50,046 bases of DNA, from IMG/VR virus record IMGVR_UViG_3300028800_000135, positions 1 through 50,046 of that record; one strand, written 5' to 3'. Under the pieces are notes generated by a model. It did not search any database. It was not told the DNA's origin and saw only the letters and a list, made by a program, of their open reading frames with translations. The position numbers and the translations under genes are program-made. The stretch is from a virus. Shown here piece after piece: positions 1 to 50,046 of this stretch; position 1 is the first letter of the stretch; each line of letters opens with the position of its first letter.

Positions 1-127
1 GTCCTTATGTGTGTATGTGTATATGAGTGCAAATGAGTATGTGTATGTGTGTGCTTAGGACCAGCCTTTAGAGCCAGTCCTAAGCCACGTTAGTCTAAGC
101 CAAGCCAGTCCGACCTAGCGCAGTCTG
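1..127. other. Left-end region without a gene
   Basis: No convincing gene is visible here. The first 50 bases are a TG-rich alternating tract (repeats of TGTGTATG). It is followed by a perfect 9-bp inverted repeat, GCTTAGGAC at 53-61 and GTCCTAAGC at 77-85, around a 15-base loop. Short direct repeats CTAAGCCA and AGCCAGTCC follow it. If the molecule is circular, this is the leader of the minus-strand kinase gene that ends the window. Confidence 0.5.
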
Positions 128-289
128 TTAGCGCCTGCCAGCGTGCTCGTAGCTAGAGGTAGCCTTGCTGAACATCATGATCAGGAAGACTACAAAGATG
201 ATGATGAGCGTGATGTAGGGATGAGCCTGCATAGCGTTCAGCAGTGCGGATAAGAACTGACCCAAGAGTGATGATGAAAATGCGTTCAT
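128..289 (-). CDS. Small single-span membrane protein
   Basis: This 53-residue gene has an ATG at 289-287 and a clear Shine-Dalgarno GGGAGG seven bases upstream, which decides the start. Residues about 24-40 are strongly hydrophobic (Tyr-Ile-Thr-Leu-Ile-Ile-Ile-Phe and onward to Met-Met-Phe) and form one transmembrane helix. The N-terminus is Ser-rich and the C-terminus is short and basic (Gly-Arg-Arg). I do not recognise a family. A small holin, antiholin or superinfection-exclusion peptide would fit the size and topology, but that is only inference. It points away from the late operon, and an AGTTATT half-site resembling the phage operator repeats lies 23 bases upstream at 312-318. Confidence 0.65.
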   Translation of the reverse strand: MNAFSSSLLGQFLSALLNAMQAHPYITLIIIFVVFLIMMFSKATSSYEHAGRR

Positions 290-344
290 GTGATTGCCTC
301 CCAGCAATAGAAGTTATTGAGAGCGTCCTCTTTCTCTCTCTCAC

Positions 345-700
345 AAAAAACTGCCCCGCAGGGACTACTTGAGCACAACTACGTGACCCCTGTGCGTGTC
401 AGGGACGCTTTGTTACAGCCCACGGCCCAGTGGCGCTCTACGCCACAAGGCCGCAGGCCGCTCATGCCGGCATCCCCCTCAAGGGCGCGGGGATGTGCCC
501 CGCTATAGACGAGCTTAGGGCGGGCCAAGAGGCGCCCTGCGCCGACAGGCCGGCCCTGCGAGCACGCCGGCTGATGATGGGGTTGGACCATGGCGGCCAG
601 ATTGTGACCGATGGCCTGCTCGGCTCGACCACTACCACGCCAAGGCGTCAGCCAGCCCGCCGCCAGGCGGGCCTGATGAGAGGGGGTGGGGTCTATTGGA
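345..700. ncRNA. Candidate large structured RNA, strand uncertain
   Basis: This GC-rich stretch lacks a gene with a ribosome site but is dense with hairpins. They include CCCTG 388-392 with CAGGG 400-404; CGGCC+GTGGCG 423-435 with CGCCAC+GGCCG 441-453; CATCCCC 471-477 with GGGGATG 489-495; AGGGCG 517-522 with CGCCCT 533-538; GGCCA 595-599 with TGGCC 612-616; and CCCGCC 656-661 with GGCGGG 666-671. A minus-strand reading would end in T6 at 350-345 just after a short GC stem, so a minus-strand transcript of about 350 nt is my preferred model. I do not recognise the class; tmRNA and RNase P landmarks are absent. An origin or packaging site is the alternative. Confidence 0.45.
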
Positions 701-765
701 AACGACTATATAGAGGACGGCTTTCATGGTTTTACACACGCGAGGTCAAAATCGTTACCCCGGAC

Positions 766-794
766 TTGACACAGAACAAATGGTCTGATATCCT
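766..794 (+). promoter_or_regulatory. Late operon promoter
   Basis: A perfect -35 TTGACA (766-771) is separated by 17 bases from a -10 TATCCT (789-794). It is the only good sigma70-like promoter upstream of the long plus-strand late region and lies about 50 bases before the holin start. A 27-bp repeated element begins at 800, overlapping the expected transcript start. Confidence 0.6.
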
Positions 795-799
795 TGAAA

Positions 800-826
800 C
801 AGTTACTTATCGTTTGTCTAATAACT
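800..826 (+). repeat. 27-bp repeated upstream element, copy 1
   Basis: This element begins CAGTTACT and ends TTGTCTAATAACT. A second copy of the same length is at 6161-6187. Both end 20-21 bases before a start codon. AGTTACT and AATAACT form an imperfect inverted repeat spaced by 12 bases, as expected for an operator, or TAATAA could be a -10 box. Confidence 0.55.
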
Positions 827-845
827 TTAGCGTTAGGAGAAAAGA

Positions 846-1286
846 ATGATCCAGCAAATAACCCCCTATATCCAAACTATCGTAATAGCCCTTTTTGGGG
901 CACTGGCAACCATCGCCTGCGTGGTCATCAAGCGCAGTGAGGCACTGGCTGTCTCTTACGTCGAGAGCAAGATCGGCGGGAACCAACTGGCCGAATTGAA
1001 GGGCTTCGCCCAGACGTCAGTCCGCTATCTCGAACAAAGTCCGATCTTTACAAACTTCGATGGCGCCAAAAAGAAAGAACTGGCGCAGATGCAAGTAACT
1101 CAATACTGTCAGTCTCGCAACATTCCCGTTACCCCCGAAACCGTCGATAAAGTCATTGAAGAAGCCGTCCAGATCATGAATGTCGAACTCGGTAAACCGA
1201 TCACCGATTGGATCAACGATCAGGAACCGGCCAGCACTACTACTCTCACTTCGACGGATCGCTACACATCAGGTCCGGTGGCGTAA
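846..1286 (+). CDS. LLH-family phage holin
   Basis: This 146-residue protein has one N-terminal membrane segment at about residues 9-30, followed by a soluble domain containing GFAQTSVRYLEQ, a Lys-rich KKKELAQ stretch and the segment QYCQSRNIPVTPETVDKVIE. That arrangement matches the LLH holin family (phi LL-H type). It would sit in the inner membrane and permit lysis at the end of infection. The start is preceded by AGGAGAA. It is the first gene after the late promoter, and its TAA overlaps the ATG of the next gene. Lysis functions here are scattered: the probable endolysin is at 8830 and an XhlA-like protein at 29378. Confidence 0.8.
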   Translation: MIQQITPYIQTIVIALFGALATIACVVIKRSEALAVSYVESKIGGNQLAELKGFAQTSVRYLEQSPIFTNFDGAKKKELAQMQVTQYCQSRNIPVTPETVDKVIEEAVQIMNVELGKPITDWINDQEPASTTTLTSTDRYTSGPVA

Positions 1287-1768
1287 TGGACCTCAGCGGC
1301 TCTTGGGAATACATTCAAAAGATTTCCAAGAGCCGCTTGGCTAACAACAAAACCATTCATCATGTCTCTGAGTACGGGGAAGGGATCGAAGTGCTAGGGG
1401 CAGCGGGGGAAGTTGTAGCCAGGCGGTTTCTTGGACTACCTGAAAAACTCCACGAAGGATTTGATAACGGAATAGATATTTGGACGCACGGCATGAAGAT
1501 CGATGTCAAGGCAACCGTCCTCACGCCCAAGATGGCCTACCGTTATCTCCAGTGGCCTACCTGGAAGCCAGTAAAGAGCGACATCATTCTTTTGACAGCG
1601 ATTGACCCAGTCACCATGCAGGGTACTGTTCTGGGGTATGCCACAAAAGACGAGATCGAGGGCGCTCCAATCAATGAGTTTCGTCACATTCCCTGTCACG
1701 AAATACCTGCCGTCAATCTTCACCCAGCCTGGGAACTCGTCGTAAGACAACTCAATGGTGCCAGATGA
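1286..1768 (+). CDS. PD-(D/E)XK nuclease-like protein
   Basis: This 160-residue protein starts at the ATG that overlaps the holin stop (TAATG), so translation is probably coupled; an in-frame ATG further upstream would lie inside the holin gene and lacks a ribosome site. Residues around 65-80 read GIDIWTHGMKIDVKAT, which fits the Asp-x(n)-(D/E)-x-K core of the restriction-endonuclease fold, with a conserved-looking Glu upstream (GAAGEVVARR). The family is not certain. It sits just before an HNH gene and upstream of terminase, so a packaging or DNA-processing role is possible. Its stop overlaps the next ATG (ATGA). Confidence 0.55.
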   Translation: MDLSGSWEYIQKISKSRLANNKTIHHVSEYGEGIEVLGAAGEVVARRFLGLPEKLHEGFDNGIDIWTHGMKIDVKATVLTPKMAYRYLQWPTWKPVKSDIILLTAIDPVTMQGTVLGYATKDEIEGAPINEFRHIPCHEIPAVNLHPAWELVVRQLNGAR

Positions 1769-2049
1769 TCGGATGCCCAAAGATCAAACGGATCGTGAAT
1801 AAAAGCGTTTACCAAAAGGTGCGTGATCGGGACTGCACTTGCTTATGGGGTCTGGAAGCGAAAGACGGTTGCGTCGGTATGCTGGCTCCTCACCACATCA
1901 AGACCCGCGGTTCTGGTGGCGATGACGTTCCTGAGAACATGATCGTGCTCTGTAAGAAACACCATGATCAAGCGCACGCCCACATCATCTCGCCCGAGCA
2001 GTTGTTGGCCTTACTTGACAGGTTCTACCACTACCGGAGGCCCGCATGA
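1765..2049 (+). CDS. HNH endonuclease
   Basis: This 94-residue protein carries the HNH core APHHIKTRGSGG, then PENMIVLCKKHHDQAH, giving the His-His, Asn and His residues of the beta-beta-alpha metal fold. Small HNH proteins next to terminase genes assist cohesive-end or headful packaging in several phages; that role is inferred from position only. The start overlaps the preceding stop by four bases. Two Cys residues near the N-terminus (CTCLW) may help bind a structural zinc. Confidence 0.8.
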   Translation: MIGCPKIKRIVNKSVYQKVRDRDCTCLWGLEAKDGCVGMLAPHHIKTRGSGGDDVPENMIVLCKKHHDQAHAHIISPEQLLALLDRFYHYRRPA

Positions 2050-2402
2050 ACGAAAAAGAGAAAGAACTCTGGACCCTCCAATTCCACCTGGCTATGGTGC
2101 TTATACGAATAAAGGAGAACGATCATTCCTTTGACAAAAGAAACAAGCTGACCTACAAGGCGATGGGGCTTGCTACCGAACTGGGGTACGAAGTCGGTGT
2201 GCGCTGCGGGGAAGAGGATACCTGGCCGATTGTTTACATCGAGCTTCCAACAGGTCAGGTTAGTTGGCATGTTCCTCAACACCCGAAGCCCTGGGATCAC
2301 CACACCACTGAAGAGAAGTACAAGCGGATCGATACTTTTTTCCAACAGGTTGTCGAGCGCAACGTTCAGACGCCTGAAGGTAAACGAAAGAGGTTTGCGT
2401 AA
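2046..2402 (+). CDS. Conserved-looking phage protein, unknown function
   Basis: This 118-residue protein is mostly helical at the N-terminus. It has a distinctive centre, PTGQVSWHVPQHPKPWD, followed by HHTTEEKYKRIDTFF. The Trp/His-rich patch suggests a structured binding site but I cannot name a family. It is coupled by ATGA and TAATG overlaps to the HNH gene and the metallopeptidase gene. One copy of the dispersed palindrome (2365-2378) encodes Gln-Thr-Pro-Glu near its C-terminus. Confidence 0.7.
   Translation: MNEKEKELWTLQFHLAMVLIRIKENDHSFDKRNKLTYKAMGLATELGYEVGVRCGEEDTWPIVYIELPTGQVSWHVPQHPKPWDHHTTEEKYKRIDTFFQQVVERNVQTPEGKRKRFA
2365..2378. repeat. Palindromic repeat: TTCAGACGCCTGAA
   Basis: Strict match to TTCMGRYRYCKGAA. 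It lies in the 3' end of the unknown 118-residue gene and encodes Gln-Thr-Pro-Glu. Confidence 0.75.
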
Positions 2403-2737
2403 TGAACCCGATCATTATTGGTGGAGTGCATTTTAGTTATCACGAAAAGAACCATCTTCGCAGCGATGAGGGCAATCGCCTCTTGGGGCAGATCGACTTC
2501 ACGCAGTCGACCATCACGACCGAAAAAAAGATAGCTGATGAAACAAGGCGAAAGGTCATTCTTCACGAAGTATTGCATGGCATCTTCGAACAGGCTGGCC
2601 TGCGTGAAGAAGAAGCCATCAAGAACGCCGGGGAGGAAGTCTTGATCGATATATTGGCCTATGGCTTCCTGAATGTTCTGCGCACTAACCCTGATCTGAT
2701 CAGGTTCTTACAAGAAACAACAGAGGGAGTTCAATAA
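2402..2737 (+). CDS. Small HExxH zinc metallopeptidase-like protein
   Basis: This 111-residue protein contains the zincin signature HEVLHGIF at about residues 56-63, followed by a Glu-rich helix and an Ile-Asp-Ile-Leu-Ala segment that could supply the third zinc ligand. Short HExxH proteins of this size are common in phages and resemble the ImmA/IrrE peptidase core, but there is no repressor gene beside it here. Substrate unknown. GAGG precedes the start, which overlaps the previous stop (TAATG). Confidence 0.7.
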   Translation: MNPIIIGGVHFSYHEKNHLRSDEGNRLLGQIDFTQSTITTEKKIADETRRKVILHEVLHGIFEQAGLREEEAIKNAGEEVLIDILAYGFLNVLRTNPDLIRFLQETTEGVQ

Positions 2738-3816
2738 TGCCCTCAGTCGGAAGTCTCTTTACTGGTATCGGTGGCTTCGATCTCGGTTTTGAACTGGAAG
2801 GGTTTACGCCCTCCTGGCAGGCTGAAATCGACGCGCACTGCAACACTATCCTGGAGCGGCATTGGCCGAACGTAGTGAGGGTAAACGATGTCAGAAAAGC
2901 CGGAAGGCAACTATCAAATGTCGACGTCCTTGTTGGAGGGTTCCCCTGTCAAGACTTGTCCGTGGCAGGACGTCGTCGCGGACTGGCTGGCGAGCGATCC
3001 GGCCTATGGTTCGAGTTCCGTCGCGTTATTACGGAACTTCGTCCGAAGTACGTTGTTATTGAAAACGTACCTGGCTTATTGTCCTCCAATGAGGGGAAAG
3101 ACTTTGCAATCGTTATTGGAGGGCTTACCGGAACGATACCTAACATTCCCGCCAATGGATGGGGAAACTCAGGCTTCGCAAGAGGAAACTACAATGTCGC
3201 TTGGAGAGTGCTGGACGCTCAATACTTCGGAGTTCCCCAAAGACGCCGACGTGTCTTTCTTGTCGCAAGTCTTGGAGACGGAAGTTGCGCCCAAATACTT
3301 TTTGAGCGCGAAAGCCTGTCGGGGTCTACTCCGCCGAGCAGACAAGCGGGGCAAGGGTATTCACCCGTTGTTGGAACGCTCGCTGCGAGCGGTAGCGGCC
3401 TTGACCGACCCAGTGGAAATGGAAACGCCTTAGACTTCTGCATCCCTGTCGCCGGGACACTGTCTTCTGCGGCGAGCGGTCACATGCCAGCCAGTCACAA
3501 TAACGAACTTGACTTCTTGGTTCCTATGGGTTTCGGCAACAAAGAGGGCAATATCTCTGGCTGTGTGACAACTACCTGGGCAAAAGGCCATGGTGGCCCA
3601 TCAGGCGATGAAGCCTACAACTTGACTGTTTTACCGAGCGGGGTCCGTCGTCTTACTCCCTTAGAGGCCGAAAGGCTTCAGGGTTTCCCCGACAATTGGA
3701 CTGACGGCCAACCCGATACCGTCCGCTACAAACAAGCCGGCAACGCCGTTTGTGTGAAGGTTATCCGTTGGATAGCCAGCAGAATGAAACAACACTTACA
3801 GGAAGAGAGGAAATAA
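2737..3816 (+). CDS. DNA (cytosine-5) methyltransferase
   Basis: This 359-residue enzyme shows the ordered C5-methyltransferase motifs: I (SLFTGIGGFDLG, SAM binding, residues 6-17), IV (GGFPCQDLS with catalytic Cys71), VI (ENVPG, 109-113), VIII (QRRRRVF near residue 167), IX (RRLTPLEAERLQGFP) and X (QAGNAV). It methylates cytosine in DNA; the target site cannot be read from sequence. No cognate restriction enzyme is obvious, although two nuclease-like genes lie upstream, so it more likely protects phage DNA from host restriction. The region from residue about 51 to 232 is overlapped by a second gene in another frame. GAGGGAG precedes the ATG. Confidence 0.92.
   Translation: MPSVGSLFTGIGGFDLGFELEGFTPSWQAEIDAHCNTILERHWPNVVRVNDVRKAGRQLSNVDVLVGGFPCQDLSVAGRRRGLAGERSGLWFEFRRVITELRPKYVVIENVPGLLSSNEGKDFAIVIGGLTGTIPNIPANGWGNSGFARGNYNVAWRVLDAQYFGVPQRRRRVFLVASLGDGSCAQILFERESLSGSTPPSRQAGQGYSPVVGTLAASGSGLDRPSGNGNALDFCIPVAGTLSSAASGHMPASHNNELDFLVPMGFGNKEGNISGCVTTTWAKGHGGPSGDEAYNLTVLPSGVRRLTPLEAERLQGFPDNWTDGQPDTVRYKQAGNAVCVKVIRWIASRMKQHLQEERK
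2888..3433 (+). CDS. Overlapping gene embedded in the methyltransferase gene
   Basis: A 181-codon frame runs inside the C5-methyltransferase gene in a different frame. It begins with ATG at 2888, seven bases after a good ribosome site (GAGGG) lying within the host gene. The product looks protein-like rather than random: it has SLLEGSPVKTCPW, a Ser-Glu-Phe-Pro segment and a C-terminal helix-rich part, YFLSAKACRGLLRRADKRGK, which from memory recurs in hypothetical phage proteins. The same DNA encodes LFERESLSGSTPPSR in the methyltransferase frame. Function unknown. Codon-level selection in both frames would be the test. Confidence 0.65.
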   Translation: MSEKPEGNYQMSTSLLEGSPVKTCPWQDVVADWLASDPAYGSSSVALLRNFVRSTLLLKTYLAYCPPMRGKTLQSLLEGLPERYLTFPPMDGETQASQEETTMSLGECWTLNTSEFPKDADVSFLSQVLETEVAPKYFLSAKACRGLLRRADKRGKGIHPLLERSLRAVAALTDPVEMETP

Positions 3817-4076
3817 TGGTTTACGAGATTACCGAGTTTACTGCTCCATGGTGCAACGCCTGCAAGAAACTTGAACCCTTTTTAGCGGTCGCCAAGAAGC
3901 GTGGCGTCACGATCACCAAGATCGATGTCGACGAAAGACCGGAAGTGGCCCAGCAGTGTAACGTAAGTTCTCTGCCTACTTTGATCTTCATGAAGAATGG
4001 CGACCGCGTCCGCGTCACCACCGGGGTTACTGCCGAGATCGTTCAACTTGTCTCTTCCTTCGGGTTGCCAGAATGA
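3816..4076 (+). CDS. Thioredoxin-like protein
   Basis: This 86-residue thioredoxin-fold protein has the active site WCNAC (Cys13 and Cys16) and the cis-Pro segment SSLPTLIF, with a conserved Asp-Val-Asp-Glu strand between. It would reduce or exchange disulfides in the cytoplasm; phage thioredoxins can support ribonucleotide reductase or act as a polymerase clamp, but neither partner is seen here. The ATG overlaps the methyltransferase stop (TAATG) with GAGAGGA upstream, so the longer in-frame start at 3750 is not used. The short length is normal for phage thioredoxins. Confidence 0.88.
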   Translation: MVYEITEFTAPWCNACKKLEPFLAVAKKRGVTITKIDVDERPEVAQQCNVSSLPTLIFMKNGDRVRVTTGVTAEIVQLVSSFGLPE

Positions 4077-4507
4077 GCACCGTAACCATTCTCCGTGGTT
4101 TACCTGCCTCTGGCAAGACCACATTCGCTCTCGATCTGGTTGAGACGCAGGGTTACAAGCGTGTCAACCGGGACGAGTTGCGGGCCATGATCGACAACGG
4201 TCACTATTCGCCCGAGAACGAACTGCTGATCAAGGCCGCCAGGAATGTCATCGTCCGCATCAATCTGGAAAGCGGTAACGACGTAGTGGTCGATGATACC
4301 AACCTGTACTTCGACACCGTCAAGGACATCTACGATATCGCCATCTCTCTTGGCGCCGATGTACGGGTCGTGGATATTGATACTCCCTTGGAAGAGTGCA
4401 TCCGCCGGGATGCCATGAGGGAAAAGCCTGTTGGAGAAGAGGCCATTCGGATGCTGAAAGAATGTGCCGAACGGTCGACCGACTTCTTACATGAGGGGAA
4501 GAAATGA
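4073..4507 (+). CDS. Polynucleotide 5'-kinase
   Basis: This 144-residue P-loop kinase resembles the N-terminal kinase domain of T4 polynucleotide kinase: Walker A GLPASGKTT (residues 9-17), VNRDELRAM, the VVVDDTNL strand with catalytic-type Asp residues, and a C-terminal lid, CIRRDAMREKPVGEEAI. It would transfer the gamma phosphate of ATP to 5'-OH ends of RNA or DNA. The T4 enzyme has a C-terminal 3'-phosphatase domain that is absent here, and no ligase partner is visible. The start overlaps the thioredoxin stop (ATGA). Confidence 0.85.
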   Translation: MSTVTILRGLPASGKTTFALDLVETQGYKRVNRDELRAMIDNGHYSPENELLIKAARNVIVRINLESGNDVVVDDTNLYFDTVKDIYDIAISLGADVRVVDIDTPLEECIRRDAMREKPVGEEAIRMLKECAERSTDFLHEGKK

Positions 4508-4665
4508 ACGACATCGAACTCGACGAACGAGAACAGAAGATGCTGGTGATGTGTCTGGGATATGAGAAAGATCCCTTCGGCGCTCCCAATCACATCCTCA
4601 TGGTGCTGGTTGCCAAGCTCTACAAAGCCCTTTTCAATCAGGGGCGCATAATCATGAAGATATGA
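4504..4665 (+). CDS. Small protein upstream of terminase
   Basis: This 53-residue gene fits exactly between two neighbours: its ATG overlaps the kinase stop (AAATGA) and its TGA overlaps the terminase ATG (ATGA). GAGGGGAAG precedes the start. The product begins with an acidic helix (Asn-Asp-Ile-Glu-Leu-Asp-Glu-Arg) and continues with a moderately hydrophobic segment, HILMVLVAKLYKALF. No family recognised. The overlaps make it a likely real gene coupled to terminase translation. Confidence 0.65.
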   Translation: MNDIELDEREQKMLVMCLGYEKDPFGAPNHILMVLVAKLYKALFNQGRIIMKI

Positions 4666-6155
4666 ACGCTCTTACCGAAGCCGATAAAACCATGCTGCCC
4701 CTTGCTCTGCGTAAGAGCAAGGGGTTCCATCTGGCCTGCAAGTGGTATTTGAGGGACTGGGAACCACTATGGTACCAGTACAACTTTCATCAGGCGCCCC
4801 AACTCAACACCGTCTTTCTGGCCGGTATCGCTGCCGGTAAGACCACCTCAGTCGCCGCATCCTACCTCTTGGACTGCCTGAGTACGCCGTACTTTCGTGC
4901 GCTCAATACCTCTGTGACCGCCAAGCAGGCCGAGCTTCCCTTCGAAATGGTGATGAGCTGGATCGAAGGCAACGACCGTCTTGAACATCTGGTCGAAGAT
5001 ATCTCCCTCAGACCTTACCCAACCATCAAGTTCAAGAACTACTCGGAATGGGTTTTCAGGACCGCCGGTAAAGACGCCCGCTTCATTCGTGGTATGGAAT
5101 TCGACCGCCTCAATTATGACGAAGCGGGTCTAGATTATACGGGTGAAACTTTAAAAGTTCTGCGTGGACGCTTGCGTGGCACAAGGCCGGACGGCACTAC
5201 CCGGCTCGGAAGACTGGATGTTACTACTTCCCCAACCGATGCACCCTGGCTGAGAGAGCGTTTTGAACGTGGCATCGAAGGCGAACCAAGGGCGGATCTG
5301 AAGAACTACTACGCTCTGAGAGTTACCACTTTTGACAATACCCGCCTTACTCAAGAGCAGATCCAGCTCATGGAAGACGAGTATTCCGATGACATGATCG
5401 ATGTCGAAATGAGGGCGCTCTTTCCTGACTTCGGCATGTCTTTGTTTCCAAAATCTCACCTGGCAGCCTGCACCGACCAATCCATCAACGACGCCATGGA
5501 AATGGCCTTGAGACCAGAGGACGGCAAACCGCTGAGAGGTTACAGAACGGAGGTTCATCCCCGCTATGGCATTACCCTTTTTGAACTACCCTACGAACCA
5601 GGACACATCTATATCATCGCAGGAGATCCTGGAACAGATAGTCCGCCAAAGCGAAACACTGGGGTTACGATGGCGGCGGACATCACTACTCAGCCCATGC
5701 GCATCGTGGCCTTCAATTGGTGCGATGGGAGAGGAAGCTACGCCCCCTTCCTACAAAGTTTCAAGTACCTTATGTCGAAATATCGGCCTGTCCTCAAAGG
5801 TATCGATACTACTGGAACCCAGAAAGCCATCGATGAGTTAGCCTTCGAAAACTACGGGATGCACGTTGACGGCATCAACTTCAACGGCAACAAAGACGCC
5901 ATGCTCAACTGCCTGATCAATGACGTCACCGAGCACAACTGGAAGATCCCGGTCATCCGTGGACTACAGCGGCAGATGTCTTCTTACTCGAGAGAGAACG
6001 ACAAGAAGACCGCCCAAGACATCGTGATGGTTATGGCCCAACTCTCATACCTGGCACGTTTTGCCCCCGAAGCTGGCGATGAAAACCCAGCAGACTACAC
6101 CGGAGCCAACTTCAGACGCCGGAAGATCCGTTCGAACCGGGGAAGACGTCGATAA
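4662..6155 (+). CDS. terL: Terminase large subunit
   Basis: This 497-residue packaging motor has an ATPase domain with Walker A GIAAGKT (residues 55-61) and Walker B LNYDEAG (near 151-157), where the Glu is the catalytic base. A C-terminal RNase H-like nuclease domain has acidic residues in AGDPG (near 320), GIDTTG and the Asp in KTAQDIVM. It cuts concatemers and pumps DNA through the portal. The C-terminus is very basic (RRRKIRSNRGRRR) and contains a dispersed palindrome at 6111-6124. The likely small subunit lies far away at 48969, which is close if the genome is circular. Confidence 0.92.
   Translation: MNALTEADKTMLPLALRKSKGFHLACKWYLRDWEPLWYQYNFHQAPQLNTVFLAGIAAGKTTSVAASYLLDCLSTPYFRALNTSVTAKQAELPFEMVMSWIEGNDRLEHLVEDISLRPYPTIKFKNYSEWVFRTAGKDARFIRGMEFDRLNYDEAGLDYTGETLKVLRGRLRGTRPDGTTRLGRLDVTTSPTDAPWLRERFERGIEGEPRADLKNYYALRVTTFDNTRLTQEQIQLMEDEYSDDMIDVEMRALFPDFGMSLFPKSHLAACTDQSINDAMEMALRPEDGKPLRGYRTEVHPRYGITLFELPYEPGHIYIIAGDPGTDSPPKRNTGVTMAADITTQPMRIVAFNWCDGRGSYAPFLQSFKYLMSKYRPVLKGIDTTGTQKAIDELAFENYGMHVDGINFNGNKDAMLNCLINDVTEHNWKIPVIRGLQRQMSSYSRENDKKTAQDIVMVMAQLSYLARFAPEAGDENPADYTGANFRRRKIRSNRGRRR
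6111..6124. repeat. Palindromic repeat: TTCAGACGCCGGAA
   Basis: Strict match at the 3' end of terL; it encodes part of the basic Phe-Arg-Arg-Arg-Lys tail. Confidence 0.75.
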
Positions 6156-6160
6156 CGCAC

Positions 6161-6187
6161 CAGTTATTGACCAATTGTCTAATAACT
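6161..6187 (+). repeat. 27-bp repeated upstream element, copy 2
   Basis: This is the second copy of the element at 800-826. It begins CAGTTATT and ends TTGTCTAATAACT, and it ends 20 bases before the next ATG. Here the inverted repeat AGTTATT / AATAACT is perfect over seven bases. It probably marks a promoter or operator that restarts transcription after terL. Confidence 0.55.
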
Positions 6188-6207
6188 CTTGACAAGCTGG
6201 AGAAAAT

Positions 6208-6498
6208 ATGCTACAGTTGAATATAGATATAACGCAACGTGAAAAAGACCTGATCGAAGCTATTCGAGAGGTCAAATTTGGCGAAATGTACGGGGTCGAA
6301 ATTCAGTCGCAGTCTTACTTCAGCGAACACGTCATACTCACCCCCAGCCAGCACGACCTGATCCAAGCGATCAGAAATGGCTTACAAGATATATCGGTAC
6401 TTTCAATTCATAATGGCGATCCGGCCTTTGCTGAAGTTGATGAAGTCATAAACGGCTTCAGATGCCGGAAGAAGATAAAGTTCCCGACTTCCCACTAA
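6208..6498 (+). CDS. Unknown 96-residue phage protein
   Basis: I do not recognise a family. The protein appears to contain two related halves, each with an Asp-Leu-Ile-(Glu/Gln)-Ala-Ile-Arg helix (KDLIEAIREV and HDLIQAIRNG), suggesting an internal duplication. GGAGA precedes the ATG. The gene is isolated between the 27-bp upstream element and a strong terminator, so it may form its own short transcription unit. A dispersed palindrome (6457-6470) lies near the 3' end. Confidence 0.65.
   Translation: MLQLNIDITQREKDLIEAIREVKFGEMYGVEIQSQSYFSEHVILTPSQHDLIQAIRNGLQDISVLSIHNGDPAFAEVDEVINGFRCRKKIKFPTSH
6457..6470. repeat. Palindromic repeat: TTCAGATGCCGGAA
   Basis: Strict match near the 3' end of the 96-residue gene, coding Phe-Arg-Cys-Arg-Lys. 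Confidence 0.72.
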
Positions 6499-6504
6499 AG
6501 AAGA

Positions 6505-6534
6505 GGGCTGACCAAAACGGTCAGCCCTTTTTTT
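6505..6534 (+). terminator. Intrinsic terminator before the portal gene
   Basis: GGGCTGACC (6505-6513) pairs with GGTCAGCCC (6519-6527) around a five-base loop, followed by T7. This is a textbook rho-independent terminator. Portal transcription must read through it or begin nearby. Confidence 0.9.
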
Positions 6535-6555
6535 ATTTACCGGTTGGAGGACATA

Positions 6556-8079
6556 TTGATAGTTTTCCCTGTTTGGTCTGATCTCAGCCGCACCTCCAAT
6601 GCCATGCGAATGGCCTGGGAGAGCGAGCTTGCTATCCGTGATAAATACCGTCGATACTTCGACGGTTTTGTGTTTCAAGAGAAGGTTCCGCTGGAACAGG
6701 GTCTGGAAGGCACTCCTGGCGAAGAAGTTCCCCTGATGTACCCGGTTGGCCTGAATTTGGTCAAGATGCTCTGCCTGGCCCAAACCGACAGCGCCTTTGG
6801 CGAATGGGAAGACCGTGTTGTCAACTGGGAAACCAGACAGGACGACCTGGTCTCCGATGCCTCCAAGGCTGCCATCGACTTGCTGAACGACATCATGACC
6901 AACTCTTCGTTCAACTCGACCCTCTGGGAAGTTGAACTGGAGCGCAACATCTACGGCGGCGGAGCCATCAAGATCTTGCCGGACCTCCAGAACCCCGGCC
7001 ACATTCGCTGGGATCACATTCCGCTGGAAGGCTTCTTCCCGGTCTGGAACCCCGAAAATCCCAACGAACTCTTGGAAGTCTATACCGTCATCGCCATGTC
7101 TGCCGAACAGGCTGCCGCTCAGTACGGCCTTGCGCTCGGCACGGTCAGCAACCAGATCGTACAGCGCATCGAGCACTGGACCCGCACTGAATACACCAAC
7201 GTGGTCGAAGGCGTTCGCATCGATGCCTATTCTGGCGTCAATCCTTGGGGTTTCATCCCGTTCGTTTATGTTCCCCGCTTCCGCACGACCAACTGGTGGG
7301 GCGACGCCATGACCGAGGAAGTGATCACGGTCCAGAACGAACTGAACATGCGGGTGGCGGATATCGGCGACAGTCTCAATTACAACTCTCACCCCGTTCG
7401 CTGGGGTGTCAACCTGCCCCGCTCTTTCAATGCCAAAAACTTCCCGCTCGATCCTAATGCTATGTGGGATCTGGGCCGCACGATTGGCAACAGCCCGGCG
7501 CCTCAAGTGGGCCTCTTGGAAGCCAAAAACCCCGCCCCAGACGGTGCTTTCAACTATGTCAAGTTCCTGTACGACTGGGCGCGCACTTCTTCCTTCGCTC
7601 CCCCGATTGCCTTCGGCGAAGACGATAACTCCGCCGTCAAAGGCGGGCCGGTGCTCGAGATCCGTATGTGGCCTTTGATCAAATACGTGCGCCGCTCGCG
7701 TGCTTACATGGGCGAAGGACTGCTGCGGGCAGCCAGAATGTCCGCTCTTATCCTCAAACAGAAGCGTTTATCCGATGTTCCCTCTCGTGCTCTCGATCAG
7801 ATCCTGAGCGGAAACATCGTTCCTCGTTTTGCCGACATCATGCCGAAAGACCATCAAGCCATCGTCGACGAAGTGGTCAAGCTGATGAGCACTGAACCGA
7901 TCTCGATCTCTGAGGAAACCGCCCAGAAGACGCTCGGTCGTGGCACTGGCGAAGTAGACCGCATCAAGGCCCAGCTCAAAGACAAGGTCTTGACCCCGCC
8001 TATTCCCGATCCCAAGAGCAACAACACCAAGGAAGCTCTTGCTGGCAAAGAAACTCCTCAGCCGGAGGTGGACGCTTGA
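6556..8079 (+). CDS. Portal protein
   Basis: This 507-residue protein follows TerL, has the expected size and is followed by scaffold and capsid genes. Typical portal features are the N-terminal helical region, a central domain with HIPLEGFFPVWNPENPN, and a clip/stem/crown part ending in a Pro- and Lys-rich tail. It would form the dodecameric ring through which DNA enters the head. The start is probably TTG at 6556, five bases after GGAGG (6546-6550); an earlier in-frame TTG at 6544 overlaps that ribosome site and is unlikely. Its stop overlaps the next start codon. Confidence 0.85.
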   Translation: MIVFPVWSDLSRTSNAMRMAWESELAIRDKYRRYFDGFVFQEKVPLEQGLEGTPGEEVPLMYPVGLNLVKMLCLAQTDSAFGEWEDRVVNWETRQDDLVSDASKAAIDLLNDIMTNSSFNSTLWEVELERNIYGGGAIKILPDLQNPGHIRWDHIPLEGFFPVWNPENPNELLEVYTVIAMSAEQAAAQYGLALGTVSNQIVQRIEHWTRTEYTNVVEGVRIDAYSGVNPWGFIPFVYVPRFRTTNWWGDAMTEEVITVQNELNMRVADIGDSLNYNSHPVRWGVNLPRSFNAKNFPLDPNAMWDLGRTIGNSPAPQVGLLEAKNPAPDGAFNYVKFLYDWARTSSFAPPIAFGEDDNSAVKGGPVLEIRMWPLIKYVRRSRAYMGEGLLRAARMSALILKQKRLSDVPSRALDQILSGNIVPRFADIMPKDHQAIVDEVVKLMSTEPISISEETAQKTLGRGTGEVDRIKAQLKDKVLTPPIPDPKSNNTKEALAGKETPQPEVDA

Positions 8080-8837
8080 AAATCGCCTTTCCGACTGACA
8101 TGCACGTTCCCTTTCAGGACGATGCCGCCGTTGATCTGGCGATGAGGATCGTATCTGACTTCAACCCCGACCTGCTGGTCTGCGGCAGCGACGGTGTCGA
8201 CTTCTACGCCATTTCCAAATTCGACAAAAACCCTGACCGCAAATGCGGCGTGCAGGAGGAGATCGACAAGTGGAAAGAACTGCAAAAAGCATGGCGGGAC
8301 GCCGCCCCCAACGCCCGGCGTCGTTTCCTGGTCGGCAACCACGAAGATCGGCTCCGCAAGTACCTGTGGAACCATCAGGAACTGGCCGACCTGGAAGCCC
8401 TCAAACTCCCCAACATCCTGGGACTGGAAAGTCTCGGTATCGAGTGGGAGTGGAGAAAGGCCGAGATCGATGCCTGTCAAGAGATCGTAGTCGAAGACAA
8501 CCTGGTGATCAAACATGGACAAGTTATCCGCAAGTATTCAGCCTACACGGCCAAGGCCGAGCTTGAGAACGAACGGTATGCCATCTCGACCCTTACTGGA
8601 CACAGTCATCGAGGGGGCACGACTTACGCCGCAGTACGTGGCGGAATGGTTCAAGCGCATGAAGGCTTTTGCTTGTGCAAGCTCGATCCCGAGTATGTGC
8701 GCCGGCCTGATTGGCAGCAGGGCATAGTCCTGGCCGAAGTCTCCCGAGACACCATCGCTGTCGAACCCGTACCTTTCCAGACCTTCAGTCATCGGAAGGT
8801 GGCTTTCTGGAGAGGAAAGGAATACTCGCATGAGTGA
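8076..8837 (+). CDS. Calcineurin-like metallophosphoesterase
   Basis: This 253-residue enzyme has the metallophosphatase motifs in order: an Asp-x-His near the start (TDMHVPF), a Gly-Ser-Asp-Gly strand end, GNHEDR (the GNHD/E motif), an IKHG strand and TGHSHR (the GHTHxP-like motif). Two metals would be bound and a phosphoester cleaved; the substrate is unknown. Insertion among head genes is seen in several siphophages. The start is TTG at 8076, overlapping the portal stop and preceded by GGAGG. Confidence 0.85.
   Translation: MKIAFPTDMHVPFQDDAAVDLAMRIVSDFNPDLLVCGSDGVDFYAISKFDKNPDRKCGVQEEIDKWKELQKAWRDAAPNARRRFLVGNHEDRLRKYLWNHQELADLEALKLPNILGLESLGIEWEWRKAEIDACQEIVVEDNLVIKHGQVIRKYSAYTAKAELENERYAISTLTGHSHRGGTTYAAVRGGMVQAHEGFCLCKLDPEYVRRPDWQQGIVLAEVSRDTIAVEPVPFQTFSHRKVAFWRGKEYSHE
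8784..8797. repeat. Near-match palindromic repeat
   Basis: TTCAGTCATCGGAA differs from the family at one position (T for R). It lies near the 3' end of the phosphoesterase gene. Confidence 0.45.
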
Positions 8838-10476
8838 GCCAATCATTCTCCTCGACGTATGGGAAGCCGACGCCAACATCGACCATAAAACTTTGATCGA
8901 TAACGACGTGGCCGGTCTGATCGTTCGCCTGAATGACATGGATGGCGGGCATCACCTGGATGCGCACTTCCCTGACCTTTGGAAAGCCGCTCAAGACTAC
9001 TTCACCCAGGCCATTTACTTCGTTTACAACCCCTGGGTCGACGGTAAAGCCAACTTCGAGTGGCTTGCGAAGAACCTGCCTCCCAAGTATGTCAACCGCC
9101 TGCACATTGACACCGAAGTCAAATACCCCGGCTACACACCGAAAGCCTACGCCGATCAATGCGACATTTTCCATGGATTGGTCCAGCAGAACTGGCCCGA
9201 CACAACCTACACCGGCGAATGGTTCCTTTCGTATTTGGCGCACTGGCCGAAGATGGACTACTGGTGGGCCTTTTATCCAGATGAACTGCATCCCCCCGTC
9301 CTGACATCGATCTCCTGGGAGGGGTTTCGGGCCAAGATGGCCGCTTTTGGTTATCGCCCTGAAGCAGTCGGTAAAGCGCCTGGCCCAGTTGGTTTGTGGC
9401 AGATGACCGCCGAACGGTACACCCTGCCTGGCATGAACGGTCGCTATCTCGATATGAACTGGTTCAACGGGGATCTGCCCGCCCTGAAAGCTCACATGGG
9501 CGGCAGTTCAGTATCTCAACCCTCAACAGGAGAAATCACCTTGACAACTACAAGCCCATTTGCCGGGCGCGCTCTTGGCCCAATGCTTTACAGCAATATG
9601 ACCGCCGTCGATGACACCAAACTGGCTGCCGAAGCCGACTTTGGCGTCGTGGTGGCTGGCTTTGGTCAGAACGAAGAAGCCCTCTGCACGGACAACATCG
9701 GTCATTTTGGCAAGGCCAATAAGCCCTGCCTTTTGCTCCTCTCGGTCGATCCCTCGCTTTATACCGGCTTTGGGAACCTGGATACCTCGCACTGGTTCCC
9801 GGTCGAGAACGATCCGCACATCAAGGTTCTCAAAAAGATGATCGTCTACCCCGACGGTATCTCTCGCCGCGCTGTGCATGGCATCGTCTTGGACTTCCGC
9901 TCATGTGTTGACGGGCAGAACAAACCCATCCCAGGAGGCTGGATTGGAGCCGTTGGCAAGCACCTGATCGACATTGTCTGGAAAGAGTTCGGTCTGAAGG
10001 TCTACGCCCTGTTCGACAAGGACATCCTGACGGCTTATCCAGATGCCAAGCAAGACCCGCAGGTCTGGATCAGCTCTCTGGACAGCGTCTCCATGCAGGT
10101 TCCCGCCGCTGGCTTGGTCGATGGTTTGCCAGATGCCAACTCCAAACCTTCTCCAATCAATACCTCTGGGAAATGGGACTTGTGGTGGGCCTTCAACAAG
10201 AAACTGGACGCCGTGAACGTCACGACCCCCATGTTTATGAGCGTGCTGGACCCGGCTGGTTTCGCCAAGAGCCTGAACTTCGCCACGTTACCGGTCGATC
10301 CCCCAGTCGTAGAGCCTCCTGCCGATCCGGTTCCTCCCGTTCAGACGCCTGAAGACCCAACCCTGGCAGAACTGGCCGCCGAAGTGGCGACCCTGGAAAC
10401 CAAAGAGGCCGCCGACGAAGCCAAAATCGCCGACCTGGAAAACAAACTGGAAAGCGCCGGAAAGGCGCTCGAGTAA
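8830..10476 (+). CDS. GH25-like endolysin with second barrel-like domain
   Basis: This 548-residue protein has an N-terminal domain (about 1-225) resembling glycoside hydrolase 25 muramidases: LLDVWEADANIDH at the first strand, LHIDTEVKYPGY with acidic residues at a mid strand, TYTGEWF, DYWWAFYP and a C-terminal GLWQMTAERY. A second domain (about 240-495) has similar spacing of hydrophobic strands (CLLLLSVDPSLY, VHGIVLDFRSC, WDLWWAFN) and may be a degenerate duplicate. A Pro-rich linker and a C-terminal Ala/Glu/Lys coiled coil follow. It probably degrades peptidoglycan during lysis; a virion-associated entry enzyme is the alternative given its place among head genes. Confidence 0.75.
   Translation: MSEPIILLDVWEADANIDHKTLIDNDVAGLIVRLNDMDGGHHLDAHFPDLWKAAQDYFTQAIYFVYNPWVDGKANFEWLAKNLPPKYVNRLHIDTEVKYPGYTPKAYADQCDIFHGLVQQNWPDTTYTGEWFLSYLAHWPKMDYWWAFYPDELHPPVLTSISWEGFRAKMAAFGYRPEAVGKAPGPVGLWQMTAERYTLPGMNGRYLDMNWFNGDLPALKAHMGGSSVSQPSTGEITLTTTSPFAGRALGPMLYSNMTAVDDTKLAAEADFGVVVAGFGQNEEALCTDNIGHFGKANKPCLLLLSVDPSLYTGFGNLDTSHWFPVENDPHIKVLKKMIVYPDGISRRAVHGIVLDFRSCVDGQNKPIPGGWIGAVGKHLIDIVWKEFGLKVYALFDKDILTAYPDAKQDPQVWISSLDSVSMQVPAAGLVDGLPDANSKPSPINTSGKWDLWWAFNKKLDAVNVTTPMFMSVLDPAGFAKSLNFATLPVDPPVVEPPADPVPPVQTPEDPTLAELAAEVATLETKEAADEAKIADLENKLESAGKALE
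10340..10353. repeat. Palindromic repeat: TTCAGACGCCTGAA
   Basis: Strict match in the Pro-rich linker of the endolysin; encodes Gln-Thr-Pro-Glu. Confidence 0.75.
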
Positions 10477-10488
10477 AGGAGAGAAGCT

Positions 10489-10671
10489 ATGCACGGCTGG
10501 AACAAGCATCCTCATCACAACAATCTTCCCGTCGTCGGCACAACCGAGATCCAGTTGCTCTCGGCTGTCGCCAATACGACCATCAAGACCGGCAGCGGTG
10601 GCCCGGTAAAAGCCACAACGGCTGACCCATACGCCAAGACCGCTAAAGGCCCACTCAAACCCACCGTCTAA
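10489..10671 (+). CDS. Small unknown protein
   Basis: This 60-residue gene has an excellent ribosome site (AAAGGAGAGAAG) ahead of its ATG. The product starts with a His-rich patch (GWNKHPHHNN) and is otherwise rich in Thr, Lys and Gly with little hydrophobic core, so it may be partly disordered. No family recognised. It begins a run of four tiny genes between the endolysin and the scaffold. Confidence 0.7.
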   Translation: MHGWNKHPHHNNLPVVGTTEIQLLSAVANTTIKTGSGGPVKATTADPYAKTAKGPLKPTV

Positions 10672-10681
10672 GGAGATCCTC

Positions 10682-10798
10682 ATGGCAAAAAGCAAAGTCG
10701 ATAAAGCACCAAAGGTGAAACTGCCCCCGAACGCTGTAAAAGCCGGCAAAGCCCAGAAGCCCTCCGGCAAGCCCAACAAAGGCAAGTTCGGCAAATAG
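10682..10798 (+). CDS. Lys/Pro-rich 38-residue peptide
   Basis: A 38-residue gene with AAGGAGATCC placed eight bases before the ATG. The peptide is almost entirely Lys, Ala, Pro and Gly (for example KPNKGKFGK at the C-terminus), strongly basic and probably disordered. A DNA- or RNA-binding or capsid-packaged role is possible but unsupported. Confidence 0.6.
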   Translation: MAKSKVDKAPKVKLPPNAVKAGKAQKPSGKPNKGKFGK

Positions 10799-10805
10799 GC
10801 CGCCT

Positions 10806-10982
10806 ATGGCAATCAAGATCAAAAAGAAGAACGAAGGAAAGTTCACCGCTTCTGCCGACAAGGCTGGCGAAGGAGTTCAGGAGCACGCTCATTCGGTCAA
10901 GAACAACCCCCGAGCGACCAAGCTCCAAAAAGAACGAGCGAACTTCGCCATCAACGCCAAGAAGTGGAAGAAAGGGAAGTAG
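10806..10982 (+). CDS. Small basic protein, capsid-adjacent
   Basis: This 58-residue protein starts Met-Ala-Ile-Lys-Ile-Lys-Lys-Lys and ends in a helix, ANFAINAKKWKKGK. A central helix contains AGEGVQEHAHSVKNNPRAT. I recall short proteins of this pattern (a KFTA segment, then a Gln-Glu-helix and a final Ala-Lys-Lys-Trp) near structural genes of many phages, but their function is unknown to me. The upstream ribosome site is weak (AGGCCGCC), so translation may be coupled to the previous gene. Confidence 0.65.
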   Translation: MAIKIKKKNEGKFTASADKAGEGVQEHAHSVKNNPRATKLQKERANFAINAKKWKKGK

Positions 10983-10984
10983 TC

Positions 10985-11137
10985 ATGCCAAGTGTTTGGT
11001 CCTTGCTCTCAAAGTTCAAAGAAGCCCTCAGAGAACGCCGCATACAAAGACTGGAAGAGCGAGCCAAACACCTGAGCATGAAGGTCGATCAACTCTCAAA
11101 AGATGTCGAGAGAATGATGAAAATGCTTGACCGTTAG
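10985..11137 (+). CDS. Small coiled-coil protein
   Basis: This 50-residue protein is one long amphipathic helix with many Arg, Glu and Leu residues (RERRIQRLEERAKHL) and a heptad-like continuation to the end. AAAGGGAAG precedes the ATG, which lies two bases after the previous stop. It may oligomerise or assist the scaffold that follows, but no family is recognised. Confidence 0.6.
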   Translation: MPSVWSLLSKFKEALRERRIQRLEERAKHLSMKVDQLSKDVERMMKMLDR

Positions 11138-11148
11138 GAGACTTACTG

Positions 11149-11778
11149 ATGGAACCCACCACCCCTGTAGAGCAGGCAGCAACACAGGCCCCTCCCCAGC
11201 AGGCAGAGGACTACAAGCCTCGTTTCGACGGAGCGATCCGAAAGATCGAGGAACTGACTATCGCCAACCGCAATATCCAGGCCCAACTTGATGCGAAGAC
11301 CTCGGAACTCGAGCAGCTTCGTGCTCAATTGAGTGTCAAGGATGCGGAAAAGTTGGCGGCAATTAATGAGCGTGACCACCAGATCCAGGGTGTCGTCACC
11401 AGTAAAACCGAAATGGAAAGAGAACTTGCTGATCTACGTGCTCTGAAACTGAAAGTGGACACGGTCAACGAACTTGGACGTCCTGATCTGATGAAGATCG
11501 TCAACACCATTCCCAGCATGACCGACAAAGACGCCCTCAAGACCGTCCTGTCTACTTTCGCTGACTACGCCGATGGCAGGGTCAAGGAACGTGAACAGCA
11601 GTTGACTGCCGGTTTGACCCCAGGAATGTCTTCAGTATCCGTGGCAAAGAACGCCCTTCCGACATCTGAAGAAGCCTGGAACCAGCAAATCAACAGCCTT
11701 CCTCTTGGCTCCAAAGCCCGCGAACAGGCCCTTTCCCAGAAGTGGAACTGGTTGATGGAAACCCACAAACCTTCATAG
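11149..11778 (+). CDS. Capsid scaffolding protein
   Basis: This 209-residue protein lies immediately before the major capsid gene and has the expected scaffold composition: a Pro/Gln-rich N-terminus, a long coiled coil at about residues 25-105 (AQLDAKTSELEQLRAQL) and a C-terminal globular tail ending in Trp-rich helices (QKWNWLMETHK) that could bind the coat. It would direct procapsid assembly and leave before or during packaging. The N-terminal and coiled-coil parts have no catalytic protease motif. A dispersed palindrome (11657-11670) encodes Pro-Thr-Ser-Glu-Glu. Confidence 0.8.
   Translation: MEPTTPVEQAATQAPPQQAEDYKPRFDGAIRKIEELTIANRNIQAQLDAKTSELEQLRAQLSVKDAEKLAAINERDHQIQGVVTSKTEMERELADLRALKLKVDTVNELGRPDLMKIVNTIPSMTDKDALKTVLSTFADYADGRVKEREQQLTAGLTPGMSSVSVAKNALPTSEEAWNQQINSLPLGSKAREQALSQKWNWLMETHKPS
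11657..11670. repeat. Palindromic repeat: TTCCGACATCTGAA
   Basis: Strict match in the scaffold gene, encoding Pro-Thr-Ser-Glu. Confidence 0.72.
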
Positions 11779-11790
11779 GAGAACTAAACC

Positions 11791-13071
11791 ATGCCTGCTG
11801 GAACTGACGTATCTACCGGTTTGTTGTACAGCCCTGCCATCCCCTCGTGGCAGCGGACTTATTACGAGCAACTTTTGCTCGAAACCTTGCGCATCAAATC
11901 AATTATGGTGCCGTTCTGCGCCATGAAACAGGACTTTCGTGCGCGAGACACCGGTGTCATCAACTACACCGAAGTGTACGACACCGACCCCAATTACAAC
12001 CCGCTGGCCGAGAGTGACATCTGGCTGACCGGGACCCACCTGGACAGCCGGTCCGTGCAGATCTCCCTGGCTATTTATGGGGATACCCTGAAGTTCTCGG
12101 ACTATGCCGAAGTTGTGTCTTTCGTGAACAACGGCGACATGAACGGCCTGGTCCGCAACAAGATCGGCCAAAATCAGGTTGACATGCTGGACATCCTGGC
12201 CCGCAACGCCTACCTGTCCCACCCGAACCCAGTCTACGCTGGCGGAACGAAAACCACCCGCGAGGGTATCGCCACAACCGATATCTTCAATCCAGACTTC
12301 GGTGAGTTGGCCCGCACCCATCTGGAAGAGGCCGAGATCCCCGGTGTGCAGCAGGTCGAAGATGCGGCTGGCCCCGTCATCGTGTGCGTAACCACCCCGC
12401 GGGTTATTCACGACATCCGCACCGCTGCCGCTTCAAAATGGTTGGAAGTGCAGCAGTACGTCGGCACCGACCGGAAATTCACGAATGAGGTTGGTACTTG
12501 GGGCGGCGTTCGCTACATCCGCACCGACCGTATGCGCCTGCGCAACCACGGCGCCGTAGTGGAACAGACAACCCTGTCCAGTGCGACCGTTGTCGGTCAG
12601 GGTGCTGCCTCGACCGTAGACACCGTCTACGCCGTCGGTCAGTCGAACTCGACCCGCTACGTACCCGTCGCAGCCGTGACCGGTTTCGCAGTTGGTCAGT
12701 ACGTGACCATCCATGACCAGAACACCGGAGCCGGTGCTGGTCATCCCCCAGTAGAAACCGATGGCACGCAGGAAACTCGCCGCATCGTTTCCATCGACAC
12801 TGGCAACAAGCGCTTGGTCTTCGAGAAGCCCTTGCTGAAGCCCCATGCGTCCGGCGACTTCGTCACCAATGCCGTCGACATCCATGCCTCTGCCTTCCTC
12901 GGCGGCCCGTCCGTCGTGTACGGCGTTGGCGAAGCTCCGACACCCACCTTCCCGCCCAAGATCGACGACCTGCAAATGGTCAACCGGGTTGGTTGGAGAG
13001 GCTTCCTGAAATTCCAGATGTTCCGGCCCGAGTTCCTCGAGGTCCATTTCACTTCTGGAACCACCAACTAA
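11791..13071 (+). CDS. Major capsid protein
   Basis: This 426-residue protein is placed directly after the scaffold with a strong ribosome site (AGGAGAAC) and highly regular codon use. The overall pattern, an N-terminal arm (YYEQLLLETLRIKS), a central domain with PRVIHDIRTAAA, and an inserted beta-rich domain at about 255-365 with Thr/Val/Gly repeats, resembles N4-gp56/P22-like HK97-fold coat proteins. It forms the icosahedral shell. The inserted domain could be a surface Ig-like or stabilising module. No maturation protease is seen nearby, consistent with non-cleaved coat. Confidence 0.85.
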   Translation: MPAGTDVSTGLLYSPAIPSWQRTYYEQLLLETLRIKSIMVPFCAMKQDFRARDTGVINYTEVYDTDPNYNPLAESDIWLTGTHLDSRSVQISLAIYGDTLKFSDYAEVVSFVNNGDMNGLVRNKIGQNQVDMLDILARNAYLSHPNPVYAGGTKTTREGIATTDIFNPDFGELARTHLEEAEIPGVQQVEDAAGPVIVCVTTPRVIHDIRTAAASKWLEVQQYVGTDRKFTNEVGTWGGVRYIRTDRMRLRNHGAVVEQTTLSSATVVGQGAASTVDTVYAVGQSNSTRYVPVAAVTGFAVGQYVTIHDQNTGAGAGHPPVETDGTQETRRIVSIDTGNKRLVFEKPLLKPHASGDFVTNAVDIHASAFLGGPSVVYGVGEAPTPTFPPKIDDLQMVNRVGWRGFLKFQMFRPEFLEVHFTSGTTN

Positions 13072-13077
13072 TTTTCC

Positions 13078-13102
13078 CTGGGCCGGCTAACCACCGGCCC
13101 AG
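13078..13102 (+). promoter_or_regulatory. Intercistronic hairpin after the capsid gene
   Basis: CTGGGCCGG (13078-13086) pairs perfectly with CCGGCCCAG (13094-13102) around a seven-base loop. There is no T-run, so it is not a standard terminator. Such hairpins often stabilise an abundant upstream message or partly attenuate transcription into the connector genes. Confidence 0.6.
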
Positions 13103-13113
13103 TTAGGAGCCTT

Positions 13114-13770
13114 ATGATCTGGAACGACTACCTGGCTGAGATGCGCGCTGACATTCAAGATACCGGGACCACCCCAAGGTGGACCGATAAGATGCTGTAC
13201 GTCTACACCAAAGACGCCATCAGGGACTATTCGACGTGGTTCCCCCTAAGAACTGACCGCAAGGTGATGACGCTTTCAACCGATGGGTTGAGCTATCCCC
13301 TACCTGCTGACTATATCGAGGATATCTGCGTCGAGTGCCCACAGGATCGTTATCTTGAAAAGCGTCCAAACCGGCCAGGTACGCTCTACCGGAAAACCGG
13401 CTTCTCTTTCTCCTACTACACCAGCGGGGGGAACCTTTACATCAGTTCCCCCGCTGCCGCTGGTGATAACGTCCTGCTGACCTACTATAGCTGCCATCCC
13501 ATTCCGGCGTCTGAAGTCGACAGCACCTTCGCCTTCACAGTGCCTGACAGCGACATCGAGCTGATCCGCATCTACACCAAGGCGATGCTGTACCAGCAAA
13601 TGCGTTCCAAACAGGCGGCGCTGGACCGCTTCAAACTGGGAACTGGCAAGCGTGACGATAACCCACTGATGCCAGAAGTCGGCGACCTGATGGAATACTA
13701 CTACCACATGATCGCCCAACGCTCTCCTGGCGGAGTGATTGTCCTTTACAGAACGGGCAGACCACGATGA
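13114..13770 (+). CDS. Head-tail adaptor protein
   Basis: This 218-residue protein follows the capsid gene. It begins with a helical segment (WNDYLAEMRADIQD), then beta strands and a C-terminal helical bundle (ELIRIYTKAMLYQQMRSKQAALDRF), a pattern typical of head-completion/adaptor proteins that dock below the portal. The assignment rests on position and fold impression, not a signature motif. Its stop overlaps the next ATG (ATGA). A dispersed palindrome (13502-13515) encodes Pro-Ala-Ser-Glu. Confidence 0.65.
   Translation: MIWNDYLAEMRADIQDTGTTPRWTDKMLYVYTKDAIRDYSTWFPLRTDRKVMTLSTDGLSYPLPADYIEDICVECPQDRYLEKRPNRPGTLYRKTGFSFSYYTSGGNLYISSPAAAGDNVLLTYYSCHPIPASEVDSTFAFTVPDSDIELIRIYTKAMLYQQMRSKQAALDRFKLGTGKRDDNPLMPEVGDLMEYYYHMIAQRSPGGVIVLYRTGRPR
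13502..13515. repeat. Palindromic repeat: TTCCGGCGTCTGAA
   Basis: Strict match in the head-tail adaptor gene, encoding Pro-Ala-Ser-Glu. Confidence 0.75.
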
Positions 13771-14318
13771 GCGGCATCCATAACTTAGCCATGCTGAAGA
13801 TCCAGTCTGCCTTACAGACGGCCTTGATCGACAACATTCCAGCCACGGACAAGGCCCGCGCTGGAGTTATCGCTCTTGGCCCTCTCCAGGGTGATCCAGA
13901 TCCCGATACCGCTCGCATCTCCGTGTCGATCTTCGAGAATGATCCTGACGCCGTTCTCGGCAAAGAAGGATCTGCCGAAACCTTGCGCTGGATTGACACC
14001 ATCTACGACATCGAAGTCGGCGGCTGTATCACCTGGCAGAGACGTTTTTGCATCAAGGCGCGCTGTCTGCTTGAGAACACTGGCGAAGATCTGCTGACGG
14101 CTAATGACATCGCTTCGACGGTTCGTTCGAGGATTGAGCAGGCCCTGCTGAGTTGTAAGTTCACAAATGTGCTGGCCGATAGCGGGGAGTACGTATCAAG
14201 AGGCGTCTTTGCAAGCAGTCTCCGAGGCGATATGTTGCAGTCCGGCGGACCAGGCGCTTATGACTTCCACATCAAAGTACGTTTTGAACTGCTAACCACA
14301 ATTTCAATAGGAGTATAA
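13767..14318 (+). CDS. Neck or tail-completion protein
   Basis: This 183-residue protein lies between the adaptor and the tail tube, where siphophages encode the tail terminator. It has an N-terminal helix, a strand-rich centre with WIDTIYDIEVGGCITWQRRF, a helix (DIASTVRSRIEQALL) and a C-terminal beta strand ending FHIKVRFELLT, which fits the small alpha/beta terminator fold. Three Cys residues are notable. Assigned mainly by order and size. Confidence 0.6.
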   Translation: MSGIHNLAMLKIQSALQTALIDNIPATDKARAGVIALGPLQGDPDPDTARISVSIFENDPDAVLGKEGSAETLRWIDTIYDIEVGGCITWQRRFCIKARCLLENTGEDLLTANDIASTVRSRIEQALLSCKFTNVLADSGEYVSRGVFASSLRGDMLQSGGPGAYDFHIKVRFELLTTISIGV

Positions 14319-14323
14319 AAACC

Positions 14324-15355
14324 ATGACTGCTGCTGAAGGCTCTTTTATAGGTTTCGCAAAACAAACAGCCAAAGGCACCCCGAACGTCACAGATGCCAA
14401 TTTTCAGTATCTGCTGATGCAGCAGGGCGCCATTTCACCCTCCAACGTCGTGCTCCCGCTTGACCCAGAAATCGGCGGCGGACCGCTGATCAGGGACGTC
14501 AAGAAAGTCGGCGTTACCTCTGGCGGAGCGATGGAGTTCATTCCCCGCCCTGCTACTCTTGGCGCTATGCTCTTGGGCGCTTTGGGTCTGGATACGCCCG
14601 TCGCCAACGGTGCTGCGTATGACCACGTCTTCACGTTCAACACCGACCCCTTCGCCCTGCCCTATTACACCTTCCGTGTTGCGCCGGGCAATATTTGGGG
14701 CGAGCAGTATCAAGACTGCAAGATCTCGTCTCTCAGTTTGAACTGGCGAGGAGCCAATTTCCTGCGCGGGCAATTGGGCATTATCGGCGGTCTTCCCGCC
14801 AAAGTCGCCACAACCACCTGGAGCGCCCTGACCTATCTGGACAGCGGACCGCAGTTTATCTCTCCAGTCGCCACCATGGAACTGCCAACTGGCACGCCTG
14901 TCAAGGTTCTCTCCGGTTCGCTTGACATCGCTTCTTCCATCCCGATGGACGAACAGTGGATCGTCGGTTCCTACTCTCCCGATGACCAACAGGTCGCCGC
15001 TCGCTCTTTGAGCCTGTCTCTGGTGGTGAAGATCGTCGACGCCACTCTGTACAGCAAAGTCATGTACGACAGCGCTGGCGGTTCGGCCTGGACAGCCTCG
15101 ATGATGCGGGAAGCCAACATCAACATGAACATCCAGTCCGATCAACTGGCTGACACTGGCAAGCCCTACAACCTGGTCATCAACGCCAACGGCAACTCCG
15201 GCGCCACTGCCAACATCATCTGGGCCTGCTCTCCAATCGGCCTGCGGGCTGGCAAGCAGGTCATTATGTCCATGAACGGCATGATCGTAGCCGATCCGAC
15301 CGTCACCAACAAACCGATCAGCATCAAGCTGACCAACAAGACCGCTACTTACTAA
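14324..15355 (+). CDS. Tail tube protein
   Basis: This 343-residue protein begins AEGSFIGFAKQTAKGTPN, a start typical of phage major tail tube proteins. The rest alternates beta strands and Gly/Pro turns, as in the tube beta-sandwich. It would polymerise into the tail tube around the tape measure. The length is larger than a minimal tube protein, leaving room for an extra surface domain. AGGAG precedes the ATG. Confidence 0.8.
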   Translation: MTAAEGSFIGFAKQTAKGTPNVTDANFQYLLMQQGAISPSNVVLPLDPEIGGGPLIRDVKKVGVTSGGAMEFIPRPATLGAMLLGALGLDTPVANGAAYDHVFTFNTDPFALPYYTFRVAPGNIWGEQYQDCKISSLSLNWRGANFLRGQLGIIGGLPAKVATTTWSALTYLDSGPQFISPVATMELPTGTPVKVLSGSLDIASSIPMDEQWIVGSYSPDDQQVAARSLSLSLVVKIVDATLYSKVMYDSAGGSAWTASMMREANINMNIQSDQLADTGKPYNLVINANGNSGATANIIWACSPIGLRAGKQVIMSMNGMIVADPTVTNKPISIKLTNKTATY

Positions 15356-15379
15356 TAGTTTTTTTCCAGGAGGCACTCA

Positions 15380-15820
15380 ATGAAATTCGGTAAATACGCA
15401 ATCATCGATAACGTCGTCCATACCTTCGAACAGGAACCGGACTGGACCTGGACTATCAAACCGCCGACCAGTGGGGATGAACTGGCGATGTCCAAATTCC
15501 TGACCAATGGTCGTATCGAGATGGGTATGGACGGCGTGCGGCGTGAATATCCAGCCACCAGCATCGAAGTGGCCCATCAAGAACTCGCTCTGACCTTTGG
15601 CGGGACAACCATTCCGGCAGATGACGACGCACCCGTTGCTCAAGGCGGCGAACCGATCTTGAAAATCGGCACTTCGACCGAAGCCATCAAGGCCGTTCTG
15701 CGCACCATGCCGAACGAAATGGTCATGGAAATCTGGGACGCTCTGGCGGAAGCTGTTCCTGGCTGGGGGCCGGTCCGCCCAAAAGTGAAGAAGACCGCCA
15801 GCGAGCCAACGAACTCCTAG
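15380..15820 (+). CDS. Tail assembly chaperone, upstream product
   Basis: This 146-residue protein sits between the tail tube and tape measure genes, the fixed place for the gpG-type chaperone. AGGAGG precedes the ATG. Near its end the in-frame sequence C-CCA-AAA (15778-15784) is a canonical -1 slippery heptamer; ribosomes that slip would continue into the frame that ends at 16032, giving a G-T type fusion. The unshifted product ends at TAG 15818-15820. It would bind the tape measure and recruit tube subunits but not enter the virion. Confidence 0.75.
   Translation: MKFGKYAIIDNVVHTFEQEPDWTWTIKPPTSGDELAMSKFLTNGRIEMGMDGVRREYPATSIEVAHQELALTFGGTTIPADDDAPVAQGGEPILKIGTSTEAIKAVLRTMPNEMVMEIWDALAEAVPGWGPVRPKVKKTASEPTNS
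15778..15784 (+). promoter_or_regulatory. -1 programmed frameshift site
   Basis: CCCAAAA lies in the exact X-XXY-YYZ register of the upstream chaperone frame (codons CGC-CCA-AAA-GTG). After a -1 slip the new frame is open from CCC-AAA-AGT onward through 16032. Position and frame match the conserved tail-chaperone frameshift of siphophages. Confidence 0.75.
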
Positions 15821-15825
15821 AGGAG

Positions 15826-16032
15826 ATGTCCAACGAAGTCAAAGACGTCATCCTGACCGGAGATACCAGCGACGCTGTGCTGGCGAACATGATCGAGATC
15901 ACCGTCGATGCAATTGTTACAGGTAGACCCCTCTTTACCAATCCACTGACAGAACCGGACTTCTACCGCAAGCACTTCTCGAAGTGGGTTCAAGAGGGAG
16001 TGAACGAGGCGAAGAAAACGGTCAAGAAATAG
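15826..16032 (+). CDS. Tail assembly chaperone, frameshift extension
   Basis: This frame encodes 68 residues from its first ATG, but GAGGAG abuts that ATG with no spacer, so independent initiation is unlikely. In the -1 frame it is continuous with the slippery site at 15778, giving an extension of about 84 codons (from AGT at 15783) joined to the first 135 or so residues of the upstream chaperone. The extension is helical (MIEITVDAIVTGRP, FSKWVQEGVNEAKK) and corresponds to the T part of G-T fusions that binds the tape measure. Confidence 0.7.
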   Translation: MSNEVKDVILTGDTSDAVLANMIEITVDAIVTGRPLFTNPLTEPDFYRKHFSKWVQEGVNEAKKTVKK

Positions 16033-16034
16033 TA

Positions 16035-16077
16035 AGTCGGGCTGAAGATGACGCCTCCCATCTTCGCCCGACTTTTT
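16035..16077 (+). terminator. Intrinsic terminator before the tape measure gene
   Basis: AGTCGGGC (16035-16042) pairs with GCCCGACT (16066-16073), and an inner GAAGATG / CATCTTC stem adds seven pairs with one bulged T, followed by T5. It separates the chaperones from the tape measure, probably lowering tape-measure transcription. Confidence 0.85.
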
Positions 16078-16084
16078 ATAGGTC

Positions 16085-16098
16085 TTCAGACGCCTGAA
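16085..16098. repeat. Palindromic repeat: TTCAGACGCCTGAA
   Basis: Strict match between the terminator and the tape measure gene. Its right arm runs into the AAGGAG ribosome site, so pairing of the arms would touch it. Confidence 0.78.
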
Positions 16099-16108
16099 GG
16101 AGAAGCGC

Positions 16109-19100
16109 ATGATACCAAAACGATATCTCGAGTATCTCAACAGCATCAATACCGGCGATGAGGAAAGGCGCAATCCAGACACTTCGTATTCCGAAGACGA
16201 AGTCGGCCACATGGACCCCAAAGGCCCGAGCCAATTCGAAGAGCGCTGGGCTGCCGAGATGGCTAAGGATCTGCCTGAACCTCCGGCTTCCAGAATTCGA
16301 AATCCCTATCCTGGTAACGGCACTCCTCCTACCCACAACCTCCACAACACCGTCGAGCACATCACCAGCGGAAATGGCGACGAAACACTCCAACCGCCTC
16401 ATGGCTTTGGCGGCAGTCCTGCTTTCCCATGGAAGGAAGAGGATACCGAGTATTCAGTTCTTCCTGGCGGAAGCGGCAATATGTGGGCCGATCCCGTAAA
16501 AAGATACAGCGGAATGTCGAACCAGGATCTCAATAACCTGCAAACGCTGGGTGTCAACTCCTGGGAGCGCACGAAAACTGTCAGCGCCGTAGCGGACTAT
16601 CTCGGCGAAACCCTCCATCGAAAATACGAAGCCGGTTACTGGGAACATCGCGGTGAATATCCCGAAGGCACACCTTCTGAGGATATCTTCAACAGTCCAG
16701 CTTTCAGAAAGAGCATCGAGAACCAACCGATAGACAGCTCGTTTTTTACGGCGATGCCGCCTACCTTTGTAAAGGCTGCCAAGGTCCTCGGCGTAGGAGA
16801 ACTCAACAACTACGGCGACGTGAACAACTGGTTGCAGTCGGTCATATCGCCCGGCGTCAGCGAACTTGCCAACAAGACCAAGCGTTTGTTCGGTCAAGAA
16901 GCCGCCGACGAAAACTACCAGGTCATGATGGACGCTGTCAATCAACAGCTCCCATTCTTTGATCGCTTTGGTGGGCCAAAAGACCGCTCCGTTATGGTTT
17001 TTGGCGTGACAACTGCCTTCAAGGCCAAGCAAGCCTGGACAAGAAGCGAAAGCTCCATCGCCCAAACCGAAGGATCTATCGACGCTCCTGGGGTAAGTAT
17101 CAATGGGGCGTTCTATGTTCCCGATGCCTCAAATGACAACCCGCAATTTACTGGGGCAATTCCTGGGAAGGGCATTGATGCTGTTCCGCAGGATGCTTTG
17201 GTCCGCTGGCAACTCGCCAACCGCAGCGCCTGGGGAAATTACGGCAACAGTTTTGTCGCCTCACCCACCAACGCTGCCGGTCAGGCTGGGGGTAGCGAAG
17301 CCACTGTCTTCAATGGCTTCAATTTGTTGTTCGGGCAGGATCAGGGTATTCCCGGCCAACACCACGAAACATCCCAGGAAATCTACGATGCGCTTTCGAG
17401 GATCGAGAGTTTCAAGACCCTGGATGTGATTACGCACGAACCGGTTGGAACCAACTGGGACAACGACCAGATGATCACCCGCTACAGCCAGCGGATGATG
17501 ACCATGAACTTTGGCTTGACTGGTTACAGCCCGATCACCGAGCTTCCTCCAAAGCCGTTCAGCCCCTTCGACAAGATCACCGGAAAGTTGTATGGTCAAA
17601 GCGGTTTAGGGGCATCTCCAGAAGACAGGATCTATCTTCCGCTTTACACCCAAACCGGCAGTAGCGGCCAGGCTACCAGCCTTTCCAGCGATGGGCATGT
17701 GGCCTTCGCTCCTTTGGCGGATCAGCAGCCTTCGTATCAGAGATCTAGTCCAGGTTCGCGTTACGTCAAAAAAGACAGATACGGAAACCCTGTGATGTCC
17801 AATCCAGTTATGGAGGATTGGAACCAACAGGTTTTTGTCACTCGCCAGGATATCGACAATCTGAGAAGGGTAAGAAATTACTACAGCGACGACGCCGATC
17901 CAGATGCCGTTGCTCCTGGTTACAGAAGGATCATGGGCGCGCTGAACCAACTGACTGGCGGGAGTTTCAATATCAGCGGATCTGACTACCCTTCATCGAT
18001 CAGTCAGTTCGACAAGTTTATGACCGAGAGCCTGGGCAACGAAGAGCCAGAAAAGGCCAACACAACCATCAAGACAATTCTTGATCGGGTTGGTCCTTAC
18101 CGCTTGCTTGAGCAGGTCCAGCCAGAACCCTTCCATGGAACTGGAAGAAATTGGTCTCCGCTTGAAGAAGAAGCCTGGACCTACACCAGCGTCTTGAATG
18201 GTCTGATGCCGCCAGAAGCCTACGACAAGAGAGTAAAGGCCGAAACTCCCTTGATAGTGAGCATCGCAAGACAGGCCAACCGCTTTCTTGATAATAGTGG
18301 CGAAGTCTCAGTCAAAGGTCTGCAAACCCTTCCCGAACAGGCCGAAAGTACGCAGTGGTACAACCAACTCAACGGCGGTCGTAATGCCAAGGCTGGTACG
18401 GTGGCCTATAAGCAACACTACCTTGACCGTTGGGAAGACCGTGTATCTCCCCAGCAAATGGCAGAGGTTGCCTACGCTGGTGGGAAAGAGAACGTCGACA
18501 CCTTTCTCTCGAAGGCACGAAATTTCGTCGATAACTATAACGGTATCGCTATGCCAGGAGCTGCGATCAACATTGATACCAGCTCGATCATGGCGTTTGA
18601 CACAACCCTCAAGGCGCTTCGTAACACCAACCCTGATGCCGCCGAACGGCTCAGTGTCTTGTTCCCGTCCTCCCAAGAGGTGTACGAGAGGATTACCCAT
18701 GTCAAGGCTGCGGTAACACCCGCCTTGTTCACTTCGATTGACGCGTTGTCGGGTAAACCGCTCAACACCAGAAACCTTGGCAACAGCGAAGCAGGCAAAT
18801 TGGTCGGCTCGGCTCTGTCCGAACTGGATGAAAAATACAGTTGGGTGAAGAATGTTCCAGCCAACGTGTATTCTCCAGAGCAGTTCAACGGCGCCTTTGG
18901 TCATTACAAGAATGAAAATGGCGAAGCCTCAACTCCTGCCGTGGGTATGCACAACAAGAGCGGGGTATATGTTCGCTCCGATATCGAGAGCAACAACCTG
19001 ATCCCCGTCCTTTATCACGAACTGTCTCATGGCTTTATTGACAGAAGCAACCCTGAAGACCTGCTGCAATTGGCGCGAGAGTTCCTCGGCCAAAACCCAG

Positions 19101-22100
19101 AGGTAATGAAAAAATATATGGAAGCAGGTTACAGGGGCGCAGAACTCCCGAACGAACTGCTGGCCGATATGGGCGCCATTGTGATGGGGAGCGAGAAATA
19201 CTCGCCTAAAGGACTAAGGTTCTCGTCTGAATGGATCAAGGACAAACCGGGCTACGGCAAACTAAGAGACGGAATGGCGAAGTCGATGGAGAGTTTCACT
19301 CCAAAAAACACATCCGCTCGCTTGGCCCAAGGCGTTCCCGAAAATATGCCCGTCGGCACACCGGCTGCCAGAACAGCTCGCAGTGTCGTTCCGGCGTCTG
19401 AACGTGTCGCCGAACAGGAATACGCCATCAAGGCTGAAGCCGAGAGCGATGCCAGTAACGTCGTCAAGGGAGCCAAGGCGAAGATCTACGCCAAACTGGG
19501 TCTTGAACCCGATGGCGAAACCCCTCTTGGCGCTCCCTCTCGTGGCAACGCTGTGAGAGTTGGCGCAGGTAGAGCCGCCGGTCGCATGACCATGAATGAC
19601 ATGCTGCCTGGCGGTACTGACCCGATCACTGGCGGTGGCCGTCGTTCTGCCCGGTTGGATATGGGCTACGACAGCGAACGCACTCCCGTTGCCGCACGTA
19701 TGGCTGGCGGTGGTGGTGGTCATTGGGCCGACGATGATGTCGACTATGGTGAACCGCCGGACCCCCCGCAAGAACCCTGGGATGCCGACGAACGGAGCGC
19801 GTATGCCAGCCCTCATGGTGGAAATGGCCCGAGGACAGGATCTCGCTTCACAGATGCTCAAGGAAACCCGATACCGAGCACTCACCAAAGACCAGCGAAC
19901 CAGACCGAACTCATGCGGGTCAGTATGCGCGGAACACTGGCTGGCCGCACATCCGCATCTTTCCACGATCCCTTGCTTGGCGATGCCGTGCGCACTCTTG
20001 ATAAGCAAGGGTATGAACTACGGAACGCAAACGGGGAGCTTCGGGCGACTGCCGATCAGGTAAGAAAAGGCGAGAGTATTGCCAGAACTGCCCTGGATCG
20101 TGCCACAAGCGGCGTTCTGCCGGACGATATGTCGGATATGACTGCCACGGTCAAAGAGAGCATCTACAACTCCGTCAGAGATCAGGTCAAGCAAGAAGTC
20201 GAGAGCTACAAAAAGAACGGTATGTCGACCATTCAGTCGCAGGAAACCGGACAGCGTATCGAGGCAATTGCGAACGCGATCCTGAAACCGGCTACCGATA
20301 TAGCCGAGGATATGGCGGCTAAGGCGACCGGACAACAGTACATTCCCGGCCTTTCTCAAAGCATCAAGACCAATGCCATCAACTTCAAAAGCCTGGCTGA
20401 TGCTAAGGAAGTTTACACAAACGATCAAACCTTCAGGGCGAACGTCGATAAAACCGGACACTCCCTTGAAGATCTAATGAGCCAGTCTTCTGACCAGGGC
20501 GTAACAATCTCCGGTGAAGATATGTCCTATCGTCTCCAGCAGCCGTATGGTGGTTCAGGCGCCGGAAGAGGTGGAGCGCCTGGTCTATTTGGAAAACTGG
20601 GCAACGTTGGTTCTGCGCTGTACGGCATGTACATGATGAAACGCATGTGGGGCATGGAGACCGGCGAAGTCACCCAGTCGATGGGCCAATACGCCAACTT
20701 CGAGCAGGCCAATTATCCAATTGCCGCATTTGGCGGATCAAGCAGCAACTACATCGGCAGTGACGCTGGATACAACGCTCGCCAGCAAATATCCCAGAAC
20801 TTCATGGGAAAAGCCGCTATGCAGGAGTACGGCGGCTTTAGCAATATCGGCTACAACTTCGCGATGTCCAACAACCAGGGCGCCGCCAGAATGTTGACCG
20901 CTGCGGAGACCTCTATCGGAGCGGGAGCAGCAAGTGCGATGGCGCTGGGAACTCTGGCGAACATGGCTCCCGGTATAACAGGCGCTCTTGGCATTGGAAC
21001 TGAAGAAGCGGTCGCCGCGGGCACGGCTGCAACTACAGTTGGGGCGGTAGCTGGTCCTCTTGCTCTGGGCGTAGCTGGTGCAGGTATCCTCTGGGCTGGC
21101 GCCGACGAAGGACTAAGGGCTATCCACCCATCAGGTGATTACGGCCTTGGCGCTGATCTCCAGCACTTCTTCTTCCCCGCTCCTGGCAAAGCTGGAACCT
21201 GGGCTGGAATGTTATCTGGCGGAACGTGGACGCCGCCTATTGATACAGGCAAAATCTACAACCAGATAGTATCTTCTAGCAAAAGTACCGTATCTTCGAA
21301 CGAGTTGAGGTATGGCTACAGGGCTGATAGAAGCCAGGCTAAAGCCGCGCCGACAACTGACGATCTTGTCAATGCTGGTATCGAAGCTGGCGGAACCGAT
21401 CAGGATGTCCGTTCTGCCATCAATACCTACCAAACATCGACCGGCATGACGCCTTCCGTAGATCAGGTCACGAGTATGGTCACGCAGGCTCAGAAGCTAG
21501 GCATCGGAGCGAATGATCTGGTAAATGCCGGCGCAACTTATGCCAGCGATCTGGGCAACCTTCCAGGTACTTCTGGGTTCGCCAATTCAATTGCGAACTT
21601 CCAAAGCCAGGTCGGCACAAGCCAAACCGCTCTTTCTCAGGCGCAATATACAGCCGCGCAAACCGGCCAATATGGTTCGCAGCTTCAGCAGTTTATCCCT
21701 GGTGGCGCCGCCAATATGGGTCTGGGAGCGAGGATCGCCAACCAGAGCGGCATTGACAGCCAACAGAAAGCAGGAGCGGCAGCTACGTGGATGAACGCTG
21801 GCGCCGCTTACCTTAGCCAAAGCGGAGGCAGTTCGAGCCGGATGCTTCCAGACACTTCCGCTGGTGCACAGCAGCCATTCTTGTCGCAACTCGGTGGGAT
21901 CAGTCAGAAACTCAACCCGTATCAGTCGCAAATCGCTGGCGGGATTGCTTATCAGGCCGCACTGGCTGGCGTCAATCCGACCATGATGGGCAACCTGCTT
22001 TCCAACTCGGGCATCAGCAACAATGCGATGTCTTTGGTTGGTCAGGTGGCCGGTGGAAATCTGGGAGCGGCCAGCTACAATAGCTGGGTTACGAACGGAG

Positions 22101-23488
22101 ATGTTTCTCAAAGGATCTACGACTTCTCCGGCAATCCGATCCAGCAGACCAACGGCGCGATGGCGATGCAGATGGTATTGGCGAACGTCAACAGTACCAT
22201 GCCGACCGCCAATGGGATGACGCAAGGCCAGTTGTTCCAGAACAACATCCCAATGGCTTCGATGCTTCAGGGTATCACCAGTCCCTCTTCTGCTCTCAGC
22301 GCCCTTGGCGTCAATCCGAACAGCGGGTTTGGCAGTGCTTTCCTGAACGGCTACAAAGGCTATTCCGGTACAACCGGCACGCAACTTTGGTACAGCGATC
22401 AATCCTACGCTTTGCAGAAGCAATCCGCAGGCATCGCCGCCGCCGGTGTGGCCTTGACACAGCAGTATGACTGGGGATCTGGAACTTGGGATAACCCCTC
22501 TGCTGGGTCTGCCTGGGATCTGCAAAACCAGCAGGTCGCCCTTTCGAAACAGTCCACAATGGCTGACTTTGCCTCCCAACAAAAGTCGATGCAGCTTCAG
22601 AACAACTACAGCATCGCCAATGAGGGCATCCAGCTCAACCAGATGAAGACGTCGCAAGCCTATACCAATGAAAGCCTGGCCTACCAGCAGTCTCAGGCTT
22701 TGCAGAGCCAGTCATTTTCCAGAGAACAGTTCCAGTACACCAACCAGATGACCGCCCTTTCGCAAGGCTGGGGCTTGATCGACATCGATGAGCAGATCCG
22801 CTACTCCTCCGGTCGCCAGCGCCGTGATCTGATCCGCCAGAAGGGCGAGATGGTGACGTCGAACAACCTGCAAAACCAGCAGACGCAAACCGTGCAAGGC
22901 CAGCAGGAAACCGTCTGGAAAGAAGAAAACGCTCAGATGGTGGTCGAAAAGCAGTACAACGCCGACATGCAGAAGCTCGATAAAGAGAGCTACGACCTGA
23001 ATGTCAAGTACCGCAAGGACACCTATAACCTGGACGAGCAAAACTGGTCCCGCAAGAAAAAGGAGTACCAAGAGGAGCAGGCCATTGAAGATCAGATGCG
23101 CACACTTCAGCGAAAGTATGAGGCCGATCAGCTCTCTCAGCAACTTGCTTCTATCGCTCTCCAGTCGAAAGAGGCCGATCTGCAAAAGCAGTATGCCGAC
23201 GCTACCGCCAAAGTAGAACCTTTGATCACAAACACCATCGGAGCTATGAACCAGCTTGCCAGCAACGACAACATCTGGAACGTGGCTAACGCCATGAAAT
23301 CACTGGCGAGCAATATCAATGGCATCAACACGACCAACGTCGCCAACCTGTCTAACCTGTTCTACAGCACGAACAGCATGAGCAGTGGGAACCTGACCTT
23401 ACTCAACGAAATCTTCAAGGCACTCACTCAGACAAGCGGCTCTCAGTTGCAGAAAGTGCTCGACAAGCTCAATGGCGGAGGCAACTAA
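16109..23488 (+). CDS. Tape measure protein with internal zincin domain
   Basis: At 2459 residues this is the longest gene, placed after the chaperones as expected for the tail tape measure. An N-terminal part of about 900 residues is followed by a peptidase-like domain with HELSH (His970, Glu971, His974) and a downstream NELLAD (1015-1020) that can supply a third zinc ligand. Residues about 1600-1670 form several hydrophobic Ala/Gly-rich segments that could insert in the host membrane. The C-terminus is a Gln-rich coiled coil (about 2130-2390). It sets tail length and probably helps open the cell envelope. AAGGAG precedes the ATG and is formed by the edge of a palindrome. Confidence 0.85.
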   Translation: MIPKRYLEYLNSINTGDEERRNPDTSYSEDEVGHMDPKGPSQFEERWAAEMAKDLPEPPASRIRNPYPGNGTPPTHNLHNTVEHITSGNGDETLQPPHGFGGSPAFPWKEEDTEYSVLPGGSGNMWADPVKRYSGMSNQDLNNLQTLGVNSWERTKTVSAVADYLGETLHRKYEAGYWEHRGEYPEGTPSEDIFNSPAFRKSIENQPIDSSFFTAMPPTFVKAAKVLGVGELNNYGDVNNWLQSVISPGVSELANKTKRLFGQEAADENYQVMMDAVNQQLPFFDRFGGPKDRSVMVFGVTTAFKAKQAWTRSESSIAQTEGSIDAPGVSINGAFYVPDASNDNPQFTGAIPGKGIDAVPQDALVRWQLANRSAWGNYGNSFVASPTNAAGQAGGSEATVFNGFNLLFGQDQGIPGQHHETSQEIYDALSRIESFKTLDVITHEPVGTNWDNDQMITRYSQRMMTMNFGLTGYSPITELPPKPFSPFDKITGKLYGQSGLGASPEDRIYLPLYTQTGSSGQATSLSSDGHVAFAPLADQQPSYQRSSPGSRYVKKDRYGNPVMSNPVMEDWNQQVFVTRQDIDNLRRVRNYYSDDADPDAVAPGYRRIMGALNQLTGGSFNISGSDYPSSISQFDKFMTESLGNEEPEKANTTIKTILDRVGPYRLLEQVQPEPFHGTGRNWSPLEEEAWTYTSVLNGLMPPEAYDKRVKAETPLIVSIARQANRFLDNSGEVSVKGLQTLPEQAESTQWYNQLNGGRNAKAGTVAYKQHYLDRWEDRVSPQQMAEVAYAGGKENVDTFLSKARNFVDNYNGIAMPGAAINIDTSSIMAFDTTLKALRNTNPDAAERLSVLFPSSQEVYERITHVKAAVTPALFTSIDALSGKPLNTRNLGNSEAGKLVGSALSELDEKYSWVKNVPANVYSPEQFNGAFGHYKNENGEASTPAVGMHNKSGVYVRSDIESNNLIPVLYHELSHGFIDRSNPEDLLQLAREFLGQNPEVMKKYMEAGYRGAELPNELLADMGAIVMGSEKYSPKGLRFSSEWIKDKPGYGKLRDGMAKSMESFTPKNTSARLAQGVPENMPVGTPAARTARSVVPASERVAEQEYAIKAEAESDASNVVKGAKAKIYAKLGLEPDGETPLGAPSRGNAVRVGAGRAAGRMTMNDMLPGGTDPITGGGRRSARLDMGYDSERTPVAARMAGGGGGHWADDDVDYGEPPDPPQEPWDADERSAYASPHGGNGPRTGSRFTDAQGNPIPSTHQRPANQTELMRVSMRGTLAGRTSASFHDPLLGDAVRTLDKQGYELRNANGELRATADQVRKGESIARTALDRATSGVLPDDMSDMTATVKESIYNSVRDQVKQEVESYKKNGMSTIQSQETGQRIEAIANAILKPATDIAEDMAAKATGQQYIPGLSQSIKTNAINFKSLADAKEVYTNDQTFRANVDKTGHSLEDLMSQSSDQGVTISGEDMSYRLQQPYGGSGAGRGGAPGLFGKLGNVGSALYGMYMMKRMWGMETGEVTQSMGQYANFEQANYPIAAFGGSSSNYIGSDAGYNARQQISQNFMGKAAMQEYGGFSNIGYNFAMSNNQGAARMLTAAETSIGAGAASAMALGTLANMAPGITGALGIGTEEAVAAGTAATTVGAVAGPLALGVAGAGILWAGADEGLRAIHPSGDYGLGADLQHFFFPAPGKAGTWAGMLSGGTWTPPIDTGKIYNQIVSSSKSTVSSNELRYGYRADRSQAKAAPTTDDLVNAGIEAGGTDQDVRSAINTYQTSTGMTPSVDQVTSMVTQAQKLGIGANDLVNAGATYASDLGNLPGTSGFANSIANFQSQVGTSQTALSQAQYTAAQTGQYGSQLQQFIPGGAANMGLGARIANQSGIDSQQKAGAAATWMNAGAAYLSQSGGSSSRMLPDTSAGAQQPFLSQLGGISQKLNPYQSQIAGGIAYQAALAGVNPTMMGNLLSNSGISNNAMSLVGQVAGGNLGAASYNSWVTNGDVSQRIYDFSGNPIQQTNGAMAMQMVLANVNSTMPTANGMTQGQLFQNNIPMASMLQGITSPSSALSALGVNPNSGFGSAFLNGYKGYSGTTGTQLWYSDQSYALQKQSAGIAAAGVALTQQYDWGSGTWDNPSAGSAWDLQNQQVALSKQSTMADFASQQKSMQLQNNYSIANEGIQLNQMKTSQAYTNESLAYQQSQALQSQSFSREQFQYTNQMTALSQGWGLIDIDEQIRYSSGRQRRDLIRQKGEMVTSNNLQNQQTQTVQGQQETVWKEENAQMVVEKQYNADMQKLDKESYDLNVKYRKDTYNLDEQNWSRKKKEYQEEQAIEDQMRTLQRKYEADQLSQQLASIALQSKEADLQKQYADATAKVEPLITNTIGAMNQLASNDNIWNVANAMKSLASNINGINTTNVANLSNLFYSTNSMSSGNLTLLNEIFKALTQTSGSQLQKVLDKLNGGGN
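19389..19402. repeat. Palindromic repeat: TTCCGGCGTCTGAA
   Basis: Strict match in the tape measure gene, encoding Pro-Ala-Ser-Glu. Confidence 0.75.
20554..20567. repeat. Palindromic repeat: TTCAGGCGCCGGAA
   Basis: Strict match in the tape measure gene, in a frame that encodes Ser-Gly-Ala-Gly-Arg. Confidence 0.72.
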
Positions 23489-23862
23489 TGAACAGTTACA
23501 TCACACTGGATGGAAAGAAATACAAGACGCCAGGCAAGGTCTGGAACCCGACCACGCAGAAGCCCGCTACCGTTCGATATACCCTTTTGGGTGCTATCGA
23601 CGGTACGTTCGGGGCGGCCAACCTGTGCGACTGGGACGGTGAGATCGAAGGACCGGTCACTCCGACAGACGGCACCTGGGGATCGATCAACGATCTCAGA
23701 ACCACACTTGCCAAGAGGGCTGCGCTGTCCTTTACCGATCACTACGGCAATAGTTACACCGTTCTTTGCCAGGGACCCTTCAAGGAAACCAGCTTTTCGA
23801 CCATGTGGGATGACGCATCCAACCACATCAATATCAGCGTGCGTATCACAAAGATCAGTTAG
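23488..23862 (+). CDS. Minor tail protein
   Basis: This 124-residue protein starts on the TAATG that ends the tape measure, with GGAGG upstream. It is beta-rich (SYITLDGKKYKTPGKVWN; YTLLGAIDGTFG) and ends in a strand pair. Position right after the tape measure fits a distal-tail or tail-tip adaptor component. No family is certain. Confidence 0.6.
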   Translation: MNSYITLDGKKYKTPGKVWNPTTQKPATVRYTLLGAIDGTFGAANLCDWDGEIEGPVTPTDGTWGSINDLRTTLAKRAALSFTDHYGNSYTVLCQGPFKETSFSTMWDDASNHINISVRITKIS

Positions 23863-23870
23863 GAGGCTCA

Positions 23871-26800
23871 ATGAGAAACGTACCAGCCACGCAGGCGCTC
23901 ACCAACGTTCGCTCGATCTCTGGCCGGCTTACTTTTACGGACTACCGCTTGAGGTTCCAGAGCCTTCCGGCGTCTGAAGACCCAAGCCAATACTATGCTT
24001 ACGCCGACACCGAAATCAATGGCGGTGTTCTGCAAGTTTGCGTTCAGCCCGGAGGAGGTCTTTTTGGGTGGTCATGGATGTTCAATATGTACTATCGCTT
24101 TGTCCCAAATTTTGACGCCCCTCTTCCGCCTTGGAAATTGATGACCAGTTATGCCAGTTACTACCCTCTCAACATAGCTTTTTATGGAAATCGGCTCTTT
24201 GTTGGCGTGTATGGATGGTCAGACACCTATGGCACCCCTCATAATCAATGCTACTACACGGACTTCGTGGCTGACGTATGGACGCCCATGACTTCCTTTG
24301 GCCCAAATCTTGTCGGTGCCTGTCAGAGCTTTTACCAATACAAAAACAATCAATATTACTACACTCAGCAGGCTGCCATGGTTGCACCGGTTAGTCAAAC
24401 CGAAGTGTATGTGCTGACATACACCCAGGTCTACCATAATTGGGTGATATCCGCAAATACTACCTGGCCTGACGGCAGACCCCATTCCTATTCGTCCACC
24501 TATGTGCCTATAAACAACGATCCGTTCATCTATGGGAAGATCGACAAGTACAATGTCGGCACCGGCCTTGTGGCGAGTTATCCTGGGCGCATCTACGACA
24601 CTGCCTTCGGCTCCGCTCTCGATGCCGTGCGGATTGGGAACACGGACACCATTTACGGAACTGAAGAGGCCGGCAGTCGCACTTGGTTCGTTGAGTATGA
24701 TGGCGTCAACTGGAGCGAAAAGAAGTTTGTCATCCCCATGGACGTAACGGATACTGTGACGGGCTTCACACTGAAATCCGCCTCAGTTCTCAATGGGAAA
24801 CCCGTTATCACTGGCCTGATGACCCGCGACAGTGGGCAGTCGATGCTGGTCTACTCCATCGGTCCTGACCGTTACACTCTTGGTAGAGATCTTTTCATCG
24901 GCATCCACGGCACCAACGGCATCGGTGGAAGTCTGCACCTGATCGGCAACAACCTTTATTATGTCGGCATCGGCTTCCTTTACAAAGCTCCAGCCACTAC
25001 ACTGGTCGGCTGCAACAACCCCGCCATGACATTTACTACTCAGGGGATCATCGAGGCCCAACTGACCTGCGCCAGTAACAATCCGAACTCGATGCAGATC
25101 GACCTACAAAGCAATATCGCTCATCCCTCTATCGTGGGAGGCTCGAAAGTAAAGATCGAGAGCTGCGTCAACGGCGAGTATTCAGACATCGGAACGTACA
25201 ACATCGACAGCGCTATTCACACCCGCGAGGACGTCGATCAGAAGCTAACCATTGTCGGTAGAAGCGAAGTGATGAAGAACATCGATATGTGGCAGAGCGA
25301 CGCTCCCTTTGACTACTGGTCGCAGACGAAAGTATCGACAGTGCCGGCCAAAATGTCGGATGTCATTCGGGCCGCCGGCATGTGGACCGCCAACCCGAAC
25401 AATGCCAACGAGTTGACTACCTACGATCTGAATGGCAACGGTATCCTTTACACCTCGGCCAATACCTGCCACAATGGCATGATCCGAGGGCGCTTCCGCA
25501 GGACAGCGGGGAACTACAACGGGCGTTTTGGTCTGGGCCTCGGATACTATCTGGAGACCGCCGCTGAAGCTGGATTGCGCCTTGGGATCGACAGCACCGC
25601 AGTTACCGAAAGCCAGTTCGGCCACAACGGCGTGTTCTGTGTCTTTGGCAAAACCGAAGTCGGTGGAACAACTGAAGGGGTAGGCGTCTATCTGGTGGAC
25701 ACCAGCGTCTGGACCCAGATCGCCAACGCACCAGTAACCCTGACAGACGGCGTCAATTACTGGGTCATGATCAGTATGAATGAAGGAATGGTGCGGGTTT
25801 CCTACAAAGTCGACGGTGCGACCCTCTGGACCCCACTCTTGGTGTGCAACGTTGAGAGCACCACTTCTATGCCTTGGAAAGAAGACTATGAAGGAGCCGG
25901 CGCCGTTTATATGCAGAACTACACCGGTTACGCAACCTGCAAGAGCATGTCGGGCAACTTTATGATCGTTGACAGTCTTTCAAGGCTGACTGCTGCCGAT
26001 ACCCTTATTTGCGACAACGAGCAAATGACCTTCACCAGCCAGAACCCACTGCCAAATGGTTTATCGGCAAATAACACTCGATCCATCAATCCACCCACGT
26101 TACTCTCTTCATACGTGACTGGTGATGGCACATCGGGAGTTCCTCTTGGGGATGTTGCTGCGCACACAAAACTTCGGCAGCATCTTTTTTCTGGATCTGC
26201 TGGCAACTCGGACGCAATTGGGTTTTCGGTCTACAAAGTCGGCAACCCTATCGACAATCTGGTGATAACAATTACATCCACCGCCGGCGTAGCCAAAGTG
26301 ACAAAGTCTATTTCGGGAACTCTTTTGTCGACCGACCAGAGAAATATCTATTACAGTCCTATCCTTGCAGATATTCAATCAACCGCCCTCCTGGCAACTG
26401 ACTATGTCCAGTTCAGCAGGGATGGATCGTTAGACCCAAACAATTACTACATTATTGGTTACGGCGACAATCCTAGCGAGAATGTGCAAACCGCCGCCAA
26501 CAGCGTAGCCTACTTCAACACAACTTGGGGAACTGGCGATATAACCCTTGGTAATCTTGGCTTCTATACCCTGCTTGCTCCTCTCTCTGGCTACACCTGG
26601 ACCCATGGTGACAGTCTGAGCTTTACGAACGACTGCTTCGTCAATTTAGGAGCCTGGTTTCCAGCCTACGACCCCAGCAATTATTACGGCTCTCTGCTGA
26701 TGGATGCCAGCGCAGATCAATGGGCTATCGTCAAGAACAACGACATCACAGTACCTGGGTATACTGGCTACCAGTCCATGCTTTTTGTCCCGCCAGCTTT

Positions 26801-28130
26801 GAGCATACCCAATCAACAAATTGCCCTATACCCAACACTCAATATCAACCTGCGGGATCTCACGAACGTCGGCCAAACCACTCACATCGGCAGCATCGCT
26901 CACATTTACCGCCCAGGCCCGTTCGTCTTTATCTCGGCCCTGGAGTATTTCGACAGCTTGCAGGATATGTCCTTGGAAGACATGGTCGCCAATATCGTCG
27001 GCAAAGTCGGTACTTACCCTGTCCTGCCAAGCCTGATCTATCCGGCTTCAGTGATCCCGTCGGCAGTCAACACAGCTATCAACAAGTCCGACTTCGTGAT
27101 GAACTTTACCATCGACCATACGATCACTGGAACCATCGTCATTCAAGGCAGAGCTGACACGGCTTATACCAGCAAAGTCGCCATTACCTTCAATGGAGCG
27201 ACGGTCTCTTATACCTCGTCCGGCACCCTGATCGATAGCTTCACCAAGACCGACGCAAGTGGAAATCCGGTCAACTTCTGGGGAACTGTGACAGTTTGCT
27301 TCTACCAAAACTTTGTATCGATCTACTGCGGCGGAGCCTTTGTCTACAGCTTCACTCTTCAGACGTCGGATTGGAACTCGCAACCAGACACGGTCATCGA
27401 CAGTACCAATTACGTCTGGATCTCGGGCACGGAGACAACGGCTATTACTGTTCACTTCGCCGAAGCCTGCCAGCGTATCGACAACTGGATCTTAGATGAA
27501 GGCAAGACCGGCACTGACCTGATGTCCGAGCTGATCGGAGAAAAGCACTTCTACTACCAGGACGGCTACGACGCCAATATGAACCCAGGGTTGGAGCTGT
27601 TCTTCCGAGGAAGAGCGGTAGTCAACTCACCCTCTACACCCTATCTCTTGGCAATTACTGAGGCTAATAACGAGAACGATGTAGGGTTAGCTACCCGTAT
27701 GCGGGTAGAAGGCAGCGAAATCGCCGAAGCGCTGGATGAAGCCTGCCTGATCAGGTACGGCAACATCTTCCGGCTGATGAACCTGAACGAAACCCTCAAT
27801 ATGTCAGACGCCTCTTATTGGGCATCTGAGAACATCTATGAGGCCAACTCAACCGCCGAAGGTGAAAACCTGACCGGCGCCTGCGACCCTCGGATCGAGC
27901 CAAACGACATCATCTATGTGCAAACAGCTCGTGGTGTTGTCGAGGTGCGGGTGGACACCATTGACATCGATCTTGCGACCACCAACACCGACGCCACTTT
28001 CGATATGACCATCACTGGTTACGTACCGGAAGAAGCGTACACACCCCAGGTCTTCACTACTCGCCAAATCCGCGCCGGAGCCATTTGTGGTATGGGCCTT
28101 TCTGATCAGAACCGCTGGAGGAGCTTATGA
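23871..28130 (+). CDS. Large tail-tip hub and receptor-binding protein
   Basis: This 1419-residue protein is rich in Tyr, Asn, Gly and Thr and mostly beta-structured. The N-terminal 360 residues look like a repeated blade-type fold with many aromatic residues. A middle part (near 390-450) with LTCASNNPNSMQIDLQSN and SAIHTREDVDQKLTIVGR is like baseplate-hub domains. Two lectin-like beta-sandwich segments may follow (around 520-690 and 1060-1200). The C-terminus, from about residue 1205, again resembles a hub domain (DIIYVQTARGVVEVRVDTID). It likely forms the tail tip and recognises the host surface. AGGAGG precedes the ATG; a palindrome (23965-23978) encodes Pro-Ala-Ser-Glu-Asp. Confidence 0.65.
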   Translation: MRNVPATQALTNVRSISGRLTFTDYRLRFQSLPASEDPSQYYAYADTEINGGVLQVCVQPGGGLFGWSWMFNMYYRFVPNFDAPLPPWKLMTSYASYYPLNIAFYGNRLFVGVYGWSDTYGTPHNQCYYTDFVADVWTPMTSFGPNLVGACQSFYQYKNNQYYYTQQAAMVAPVSQTEVYVLTYTQVYHNWVISANTTWPDGRPHSYSSTYVPINNDPFIYGKIDKYNVGTGLVASYPGRIYDTAFGSALDAVRIGNTDTIYGTEEAGSRTWFVEYDGVNWSEKKFVIPMDVTDTVTGFTLKSASVLNGKPVITGLMTRDSGQSMLVYSIGPDRYTLGRDLFIGIHGTNGIGGSLHLIGNNLYYVGIGFLYKAPATTLVGCNNPAMTFTTQGIIEAQLTCASNNPNSMQIDLQSNIAHPSIVGGSKVKIESCVNGEYSDIGTYNIDSAIHTREDVDQKLTIVGRSEVMKNIDMWQSDAPFDYWSQTKVSTVPAKMSDVIRAAGMWTANPNNANELTTYDLNGNGILYTSANTCHNGMIRGRFRRTAGNYNGRFGLGLGYYLETAAEAGLRLGIDSTAVTESQFGHNGVFCVFGKTEVGGTTEGVGVYLVDTSVWTQIANAPVTLTDGVNYWVMISMNEGMVRVSYKVDGATLWTPLLVCNVESTTSMPWKEDYEGAGAVYMQNYTGYATCKSMSGNFMIVDSLSRLTAADTLICDNEQMTFTSQNPLPNGLSANNTRSINPPTLLSSYVTGDGTSGVPLGDVAAHTKLRQHLFSGSAGNSDAIGFSVYKVGNPIDNLVITITSTAGVAKVTKSISGTLLSTDQRNIYYSPILADIQSTALLATDYVQFSRDGSLDPNNYYIIGYGDNPSENVQTAANSVAYFNTTWGTGDITLGNLGFYTLLAPLSGYTWTHGDSLSFTNDCFVNLGAWFPAYDPSNYYGSLLMDASADQWAIVKNNDITVPGYTGYQSMLFVPPALSIPNQQIALYPTLNINLRDLTNVGQTTHIGSIAHIYRPGPFVFISALEYFDSLQDMSLEDMVANIVGKVGTYPVLPSLIYPASVIPSAVNTAINKSDFVMNFTIDHTITGTIVIQGRADTAYTSKVAITFNGATVSYTSSGTLIDSFTKTDASGNPVNFWGTVTVCFYQNFVSIYCGGAFVYSFTLQTSDWNSQPDTVIDSTNYVWISGTETTAITVHFAEACQRIDNWILDEGKTGTDLMSELIGEKHFYYQDGYDANMNPGLELFFRGRAVVNSPSTPYLLAITEANNENDVGLATRMRVEGSEIAEALDEACLIRYGNIFRLMNLNETLNMSDASYWASENIYEANSTAEGENLTGACDPRIEPNDIIYVQTARGVVEVRVDTIDIDLATTNTDATFDMTITGYVPEEAYTPQVFTTRQIRAGAICGMGLSDQNRWRSL
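23965..23978. repeat. Palindromic repeat: TTCCGGCGTCTGAA
   Basis: Strict match near the start of the tail-tip gene, encoding Pro-Ala-Ser-Glu. Confidence 0.75.
27358..27371. repeat. Near-match palindromic repeat
   Basis: TTCAGACGTCGGAT differs only at the last base. It lies in the tail-tip gene. Confidence 0.45.
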
Positions 28131-28822
28131 TCTACAAAAACAGAAATACACCGATCAAGAAACTGATCGCCAAAACCGATGCACAGAAGTGGACCAGAGG
28201 AACGGTCTACTCTGTGCACGGCAACCAGATCAATCTCAGGCTGGGCGCTTCTCCGACGCTGATCAAGCATATCGAGGTCGTGGGCGATATATCGCAGTGC
28301 ATCCCAGGAGTGGAAGTACCCATTGTTTGGAAGAACCGCCGGCCAGTGGCGATGCCTGGATCGACGGCGGCCATTCCAGCCGACACCTCCAGTGCATTAG
28401 CGGTCTCACCATACCCGAAGAGATACGATCTGGCCTTCAACCATGGCGTATGGAACACACCTATCAATATAATAAGTTATGGTGGGCAGATCTACTATTT
28501 CTACGTCAGACAGATAACTGGCGCCCTTGGCGACAACGTCAGCTTCACTGTGCCGCTCGATGCAGGCGTGTACACTATCAACTGGTTGGGGATACTTACT
28601 TCCTTTAGTGGAATATGGGACTTCTATATCGACGGTGTCATGTTCTCTTTATCGAACGATCTGTACATCAATGGAACCACCACGAACACCATGCTCAGTT
28701 TCGGACCCGTCAATCTGGCAAAAGGACAGCATACATTTTTGTTTGTAGCGTCCGGCAAGAACTCTGGGTCTGCTGGGTACGTCATGTGCGGAACGATGTT
28801 TTCAATCTATCCTGCTTCGTGA
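28127..28822 (+). CDS. Tail-tip or fibre protein
   Basis: This 231-residue protein has an N-terminal basic segment and an OB-like beta barrel (RGTVYSVHGNQINLRLG ... VEVPIVWKNRRPV, residues about 24-75). A linker rich in Ala, Pro and Ser leads to a C-terminal jelly-roll-like domain (about 100-231; YTINWLGILTSFSGIWDFYIDG). This layout matches small proteins attached to tail hubs that carry a carbohydrate-binding head. The start overlaps the hub gene stop (ATGA), with GGAGGAGC upstream. Confidence 0.6.
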   Translation: MIYKNRNTPIKKLIAKTDAQKWTRGTVYSVHGNQINLRLGASPTLIKHIEVVGDISQCIPGVEVPIVWKNRRPVAMPGSTAAIPADTSSALAVSPYPKRYDLAFNHGVWNTPINIISYGGQIYYFYVRQITGALGDNVSFTVPLDAGVYTINWLGILTSFSGIWDFYIDGVMFSLSNDLYINGTTTNTMLSFGPVNLAKGQHTFLFVASGKNSGSAGYVMCGTMFSIYPAS

Positions 28823-28830
28823 GGTCAACT

Positions 28831-29208
28831 ATGAAACTCATTAGCTTTGATGCAAACTTTACCAACGGGCAAGACCCGTCGAAAGTCGATGCTCTTTTCA
28901 ACGATGGAAATCAGACCATTCGGGTGAAGCAAACCGACTACATCTCTCTGGCCTTTGATGTCCAATCCATCCACCCGACGGGTTCAGATGTCGGAACGCT
29001 GACTGTCCGGTCGGTCTACGGGGGTTGGTCCGGCAAATCCGTTACGGCGGAAGTCGCCATTGGAGATACCACCCAAGAGGCACAGGTAGCGCTGGATGCT
29101 TCAGGCATCGGAACACTGGAGATTGTCTCAGCCACTCCTGGCGAGATCTCTGTCTCGATCAAAGAAGTCATTTGCGAACCAGCAGTTCTGGAGGTGTTGG
29201 ATGCCTAG
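28831..29208 (+). CDS. Unknown tail-region beta protein
   Basis: This 125-residue protein starts at ATG 28831 after GTGAGG; a longer in-frame opening from 28615 lies inside the previous gene and is not supported. Residues about 20-120 look like an Ig-like beta sandwich (ISLAFDVQSI, GTLTVRSVYGG, GTLEIVSATPGEISVSI). It may decorate the tail tip. A palindrome (29100-29113) lies inside. Confidence 0.6.
   Translation: MKLISFDANFTNGQDPSKVDALFNDGNQTIRVKQTDYISLAFDVQSIHPTGSDVGTLTVRSVYGGWSGKSVTAEVAIGDTTQEAQVALDASGIGTLEIVSATPGEISVSIKEVICEPAVLEVLDA
29100..29113. repeat. Palindromic repeat: TTCAGGCATCGGAA
   Basis: Strict match in the Ig-like tail protein gene, encoding Ala-Ser-Gly-Ile-Gly. Confidence 0.7.
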
Positions 29209-29368
29209 GATGCAGATCGACGACCCGAAACTCAAGAAAGCTCATGATGCCAAGAAGGCTCAGAAGGGCAAGAAAATTACCGATCTGAAGCCCGCCGAGA
29301 AAGACGATCTGCTCTTGCGGATCTGTAGACAACTGGGAATGGTAGATGCCAACGACATTCTACTTTAG
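29201..29368 (+). CDS. Small Lys-rich protein
   Basis: This 55-residue gene starts at ATG 29201, six bases after GGAGG, and overlaps the previous gene by eight bases. A basic N-terminal half (KKAHDAKKAQKGKK) is followed by an acidic-to-hydrophobic helix, KDDLLLRICRQLGMV. No family recognised; the position before the XhlA-like gene suggests a tail or lysis accessory role at most. Confidence 0.6.
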   Translation: MPRMQIDDPKLKKAHDAKKAQKGKKITDLKPAEKDDLLLRICRQLGMVDANDILL

Positions 29369-29377
29369 AGGTGCTGC

Positions 29378-29776
29378 ATGGAAGAACACGCTTGCACGCA
29401 GGAGGATCGCATCACACGCATCGAAGGAACCGTTACGGCGATTGACGGTAAGCTCGATGCCATCAATACCAACCAGGCCAAGATCATGACGTGCCTGGAC
29501 ATATATATGAAGAAGGTGGATGAACATGACGCCATCTTGAAAGGAGAGAACGGAGACGTGGGCGTCGTGGCTAAAGTCGCTCAGGCAGTCGATATCCTTG
29601 ATGAGCTGAAAATCGCTCTGAAAGGCAAGGAAGACAAGCCGGGTCTGATCGCTGCCATAGATGTATTGGTCAAGCGCGCAGCCAGTACAGACGACGACAA
29701 GGTTTGGCTTCGCCGGCTTATTATCGGAACGGTCATTACCTGGATGCTGGGGATCGGGCTGATGATCTTCAAATAA
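29378..29776 (+). CDS. XhlA-like membrane-anchored coiled-coil protein
   Basis: This 132-residue protein has an N-terminal coiled coil (ITRIEGTVTAIDGKLDAI), a Lys/Asp-rich middle and one C-terminal membrane helix (LIIGTVITWMLGIGLMIF) following two Arg residues. The order matches hemolysin XhlA-type proteins that work with holins during lysis. It would be anchored in the inner membrane with the coiled coil in the cytoplasm. GAGG precedes the ATG, and the gene closes the late operon before a terminator. Confidence 0.7.
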   Translation: MEEHACTQEDRITRIEGTVTAIDGKLDAINTNQAKIMTCLDIYMKKVDEHDAILKGENGDVGVVAKVAQAVDILDELKIALKGKEDKPGLIAAIDVLVKRAASTDDDKVWLRRLIIGTVITWMLGIGLMIFK

Positions 29777-29781
29777 GAGAG

Positions 29782-29815
29782 GGAGGGGGAAACCCCTCCT
29801 TTGATTTTTAGTGGC
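29782..29815 (+). terminator. Terminator at the end of the late operon
   Basis: GGAGGGG (29782-29788) pairs with CCCCTCC (29793-29799) around a GAAA loop, followed by TTTGATTTTT. It ends the plus-strand late operon where it meets the minus-strand early genes. Confidence 0.85.
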
Positions 29816-30047
29816 GGTGGCTGAAGATATCCAGCAGGATCAGACCGGTCAAGAAACTGTTATCGGATTGGCGAAATACGTATCCACAACTTGGGCAGGA
29901 GAGCTGTCCGGCGTGCGTTTCGGCATGACATTTGACACAATGCCCTACTCTTGGTTTTACCTCTGGCGGCTTTCCGCCATTTTCTTCGATCTTCTTCTTG
30001 TACGCTTCTTCCCAGGCACGTTGTTTGGCAATTTCTTCGGGGGTCAT
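29808..30047 (-). CDS. Zinc-ribbon protein
   Basis: This 79-residue protein starts at ATG 30047 with AGGAGA seven bases upstream; an earlier in-frame GTG overlaps that ribosome site. It has a charged N-terminal helix (EEIAKQRAWEEAYKKKIEE) and a C4 zinc ribbon, CVKCH and CPSCG. The C-terminus is His-rich (FSHRH). It lies alone between two terminators and converges on the late operon. Function unknown; probably nucleic-acid or protein binding. Confidence 0.7.
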   Translation of the reverse strand: MTPEEIAKQRAWEEAYKKKIEENGGKPPEVKPRVGHCVKCHAETHAGQLSCPSCGYVFRQSDNSFLTGLILLDIFSHRH

Positions 30048-30123
30048 GGTATTTTCTCCTGCCACTATTTTACATCAACTTTCTTCATACGCACTAACGA
30101 AACTGTAAACTTAAATAAAAAAA

Positions 30124-30149
30124 GGGAGACGATAGTCGCCTCCCTTTTT
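30124..30149 (-). terminator. Bidirectional terminator of the replication operon
   Basis: GGGAG (30124-30128) and CGA (30130-30132) pair with TCG (30136-30138) and CTCCC (30140-30144), leaving one mismatch. A-rich and T-rich flanks on both sides (A7 before, T5 after) allow termination in both directions. It lies after the Sak4-like ATPase gene. Confidence 0.8.
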
Positions 30150-30152
30150 GCC

Positions 30153-30166
30153 TTCAGACATCTGAA
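30153..30166. repeat. Palindromic repeat: TTCAGACATCTGAA
   Basis: Strict match, intergenic, three bases after the T-run of the two-way terminator and before the Sak4-like gene stop. Confidence 0.78.
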
Positions 30167-30219
30167 GTATGCCCGCAGGCGACATTTCCCCCTGCTCGTC
30201 GCCTACGTGTTGGGCATTG

Positions 30220-31221
30220 TTACTGCGCTTGTGGCACTTGGGCCACCTGTTGGATATAGCCTTTCATCTCGGTCCAGCGGCCAGGATCGAACGGAGAGAA
30301 ACCGCCTTCCGTCAGGATCGTGCCGAGTGTCTTGGCGTCGATGCCAAACTGTGCGGCGAACTTGATCATCTCTTTCTGAGTGCGGGGTTCGCTCTGGTGC
30401 TCTTCGTGAGAGAGAAGAGCGGAAGCAACATCTTCTTCGCTCTCCAGCTTGGATGCGACGGTCTGCTCCATAGCGCCAGCGTGTTTTGCGATGAGGTCTA
30501 TCGGGAACTCCTTGAAGCGTTTCCCCATCGAGAAGTCTTTCCCTAAAGCTCCCTGGACCTTCGTTACCTCACACGTCCATGGGCCTTTCTTGCCCATCCC
30601 AAGATCTTCGTAGAAAAAACGCATCGCCAGGTTCATGTCGAAGTCAGTGCCTTTGATGCAGTCGTAGGTAAAGCCGACCTTCTTAGGAGTTTCTGGGTGC
30701 TGCGGATCATTCTCGTAGTTATCCTTCTCGCGGCAGGTCAGGACGAGAAACTTCAGCGGAGAAGCGGAGAAGCGGTTCTGGATACGCTTCAGAGGCCGTT
30801 TCGCCATCACCCAGTCGATCTGGGTCATGGTTGCATCTTCGATGCTCCAACCTTTCTTGGCGTTGCGCTTCTCAGCGCTCTTGGCAGCGACTTCCTGCTG
30901 GACTGCCCAAAGAACCGTCCAGCTATCGATGCAGAACGTCAGGACCGGTTCGCCGTTCGGCATCTTGATCTTACCAGCGGCGACTGCATCGAGAATGTCC
31001 ATCACCTTGCGGCTGTCTTTGGTGACGACATACATGAACTCGGGGATCTCGGGCATCCCGACGCACTGCTCGACATTCCCTTCCGTGTCGATCACGAGCA
31101 CGTTGGGTAAGTGGCGTAAGACGCCTTCGGTTTTGCGGGTGCCGGTTGCGCCCCAGGTCATGATCTTCATCTTCTTGCTGACGGGTTTCAAGCTAGAGTT
31201 GATACCAAAATTATCTGACAT
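30220..31221 (-). CDS. Sak4-like / AAA_24 recombination ATPase
   Basis: This 333-residue RecA-fold protein has Walker A GATGTRKT (residues 24-31), followed by a strand VLVIDTEGN and later acidic strands (TFCIDSWT, FLVLTCR). This is the layout of phage nucleotide-binding proteins of the AAA_24/Sak4 group, which promote single-strand annealing with an SSB partner. The ATG at 31221 has GGAGG upstream and sits 16 codons after a longer in-frame start without a ribosome site. It is followed by the two-way terminator and preceded by the Fe-S nuclease, a probable functional partner. Confidence 0.75.
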   Translation of the reverse strand: MSDNFGINSSLKPVSKKMKIMTWGATGTRKTEGVLRHLPNVLVIDTEGNVEQCVGMPEIPEFMYVVTKDSRKVMDILDAVAAGKIKMPNGEPVLTFCIDSWTVLWAVQQEVAAKSAEKRNAKKGWSIEDATMTQIDWVMAKRPLKRIQNRFSASPLKFLVLTCREKDNYENDPQHPETPKKVGFTYDCIKGTDFDMNLAMRFFYEDLGMGKKGPWTCEVTKVQGALGKDFSMGKRFKEFPIDLIAKHAGAMEQTVASKLESEEDVASALLSHEEHQSEPRTQKEMIKFAAQFGIDAKTLGTILTEGGFSPFDPGRWTEMKGYIQQVAQVPQAQ

Positions 31222-31244
31222 TGTGTGGGACCTCCATCGGTCGC

Positions 31245-32039
31245 TTAGTCTTGTGCTTCTGGAAAACAATTTACATTACAATGTGCGCAATATGCGCATA
31301 AATACCCAGCTTCCATTTCGGGCATCATGCCCATTTCTAATGAGCCTTGCAAAGCCTCCTTTCGGTCGATAACGTATGTTTCGATCTCTGCGTCAGTCAA
31401 GAGTTGCGCTTCCACCAGATAAGCTCCAAGGTGAGCGCCCTTGACAAAGCCGTTACAGACCGGGCACTTCAGTTCGCCGTCTACCCAACGCACTGGCACT
31501 CGGCACTTGCGGCATTTGGACGGGCCGGACATATCGATGTACTGGATCTGGAGCCGGTTGATTTCACGCCCCATCTTGCGAAGCATGTAGGCGTAGATGT
31601 TCACCTGCATGACGTGAGAGCCATACGGCAGCTTCTCGGGGTAGATCCAGCGCGTCGTTTTGATATCAACCAGTCGACCGTCCTTGTAGACGATGTCTGA
31701 CTTGCCGACCAACCCTTCCCAGGAGACTGGCAGCTCACTGTCGACCACTACATCAGAACCTTCGATGCCAGCGTGGACGGCAGTTCCCAACCAGCGGGTC
31801 AAGGTCTCATGGACAACCTCTGGAGCTGGATTGGTCTTATCCAGGAAGGACTTCCTGAGACAGCCGGTGATGTCGGTCACATGGACCTCGTTGCGCCGGC
31901 GTTCCTGCTCACTGCTGCTGAAGAGCGCCTTGAGTAAGGTATAGTCGAAGCCACACGGAGCGTGCTCTTCTTTCAGCGCGCAAGCCTTGCACGCTTCTGT
32001 TGTCATTACGCCTTTGCCGGCGGAACAAGTTATATTCAT
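31245..32039 (-). CDS. RecB/Cas4-like nuclease with Fe-S cluster
   Basis: This 264-residue protein carries a PD-(D/E)XK core: TAVHAGIEG with His89, GKSDIVY (Asp115), LVDIKTTRW (Asp125, Lys127) and a QVNIYAYML helix (Gln145). Cys60 (DITGCLRKSF) and a C-terminal CAYCAHCNVNC cluster suit a 4Fe-4S site as in Cas4 and AddB nucleases. An inserted zinc ribbon (CRKC and CPVC near 176-195) is extra. It would resect DNA ends for recombination with the ATPase next door. Start at 32039, after GGAGA, overlapping the membrane protein gene. Confidence 0.8.
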   Translation of the reverse strand: MNITCSAGKGVMTTEACKACALKEEHAPCGFDYTLLKALFSSSEQERRRNEVHVTDITGCLRKSFLDKTNPAPEVVHETLTRWLGTAVHAGIEGSDVVVDSELPVSWEGLVGKSDIVYKDGRLVDIKTTRWIYPEKLPYGSHVMQVNIYAYMLRKMGREINRLQIQYIDMSGPSKCRKCRVPVRWVDGELKCPVCNGFVKGAHLGAYLVEAQLLTDAEIETYVIDRKEALQGSLEMGMMPEMEAGYLCAYCAHCNVNCFPEAQD

Positions 32040-32584
32040 GCGTTCTCCGATGTGTAAGTTGGTTGAGTATGATTGCTCGGGACTGGCCGGGCCACTGGCG
32101 AGTAAGCTGATGTTCGGCGGGCCTGCGGTAAGATGCGCTGTCCGTTGATCATCCGGTCGAGCACGATGCCCATTGAGTAGATCAGCATGGCGCGCACGAG
32201 TAAGACGATCACTGCGATGACCAGCGGTATTGCGTAAGCCAGTCCTCGAATGGCGGCAGGCACAACGCCTCCAGTGGTCTCCATGGCTCGAGCGACGCCC
32301 CACCAAGTAAAGAAAGCGTTCCCGATAGCCACGATCACCCAGATGACCGCCAGTATTTTTACGAACAGCGGTTCATCGTCGTCGTTGGTTTGTGGTGTAG
32401 CAATCCGTGCAAGACCGCCGATGTCTACGGCGACCATGGCGAGCGCCAGTGAACCAGCCGTGATCCATTGGCCGATGGCCTGCGAGAGTGCCTGATAGGT
32501 AGTAGCGCCGTTGAAAATCTCAAATGCGACGCCTCCGATAATAAGTAGCCAGGAGAGTGCCCTGACGATGTTCTTGGGTTTCAT
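32036..32584 (-). CDS. Multi-span membrane protein
   Basis: This 182-residue protein has about four hydrophobic segments: residues 9-27, 40-58, 74-96 and 112-141. A soluble C-terminal tail rich in Pro, Thr and Ser follows. GGAGG precedes the ATG, and it overlaps both neighbours by four bases. No transporter signature is seen. A membrane protein inside a replication operon could anchor replication or alter host defence, but neither can be shown. Confidence 0.7.
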   Translation of the reverse strand: MKPKNIVRALSWLLIIGGVAFEIFNGATTYQALSQAIGQWITAGSLALAMVAVDIGGLARIATPQTNDDDEPLFVKILAVIWVIVAIGNAFFTWWGVARAMETTGGVVPAAIRGLAYAIPLVIAVIVLLVRAMLIYSMGIVLDRMINGQRILPQARRTSAYSPVARPVPSNHTQPTYTSENA

Positions 32585-32859
32585 TCGTCCTCCAACTGCA
32601 TTTTGTCAGTTCTTTGAATGTTCACAAAAGGACGAACAGGCATGAGAAAGATACACACAAATGGTCTATTCCAGGCCAACTCAATGAAGGTAAGTTTCCC
32701 CTGGTGTTCGTACCTTACGAGCGGAAGATAAACCGGCTCTACCTTTACCTCCTTTCCGAAAGTGATATTGACACCGTTCAGCCGGTTGAGGATCGTACCG
32801 GGCATTGGCTTCAGGCGTCTGAAGGTGTTCGAGTACATGCGGTCGATGAAGATGTTCAC
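32581..32859 (-). CDS. Unknown 92-residue protein
   Basis: The gene starts with GTG at 32859 overlapping the previous stop (TAG), with GAGGTGG upstream. The protein has an N-terminal basic segment, several beta strands (KVEPVYLPLVRYEHQGKLTFIELAW) and an acidic C-terminus (MQLEDE). No family recognised. A dispersed palindrome (32810-32823) encodes Phe-Arg-Arg-Leu-Lys, an unusually basic patch directly attributable to the repeat. Confidence 0.6.
   Translation of the reverse strand: MNIFIDRMYSNTFRRLKPMPGTILNRLNGVNITFGKEVKVEPVYLPLVRYEHQGKLTFIELAWNRPFVCIFLMPVRPFVNIQRTDKMQLEDE
32810..32823. repeat. Palindromic repeat: TTCAGGCGTCTGAA
   Basis: Strict match in the minus-strand 92-residue gene, encoding Phe-Arg-Arg-Leu-Lys. 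Confidence 0.75.
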
Positions 32860-33041
32860 TAAACCACCTCGTAACCGGTCAGTTTATAGTTGTCCTGCCA
32901 TTGTGCGCCACAGTTATCGCACTCGACCTTACACCAGGCATCTTTCCCGTCAACTTCCATGTGCCCTGCGTTGATTTCTGTACTTCCACAAAACGGACAG
33001 TGACTGCTACTGTTGATATACTCTTCTTGACTTACTGGCAT
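32859..33041 (-). CDS. Small zinc-ribbon protein
   Basis: This 60-residue protein starts at ATG 33041 with AGGAGGG upstream. It has a CPFCGS knuckle and a CDNCGAQW knuckle spaced by about 30 residues, forming a C4 zinc ribbon, followed by a strand ending YEVV. Phage proteins of this kind (Lar-like or transcription-factor-like ribbons) are often early regulators, but no specific role can be assigned. Confidence 0.75.
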   Translation of the reverse strand: MPVSQEEYINSSSHCPFCGSTEINAGHMEVDGKDAWCKVECDNCGAQWQDNYKLTGYEVV

Positions 33042-33051
33042 AATTTCCCTC

Positions 33052-33246
33052 CTACATCGCAAAAATATTGAATTCAAAGTCGAACTGCTGGCGCCAGTGA
33101 TGGTCGCAGTCCGAACAGACAAGATCCTGATAACCGTCGATCCCTTTGACCACCGGCGGACCTCCGGTGTATCTCGTGCTACCGCACTTTGGGCAGTTCA
33201 AGGTATTGCGGTAGCCCATCGGATACTTCTCTCTCATACGCATCAT
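33052..33246 (-). CDS. Small zinc-ribbon protein
   Basis: This 64-residue protein has two CxxC knuckles, CPKCGS and CSDCDHHW, in the same spacing as its downstream neighbour, so the two may be diverged duplicates. The start at 33246 overlaps the methyltransferase stop (ATGA); an alternative ATG at 33261 lies inside that gene. No clear ribosome site is present, so translation is probably coupled. Confidence 0.65.
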   Translation of the reverse strand: MMRMREKYPMGYRNTLNCPKCGSTRYTGGPPVVKGIDGYQDLVCSDCDHHWRQQFDFEFNIFAM

Positions 33247-34079
33247 TTCCCGGTGAGACATGACACACCGATCTTGAGGAGCTGATCTCTTTCGAGCTGG
33301 GCCTTGGGCTTCCTGAAGCCGATAGGCATTTTATCGATGGCTTCGTCAACAATGAAGTCGGCGAAAGCGACATCTGGAGCGGCGCCCTTCCACTGGCTCT
33401 TGAACTCGCTCAGGTCCAGGCTCTCTGGCATGATCGTCACTCCTGGGAAGACCGTCTTGAGGCGGTCGGCATTGGCGTTCTTGCGGGGCCTATTTCTTTT
33501 CAGGTCGTACTCCGTATCACCTTCGGGCACGATGAACATGCAGCCATTTGCTGATACACGGAAAGCGATCTCAGCGGCCATAAACTGCGCCGGCCCTTTG
33601 AAGGACATCCAGTCGGCCTCTTTCTTATTGGGGATGTTCCCATAAGGCGGATTGCCGATTGCGTAGTCGAACCTACCCAGGCTGGACACCAGCTCTTGGT
33701 CGAAGATCGAACCGCAGATCCAGGTAACTTCTGGCAGAAGGCGCTTGCCGATTTCAGCGAACTCGTTGTCGATTTCGACGGCTACGATCTCGGTGATCTG
33801 GCGGGGAGAGAACCGGTCATTCTCCAACAGCGCCCACGATAGCAAGCCAATACCAGCACATAGGTCGATGATCCTGCCATTGGGAGCTACCACCTGGGCG
33901 AAACTGCGGGCCATCTCGATGGGCGTGAAGAAGATGCCGCCTTTGCCGACGTCATGCGTCGCCATCGGGTTGAAGTTCTCCAGGCAGAACTCGATCTCAT
34001 CCTGCGTCAAGGTTTTGTCAGAATGTATCAGGTCCATGGCCTGGTCGTGCAGTTTGCTATCGGCTCTCGAAATTTTCAT
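33243..34079 (-). CDS. N6-adenine DNA methyltransferase
   Basis: This 278-residue class I methyltransferase has a GGIFFTP segment, SAM motif I IDLCAGIG (71-77 region) and catalytic motif IV NPPY (143-146). The order I then IV is that of gamma-type N6-adenine enzymes such as those in type I-like HsdM and solitary phage MTases. It would methylate adenine in DNA; the target site is unknown. No restriction subunit is nearby, so protection against host restriction is likely. Start at 34079, after GGAG, with an ATGA overlap to the helicase gene. Confidence 0.85.
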   Translation of the reverse strand: MKISRADSKLHDQAMDLIHSDKTLTQDEIEFCLENFNPMATHDVGKGGIFFTPIEMARSFAQVVAPNGRIIDLCAGIGLLSWALLENDRFSPRQITEIVAVEIDNEFAEIGKRLLPEVTWICGSIFDQELVSSLGRFDYAIGNPPYGNIPNKKEADWMSFKGPAQFMAAEIAFRVSANGCMFIVPEGDTEYDLKRNRPRKNANADRLKTVFPGVTIMPESLDLSEFKSQWKGAAPDVAFADFIVDEAIDKMPIGFRKPKAQLERDQLLKIGVSCLTGK

Positions 34080-35416
34080 CTTGGCTGCTCCAGAGTTTGA
34101 TAATCGCCGGTGGACTTGACCCACTTCACAAGAGAGGAAGGGCCTGTGCTGCCGTTGCGGTTCTTCTCAACATAAAACTTGACCGGCACTGCCTTTGGTC
34201 GATCAAGGACAACGCGACCGTTCACGTTCTCTGGGAACTGGCGCTTCTGCTCATCCGTAGGTTCTGTCCATACGCCTCTTGGGAAAACGACGATGGTCGC
34301 ATCCTGCTCGAGCGATCCACTGTCCCTCAGATCACTGAGCATCGGCTTACTGCCTGCACCACGCTTTTCGATCTCTCTGGACAGTTGCGCTGCCGCTATG
34401 CTTGGGATGCCCATACTCAAAGCGAAAGCTCGATACTGCTGGCTGGTCAGCGTAATGTCCTGCACCTTGTTTTCGATGCCGTTGCTGACAAGCTGGATGT
34501 AGTCAAGGATGACCAGCTTAGTGTGGTTCTCTACAGCATCCTTGCGAGCTACTCTCAGGATCTGATTGATCGATTGGCCGGGAACGTTATAGAGCTTCAG
34601 CGGAAGGCGAGCCAGATTTTGCGCCGCTCTCTTGATGCGCTCCAGTTCTTCTTCGGAAAGCTGGCGAGCATCTTTCATCCGGTCACTATCGATACCCGTT
34701 TCGAGCGCCAGGAAATTCCTGGCATACTCCATGGCGTCGTTCTCCAGATTGAAAATGGCGACTGGGTTGCCTTGATGTACGGCGGCCAATGCCTCATATC
34801 GAAGGAAAGAACTTTTCCCGTCACCTGGCCGACCTGCCACGAGAATGAAGTCGGACTTTTCTGCGAACCGGATCACATCACGAACCGCCTGGCATTTAGG
34901 CATCCAGGCTGGGAGATACTCACCTGCACGAATGGCATCAAGGCGGGGAAGAAAAACCCCCATGAGGTCTGAGAGGGTAATGCCCTTTTCTGGTGAGCTG
35001 CGTCGTAAAGCGAGGATCTTCTTCTCGGAGAAGTCCAGCAGTTCGTCGGTATCCACATGCTCATCTTTTGCCATACCGGCGATCAGAGCGGCGGAGAGCG
35101 TCACCTGCCGGCGAGTGCTCTCGTTTGTTATTTGATGGACATACTCGGAGACTTCGGCTCCGCGATAACCTAACATCTCAGCGACGAAGTCTTCCGGCCT
35201 TCCGGCGTCTGAATAGCGAGCGAAGTCTGGATTGGAGCGCAGAGCTTCGACCAAAGACCTTACACCCAAGCCGTTGCGATTGTGCAGGGCCAGCATCTCG
35301 CCCCAGGCGATCTGGCTGGCGCCGGTGAAGTCAGAGGGAACCAGATCGGCGGCCTCCTGCATGACCGCCGGATCTGAAAGAATTGAACCGATAAGGCATT
35401 TGTCCCAGTTTGTCAT
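34076..35416 (-). CDS. dnaB: Replicative DNA helicase, DnaB family
   Basis: This 446-residue protein has an N-terminal helical domain, a linker, and a RecA-fold C-terminal domain with Walker A GRPGDGKSS (195-203), a Glu-Asn-Asp segment, Walker B LVILDYIQLV (near 292-301) and the AAQLSREIEKR strand-helix of DnaB proteins. It would form a ring helicase that unwinds the phage fork together with the primase encoded at 43301. A dispersed palindrome (35200-35213) encodes Tyr-Ser-Asp-Ala-Gly. The gene overlaps its neighbours by four bases on each side. Confidence 0.9.
   Translation of the reverse strand: MTNWDKCLIGSILSDPAVMQEAADLVPSDFTGASQIAWGEMLALHNRNGLGVRSLVEALRSNPDFARYSDAGRPEDFVAEMLGYRGAEVSEYVHQITNESTRRQVTLSAALIAGMAKDEHVDTDELLDFSEKKILALRRSSPEKGITLSDLMGVFLPRLDAIRAGEYLPAWMPKCQAVRDVIRFAEKSDFILVAGRPGDGKSSFLRYEALAAVHQGNPVAIFNLENDAMEYARNFLALETGIDSDRMKDARQLSEEELERIKRAAQNLARLPLKLYNVPGQSINQILRVARKDAVENHTKLVILDYIQLVSNGIENKVQDITLTSQQYRAFALSMGIPSIAAAQLSREIEKRGAGSKPMLSDLRDSGSLEQDATIVVFPRGVWTEPTDEQKRQFPENVNGRVVLDRPKAVPVKFYVEKNRNGSTGPSSLVKWVKSTGDYQTLEQPR
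35200..35213. repeat. Palindromic repeat: TTCCGGCGTCTGAA
   Basis: Strict match in dnaB, encoding Tyr-Ser-Asp-Ala-Gly on the minus strand. Confidence 0.75.
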
Positions 35417-35730
35417 TTTGACTTCCTGCGCTTGGTCGTCGCATAAGCGCCTGGTACTCCCTTCGGGAAATCCTCGAGAACGGCGGGGAGTTCTGCTTTG
35501 CCTTGGTCGACAATGTCTTCAGACATCTGAAGGACTATGCCTGCCGGCACGATGGCTGGATGCCATGTGTTCTCGGCCAGCCAGGTCGACAGAGTTTCGC
35601 TGTCCTGTTCGTTCAGATTGACCATCCTGTCGTTTGTGTGGTGCACAGCCAGAAGGCCGGCGCCACGATCTGTGATAGAGATGATCGTACTGGTGTTGAT
35701 CCAGGCTTTCGACAGTTTGATGACGGCCAT
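35413..35730 (-). CDS. Unknown 105-residue protein
   Basis: GGAGG precedes the ATG. The N-terminus (VIKLSKAWINTSTIISITDRG) looks like a strand-turn-strand of a small beta domain, as in host-factor-like or Hfq-like folds, and the C-terminal third is basic (TTKRRKSK). A palindrome (35518-35531) encodes Gln-Met-Ser-Glu-Asp. Function unknown. It immediately precedes the DnaB gene in transcription and could be a helicase accessory, but there is no direct evidence. Confidence 0.6.
   Translation of the reverse strand: MAVIKLSKAWINTSTIISITDRGAGLLAVHHTNDRMVNLNEQDSETLSTWLAENTWHPAIVPAGIVLQMSEDIVDQGKAELPAVLEDFPKGVPGAYATTKRRKSK
35518..35531. repeat. Palindromic repeat: TTCAGACATCTGAA
   Basis: Strict match in the 105-residue gene before dnaB, only about 300 bases from the copy inside dnaB. 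Confidence 0.75.
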
Positions 35731-35731
35731 G

Positions 35732-36607
35732 TTATTCCTCCACGATGCGGATCAGGCGACCCAGGACTGGAGCGCGGGTGGCTTCGAGCTGGCGCATACG
35801 GCGGTCTTGGGGAAGTTCGATAGGGGTCACGTCCATGTGGCCGGTCAGCAGCCGGTTGATCATGGTGAGCTGATCGTCAGATACTTCGGCCATGAAATAC
35901 TTGGCGCCGGAAGCGTTGACGATGGTGGCCTGAACGGACGGCGTGCGGTCTGGGCGAAGGTGGGTGCGGATTTCACGGACGGGCAGTTGGCCGACTTCCA
36001 GCAGATTGCGCACGGCAGTTTCCCGAATTTGATCGTCGTCCATTTCCTGGCCGGCGACTGCGGCAGTTGCGGCGACGCTGTCCATCGCCTGATGAGCGGC
36101 AGCGCGCACATTTTCAGAAGTGACTGCTGCATCTCCACCGATGATGGCTTTCAGAACTGCGGTCAGTTCACGGAAACTGGACTTGCCGATCTCTTCCCAC
36201 AAAACAGGAATGGATAGTCCCAGGCGGTTTTCCAGATAGGGGAAGATCGTCTCGCACAGATCGATGATGTTCGAGAGTTCGGACGGGCAAATTCCGCAGG
36301 AGTTCGCCAGAGCGTTGTAGGTCGGATACTCGTCATGGTTGGGATGGATGGTATGCAGAGCTTCGTTGATGATCTGCTTGATCAGCTTATAGCGCAGATA
36401 GAGCGCCGCCAGATCCATACCATTGACCAGTTTCAGCTCTTCGGTAACGAGCATAGCGTGTCTTTCCATATCGGTGAAACCTTCACCGGCTGCGTCGACA
36501 TTGGCCTGAGCGGCCCGGCGCAAATGATCTTCCATGCCCATGAGTGCGGTATTGAGGGCTAAATTGGGGCTTGCGATTGCAACGATTTGATTGTTTGTAT
36601 TCGGCAT
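35732..36607 (-). CDS. Unknown 291-residue protein, possible DNA binding
   Basis: I do not recognise a family. A helical part with YPTYNALANSCGICPSELSN looks like a helix-turn-helix at about residues 92-112. A long helical, Ala-rich middle follows, then a C-terminal beta-rich part with ATIVNASGAKYFMAEVSD and repeated basic residues (PQDRRMRQLE). GGAGAAAC precedes the ATG, which lies within the nuclease gene upstream. In this replication operon, an initiator or a single-strand-binding accessory is conceivable. Confidence 0.6.
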   Translation of the reverse strand: MPNTNNQIVAIASPNLALNTALMGMEDHLRRAAQANVDAAGEGFTDMERHAMLVTEELKLVNGMDLAALYLRYKLIKQIINEALHTIHPNHDEYPTYNALANSCGICPSELSNIIDLCETIFPYLENRLGLSIPVLWEEIGKSSFRELTAVLKAIIGGDAAVTSENVRAAAHQAMDSVAATAAVAGQEMDDDQIRETAVRNLLEVGQLPVREIRTHLRPDRTPSVQATIVNASGAKYFMAEVSDDQLTMINRLLTGHMDVTPIELPQDRRMRQLEATRAPVLGRLIRIVEE

Positions 36608-37056
36608 TTCAGTTTCTCCAGGTTAGATTGATGTATGAACAATTTGCTTTTGCCGGTAGGCATTTTAGGTCGGTGAAGTACAATAGCGCTAATGTCGCCA
36701 GGACTGTTCTTGACCGTCCACTCTTCCATGTGCCAGTAGTAGTCTCGAACGATCTTCGACGGCTTGTCGATCTGGCAGATCAGGTCGTTCAGGGTATTCC
36801 AAAGAAGTACATCGATATTCCACAAAGGCACACCGAGCAATTCGCCGTCGCTGGTAACGGCCTCTTTCATGTACTTGACTGGGATCTCGAGACGGGACTT
36901 GACGTCGATCACCAGGCCAACTTCGTTGACGTCCAGGTCTGGACCAGTCCGGCCAATAACAGGCACTCGATAAATCGGCGAAGCGCCGATGGTTGCGAAG
37001 TAAGCCGTAAGGTGCTCGGCGGTCTTTCGCTCAATACTGCGGGGTCTCCCTTTCAA
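36559..37056 (-). CDS. Resolvase-like PD-(D/E)XK nuclease
   Basis: This 165-residue protein starts with TTG at 37056 after GGAGG. Its core, SPIYRVPVIGRTGPDLDVN then GLVIDVKSR, supplies Asp40, Asp51 and Lys53 in the pattern of Holliday-junction resolvase-like or VRR-type nucleases. It may resolve recombination intermediates or branched DNA before packaging. The gene overlaps both the 291-residue gene (by 49 bases) and the upstream gene (by 26 bases). Confidence 0.65.
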   Translation of the reverse strand: MKGRPRSIERKTAEHLTAYFATIGASPIYRVPVIGRTGPDLDVNEVGLVIDVKSRLEIPVKYMKEAVTSDGELLGVPLWNIDVLLWNTLNDLICQIDKPSKIVRDYYWHMEEWTVKNSPGDISAIVLHRPKMPTGKSKLFIHQSNLEKLKCRIQTIKSLQSQAPI

Positions 37057-37417
37057 GCTCCCTCCTCTCGATCTCAGAATTCAATTCCTTGACGATGCCG
37101 GCCAGTGGATCTTCAGACACCGGAAGGCCGAAGCGGTCCAGCTTGACCGTGATCGTGCGCTGGTGGTATCTTTCTTGATTGATGGCTACGGCGTTCTTCA
37201 GCTTCCAGGTCAGCAGAGCTTCTGCGTTGTTTGGGATACCATTGAACGTAAACGCCTCGGCCAGCGAATTCTTGCAAAGTGGGCACTCTTGGCACATGCC
37301 TTTGACTGTCATCGGTCCGCAATAGCTCCTGTGAGTGATGCGCAGGATGGTGGGGATCGACATTTTCAGATCCCCAACTTTTGCAAATTGGGCCAGCGTC
37401 TTGAATTGAATTTTCAT
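37031..37417 (-). CDS. First gene of the replication operon, unknown
   Basis: This 128-residue protein is preceded by GAGGAAC and is the first gene downstream of the minus-strand early promoter. It has a Cys cluster, CGPMTVKGMCQECPLC (near residues 33-48), that could bind zinc, and a C-terminal Glu/Arg-rich helix (LNSEIERRELERE). No family recognised. Being expressed first, it may be an early regulator. A palindrome (37112-37125) encodes Val-Ser-Glu-Asp-Pro. Confidence 0.6.
   Translation of the reverse strand: MKIQFKTLAQFAKVGDLKMSIPTILRITHRSYCGPMTVKGMCQECPLCKNSLAEAFTFNGIPNNAEALLTWKLKNAVAINQERYHQRTITVKLDRFGLPVSEDPLAGIVKELNSEIERRELERETPQY
37112..37125. repeat. Palindromic repeat: TTCAGACACCGGAA
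   Basis: Strict match in the first gene of the replication operon, encoding Val-Ser-Glu-Asp. Confidence 0.7.
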
Positions 37418-37436
37418 AGTGTTCCTCGGTAATAGT

Positions 37437-37465
37437 ATTCTACTTGATAGTCATTTGATTGTCAA
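37437..37465 (-). promoter_or_regulatory. Early promoter of the replication operon
   Basis: On the minus strand TTGACA (37465-37460) and TAGAAT (37442-37437) are separated by exactly 17 bases. It fires leftward into the gene at 37417 and is a likely target of the XRE repressor. Confidence 0.8.
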
Positions 37466-37600
37466 GTGTTGCAGACAATTGATTTATAACTGTTCCGATC
37501 TACCCGGCTTTTGGTAGTTGACAACGTGCAACAGTTGATGTACAATTGAGACATACCAGTTATTATTTACTTGATTGGTAGTTATTACAAAACTGAAAGG
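37466..37600. promoter_or_regulatory. Operator-like half-sites in the control region
   Basis: Half-sites of the type CAGTTAT occur at 37486-37492 (reverse), 37557-37564 and 37579-37586 (TAGTTATT), and CAATTG-containing blocks flank both promoters (37477-37482 and 37543-37548). The same AGTTATT word forms the dyad of the 27-bp elements at 800 and 6161. Repressor binding is inferred. Confidence 0.45.
37518..37546 (+). promoter_or_regulatory. Repressor gene promoter
   Basis: TTGACA (37518-37523), a 17-base spacer and TACAAT (37541-37546) make a near-consensus promoter pointing to the XRE repressor gene. It is divergent from the early promoter, with 51 bases between the two -35 boxes. Confidence 0.8.
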
Positions 37601-37650
37601 TTAGTCCGGGGTTGTAGGACAATTAGAATTAGACTAGAATAGAGGCTCAA

Positions 37651-38058
37651 ATGTTGATTGATTTGATGAACCAAAAAATGCAGAAAGAGAACATGAGCGA
37701 AAGGGAATTAGCAAGACGGATGAATGTTGCTCCAACCACCATCGCTCGCCTCAAAAAAGGAGAATTTATCGACTTAGAAACAATGTACAAAATTTGTAAT
37801 TGGCTGGGGGTGAACGTTGCTTCAGCCTTGAATGAGAGGGGGATCACAGACGACGCTCTGGCTGCCAAGATGTCTCTTTTGATTGAAGCGAACCCGGACC
37901 TACGGGGGCTGTTTACAGATATGATGAGAGACTTTGCTGAGAGCGATTTATCAGTAGAAGATGTCAGGGAGATCATTCAATATGCCACGTATCGCATTTC
38001 TTCAAAGCAAAAGGCGTCAACCAACATCCTTAGTCGACCAATACAAGGCTCGAGTTGA
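37651..38058 (+). CDS. XRE-family repressor (CI-like)
   Basis: This 135-residue protein has an N-terminal HTH of the lambda-repressor type: ERELARRMNVAPTTIARLKKG, residues about 18-37, followed by a short wing and a helical region. A C-terminal domain of about 60 residues may mediate dimerisation; there is no LexA-type Ala-Gly autocleavage or peptidase motif. It sits between divergent promoters, so it probably maintains lysogeny by blocking the early promoter. GAGG precedes the ATG. Confidence 0.8.
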   Translation: MLIDLMNQKMQKENMSERELARRMNVAPTTIARLKKGEFIDLETMYKICNWLGVNVASALNERGITDDALAAKMSLLIEANPDLRGLFTDMMRDFAESDLSVEDVREIIQYATYRISSKQKASTNILSRPIQGSS

Positions 38059-38233
38059 TGAGATCGCAAACCGTCGACCAAGCGATACCTACCTGCTTCT
38101 CAGCACGCTCTTGGGAGCAAGTATCCCGATTGTTACTTACCGATACACTTTGCATATACAAAGGATTGTGATGCCGGCGGAAAAGTTTATAGCCAATTTG
38201 GCACCACACTTCAATAATTCCATACTGCACTAA
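37982..38233 (+). CDS. Uncertain 83-residue frame after the repressor
   Basis: This frame overlaps the repressor 3' end by 77 bases in another phase. It begins Met-Pro-Arg-Ile-Ala-Phe-Leu and contains VDQYKARVDEIANRR, vaguely like the start of ImmA-type peptidases, but no HExxH follows. There is no ribosome site. It could be a degraded remnant or simply a chance frame. It ends just before a terminator. Confidence 0.3.
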   Translation: MPRIAFLQSKRRQPTSLVDQYKARVDEIANRRPSDTYLLLSTLLGASIPIVTYRYTLHIQRIVMPAEKFIANLAPHFNNSILH

Positions 38234-38248
38234 TTCGCTGATTTTGCA

Positions 38249-38278
38249 AAAGACCACTTCAATCGAGTGGTCTTTTTT
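38249..38278 (+). terminator. Terminator after the repressor unit
   Basis: AAGACCACT pairs with AGTGGTCTT around a short TCAATCG loop, with A4 before and T6 after, so it can act in both directions. Confidence 0.88.
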
Positions 38279-38293
38279 ATTGCTTATTTGTGC

Positions 38294-38299
38294 TACAAT
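38294..38299 (+). promoter_or_regulatory. Extended -10 promoter for the structured RNA
   Basis: The extended -10 TGCTACAAT has its hexamer TACAAT at 38294-38299 with no good -35. The predicted transcript would begin near 38306, just before the closing stem of the structured region. Confidence 0.55.
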
Positions 38300-38305
38300 G
38301 GATTT

Positions 38306-38592
38306 ATCCAAGTTAGATGGAGTGTACATCCCTTGATAGTGACGCAGTGAACATCCTGTCTGACCTGTCGACAAGATGGCTCGTGTATCACCCCCTCCTA
38401 CGTGCCATCTTATTCCGCGATGGACAGGCAGTCGATGGAATTTGGAAGTCAGGCGGAACCCCCATAGGTGGTGGTCAAAGGCGGTTTCTTACTGCTCAAA
38501 CACCAGCCCTGGGGGGTGTCGGAAAGAACGAAAGGGTAACGGGCTTACCATTTTATTCTCGAGACATCCGAGCAGATATCTAAGGGATGTAC
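38306..38592 (+). ncRNA. Candidate structured RNA upstream of the integrase
   Basis: This stretch is closed by a perfect 11-bp inverted repeat, GTACATCCCTT (38324-38334) with AAGGGATGTAC (38582-38592). Inside are nested stems: CCTGTC 38355-38360 with GACAGG 38423-38428, enclosing AAGATGGC 38373-38380 with GCCATCTT 38404-38411; ACCCCC 38458-38463 with GGGGGT 38512-38517, enclosing TGGTG 38469-38473 with CACCA 38501-38505; and GGTAA 38535-38539 with TTACC 38545-38549. An extended -10 promoter precedes it. It resembles a multi-branched RNA of about 270 nt; the class is unknown to me. It may instead be the integrase leader or the attachment site region. Confidence 0.55.
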
Positions 38593-38630
38593 GCTTTCGG
38601 ATAACAATCTTAAAGAAAGCGGAGGCGTAC
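38589..38630 (+). promoter_or_regulatory. Competing hairpins at the integrase ribosome site
   Basis: Between the structured RNA and the integrase ATG, CGCTTTC (38592-38598) can pair with GAAAGCG (38615-38621), and GTACGC (38589-38594) can pair with GCGTAC (38625-38630), the latter two spanning the GGAGG ribosome site. The GTAC of the first strand also belongs to the long closing stem, so the pairings exclude one another, which suggests translational control. Confidence 0.4.
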
Positions 38631-38631
38631 A

Positions 38632-39603
38632 ATGAACGTGTCTGAAGCGGCAGAAGGGTTCTTGACCCATGCCAAGAGGTCGATTGACCTATCGCCATCG
38701 ACGGCGGATAACTACAAGTTCCAACTCACTCGTTTTATTGAGCAGTACGGCGAGAGAGATATTGCCTCGATCACTTCTCAGGACGTGACCGAGTTCCTGT
38801 TCAAGCTCGAGAGCACGCAGTTCCAAAAGACCCGAGACCGAATGGCTACCCTCTCTCGATCTACGGTCGTGTCACACTATCGCACTTTGCGGGCGTTGTT
38901 TTCCTGGGCCGCCAAAGAAAAGATCTTGACTGGTCCCAGACCAGATAACGCAGAAAACCACTACAAAGCTCCGCAGCCGATGGTAGCTGAGTTCACGCAA
39001 GTCGAAGTAAAAAAGATGTTGAAGGCATGTGACGAGACCAAGGAAGTTGAACCGGAAGGCAAGAAGAGCTACAAGATGAAGCGCCCTACTGCGATCCGTG
39101 ACAAGGCTATTATATTGATGCTCTTGGATACCGGGATGCGAGTGAGCGAGATGTGCCGGCTGACCATGGCCGATGTCAACCTGGCATCAGGAGAGGTGAA
39201 CATCAAGCCGTACCTGTCGGGCTTGAAATCGAAGGCTCGTCACCTGTATCTTGGGGAGACAGCACGTCAGGCATTATGGCGCTACGCCCAGGCATCACGC
39301 AAGAAAGCGCATCAGGACGATCCGTTTTTCCGTTCGATGAGAAGCGGTCCGATGGATCGACATTCGGTTGGGCGCCTGCTGGAAGAGATGGGGCATCGTG
39401 CTGGCGTCAAGAACGTACACCCTCACAGATTTCGCCATACCTATGCTATCGAAGCTCTCAGGAATGGAATTGATATCTTTACTTTGCAAACCAACCTTGG
39501 ACACTCTACGCTCGAGATGGTGCGTTACTACCTAAACATCGCCAAGAGCGATCAGGCCGCCGCACAAGAACGAACCAGTCCGGCTGACAGATGGCATCTC
39601 TAA
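38632..39603 (+). CDS. int: Tyrosine recombinase / integrase
   Basis: This 323-residue enzyme has an N-terminal SAM-like core-binding domain (about 1-95) and a catalytic domain with Arg170 (DTGMRVSE), Lys near 200-202, HPHRFRHT (His265, Arg268), GHST (His291) and the nucleophile Tyr300 in MVRYYLNIA. It resembles XerC/D-type enzymes. It would integrate the phage into the host chromosome and excise it. The attachment site is probably in or near the structured region just upstream. GGAGG precedes the ATG. Confidence 0.92.
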   Translation: MNVSEAAEGFLTHAKRSIDLSPSTADNYKFQLTRFIEQYGERDIASITSQDVTEFLFKLESTQFQKTRDRMATLSRSTVVSHYRTLRALFSWAAKEKILTGPRPDNAENHYKAPQPMVAEFTQVEVKKMLKACDETKEVEPEGKKSYKMKRPTAIRDKAIILMLLDTGMRVSEMCRLTMADVNLASGEVNIKPYLSGLKSKARHLYLGETARQALWRYAQASRKKAHQDDPFFRSMRSGPMDRHSVGRLLEEMGHRAGVKNVHPHRFRHTYAIEALRNGIDIFTLQTNLGHSTLEMVRYYLNIAKSDQAAAQERTSPADRWHL

Positions 39604-39607
39604 AACG

Positions 39608-39634
39608 AAAGCCCCCAGTGATGGGGGCTTTTTT
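39608..39634 (+). terminator. Terminator between integrase and convergent gene
   Basis: AAGCCCCC pairs with GGGGGCTT around a six-base loop, followed by T4 on the plus strand; the reverse strand also ends in T-rich sequence. It separates the integrase from the convergent zinc-ribbon gene. Confidence 0.88.
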
Positions 39635-39635
39635 G

Positions 39636-39899
39636 TTACTCTTCAGATGTCTGAACGGGAGCCGGTTCTGGATCGACGATCCCTTCAACGACCGGATCTT
39701 CGACCATCAGCTTCGGTCGTTTCGGAGCTGGCTTGTCAGCCGCTGGCTCTTCTACCGGGGTCATATCTTTGGTATAACCGCAGCAGGAACAAACCGCTTT
39801 GCCATTGGCGATGTGCAGTGGACCCAGGCACTTTGGGCAGGTGATGACGTGGCCTTCTGGAACTTTTGTGTTGCAAAATGGGCAATAGGAAACTGGCAT
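39636..39899 (-). CDS. Zinc-ribbon protein with disordered tail
   Basis: This 87-residue protein starts at ATG 39899 with AAGGAG upstream; an earlier in-frame ATG at 39920 lies at the predicted transcript start. Two zinc knuckle pairs are visible: CPFCN with CPKCLG and CSCCGY. The C-terminal half is Pro/Glu/Lys-rich and likely disordered. A promoter lies just upstream. The palindrome at 39642-39655 encodes Gln-Thr-Ser-Glu at its end. Confidence 0.7.
   Translation of the reverse strand: MPVSYCPFCNTKVPEGHVITCPKCLGPLHIANGKAVCSCCGYTKDMTPVEEPAADKPAPKRPKLMVEDPVVEGIVDPEPAPVQTSEE
39642..39655. repeat. Palindromic repeat: TTCAGATGTCTGAA
   Basis: Strict match at the 3' end of the zinc-ribbon gene, just beyond the integrase terminator. 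Confidence 0.75.
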
Positions 39900-39924
39900 A
39901 TCGACACACTCCTTAGTCATTTGT

Positions 39925-39952
39925 CTTATAATTGTATCACATTATAGGTCAA
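39925..39952 (-). promoter_or_regulatory. Promoter of the zinc-ribbon gene
   Basis: On the minus strand TTGACC (39952-39947), a 16-base spacer and TATAAG (39930-39925) form a plausible promoter. The transcript would start near 39918, which supports the second ATG as the translation start. Confidence 0.55.
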
Positions 39953-40148
39953 ATGTCACGACGAATTTGCCGTCAATTACCTTTGTGGTGGCCGACTTAC
40001 AGACTTTGATGTCGAGCTTCTGTTGAGCCATCGCTCTCACATACATGCCGCCTTGAAGGGCCGGCTGGCTTGGAAATGTGGCAGTCAGGAACTCTTCTGG
40101 CGTGATTTCCACCTCAATTTGCTTCGCGCTGCGCTTCACCTTTGCCAT
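39942..40148 (-). CDS. Unknown 68-residue protein
   Basis: GAGG precedes the ATG. The protein has a basic N-terminus (AKVKRSAKQIEVEITPEEF) and beta strands (QQKLDIKVCKSATTKVIDGKFVVTF) that could form a small sandwich. No family recognised. The gene ends over the promoter of the zinc-ribbon gene. Confidence 0.6.
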   Translation of the reverse strand: MAKVKRSAKQIEVEITPEEFLTATFPSQPALQGGMYVRAMAQQKLDIKVCKSATTKVIDGKFVVTFDL

Positions 40149-40175
40149 TTTGTACCTCTAATAGAATTTCCGTGC

Positions 40176-40181
40176 TATACT
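40176..40181 (+). promoter_or_regulatory. Extended -10 promoter for a probably leaderless gene
   Basis: TGCTATACT places a TATACT hexamer six bases before an ATG. Transcription would begin at or next to the start codon at 40188, giving a leaderless mRNA. The same TGCTANNNT form is used at 38294. Confidence 0.5.
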
Positions 40182-40187
40182 ACTTTC

Positions 40188-40484
40188 ATGAAAATAACCA
40201 TCCTGATCAACGACTTTCTCCTGACAGCCTTCTTTGAACGGAAGGACCGGCGGTTCATCCAAGAGTGCCGTGATGCACTATCTGACCTCCTGGATGTCAC
40301 CGGCGATATCGAGATTGAAGATATGAATGTCGATCTGATCAGGAAGTTCATCCAGCGGGAAGATCGAGTGCTGAACCGCAAGATGGCCGTTCAGCGCTAT
40401 ATCGTCATCCGAGCTTTTGTGAACTGGGTAAACGGTGCTCCTCCACAACGGAAGGCTTTTGTTTATCGGCACCCAACGTTCTGA
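40188..40484 (+). CDS. SAM-like (integrase core-binding-like) protein
   Basis: This 98-residue frame on the plus strand interrupts a long minus-strand operon. Its helical composition (RRFIQECRDALSDLLDVTGD, then VDLIRKFIQREDRVLN and YIVIRAFVNWV) resembles the N-terminal SAM-like domain of tyrosine recombinases, as a stand-alone unit. No ribosome site is present, but an extended -10 sits six bases before the ATG, so it may be translated as a leaderless message. It might regulate integration. The last 80 bases overlap a convergent gene. Confidence 0.55.
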   Translation: MKITILINDFLLTAFFERKDRRFIQECRDALSDLLDVTGDIEIEDMNVDLIRKFIQREDRVLNRKMAVQRYIVIRAFVNWVNGAPPQRKAFVYRHPTF

Positions 40485-40671
40485 TGTCTGAAGATGCCAG
40501 CGTTACGAGCGTCTCTGTGACTTCGTTTGCGATGGCGTCGTCTATGACCTGCCTCAGCTCATTGAGCTGCTGGCGGATTTGAATGAAATGATCGGGCGTT
40601 GGATTTAGCTCTGCCCAGGATACCTTTTTGACAATACTGTCGATTGCGTCATTTACCTGTGCTGTTGTCAT
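40405..40671 (-). CDS. Unknown 88-residue protein
   Basis: GGAGG lies before the ATG. The protein is helical (VNDAIDSIVKKVSWAEL; FIQIRQQLNELRQVIDDAIANEV) and has a basic tail. No family recognised. The 3' end overlaps the convergent SAM-like gene, and a near-match palindrome (40479-40492) lies in it. Confidence 0.6.
   Translation of the reverse strand: MTTAQVNDAIDSIVKKVSWAELNPTPDHFIQIRQQLNELRQVIDDAIANEVTETLVTLASSDIRTLGADKQKPSVVEEHRLPSSQKLG
40479..40492. repeat. Near-match palindromic repeat
   Basis: TTCTGATGTCTGAA differs at one position (T for M). It lies where the two convergent genes overlap. Confidence 0.45.
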
Positions 40672-40697
40672 GTTTTACCTCCAACGCTCTTGGGCCG

Positions 40698-41138
40698 TTA
40701 GGCTTTATTTGAGAAGCCCTTAGACGCCCACTTTTCAAACATCATCTCAATAGGGTCGCCTTCTCCTGAGCCAAGTTCCGCATAAGTCAGAGCGGTCAAC
40801 ATCATCATGACGTCGCCGACTTCTGGCTGTATGCGAGCGCTCTTGGCCTCTGGATGGTTGCGAACCCAATCTGGCGACTGTCCTTGAACCAGGCGATCTG
40901 CCAGTTCTCCGATCTCAGATACCAGGAACAGGAAAGCCTGACCGGTGTCGGGGAACTTATAGCCCCTAAATTTGAAGTAGTCGATCATGGACTGAATGAC
41001 TGGATCGATAGGGATGTCCACAATATCTGTGTCTACTGTGTTGAACTTTGCCAGCTCGTCACATTCCTTCTGGGCTTGCTCGTGCGTCCAGCATACTTGA
41101 TAGGGTCTATTGTTCAGCATCACCAAGTAACCATTCAT
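40698..41138 (-). CDS. MazG-like NTP pyrophosphohydrolase
   Basis: This 146-residue protein carries the metal-binding ExxE and ExxD pattern of the all-alpha NTP pyrophosphatase fold: VSEIGELADR followed, about 30 residues later, by PEVGDVMMML. It would hydrolyse nucleoside triphosphates, as phage MazG proteins do to adjust host nucleotide or alarmone pools. An N-terminal extension of about 55 residues (GYLVMLNNRPYQVCWT) is unusual. AAAGGAG precedes the ATG. Confidence 0.8.
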   Translation of the reverse strand: MNGYLVMLNNRPYQVCWTHEQAQKECDELAKFNTVDTDIVDIPIDPVIQSMIDYFKFRGYKFPDTGQAFLFLVSEIGELADRLVQGQSPDWVRNHPEAKSARIQPEVGDVMMMLTALTYAELGSGEGDPIEMMFEKWASKGFSNKA

Positions 41139-41410
41139 TTAGTGCTCCTTTTGGTTACGGTGTAACCCTGTTCTTCCAGGAAGGCGATGACGCCCTTCAC
41201 AAACGATCCCATGTCCACGAAGAAGCCGCCGGTGATCACTTTGTTGCGCTTACCGACGCCGTCAACAAAAACCATCTGCACTTCGCGTGGCCTTGGGCGG
41301 CCCTCGATATCTTCGAGCTTTGTTCCTTGGTTGAGTAGCATACCGGTGATATTGAATTCGCCGTTGCGCCCAACCATAGTTGATACTTTTGGATCGACAT
41401 CGAACCTCAT
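41135..41410 (-). CDS. Unknown 91-residue protein
   Basis: The start at 41410 follows GGAGG; a longer in-frame opening lies inside the neighbouring gene. The protein is beta-rich with Val/Gly repeats (KVSTMVGRNGEFNITGMLL; VQMVFVDGVGKRNKVI) and ends with a basic tail. No family recognised. It overlaps the MazG-like gene by four bases. Confidence 0.6.
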   Translation of the reverse strand: MRFDVDPKVSTMVGRNGEFNITGMLLNQGTKLEDIEGRPRPREVQMVFVDGVGKRNKVITGGFFVDMGSFVKGVIAFLEEQGYTVTKRSTK

Positions 41411-41751
41411 TGTTCCTCCTCGATGATTGTTTGGTACTCCTGCTTCTGCGGGAAGCAGACTGGGCAAACCATGTCCGCCGGCAGTAAACGACCGCAGACA
41501 CGGCAGGTGAAATGCAGCGAGCTTTGGTGGATCTCGAAACGGTCATGCGTATGGCTGAAGTAGAACAGCAGAGCCTGTTTGCGGTCTTCAGGCATCGGAA
41601 GATCAAAGAACTTACCCCGCCAGTGCGTTTTCACGTACTCATCCAGCTTCCTATCGACACCTGCTCGAGTAGTGCAACCGAAGTCGAGATCCCGCACACC
41701 GTTCTTGTAGGTACTGAGGAACCATATTTCGGATGGCATAGCTGGCTTCAT
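41407..41751 (-). CDS. Zinc-finger protein
   Basis: This 114-residue protein has a C-terminal zinc knuckle, CRVCGRLLPADMVCPVC, and an N-terminal alpha/beta part (EIWFLSTYKNGVRDLDFG). The ATG at 41751 lies six bases after GGGGAA; an overlapping GTG at 41757 is the alternative. A palindrome (41587-41600) encodes Met-Pro-Glu-Asp. No known role. Confidence 0.6.
   Translation of the reverse strand: MKPAMPSEIWFLSTYKNGVRDLDFGCTTRAGVDRKLDEYVKTHWRGKFFDLPMPEDRKQALLFYFSHTHDRFEIHQSSLHFTCRVCGRLLPADMVCPVCFPQKQEYQTIIEEEQ
41587..41600. repeat. Palindromic repeat: TTCAGGCATCGGAA
   Basis: Strict match in the zinc-finger gene at 41407-41751. Confidence 0.7.
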
Positions 41752-41753
41752 TG

Positions 41754-42224
41754 TCACTTCCCCATGATTTCATTGACGTCTTTGACTGCTTCGTTGAAGC
41801 TCTCGATGAACTCCTGCGCTGCCGCTCTCTTGGGGTTCGGGTTAGCGCGTTGGGCGCAGGTCGGGTAACGGTATTGGCGAGACGCCTTGCGGTAAAATTT
41901 GCACTTACGGCAGGCTGTCATCTTGACCGACACAACACCGGGCTTTACTTCCGCCCAAGAGGCGAGAAGCTCTGGATTGCGACACCATGTCGCCGGCCCT
42001 TTGACCAGGCGCATGTACTGTCCGCTGACCGTCTTAGACCAGAGGATGTAGCTTCCATCGGCGGCCATATCAGTGTGCCTGCCGTCCTTTGCTTCGAGTG
42101 ATGCTTTGACCTCTGGCGAAGGTTCGGCAAGTTCCCAGTGACCGGCGACCTTCTCAATCCGTCCGGCCAGGCGTTCGATGGCCCGCCGGTTTGTATCTCT
42201 GAAAAGCGATGCGAGTGTGCTCAT
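41754..42224 (-). CDS. Unknown 156-residue protein
   Basis: The start at 42224 overlaps the previous stop (TAATG). The N-terminal helix (LASLFRDTNRRAIERLAGRIEKV) is followed by Trp-rich strands and a cysteine cluster, CRKCKFYRKASRQYRYPTC, that could hold zinc with another Cys (TWC) upstream. The C-terminus is helical. No family recognised. Confidence 0.6.
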   Translation of the reverse strand: MSTLASLFRDTNRRAIERLAGRIEKVAGHWELAEPSPEVKASLEAKDGRHTDMAADGSYILWSKTVSGQYMRLVKGPATWCRNPELLASWAEVKPGVVSVKMTACRKCKFYRKASRQYRYPTCAQRANPNPKRAAAQEFIESFNEAVKDVNEIMGK

Positions 42225-42550
42225 TATTGCCCCATCAGGATCAAACAACTCAGTTGGCCTTCAGACATCTGAACGGGAGCCAGTTTATCGACAAGGCGCT
42301 CTTCTTCGAAGGCTTGATCTTCCTGATACTCATCTTCGTCGGGAACAGAGACCAGCTCTTCGTTGAAATCGCGGAACTTCCAGTCGATCAGATCGGTGCT
42401 ATCAGGGGAAGCGTGCTGCATGTGATCGGCCAGAAGGCCGTGCAACATATCCGCCGCGAAGGCCAGCCTGGCTTCTTTTGAGTTTATGGCCGTCGGATGG
42501 TCGCTTAGATCTACACAGATTTGTAGGTTGTAAATTACGGCGTTACGCAT
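42224..42550 (-). CDS. Unknown acidic protein
   Basis: This 108-residue protein is acidic in its middle (SVPDEDEYQEDQAFEEERL). GAGGAAG precedes the ATG, and it overlaps both neighbours. No family recognised; DNA-mimic proteins are acidic, but composition alone does not prove that. A palindrome (42260-42273) encodes Gln-Met-Ser-Glu near its end. Confidence 0.55.
   Translation of the reverse strand: MRNAVIYNLQICVDLSDHPTAINSKEARLAFAADMLHGLLADHMQHASPDSTDLIDWKFRDFNEELVSVPDEDEYQEDQAFEEERLVDKLAPVQMSEGQLSCLILMGQ
42260..42273. repeat. Palindromic repeat: TTCAGACATCTGAA
   Basis: Strict match near the 3' end of the acidic protein gene. Confidence 0.75.
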
Positions 42551-42869
42551 CGTCTTCCTCTTCGTCTATCAAGAGATCGCCGCCGGCTTCCACTTCATCT
42601 CTGGCCTGCTCGTAGCACGCTTCGGCACTATCCAGGGCGCACTTAGATATGGAGCTGATGACCGACAGGTCAGCGTAGTAAGTAGTGAGCTCGTGCATGT
42701 TGACCCGTTCCATCAGGGTGTATGCAGCCTCTCCGGCTTGGTTCAACAGACCGCAGATGTGGTCTAGCTCGTCGACGACCCTCTGGTCTATCTCGTCGAT
42801 ATCCCAGTCAGGACTGCGCTTGGTAAGCGGTTCTTTCTGCTCTTCGGTATATTCGTTATCGTGGCTCAT
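42543..42869 (-). CDS. Unknown acidic helical protein
   Basis: This 108-residue protein starts at 42869 after GAGGAAC and is helical and acidic (DWDIDEIDQRVVDELDHIC), ending in a run of acidic residues (LIDEEEDDA). No family recognised. Together with its downstream neighbour it forms an acidic pair. Confidence 0.55.
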   Translation of the reverse strand: MSHDNEYTEEQKEPLTKRSPDWDIDEIDQRVVDELDHICGLLNQAGEAAYTLMERVNMHELTTYYADLSVISSISKCALDSAEACYEQARDEVEAGGDLLIDEEEDDA

Positions 42870-43092
42870 TGGGTTCCTCTGTGTTGTCTGGAAATATGCT
42901 CTCCCCGTCGGGGTCGTTGTCGTAGTCCATGGTCCGATAATTCGCATCATCCGGCAGACCGTTTACACCCTGAAGAACGCCTCCCAGAATGACGACCTCG
43001 AACATCGGCTTGCCATTTCGATAGCGACGCACGAGATCGTACAGTGGATCGCCTGGCGCTACGATAAACACGCCTTCTTGTTTTTTACCCAT
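42856..43092 (-). CDS. Unknown 78-residue protein
   Basis: GGAGG precedes the ATG at 43092, which overlaps the previous stop by eight bases. It has a beta strand (GVFIVAPGDPLYDLVRRYRNG) and an acidic tail. No family recognised. Confidence 0.55.
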   Translation of the reverse strand: MGKKQEGVFIVAPGDPLYDLVRRYRNGKPMFEVVILGGVLQGVNGLPDDANYRTMDYDNDPDGESIFPDNTEEPNEPR

Positions 43093-43297
43093 TGACTGCC
43101 TCCAGTTCTTCCTTCCAGTAGAGAGCGACATCGGCGCCGAAAGATACCATGATGTGCGGGTCATCCGGCTTGCTACTGCCGGCATCCCACTGCAAGCTAA
43201 CGACGGTTCCAATCCGTCTCTTGCGATGAACCTTTACCCGATCCCCATACTGGAACGGCGCTCCTTCAATCTTCTTTACCAACGCTACGTCTACCAT
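43085..43297 (-). CDS. Small SH3-like beta-barrel protein
   Basis: This 70-residue protein has alternating strands, FQYGDRVKVHRKRRIGTVVSLQWD and PHIMVSFGADVALYWKEEL, like a small SH3-like or Tudor-like barrel. The pattern Gly-Asp-x-Val-x-Val followed by Gly-Thr-Val-Val is typical of such folds. It follows the primase gene by four bases and could bind nucleic acid, but this is inference. Confidence 0.6.
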   Translation of the reverse strand: MVDVALVKKIEGAPFQYGDRVKVHRKRRIGTVVSLQWDAGSSKPDDPHIMVSFGADVALYWKEELEAVNG

Positions 43298-43300
43298 TAT

Positions 43301-44206
43301 TTATTCTTCGCTCCATTTTCTAAGTGTTTCGGCTGCCGCTTCGGGATCAGCCAGAATGTACTTGTCAATGTCTTGAAACTCTTCAGGCGGAAACACCAAC
43401 TTTGCCGTGAAGAATTTAGCGCGCGTATCGCCCAACACTCTGCCGGGTGCATCGTTGTCGCCTATCACAACCACATTGGCGAGAGCCAGTGCAGTGCGCC
43501 AGCTATCCAGATAACTGCCTTCGCCGCCAGTCGGAGCACAAACATTGAAGCCCATCTGATCGATGATCATGGCCGGGATTTCGCCCTTGACGACAAAGAC
43601 CGTCCCTGTCTCAAGATAAATCTTGTCCCAGTTGAACAATGTCTTGATCGAACCAGCCTGCGACCAGAAGCGACGAGCTTTGGTGCAGTCCCTGAAGCTG
43701 CGGAACTTGATGCCCATCAACCGGCCATCCTGAAAGGCCGGGATTGCCATATAACTGTCTTTCTGGCCGATCCTGAATTTCTTGATACTCGCATCAGTGA
43801 TACCCCGAGTGTGAGCGTACTCAACCACCTCTCTGCTGGGGGGAATGAAGTTCATCCATTCGTCGCCGGCTAACCGTATGGTCTTCTCTGGTATAACCAG
43901 CTTGACTTCATACCTGCTGTCAAGAAGCCCAAGAGCCTCACGCACTTTGTCGGGGTCCCTTGGGTTATAGCCGGGTACTCTCAGATATCCGACCAGATCG
44001 ACGACGTCGCCTTCTCGCTGGCAGCTCCCATGACATTTCCACCACTGGAGACCTTTCCGCCAATAAATCGAGAACGACGGCGTGTTTGACACATGCGTAT
44101 GGCCTGGCAGTGGGCAAACGATCACTCGTTTGTTATCGCTCAGGCCCAGCACGCTGCGGATGTCGTGCGTGGATCTGGCCGTCTCGAGATCGTCTTTTAG
44201 GGTCAT
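43301..44206 (-). CDS. DnaG-type DNA primase
   Basis: This 301-residue protein has an N-terminal CHC2-type zinc finger (Cys31, His36, Cys58, Cys62) and a TOPRIM-like domain with VFVVKGEIPAM (Glu motif) and VVIGDNDAPGR (Asp-x-Asp motif). It would lay RNA primers for lagging-strand synthesis with the DnaB helicase encoded at 34076. It is shorter than bacterial DnaG and lacks a C-terminal helicase-binding domain. GAGGAAAC precedes the ATG. Confidence 0.85.
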   Translation of the reverse strand: MTLKDDLETARSTHDIRSVLGLSDNKRVIVCPLPGHTHVSNTPSFSIYWRKGLQWWKCHGSCQREGDVVDLVGYLRVPGYNPRDPDKVREALGLLDSRYEVKLVIPEKTIRLAGDEWMNFIPPSREVVEYAHTRGITDASIKKFRIGQKDSYMAIPAFQDGRLMGIKFRSFRDCTKARRFWSQAGSIKTLFNWDKIYLETGTVFVVKGEIPAMIIDQMGFNVCAPTGGEGSYLDSWRTALALANVVVIGDNDAPGRVLGDTRAKFFTAKLVFPPEEFQDIDKYILADPEAAAETLRKWSEE

Positions 44207-44214
44207 GTTTCCTC

Positions 44215-44228
44215 TTCAGGCGCCGGAA
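44215..44228. repeat. Palindromic repeat: TTCAGGCGCCGGAA
   Basis: Strict match over the stop codon and last codons of the DnaJ-type zinc-finger gene, directly after the primase start region. Confidence 0.75.
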
Positions 44229-44443
44229 GGGATGTCGTGGTTGGGGTTGCATTTCGGGCAAGGGATGATGTTGAAGTCCTTGTCGATAATTTTGCTTACT
44301 CCCTTGCACTCTGGGCAGATCGGGCTGATATCCGTCCAGCCCCCGCCGTCGTAACCCGTCCAGTGCTCTTGCTTTTTGCCGCATGTTTCACACATGCGGC
44401 GATTGCCACCATAGATCCACTTGTGAAAGTGAAATATGCCCAT
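44216..44443 (-). CDS. DnaJ-type zinc-finger protein
   Basis: This 75-residue protein has three CxxC-type pairs, CETCGKK, CPECKG and CPKC, resembling the cysteine-rich domain of DnaJ without a J domain. AGAGGCATAGG precedes the ATG. It may bind unfolded protein or nucleic acid. A palindrome (44215-44228) covers its last codons and stop. Confidence 0.65.
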   Translation of the reverse strand: MGIFHFHKWIYGGNRRMCETCGKKQEHWTGYDGGGWTDISPICPECKGVSKIIDKDFNIIPCPKCNPNHDIPSGA

Positions 44444-44444
44444 C

Positions 44445-44666
44445 CTATGCCTCTGTTCCTGCCAATACCCCAAGCACAAAGACGATAGCCAGGATAATTA
44501 TGATCAGAGCGATCCAGCCTGGAGTAAAGACCAGCCACCAGGACCAGGCAATCACCTTGCAGGCTTTCAGCACGAACAAGACGAGCTGAACGAGCAGAAG
44601 CCATCCACCTGCTCCGAGCGTTACCTTCGTCGTTGTTTTATTTACTACTTCGATTTGCGTACCCAT
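44445..44666 (-). CDS. Small two-span membrane protein
   Basis: This 73-residue protein starts at 44666 after AAGGAG and has two long hydrophobic helices (residues about 18-44 and 48-70) separated by a short Trp-rich turn, FTPGW. No family recognised. Small early membrane proteins of phages often mediate superinfection exclusion, which is only a possibility here. A palindrome lies in its leader at 44683-44696. Confidence 0.6.
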   Translation of the reverse strand: MGTQIEVVNKTTTKVTLGAGGWLLLVQLVLFVLKACKVIAWSWWLVFTPGWIALIIIILAIVFVLGVLAGTEA

Positions 44667-44682
44667 AGTGTTCTCCTTTAGC

Positions 44683-44696
44683 TTCAGATGTCGGAA
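44683..44696. repeat. Palindromic repeat: TTCAGATGTCGGAA
   Basis: Strict match in the leader of the small two-span membrane protein gene, upstream of its ribosome site. Confidence 0.75.
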
Positions 44697-44700
44697 GACG

Positions 44701-45030
44701 TTATTTCGTAGGTTCGACAGGCGGCATATCTGGGAATTCGTAGACTGGAATACCCTTCTTCTTGGCGTAATTGAACTCGAGAACTGTGCCAATGCTACTT
44801 TGCCAGTCCGGTACCAGCACCATGGCGTCGCAACGCGACAGCATAACGAGGTCGCCTTCCAGGTAGACCTCATCAGCGACGTTGCAGCACAATTCAAAAT
44901 GCGCCGTGTTCAGGTGCGGGCAGAGTGCGATATGACCGTGTTCCCATAACGCGATAGCTACCTTGCGAGCTTCGTCGATGTTGTGAGTGACATTTCCACG
45001 ATAAGGTCCTGCTACATAACAAAGAAGCAT
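44701..45030 (-). CDS. Deoxyribosyltransferase-like protein (DUF4406-like)
   Basis: This 109-residue protein starts at 45030 after GGAGG. It reads LLCYVAGPYRG at the first strand, then NIDEARKVAIALWEHGH and a CPHLNT segment, the pattern of the nucleoside 2-deoxyribosyltransferase-like superfamily (DUF4406). A later strand, DAMVLVPDWQSSIGT, is also typical. Members cleave N-glycosidic bonds of nucleotides, but many phage forms are uncharacterised. Confidence 0.75.
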   Translation of the reverse strand: MLLCYVAGPYRGNVTHNIDEARKVAIALWEHGHIALCPHLNTAHFELCCNVADEVYLEGDLVMLSRCDAMVLVPDWQSSIGTVLEFNYAKKKGIPVYEFPDMPPVEPTK

Positions 45031-45049
45031 CTCTACCTCCAATAAGATA

Positions 45050-45075
45050 TGCCTGCCCGGTTTCCCAGGCAGGCA
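45050..45075 (-). promoter_or_regulatory. Intercistronic hairpin
   Basis: TGCCTGCC (45050-45057) pairs with GGCAGGCA (45068-45075) around a ten-base loop, without a clear T-run. It lies between two early genes and may stabilise or attenuate the operon transcript. Confidence 0.5.
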
Positions 45076-45085
45076 GTTGATTTCG

Positions 45086-45331
45086 CTAGAACGCATCCAG
45101 GATGACCGGCCTCTTGGATACCAGCCGGATCATCTCGAGCATCATCGATGACGGGTTTTGATAGTAAACGCCGCCTTCTTTGGTTTTGAAGTGCCACATA
45201 TCCTCAGCACCAGCAGGATTGAAGGCCGCTCCCCCCGGAACGTGAAGAACTTCAGCCTCCTGGTTTTGGCCGTCGGCATAACATACTAAGACCTGATCCC
45301 CCTCTTCGATATACTCATCTAACTTTCGCAT
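45086..45331 (-). CDS. Unknown 81-residue protein
   Basis: CAGGAGAG precedes the ATG at 45331. The protein is beta-rich, with EEGDQVLVCYADGQNQEAEVLHV and an aromatic YYQNP segment. The sequence resembles small carbohydrate- or RNA-binding barrels only loosely. No family recognised. Confidence 0.55.
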   Translation of the reverse strand: MRKLDEYIEEGDQVLVCYADGQNQEAEVLHVPGGAAFNPAGAEDMWHFKTKEGGVYYQNPSSMMLEMIRLVSKRPVILDAF

Positions 45332-45353
45332 TATCCCTCTCCTGGAATAAAAT

Positions 45354-45656
45354 TTAGACGTCCATACAGTCGTGCCGAGCGGGCCTGAATGATCGTAGGA
45401 GATCCCCGATATCTGCCAAACTACGAACCGGATAGGAAGCGACCTCCATGCCGCAAACAGCACAAAAACCCATCATTCTCAAAGCTCGATCCGAGTACGT
45501 AAAGGTCGAGCCGTCAAGTATTACCTGCCCCTTCTCAGGTATTGTTTCAACCGGATAGTCTTCGATCTTTTCCTTGGCGTTGGCGAAGATTTCCTTCAGC
45601 CGGGTCATGGTTTCGTCGGAGACTTCCTTTTTACCGATATCTGCAAGTGACTTCAT
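45354..45656 (-). CDS. Unknown protein with a CxxC pair
   Basis: This 100-residue protein starts at 45656 overlapping the previous stop (ATGA), with AAGGAG about ten bases upstream. It has an N-terminal helix (TRLKEIFANAKEKIEDYP) and a CAVCGME pair near residue 66, with another His/Cys near the end (RHDCMDV). A repeated word, SLADIG, occurs at residues 3-8 and 79-84. No family recognised. Confidence 0.55.
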   Translation of the reverse strand: MKSLADIGKKEVSDETMTRLKEIFANAKEKIEDYPVETIPEKGQVILDGSTFTYSDRALRMMGFCAVCGMEVASYPVRSLADIGDLLRSFRPARHDCMDV

Positions 45657-45889
45657 TTGAACAGTTCTCCTTGAAGCTGCCGACTTTCCATAGCTCTTGC
45701 TACCATAGGGACGCCGGCATATTTCTTGAAGTTGGACAAGACCCAGACTTTGCGGTTGCCGTCAAAGACGCAGTCCTTTGGCTCGAAGGTGGCGTGGATC
45801 TGTGCCAGGTCCATCTGGAACCCTCTGATTGTCTTCGCATTGACCTTGATCTCGGCATGAGTGTCGAAGATGGTCACGTTGAGTGCCAT
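45653..45889 (-). CDS. Unknown 78-residue protein
   Basis: GGAGG lies just before the ATG at 45889, which overlaps the stop of the upstream gene. The protein has strands (ALNVTIFDTHAEIKVNAKTI) and a C-terminal helix. No family recognised. It is downstream of the ubiquitin-like cassette in the same operon. Confidence 0.55.
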   Translation of the reverse strand: MALNVTIFDTHAEIKVNAKTIRGFQMDLAQIHATFEPKDCVFDGNRKVWVLSNFKKYAGVPMVARAMESRQLQGELFK

Positions 45890-46143
45890 TACTCCTCCCT
45901 GATATAGTTGTTGTCTTCGGCCCATTCTTCGAGCTGCGAGCGGTCAAAGATGTCTTCCGGTCTCAAGTTGGCGATGACGACTTTGTTGTGATCCTGAACC
46001 CATTCGATCAGCTCTTTGTCGGTGTAGACATCACCAGGAGCGCAGTTCTCTTGTACCCACTGCTTCAGCGTGTCTTGCTCAAATATTTGTTGAGGTTCGA
46101 GCTGCGAGACTACGGCGACGATTTCATCGGTTATATTTTGCAT
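45889..46143 (-). CDS. Small protein with three internal repeats
   Basis: This 84-residue protein contains three related helical units of about 20-26 residues: IFEQDTLKQWVQEN, VYTDKELIEWVQDH and IFDRSQLEEWAEDN. Each has the form aromatic, x5-6, Leu, x2, Trp, x3, Asn/His. It is directly downstream of the E1-like gene with seven bases between. Function unknown; it could be a substrate or adaptor of the conjugation system by position. Confidence 0.6.
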   Translation of the reverse strand: MQNITDEIVAVVSQLEPQQIFEQDTLKQWVQENCAPGDVYTDKELIEWVQDHNKVVIANLRPEDIFDRSQLEEWAEDNNYIREE

Positions 46144-46150
46144 AATGCAC

Positions 46151-46795
46151 CTATGGGATCACTGTCAGAACGTGCTTGCGCATGTTGAAGATCTGAATTT
46201 TGGGCTGCCATTCGCCGACCACGATGTTTTTGACGGCAGAACCGATCAGGCCGCCTGCGATCAAGGCACAGTAAAACGTTGCCTTCATGGTGCAGGGCAC
46301 GTCAGCCACGCCTGTTTCGCTCTCTCCGGCCAGCATCTGGTCATACCAGCCATAGTCGTCCATCGAAACGGTGAACAAGTGCATCTCTTCTGCCGCCATT
46401 CTGGCGTCCATGTACCAGCGCACTTTGCTGTACTTGACCGTTTGCCAGATCTCTTTGCGAGCCGTGATGCTGTCGACGGCGGAGATGATGAACTGAGATG
46501 CCAAAGTGGTCGTGTGATCGACCCGTTCCATGTGATCCCAGACATCGGTGTCATCCGAGAACTCTGCGATCACATCGGCGAGAGCGGCGACCTTTGGCCT
46601 TCCGACGTCTGAAAGCCGGTGGAGCTGGGTGGCGAGATTGACATCGTCGACCGTGTCTCCATCGTAAACATTCAAAAAGCGGACGCCCATCTTGGCGAGA
46701 GCCAGGGCAGTGGTTGCCCCAATTCCGCCGGCTCCGATCAGGGTAATACTGACATTCGAAACATCAAAAAGCTCCATGTGGCGAGTGTGTATCAT
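46151..46795 (-). CDS. E1/ThiF-like adenylyltransferase
   Basis: This 214-residue enzyme has the E1/MoeB/ThiF layout: nucleotide loop GAGGIGA (21-27), YDGDTVD (Asp45, Asp47), NLATQLH (Asn53), Lys68 (GRPKVA), the ISAVDS strand end with Asp108, and Cys168 in DVPCTM as candidate thioester cysteine. It would adenylate the C-terminal Gly-Gly of the ubiquitin-like protein and pass it on. It is short, lacking extra domains, like ThiF of PRTRC cassettes. AAAGGTG precedes the ATG. It is transcribed after the JAB gene with three bases between. A palindrome (46600-46613) encodes Leu-Ser-Asp-Val-Gly. Confidence 0.85.
   Translation of the reverse strand: MIHTRHMELFDVSNVSITLIGAGGIGATTALALAKMGVRFLNVYDGDTVDDVNLATQLHRLSDVGRPKVAALADVIAEFSDDTDVWDHMERVDHTTTLASQFIISAVDSITARKEIWQTVKYSKVRWYMDARMAAEEMHLFTVSMDDYGWYDQMLAGESETGVADVPCTMKATFYCALIAGGLIGSAVKNIVVGEWQPKIQIFNMRKHVLTVIP
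46600..46613. repeat. Palindromic repeat: TTCCGACGTCTGAA
   Basis: Strict match in the E1-like gene, encoding Leu-Ser-Asp-Val-Gly, before the conserved-looking Lys68. Confidence 0.75.
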
Positions 46796-46798
46796 TGG

Positions 46799-47620
46799 TT
46801 ACACCTTTTTTCCGTGCGTGATCTGCTTATTCAAAAGATCCTGAACTTCACCGAAGTCCACGTTGATATACTGAGAGGCCGGCGATCCAAAAGTGGAATG
46901 ATGCTGTTCGGCTTCTTGGAAGCCCTCTTCCTCGTCTTCCTCTTCGTCGAACTCCAGGGCTAACAGCTTGTCCTGAATTTCTTCGATCTCGTCATAGCGG
47001 CCACCTTCGAACATGCGCTGGACTTTTTCGTAGGTCGTTCCGACTTTTTTGAGATCGGCGTCTTCCATCATGTCGACCATCTCTTGGTAATACTCAGCCT
47101 CGCCAAGCGTCTCTCGCCAGTCGCCCTGTTGGAAAGCGGCTTTTACTGGCCGAATGGCGGCGACATCTTGATAAACGCCAGCCAGTTGAGGAAAAACCTC
47201 CAGATGCCTGGTCTCATGCTTGATGTGGTTATCGATCCGACCAACCCAGCCATGAGGCGTCAGCACAATGGCAACCGACCAACGCACCATCTCTGGGATG
47301 CCCCCGAGCGGCTCCTTAGTGGCAGTTGTCTCATCCCTGTAGGACCAGTTCTCCGGTCCAGGAATTCCACTTCCCAAAGGATGCCGGTGTAGCCATACCT
47401 TCATGTTCTTGCTATCAGACCGATCCATCAGCTTCAGCAGAAGATCGGTCGGGATCTCGGTATAAACCGTGTTGCCAATATTGCAGAGCACAAAGTCATA
47501 AACGACGATGTCTTCGCCCTTGATCTTGCAGAAGCCCATTCCTGAAAACTCCTGCGGCGCCGTGGCATTGGCAATCGCCAGCAGCTTGATCATCAGTGGA
47601 TCTTCGATCACTATCCTCAT
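46799..47620 (-). CDS. JAB/JAMM metallopeptidase
   Basis: This 273-residue protein has the JAMM active site: Glu24 (PQEFSGMG), HRHP with His78 and His80, and Ser93-x-x-Asp96 (NWSYRDE). Such enzymes cleave after a terminal Gly-Gly, either maturing the precursor modifier or removing it from targets. The C-terminal half adds a helical region and an acidic stretch (EFDEEEDEEEG). The start overlaps the E2-like stop (ATGA) with GGAGATC upstream. Confidence 0.85.
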   Translation of the reverse strand: MRIVIEDPLMIKLLAIANATAPQEFSGMGFCKIKGEDIVVYDFVLCNIGNTVYTEIPTDLLLKLMDRSDSKNMKVWLHRHPLGSGIPGPENWSYRDETTATKEPLGGIPEMVRWSVAIVLTPHGWVGRIDNHIKHETRHLEVFPQLAGVYQDVAAIRPVKAAFQQGDWRETLGEAEYYQEMVDMMEDADLKKVGTTYEKVQRMFEGGRYDEIEEIQDKLLALEFDEEEDEEEGFQEAEQHHSTFGSPASQYINVDFGEVQDLLNKQITHGKKV

Positions 47621-48381
47621 AAGATCTCCTTTGCGAAAGGATAATTCGCCGTGCCGATTGAAGATGTCAGCAGGGAATTGCCGTTATAACGCCCCAGATA
47701 AACGTACAGGGTGCGGAAAAGTTCAACGATATCGGCGGCCTGTCTGAGCGAATTGATGATCGGGCCGAACGAACCCCAGCAGGTCTTGGACTGCCACCAG
47801 TAAGACGAACTGGTCTCTTTACCGGCGTGATGGTGCGGATGCCGGGCATAATAACTGTTCTCCATGGAGACCGGGACAAAGTGCCAATAGCCTTCGCCCT
47901 TTGCTCCCGCCAGGAGATCGATAGGAACCATAACCTTGTAGCAGCCCATGTCCCACTTGGCAGTATGGATTTCGTAGGTGGGCTTCCTGGTTGGCCTTCT
48001 GACGCGTATTTCGTTTTCCAGAGTGACTGGCTTGGTGATCCCCACCAGATAGCGGTAGATATGAGGTTCTGTAGTCAGCGTATCTGAACCAAACAAAGTA
48101 GAAGAAATCGTCGCTTTGAAGCCTTCGATTTCCTCAAGCCTGAATTCGGTATAAGGCAGAGCGCGCAGGCGAGTTACAAAAGCATCCAAGCCGTCGCCTT
48201 TGATGATCTGACTGTGAGCCATGACGACCGGACCCATGTCTTTCATGAAGCACTTTCGCTGAATACCATCCAGGAACTCTGCGTCGTTCTTGATGGTCAT
48301 GATTTTGTTGTGTGAAATCTTGGTTACTTCCTGCATAAAATCGCTGGAAATGGTTGTTCTCGGAGCCGTAATTTTGATCAT
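47617..48381 (-). CDS. E2-like conjugating protein
   Basis: This 254-residue protein is recognised mainly by context and a C-terminal domain of about 100 residues. That domain has HPHHH (181-185) followed 16 residues later by KTCWGSF with Cys201 as candidate catalytic cysteine, then a helix, ADIVELFRTLYVYLG, and an Asn. This spacing mirrors the His-Pro, Cys and helix pattern of prokaryotic E2-like proteins, including the PRTRC B type. The N-terminal 120 residues are not recognised. GGAGG lies before the ATG, and a terminator separates it from the upstream modifier gene. Confidence 0.65.
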   Translation of the reverse strand: MIKITAPRTTISSDFMQEVTKISHNKIMTIKNDAEFLDGIQRKCFMKDMGPVVMAHSQIIKGDGLDAFVTRLRALPYTEFRLEEIEGFKATISSTLFGSDTLTTEPHIYRYLVGITKPVTLENEIRVRRPTRKPTYEIHTAKWDMGCYKVMVPIDLLAGAKGEGYWHFVPVSMENSYYARHPHHHAGKETSSSYWWQSKTCWGSFGPIINSLRQAADIVELFRTLYVYLGRYNGNSLLTSSIGTANYPFAKEIL

Positions 48382-48395
48382 AAATTCCTCCCTGC

Positions 48396-48425
48396 AAAAA
48401 AACGGGGCAGAGTTTCCCCTGCCCC
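48396..48425 (-). terminator. Terminator between modifier and E2-like genes
   Basis: Read on the minus strand, GGGGCAG (48425-48419) pairs with CTGCCCC (48410-48404) around an eight-base loop, followed by G and T7. It lies after the ubiquitin-like gene and before the E2-like gene, so part of the transcripts should end there. Confidence 0.85.
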
Positions 48426-48431
48426 TGTTTC

Positions 48432-48445
48432 TTCAGATGCCTGAA
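48432..48445. repeat. Palindromic repeat: TTCAGATGCCTGAA
   Basis: Strict match, intergenic, between the modifier gene stop and its terminator. Confidence 0.78.
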
Positions 48446-48448
48446 CGA

Positions 48449-48817
48449 CTAGCGAGCGCCGCCTTTGACGCTGCCGATGATGTTCAGGGTCGAGCCAGCC
48501 GGGACGATGTCGGCGCCCTGGATCTGCACGCCGTTCAGGAAGACGGTGTATTCGCCTTCGAAGCGCAGACCGGATGACAGCATGACCTGGGACAAGCTCT
48601 TGGGGCCATCGACCGGCACGTAGCGGTTGTCGCCGCCAGAAGTGCGGATGGTGACGACCTGATCTGGATCAGGCACGAAGCCAGCTTCCTCGGTCTCGCC
48701 GATGAAGTCGTTCAGTTCGCTGTCTTCAGCGGTTTCTTCGGTCTGCTCGGCGGAAGTTTCTTCGGGTTCTTCGCCTTCGAACGGATTGGTGTTGTTGTCG
48801 AATTCTTCGATTGCCAT
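48449..48817 (-). CDS. Ubiquitin-like modifier protein
   Basis: This 122-residue protein has an acidic, disordered N-terminal arm (1-50) and a beta-grasp-like domain (about 52-118): VVTIRTSGGDNRYVPV, a helix SLSQVMLSSG, YTVFLNGVQIQ and STLNIIGSVKGGAR. The end, Gly119-Gly120-Ala-Arg, matches a modifier precursor whose last two residues would be removed by the JAB peptidase to expose Gly-Gly. It is comparable to the small PRTRC protein C and ThiS-type folds, with a longer N-terminal arm. AAAGGAG precedes the ATG. It is the first gene after a consensus promoter. Confidence 0.75.
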   Translation of the reverse strand: MAIEEFDNNTNPFEGEEPEETSAEQTEETAEDSELNDFIGETEEAGFVPDPDQVVTIRTSGGDNRYVPVDGPKSLSQVMLSSGLRFEGEYTVFLNGVQIQGADIVPAGSTLNIIGSVKGGAR

Positions 48818-48847
48818 GGTGTTACTCCTTTTCTTGGGGGTAGATAG

Positions 48848-48876
48848 ATTTTACGATATAATGCCACATTTGTCAA
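48848..48876 (-). promoter_or_regulatory. Promoter of the modifier gene and early operon
   Basis: On the minus strand TTGACA (48876-48871), a 17-base spacer and TAAAAT (48853-48848) make a consensus-like promoter, leading directly to the ubiquitin-like gene. GTCAA/TTGAC inverted repeats at 48872-48885 overlap its -35 box. Confidence 0.82.
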
Positions 48877-48908
48877 TCGTTTGACTGATATTTGCATCAA
48901 TCAATTGT

Positions 48909-48937
48909 TTGCTTTTTGTGTCATTTTCGTTTATAAT
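48909..48937 (+). promoter_or_regulatory. Promoter of the probable terS gene
   Basis: TTGCTT (48909-48914), a 17-base spacer and a perfect TATAAT (48932-48937) point rightward to the gene at 48969. It is divergent from the modifier promoter. Confidence 0.75.
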
Positions 48938-48968
48938 ATTATTGCCGTTAGGCATTATTGGAGGGTCT

Positions 48969-49649
48969 ATGGAAGACGAGCCAACGTTGAAAACTCGCAA
49001 ACGCGGGTCATATAAAAATCAAAATGGCGAGAACGAGATCGTCGTCACTGGCGTTCTCGCAGACCGCATGATCGGCGGTAAGCGCCGGATGCAGTTGACC
49101 AAGGCAGAGCGCAGAGAACTAAAGCACAATCGCCTGGTCGAGAAAGCTGTCTCCTTATTTTTGGATATCGAGCAACCGCACTCTTGGAAAGAGATGGCGC
49201 TCGAACTGGGTATCTCGCAGCCAGCGCTCAAGGATCTGACAAAGACCCAGGAGTTTATGGATGCTTACTCTGCTTTTTATGTAGAGCTGGGTCATGATCC
49301 CCGCTTGAAAGCGTCGCAGGCTGCGGTTGCTGACATGCTGCCGACTGCCATCAATGCGCTGAAGACCATGTTATCCAGTTCCGCCACACGAGACACAGTC
49401 AAACTCAACATCATTCGGGAAGTGATCAAGCTGAATGGGATGGGTGCTCCTGAAACGAAGAACAACGACCGCCAAGAGCTGGCTGACTTCTTGAAAGGAG
49501 CCGGTGTCAACATCGAGAACATGAATGTGGCTGTGCCGCCGGACTACCTGAAGCACATGGCTAACGATGTCGTTGATGGGCAAGTTCGAGACGTGCCCGA
49601 TAGTCCCGCTCTCTCAGAAGGTTCTGAAGAAGAAACAGACGAGCCGTAG
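48969..49649 (+). CDS. terS: Probable terminase small subunit
   Basis: This 226-residue protein starts at 48969 after GGAGGG; an earlier in-frame ATG at 48909 overlaps the promoter. A basic N-terminal region is followed by a helix-turn-helix (SWKEMALELGISQPALKDL) and helices typical of phage TerS proteins (ASQAAVADMLPTAINALKTML), ending with an acidic tail (SEGSEEETDEP). It would recognise the packaging site. If the genome is circular, TerL lies about 5 kb ahead. A generic DNA-binding regulator is the alternative. Confidence 0.65.
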   Translation: MEDEPTLKTRKRGSYKNQNGENEIVVTGVLADRMIGGKRRMQLTKAERRELKHNRLVEKAVSLFLDIEQPHSWKEMALELGISQPALKDLTKTQEFMDAYSAFYVELGHDPRLKASQAAVADMLPTAINALKTMLSSSATRDTVKLNIIREVIKLNGMGAPETKNNDRQELADFLKGAGVNIENMNVAVPPDYLKHMANDVVDGQVRDVPDSPALSEGSEEETDEP

Positions 49650-50046
49650 TGTACTTCTCCAGCCTTGCTCGTTCGTGATTGTCCTTGCACAAGTCTTTTC
49701 GATCTTCGTAGTCTTTCTTGACACGCTCCATGCAAACTTCCAGGGGCGTGTCGAATTCTATATAGACCAAGTTATAGCCGTGGTATTCCGAGTAGTGCTC
49801 GATCCACTTGCGCTGGAACGAGCCTTCTTTGAAATAGGCTTCAACCACAAAGCTGTCGCCCTTTTCGAGCACCGGAACGATTTTCTCCAAGAGCATTGTG
49901 AAGGCCCGCTGGGGATCGATATCGCTGTTCTCAGCATAGATATCGGCGACATCAAAGGAAGGCAGATCTTTCAGCTTGGGATCGTTCAGACGCCGGAAGG
50001 TCTTCCCCGCTCCAGAGGGTCCAGAGAGAGCGTAAAGAGTTTTCAT
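49561..50046 (-). CDS. P-loop kinase-like protein
   Basis: This 161-residue protein begins Met-Lys-Thr-Leu-Tyr-Ala-Leu-Ser with the Walker A loop GPSGAGKT at residues 9-16. It resembles small nucleotide or polynucleotide kinases, with VVEAYFKEG and a strand VYIEFDTPLEVCMERV. The palindrome at 49985-49998 falls immediately after the loop and encodes Phe-Arg-Arg-Leu-Asn. The 3' end overlaps the probable terS gene by 89 bases in convergent orientation. The start codon is the last base triplet of the window, so the upstream ribosome site is not seen. Confidence 0.75.
   Translation of the reverse strand: MKTLYALSGPSGAGKTFRRLNDPKLKDLPSFDVADIYAENSDIDPQRAFTMLLEKIVPVLEKGDSFVVEAYFKEGSFQRKWIEHYSEYHGYNLVYIEFDTPLEVCMERVKKDYEDRKDLCKDNHERARLEKYTTARLFLLQNLLRERDYRARLELAHQRHR
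49985..49998. repeat. Palindromic repeat: TTCAGACGCCGGAA
   Basis: Strict match in the kinase gene directly after the Walker A codons. Confidence 0.75.

Follow-up and report, generated by a model that had tools for sequence, protein, structure and literature searches.

An inverted repeat before an arm-less phage integrase gene most likely belongs to a DNA attachment site rather than to a structured RNA

What is the long noncoding stretch, closed by an inverted repeat, that precedes the integrase gene (int) of a tailed phage? The locus lies in a virus record of 50,046 bases, which was analysed over its whole length and is referred to here as the window; matches to terminase, portal and major head proteins on its left side are those of a tailed phage. 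An earlier reading made from the letters alone (the sequence-only reading) had proposed the stretch as a candidate structured RNA, similar in overall shape to a retron-type or multibranched RNA, adding as a last clause that it might regulate integration or be the attachment region. That last clause proved the best-fitting part of the interpretation: the repeat before int is most likely part of a DNA attachment site, rather than of a structured RNA.

The features of the locus are collected in Table 1. A short open reading frame, like the HTH regulator gene, precedes the terminator at 38248-38276. There is no further long noncoding gap next to int, which has just a terminator downstream. The 88-aa open reading frame enclosed by the stretch (38317-38583) was rejected as coding, since 31% of shadow ORFs had a codon score at least as high as its -0.09. 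Ahead of the regulator gene, the segment 37437-37566 has divergent promoters (TTGACA-17-TAGAAT on the minus strand and TTGACA-17-TACAAT on the plus strand, 11/12 each) and, at 37442, the inverted repeat acttgatagt-CATTTG-attgtcaagt, which looks like an operator; the segment is probably the lysis-lysogeny switch.

Table 1. Features at and around the stretch before int (positions in the window).
Feature	Position	Strand	Remarks
HTH (Cro/C1-type) regulator gene	37651..38058	+	Upstream of site; Pfam HTH_26 and HTH_3
Intrinsic-terminator-like hairpin	38248..38276	+	Sets the int unit apart from the regulator operon
Extended -10, TGcTACAAT	38291..38299	+	Read from sequence; no good -35; start expected near 38306
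Noncoding stretch read as probable attP and int control region	38306..38631	+	Layout in relatives; ORF 38317-38583 shadow-like
Site S1, AGTGTACATCC	38321..38331	+	Includes 5' arm of the stem
Site S2, AGTGAACATCC	38346..38356	+	Begins 25 bp after S1 (38321); near-copy of the arm, missed in the sequence-only reading
Partial site ACATCC	38564..38569	+	With S3, weak crossover-core candidate 38564-38592
Site S3, AGCGTACATCC	38585..38595	-	Inverted; includes most of 3' arm of the stem
CGGAGGCGTACA	38620..38631	+	Shine-Dalgarno (SD) GGAGG at 38621-38625; may also be a fourth, degenerate site
Tyrosine integrase gene (int), 323 aa	38632..39603	+	SD GGAGG 38621-38625
Terminator-like hairpin after int	39607..39632	+	

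The perfect 11-bp inverted repeat that had been said to enclose about 250 bases is present, with arms GTACATCCCTT (38324-38334) and AAGGGATGTAC (38582-38592) spaced 247 bp apart, and it reaches 14 nt if one mismatch is allowed, the mismatch being a U-G wobble on the plus strand. By itself, the perfect 11-bp repeat is at chance level in the window and its strength against chance is modest, five such repeats no more than 300 bp apart being found in the whole window against 4.7 ± 2.8 expected from Markov shuffles. The inner helices described earlier are also seen in the predicted fold of the plus strand (38306-38600), which has an energy of -108.9 kcal/mol and is somewhat more stable than its shuffles (z of -3.0); the minus strand, folded over the slightly longer stretch 38300-38620, gave a z of -3.95. 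In a genome-wide comparison based on GC regression, the stretch, at a position picked to suit the repeat, had a GC-corrected minimum free energy in the top 0.4% of 290-nt segments on the plus strand and the top 4.5% on the minus strand. Among the strongest GC-corrected plus-strand folds of the window is also 6381-6790, between the terminase and portal genes, which is possibly the other RNA candidate of the sequence-only reading.

A long inverted repeat closing a folded stretch is a trait that the locus has in common with riboswitch-like and retron RNAs; it differs from them in that Rfam gave no match, a reverse transcriptase is missing and the sequence is not conserved in relatives. The Rfam search of the stretch gave no relevant match at the gathering cut-off or at E values up to 10. 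DNA like the stretch was found neither in the phages and plasmids searched nor elsewhere searched, and patterns of the stem arms retrieved no other copy from the viral and genome collections. The absence of a reverse transcriptase had been recognised correctly, with no RVT_1 match in the record, and on this ground a retron was rejected.

The two stem arms belong to a larger set of repeats. The window holds three near-identical 11-mers, AG[TC]G[TA]ACATCC, at 38321(+), 38346(+) and 38585(-), of which the arms are two. None of 300 shuffles reached as many copies, while 3 of 141 other real stretches of the window also have three. Furthermore, ACATCC occurs four times within 340 bp (shuffle p 0.0005), which the earlier reading had overlooked, as it had a complementarity of the 3' arm, at 38588-38599 (+), to 38620-38631 over 12 nt with G-U pairs. 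This complementarity to the SD region is matched by 0.06% of random 19-nt segments, and the hairpin energy has a shuffle p of 0.02; it arises largely because a repeat-like word recurs inverted. If RNA is made, 38588-38599 would be an alternative partner to the closing stem.

The crossover core was not located in the stretch. Half-site similarity gives two weak candidates, the one listed in Table 1 and a second at 38324-38352. Nor was there a plain Xer-type core; among inverted repeats with the 11-7-11 layout, the best is the terminator. A tRNA-derived core is common in attP, though not obligatory, and the stretch has no tRNA, anticodon-arm or convincing T-arm pattern.

The integrase is of the simple type, with core-binding and catalytic domains and a weak match to Phage_int_SAM_4. 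Its core-binding domain begins near residue 9, and an in-frame stop at 38611 precludes a longer N-terminus. With these two domains, and with the stop blocking any N-terminal extension, the integrase is therefore without the arm-binding domain of lambda-type integrases. The catalytic residues R170, H265, R268, H291 and Y300 are invariant in A3 and A4. Xer-type models were matched below their cut-offs and integron-integrase models weakly, with scores far below cut-offs. An excisionase-like gene was not recognised in the Pfam scans made. A ThiF/E1-like protein (Pfam ThiF, E 1.3e-21) is encoded at 46151-46795, in the minus-strand early region.

Searching with the whole integrase protein gave no close relative, nor did DnaB, and scans with TerL, DnaB and the integrase did not yield relatives directly, unlike those with the major head protein. 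The latter (11791-13071) has many relatives 53-72% identical in viral contigs and belongs to the structural module of an uncultivated phage group; the records of these capsid relatives have neither an integrase nor a match to the site and are uninformative on it. Distant integrase relatives, with about 32-46% identity, were found by scanning with the C-terminal part of the integrase.

Four of these relatives with an intact upstream region (L073, L075, L076 and L080) were compared over the gap of about 400 nt before int. Sequence similarity between their gaps and the stretch in the window was not detectable. Fragments of tRNA genes beside int mark attP cores, and such fragments are present in all four gaps: the 3' part of a tRNA in L073, L075 and L080, and the 5' part of a tRNA-Leu, read by eye, in L076. 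Inverted repeats flank the tRNA piece in L073, L075 and L080. In 5/5 gaps, that of the window included, the 400 nt before int contain an inverted repeat of 13 nt with no more than one mismatch, compared with 1.6% of random stretches, and the four other gaps are independent of the original finding. Moreover, a direct pair 24-25 bp apart accompanied by an inverted copy is found in the window, L073 and L080 (1 in 3,000 random stretches) and nowhere else in the window; the window and L073 had guided the design of this statistic, so that it is mainly L080 that is independent of it. L075 and L076 are without the pair.

The sequence of the sites is different in each relative. The anticodon stem of the tRNA in L073 also contains GCAC[GA]G, the word repeated in that gap, and in L080 the word CCTCTGCC sits inverted within the tRNA piece. 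The gaps of the relatives fold about as well as that of the window (z of -3.1, -1.8 and -2.7), as would be expected where inverted repeats and tRNA pieces abound. A regulator-like gene, read by eye, stands ahead of the gap in L073 and L075 too. The sequence-only reading would have given way to relatives that keep int but have exchanged the region and lost its stems; the sequence is indeed unrelated in the relatives, but inverted repeats are present every time. With unrelated sequence and tRNA fragments at this place, and with neither an Rfam nor an RVT_1 match, the structured or retron-like RNA found no support. What appears to be kept is a pattern of repeats round an attachment core, as expected of attP DNA, and no homologous RNA was seen. 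As a caution, inverted repeats upstream of integrase genes may mimic structured RNAs. In the gap ahead of the tyrosine integrase of a Bacillus phage (268TH002, L071; 619-863), words like TGTACGTAGGA occur at 619, 638, 829 and 852, with a spacing of 23 bp between the last two; they may be operators or else sites comparable to those of the window.

A further set of integrase relatives was taken from 299 bacterial genomes. Leaving aside those of the chromosomal Xer kind, most of the set have a tRNA gene directly ahead of int and in its orientation, and one has a tmRNA gene. Anticodon-arm 8-mers recur between the tRNA and int in 4/8 loci tested and are absent from the other four, whereas 8-mers from the rest of the tRNA do not recur there at all. 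Pooled, the anticodon-arm copies number 15 against 0.5 in shuffles, in a test that was not preregistered and whose int starts and arm width were fixed after a first look; copying of the anticodon arm before int is a strong lead. In one locus (L093), ACGCACTAGATT is found twice, 24 bp apart, together with an inverted partial copy, and the tRNA has ACGCGCTAGATT. In L099 (884-1237), a tmRNA gene just upstream of the integrase relative, in the same direction, is a likely attachment site.

We consider it probable, from its layout and that of the relatives, that 38306-38631 is the phage attP combined with the int control region. It is noncoding DNA beside an integrase gene, and it carries repeats of the type that an integrase would bind round a core. 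A search for attB or a host match, in which one phylum was sampled, gave nothing consistent. The extended -10 promoter claimed just upstream can be read from the sequence (Table 1) but was not listed by a consensus scan; if this promoter is used, the int mRNA would have the stretch as its leader.

In loci with a recognisable tRNA, the repeats often copy its anticodon arm, and thus a likely crossover half-site. Since the repeats of the relatives copy this half-site of a likely anticodon-arm crossover, the repeats are probably bound by the integrase itself. The two stem arms would belong to a set of three, or perhaps four, such sites of 11 bp with nearly the same sequence. Because the integrase is without an arm-binding domain, the same domain would bind both the core and the flanking sites. 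The extra half-sites would replace arm sites by loading more integrase near the crossover, would set attP apart from a simple attB, and might repress int. The putative promoter would read through the sites into int; as promoter and int lie on opposite sides of the sites, integration would cut int off from its own promoter if the crossover fell between S2 and the start of int.

The same features might instead describe a structured 5' leader RNA that governs integrase translation in a riboswitch-like manner: the SD would be masked by a 12-bp hairpin (38588-38599 with 38620-38631), which could not form together with the closing helix (about 38320-38338 with 38577-38597). This is unlikely, although promoter and terminator would give a 326-nt leader, the plus-strand fold and the complementarity to the SD region both stand out statistically, and stem-loops in the int 5'-UTR of ICEKp1 attenuate expression (PMC13023037). 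That complementarity is mostly a repeat-like word recurring inverted, the relatives' unrelated, tRNA-containing gaps fold about as well, and the collections searched offered neither an Rfam family nor homologues for a covariation analysis.

We regard it as improbable that the repeats serve as operators through which a different phage protein (an excisionase or the HTH repressor) controls int, with attP located elsewhere or just overlapping them. S1 and S2 do lie just past the expected transcription start and S3 beside the int start, as operators might, and the word CTTGATAGT is common to the stretch (38332) and the divergent control region (37443), though a single shared 9-mer is about what chance gives. 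The site sequence, however, varies from relative to relative and often copies the anticodon arm of the tRNA, which points to the integrase, and the Pfam scans offered no excisionase-like candidate.

It is very improbable that attP folds as a single strand and recombines in hairpin form, as integron attC sites and the attP of CTX phage do. Inverted repeats round the tRNA piece in three relatives and the weak matches to integron-integrase models and Phage_int_SAM_4 would suit it, but a hairpin has no need of direct repeats 24-25 bp apart, this tailed phage gives no sign of a single-stranded stage, and the integron-integrase scores are far too low. A small MITE-like insertion of about 275 bp, to which the terminal-looking 14-nt inverted arms at both ends might belong, is hardly credible and was rejected, since no target duplication was seen, no further copy with these arms occurs in the viral or genome collections, and the same place is repeat-rich in 5/5 loci.

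Read as attP, the stretch is of an ordinary kind; its notable feature is the repetition of half-sites round the core of an integrase without an arm-binding domain. The Brujita-type integration system, reportedly titled simple, arm-less and directionless by Lunt and Hatfull in 2016 (cited in PMC8138268 and PMC6109161), shares core-binding and catalytic domains alone and a site that adjoins int and a regulator gene; as far as its description goes, rather than its attP sequence, the window differs in having half-site-like words that flank the site. In the complex attP of lambda and KplE1, short repeated sites, direct and inverted, likewise lie on both sides of the core and the int promoter is overlapped, with self-repression in KplE1 (PMC2951348). 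Those integrases have the arm-binding domain that is absent here, and in lambda-type systems the arm sites have no relation to the core, whereas the repeats in the relatives of the window resemble the core half-site. In ICEKp1, too, the recombination site lies between promoter and int, and the int promoter is exchanged upon integration in a state-dependent manner (PMC13023037); integration would similarly swap the promoter here, and stem-loops in the int 5'-UTR are possible. ICEKp1 differs in being an ICE, and the crossover position and promoter of the window are predicted ones.

Control of direction by arm-less integrases has been called a conundrum (PMC6109161), and regulation is thought to be less intricate for integrases without the arm domain (PMC8138268). 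Tentatively, and with the odds against it, we suggest that a clade of arm-less phage integrases might employ additional copies of its own crossover half-site in place of arm sites, in pairs with a spacing of about 24-25 bp on one side and in inverted orientation on the other. If true, these would add direction and self-regulation to a system believed to have little elaborate control, and with core half-sites serving as arms, attP and attB could be distinguished without a second DNA-binding domain. The stretch offers a hint of the way in which arm-less integrases may arrange their sites.

Follow-up and report, generated by a model that had tools for sequence, protein, structure and literature searches.

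A four-gene phage cassette with the parts of a putative ubiquitin-like conjugation cycle

Results

The window examined here is the whole stretch of 50,046 nucleotides of IMG/VR virus record IMGVR_UViG_3300028800_000135. The original prediction, made from sequence alone, had described four consecutive genes encoding a beta-grasp-like protein, an E2-like protein, a JAMM peptidase and an E1/ThiF-like enzyme, and had named their candidate functional residues. This observation held in full with regard to the genes, their positions and the residues. All four open reading frames lie on the minus strand, and Shine-Dalgarno-like sequences accompany them. A promoter-like site comes first, followed by Ubl (122 aa) and a terminator and then by the genes for E2 (254 aa), the JAMM protease (273 aa) and E1 (214 aa). 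E2 and JAB share 4 bases, and 3 bases separate JAB from E1. The features of the locus are:

48909..49649, plus strand: terminase-small-subunit-like gene, divergent from UBL (PHROG 24579, 1.4e-4)
48848..48876, minus strand: sigma-70-type promoter-like site, TTGACA-17-TAAAAT (11/12 consensus match)
48449..48817, minus strand: UBL, ubiquitin-like modifier precursor, 122 aa (beta-grasp model and conserved Gly-Gly)
48396..48425, minus strand: intrinsic terminator between UBL and E2 (9-bp GC-rich stem, T-run)
47617..48381, minus strand: E2-like conjugating enzyme, 254 aa (conservation, hhalign, family profile)
46799..47620, minus strand: JAMM/JAB metalloprotease, 273 aa (invariant catalytic residues, hhalign to the phage JAB family)
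46151..46795, minus strand: minimal E1 (ThiF/UBA5-like adenylating enzyme), 214 aa (Pfam ThiF, UBA5 profile match)
45653..45925, minus strand: small conserved downstream protein of unknown function, 90 aa (syntenic in related phages)
43301..44206, minus strand: DNA primase, in the same gene row as the cassette (PHROG 47, 1.7e-19; dnaG model, 2.2e-4)

Only E1 among the four cassette proteins was named by Pfam, NCBIfam and PHROGs, which gave no useful match for E2 or UBL. Residues were followed through syntenic orthologues at loci L011, L090 and L092, with L010 added for E1 only. The named catalytic residues were all correct, and were invariant in those orthologues having the gene, which rules out a chance occurrence.

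UBL consists of an acidic, disordered N-terminus (residues 1–50), a beta-grasp (51–118) and a flexible tail, VKGG-AR, so that the protein ends in SVKGGAR (G119, G120, A121 and R122). The AF2 model displayed the beta-grasp as a block with a pLDDT of about 75–93 across residues 51–120. Foldseek matched this model to ubiquitin/NEDD8/ThiS-type proteins with a probability of 1.00, and VIA placed residues 53–120 onto ubiquitin 1–76 with a Z of 8–9, Gly120 falling on ubiquitin Gly76. Conservation of the terminal Gly-Gly had been set beforehand as a test, which was passed both by the orthologues and by 14 phage Ubls, in which G119-G120 is invariant and is followed by 0–3 variable residues.

The E1 carries a GAGGIG loop at residues 21–26 and Cys168. 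It matched Pfam ThiF at 1.3e-21 and lies closest to ThiF/MoeB-type models among curated families; the best PDB match of the phage E1 profile was the protein-conjugating UBA5 (4.4e-18). The pair C168-T169 is invariant in 11 phage E1s, and C168 also in the orthologues of L010, L011, L090 and L092. Judged by its sequence, the protein is a minimal single domain without a rhodanese domain or CxxC pairs. In the E1 tree, the phage enzymes stood apart from host and PRTRC E1s with an SH-aLRT of 91 only; because this value falls below the star level, a single origin is left unclaimed.

The residues of the JAMM protease, E24, H78, H80, S93 and D96, are all invariant in L011, L090 and L092, and its C-terminal region is acidic. 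The spacing in the window protein is HxHx12SxxD as opposed to the usual HxHx7SxxD; the longer loop is kept in the window orthologues, and the usual spacing is found in the wider phage JAB family. Alignment of the window JAB group with that family by hhalign gave a probability of 98.3 (E 1.1e-14), and the family itself matches proteasomal Rpn11 (best E 2.5e-8).

The E2-like protein contains the motif H181-P-H183-H-H, then the candidate catalytic Cys201 (TCWG). H181, H183 and C201 are invariant in the E2s of L011, L090 and L092, and the alignment of window-group E2s holds no invariant His after C201. When the window E2 group was aligned by hhalign with canonical phage E2s, without shared sequences, the probability was 97.2 (E 2.9e-11); a later hhalign of the window E2 alignment against the phage E2 family was inflated by shared sequences and is excluded from the evidence. 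The phage E2 family profile, 3 of whose 30 rows are window-group sequences, matched UBE2L3 best in the PDB (6.1e-5) along with many other E2s. Nearly all of its top PDB matches were E2s; the alignments spanned the entire UBC domain and paired HPH with HPN and Cys with Cys. The window E2 gave no direct profile match to the crAss E2 or to PRTRC-B; hence the argument for homology to these two relies on gene order and the His/Cys motif alone.

An AF2 model of the window E2 had a pLDDT of 84 and a pTM of 0.82. Foldseek with this model found no E2, and the sole near-full-length structural match was the Tsg101 UEV, with a weak Z of 4.0 (VIA); with the whole model, both programs mostly matched its N-terminal helices. 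Since structure comparison gave no E2 beyond this weak match, the assignment rests on the family profile. Regarding the folds and families that had been predicted, the beta-grasp and the E1/ThiF-like enzyme held, as did the JAMM peptidase, though with a spacing longer than usual, and the E2 claim held as UBC/E2-like family membership by sequence profile.

The promoter-like site lies about 30 bases 5' of the UBL start codon and is the best such site within positions 42000–50046. An 11/12 site, TTGACA-17-TATACT, occurs 24–61 bases 5' of the UBL start in L011, L090 and L092. The terminator behind UBL has a folding energy of -26 kcal/mol (z -4.6), and at the window locus there is no space for a promoter between it and the E2 start. 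Across 95 related loci, a terminator precedes E2 in 48, or about half, in contrast to 1 before JAB and 3 before E1 (shuffles, 6.4).

When each window protein was used by itself to scan viral contigs, none of the four found anything; the viral loci were instead recovered by E1 profile scans. Among 152 viral contigs having such an E1, the JAB gene lies upstream in 117 and a gene occupies the E2 position in 115. Flavobacterium phages and crAss-like phages have related sets, as does a Xanthomonas jumbo phage whose set lacks JAB. Among cultured phages, PhiXhv-12 of Xanthomonas has UBL, E2 and E1, with no JAB among the neighboring genes examined, and the related block is also carried by Bacteroides phages, namely DAC15, which grows on Bacteroides thetaiotaomicron, and PhiCrAss-type phages. 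In L010, a 60.8-kb contig of unknown completeness, an E1 is present and E2, JAB and UBL were not detected. The scan of cellular genomes for hosts, of limited depth, returned only weak ThiF/MoeB-like matches.

In several phage groups the cassettes adjoin primase, helicase or RecA-type genes. At four loci (L010, L011, L090 and L092), counterparts of the 90-aa protein lie between E1 and a primase downstream of the cassette, the copies of L010, L011 and L090 clustering together. A gene similar to the divergent terminase-small-subunit-like gene is present in L011 (LGHDPRLKASQ motif), and the family also occurs in L090, L092 and L150. As separate observations, a ParB_N gene adjoins the cassette in L012 and a ClpE-like unfoldase does so in one lineage. 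The window phage has an integrase and so may be temperate. The original prediction had placed the set in the early operon of a phage; the location beside replication genes held, and 'early' expression is only inferred.

Discussion

What sequence, conservation or modelling shows is the set of parts with their catalytic residues, the conserved Gly-Gly terminus, the terminator and the neighborhood. We consider it likely (probability about 0.75) that with these four genes the phage runs its own Ubl-conjugation cycle, reversible and stoichiometrically tuned, with the chemistry inferred in the absence of biochemistry. In this view, the strong promoter would drive UBL, and the terminator behind it would pass only part of transcription; from such partial read-through, itself inferred, the tag would be made in excess over its enzymes. 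The JAMM protease would trim the last residues, Ala-Arg, to expose Gly-Gly, after which the minimal E1 would adenylate Gly120 with ATP and form a thioester, probably on Cys168. The tag would then be handed to Cys201 of E2, beside the HPH motif, and attached to a target amino group, most likely a lysine, without a dedicated E3; none was found for the phage cassette. The JAMM protease would also take the tag off again. All of these chemical steps, including covalent attachment to a target and reversibility, are inferred. Since several phage groups that are unrelated to one another have the cassette within their replication gene row, the likeliest targets may be phage replication proteins or the host proteins meeting them. 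It had been proposed that the set modifies host or phage proteins or counters a host modification system; the conjugation reading of this proposal is supported, and the target is only inferred.

Three alternatives were weighed. The first is defence or superinfection exclusion, in which a temperate phage tags parts of competing phages, as Bil does. Known bacterial cassettes of a like kind (Bil, CBASS) are anti-phage (PMC12355090, PMC11354881), and the integrase is compatible with a temperate phage. However, the cassette lies within a replication gene row and not in a variable accessory locus, it is a standard block conserved in crAss-like phages, Flavobacterium phages and others, and PADLOC matches only the window E1, with none for its E2, JAB or UBL. 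We regard this reading as unlikely; it was set aside as the second choice after the PADLOC check.

Counter-defence is also unlikely. Here the cassette would tag and disable host immune or restriction proteins, or disturb a host Ubl pathway, and may overlap with the main reading, whose target is left open. Its location among probable early genes speaks for it, as do the small cytoplasmic enzymes, inferred to be able to act on any host protein; against it, blocking a host pathway would not require a full reversible cycle that brings its own tag, and no tie to any particular defence was found.

A sulfur-carrier pathway, in which the ThiF-like E1 would convert UBL to a thiocarboxylate supplying sulfur for tRNA or nucleobase thiolation without protein conjugation, draws on the curated ThiF/MoeB-type models to which E1 is closest and on a UBL fold that fits ThiS/MoaD/TtuB/SAMP as well as ubiquitin, but is very unlikely given the E2 with UBC-type HPH and Cys in the same row in the great majority of intact loci, the lack of a rhodanese domain or CxxC pairs in E1, its UBA5 match, and a JAB family that matches a deubiquitinase.

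Returning to the phage-run conjugation cycle, a bolder version would make reversible Ubl tagging a widespread core function of tailed phages, encoded in replication modules by an HPH-CWG E2 family without a model in Pfam, NCBIfam or PADLOC, an Rpn11-like protease and a built-in terminator keeping the tag in excess. Tagging would control the phage replisome or host takeover, and the adjoining ClpE-like unfoldase would raise the prospect of tag-directed protein turnover in a bacterial virus. Taken as one joint claim, we lean slightly against it.

Complete E1-E2-Ubl-JAMM sets are known in eukaryotes, some archaea, bacterial plasmids and defence operons. Here the set belongs to phages and lies in a replication gene block, and profiles match its parts to eukaryotic UBA5, UBC enzymes and Rpn11. 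The literature searched, which left out most subscription journals, contained no paper describing such sets in phages, so that an earlier mention is not excluded. If the main reading is true, phages tag proteins for their own ends, crAss-like gut phages gain a concrete function, open to testing, for a gene block that is largely 'hypothetical', and those cultured phages that have related sets make the question of targets directly approachable. Protein tagging may be a widespread and largely overlooked phage tool, and the study of the origin of ubiquitin signalling gains more viral relatives.

Comparison with known systems

Comparison with PRTRC, Bil and CBASS, to which the original prediction had pointed, was apt as an idea; membership failed, the defining features being unmet. 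The cassette is none of the three because its E2 histidine precedes the cysteine and its E1 is a minimal single domain.

The PRTRC plasmid cassette comprises proteins C, B, A and ThiF (operon type 6d of Iyer et al., 2006; PMC1779556) and shares the relative order Ubl, E2, JAB, E1. A tblastn search of plasmids with E1 returned PRTRC ThiF matches only. The NCBIfam PRTRC A, B and C models did not match the window proteins, and the PRTRC_ThiF model alone matched, far under its cut-off (50.6 of 144.75 bits). In the PRTRC E2, the upstream His is absent and a conserved His follows the Cys (PMC1779556), unlike in the phage E2, where H181 and H183 are invariant and precede C201; hhalign of the window E2 family with the PRTRC E2, represented by only two sequences, gave no alignment. 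The scan of window genes around the cassette, which left out some small ORFs, found no ParB-related gene and no PRTRC E or F.

Bil (BilA–D) likewise has four bacterial genes for Ubl, E2, JAB and E1. However, the BilB cysteine is followed by a CEHH motif, BilA carries two Ubl domains, and BilD combines inactive and active adenylation domains with a Cys domain (PMC11354881), whereas the phage set has no CEHH after the E2 cysteine, a single Ubl domain and a 214-aa E1. CBASS Cap2/Cap3 and Bub share an E1-type adenylation domain and the E2 and JAMM activities; in contrast to their E1-E2 fusions, the phage E1 (214 aa) and E2 (254 aa) are separate ORFs. The phage set also differs in its beta-grasp tag, and no nucleotidyltransferase was recognized in its gene row. 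Tail proteins I and K of lambda/T1 contain a Ub-like domain and JAB/NlpC (PMC1779556) and are thus also a phage-encoded pairing of Ub-like domain and JAB, but lack E1 and E2 and are located in tail assembly. ThiS/MoaD sulfur-carrier systems differ in that the phage row contains an E2-family gene, and none of their biosynthetic partners (rhodanese, thiazole or molybdopterin genes) was seen among the window genes scanned.

By profile, the same four activities are found in the eukaryotic ubiquitin/UFM1 cascades (UBA5-type E1, UBE2L3/UBE2N-type E2 and Rpn11 JAMM). The phage set differs from these in having no E3 that could be found, HPH instead of HPN, an E1 of only 214 aa, all genes in one row, and an acidic, disordered UBL N-terminus. 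It resembles them in the E2 HPx and Cys in register, the JAMM residues, the UBA5-like minimal E1 and the beta-grasp followed by Gly-Gly. Four general features of Ubl conjugation are present: a Gly-Gly beta-grasp, an E1 Gly-rich loop and Cys, a UBC/E2 protein (by profile) and a JAMM protease.

Organization of the cassette

The window phage, represented by a virus record of 50,046 bases, is a tailed phage in which DnaB helicase and integrase genes were found alongside those for TerL, portal and major head protein. Its cassette encodes a ubiquitin-like modifier (UBL), an E2-like protein (E2), a JAMM protease (JAB) and an E1-like enzyme (E1), transcribed on the minus strand in the order UBL, E2, JAB, E1, small genes and DNA primase:

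48449-48817, minus, UBL
47617-48381, minus, E2
46799-47620, minus, JAB
46151-46795, minus, E1
43301-44206, minus, DNA primase

The original prediction had proposed this cassette from the sequence alone, and the residues it quoted for the cassette proteins were all correct. Between E1 and the primase, the window group (the window and the phages syntenic with it) carries a conserved protein of 85–100 aa (window 45653-45925), and nothing in Pfam matched it or its copy in L010, a window-group locus. Elsewhere in the window were observed a protein resembling DUF4406/nucleoside 2-deoxyribosyltransferase (44701-45096), two DNA methyltransferase genes (2737-3816 and 33243-34124; PHROG 116 and 3820) and a gene (31245-32306) matching PHROG 1706, annotated as CRISPR/Cas system associated, which may encode a Cas4-like nuclease.

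Activating enzyme and protease

Pfam assigns the window E1 (214 aa) to the ThiF family of adenylating enzymes (1.3e-21). The top PDB match of a profile built from 11 phage E1s was UBA5 (4.4e-18), the small E1 of UFM1, followed by bacterial and eukaryotic E1s, BubCD among them; Cys168-Thr169 showed no variation in the phage E1 alignment. In JAB, residues E24, H78, H80, S93 and D96 are unchanged across orthologues. The window JAB group was joined to canonical phage JABs with a probability of 98.3, and the latter match proteasome Rpn11 (Rpn11-like protein, 2.5e-8; RPN11 chain of the 26S proteasome, 1e-7), with CSN5 ranking behind.

The E2-like protein

No family match was found for the window E2 (254 aa) itself. 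Residues H181, H183, H184, C201 and W202 are common to all four proteins aligned as its relatives, including a paralogue from L011, a syntenic phage. In that locus a second E2-like gene (L011:3097-3846; HYHH ... TCWA), probably a paralogue, immediately precedes the L011 E2. Members of the wider phage E2 family carry HPH(V/I/L) followed, after a short loop, by C(W/L/F)G, and profile-profile comparison without shared sequences linked this family to the window group (probability 97.2, E 2.9e-11). A phage E2 profile of 30 catalytic domains, 27 from the wider family and three from the window group, matched UBE2L3 (6.1e-5), then UBE2N and others. Among the 60 rows shown, all except three ribosomal L13 rows were E2-type; two L3A2-1 rows (ranks 3-4) we take, judging by name, to be UBE2L3 variants. 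The alignment spans the UBC domain, with HPH over HPN and Cys over Cys.

The structural model of the window E2 was confident (pLDDT 84) and displayed three extra N-terminal helices. Foldseek did not find an E2 with the whole shape, these helices included, and the single near-full-length VIA match was the Tsg101 UEV domain (Z 4.0). The case that this protein is an E2 enzyme is thus strong by sequence and is not settled by structure.

The modifier

The AlphaFold2 model of UBL comprised a disordered acidic N-terminus, a beta-grasp domain running from residue 51 to about residue 118 and a flexible tail. Its Foldseek matches at probability 1.00 were ThiS-type proteins, ubiquitin and NEDD8. VIA aligned ubiquitin 1–76 to model residues 53–120, thereby placing Gly120 on ubiquitin Gly76. 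Gly119-Gly120 was kept in all 14 phage Ubls aligned, followed by AR, none, SVA, none, IH, none, R, N, KI, NK, L, C, L and RK, respectively. A fixed Gly-Gly with variable trailing residues is the pattern expected of a modifier precursor. The Ubls of the syntenic loci L011, L090 and L092 were aligned from longest-ORF starts, and their true start codons are probably further downstream. At two other viral loci (L014:7136-7609 and L121:3444-3860) the Ubl gene encodes two domains in tandem, both with a Gly-Gly motif at the end, an arrangement resembling BilA or ISG15.

Expression layout

A promoter-like site scoring 11/12 lies immediately upstream of the window UBL, and 11/12 sites also precede the Ubl in L011, L090 and L092. 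Directly 3' of the window UBL is a terminator (-26 kcal/mol, z -4.6); only about 14 bases separate its T-run from the E2 start codon, which leaves no space for a promoter between them. In 95 dereplicated loci, a terminator of the UBL-E2 type occurred within the 120 bases upstream of E2 in 48, of JAB in one and of E1 in three. Dinucleotide shuffles of the sequence upstream of E2 gave 6.4 on average, which is the fairer control because the stretches upstream of JAB and E1 are mostly coding. We infer from this layout that the tag would be produced in excess and the enzymes made via read-through; transcription timing is untested.

Distribution among phages

Two profile scans of IMG/VR placed a related E1 at 152 loci or more, and such counts are lower bounds because each scan retained only its best 80 rows (of 112 and of 149). 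A JAB gene lies upstream in 117 of 152 loci and a gene at the E2 position in 115 of 152; several loci without one or the other are truncated by contig ends. The Ubl-E2-JAB-E1 block is present in crAss-like phages (e.g. DAC15 and cr85_1), bajarodcaudo virus 1 and Flavobacterium phage FpV4, with its genes labelled there as hypothetical, as a metalloprotease domain and as "thiamine biosynthesis protein ThiF" or similar. Judging by its gene table, Dulem virus 41 has an identical layout. Only gene order and an aligned His/Cys motif support homology between the crAss and window E2s. The crAss-type Ubls continue for 53–217 residues, mostly >75, beyond a (V/I)(K/R/A)SG motif; such Ubls would therefore need cutting before use, and they resemble ubiquitin fusion precursors. 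One example, L003:1855-2511, has a Ubl-like domain and a C-terminal extension.

The cultured Xanthomonas jumbo phage PhiXhv-12 (L180:1748-5624) encodes a Ubl terminating exactly at Gly-Gly (...KASGG), an 892-aa E2-like protein (HPH...CLG) and an E1; no JAB was found among the neighbors of this set. The L010 phage is closely related to the window phage and has an E1 48% identical to the window's, but no E2, JAB or UBL was detectable on its 60.8-kb contig.

Replication genes adjoin the block in several phage groups. The window group has a DnaG-type primase there, and crAss-like phages have primase, uracil-DNA glycosylase and exonuclease; the neighbors are an AAA ATPase and primase-DnaB helicase in loci L128-L161, a D5-type helicase in L111 and RecA in L117. 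A short way downstream of the complete cassette of another locus lies an AAA+ unfoldase gene (L013:6917-9436), which we take to be ClpE-like from its Cys-rich N-terminus. A ParB_N-domain gene adjoins the cassette at L012:6675-7505, recalling the ParB-ThiF pairing for which the plasmid cassette PRTRC is named.

Comparison with known systems

On present evidence the window cassette is likely a phage variant of the ubiquitin-type conjugation pathway, a reading made with no biochemistry and with no target or host identified. The window cassette departs in at least one tested defining feature from PRTRC, from each of the bacterial ubiquitin-like systems Bil and CBASS/Bub, and likewise from the sulfur-carrier systems.
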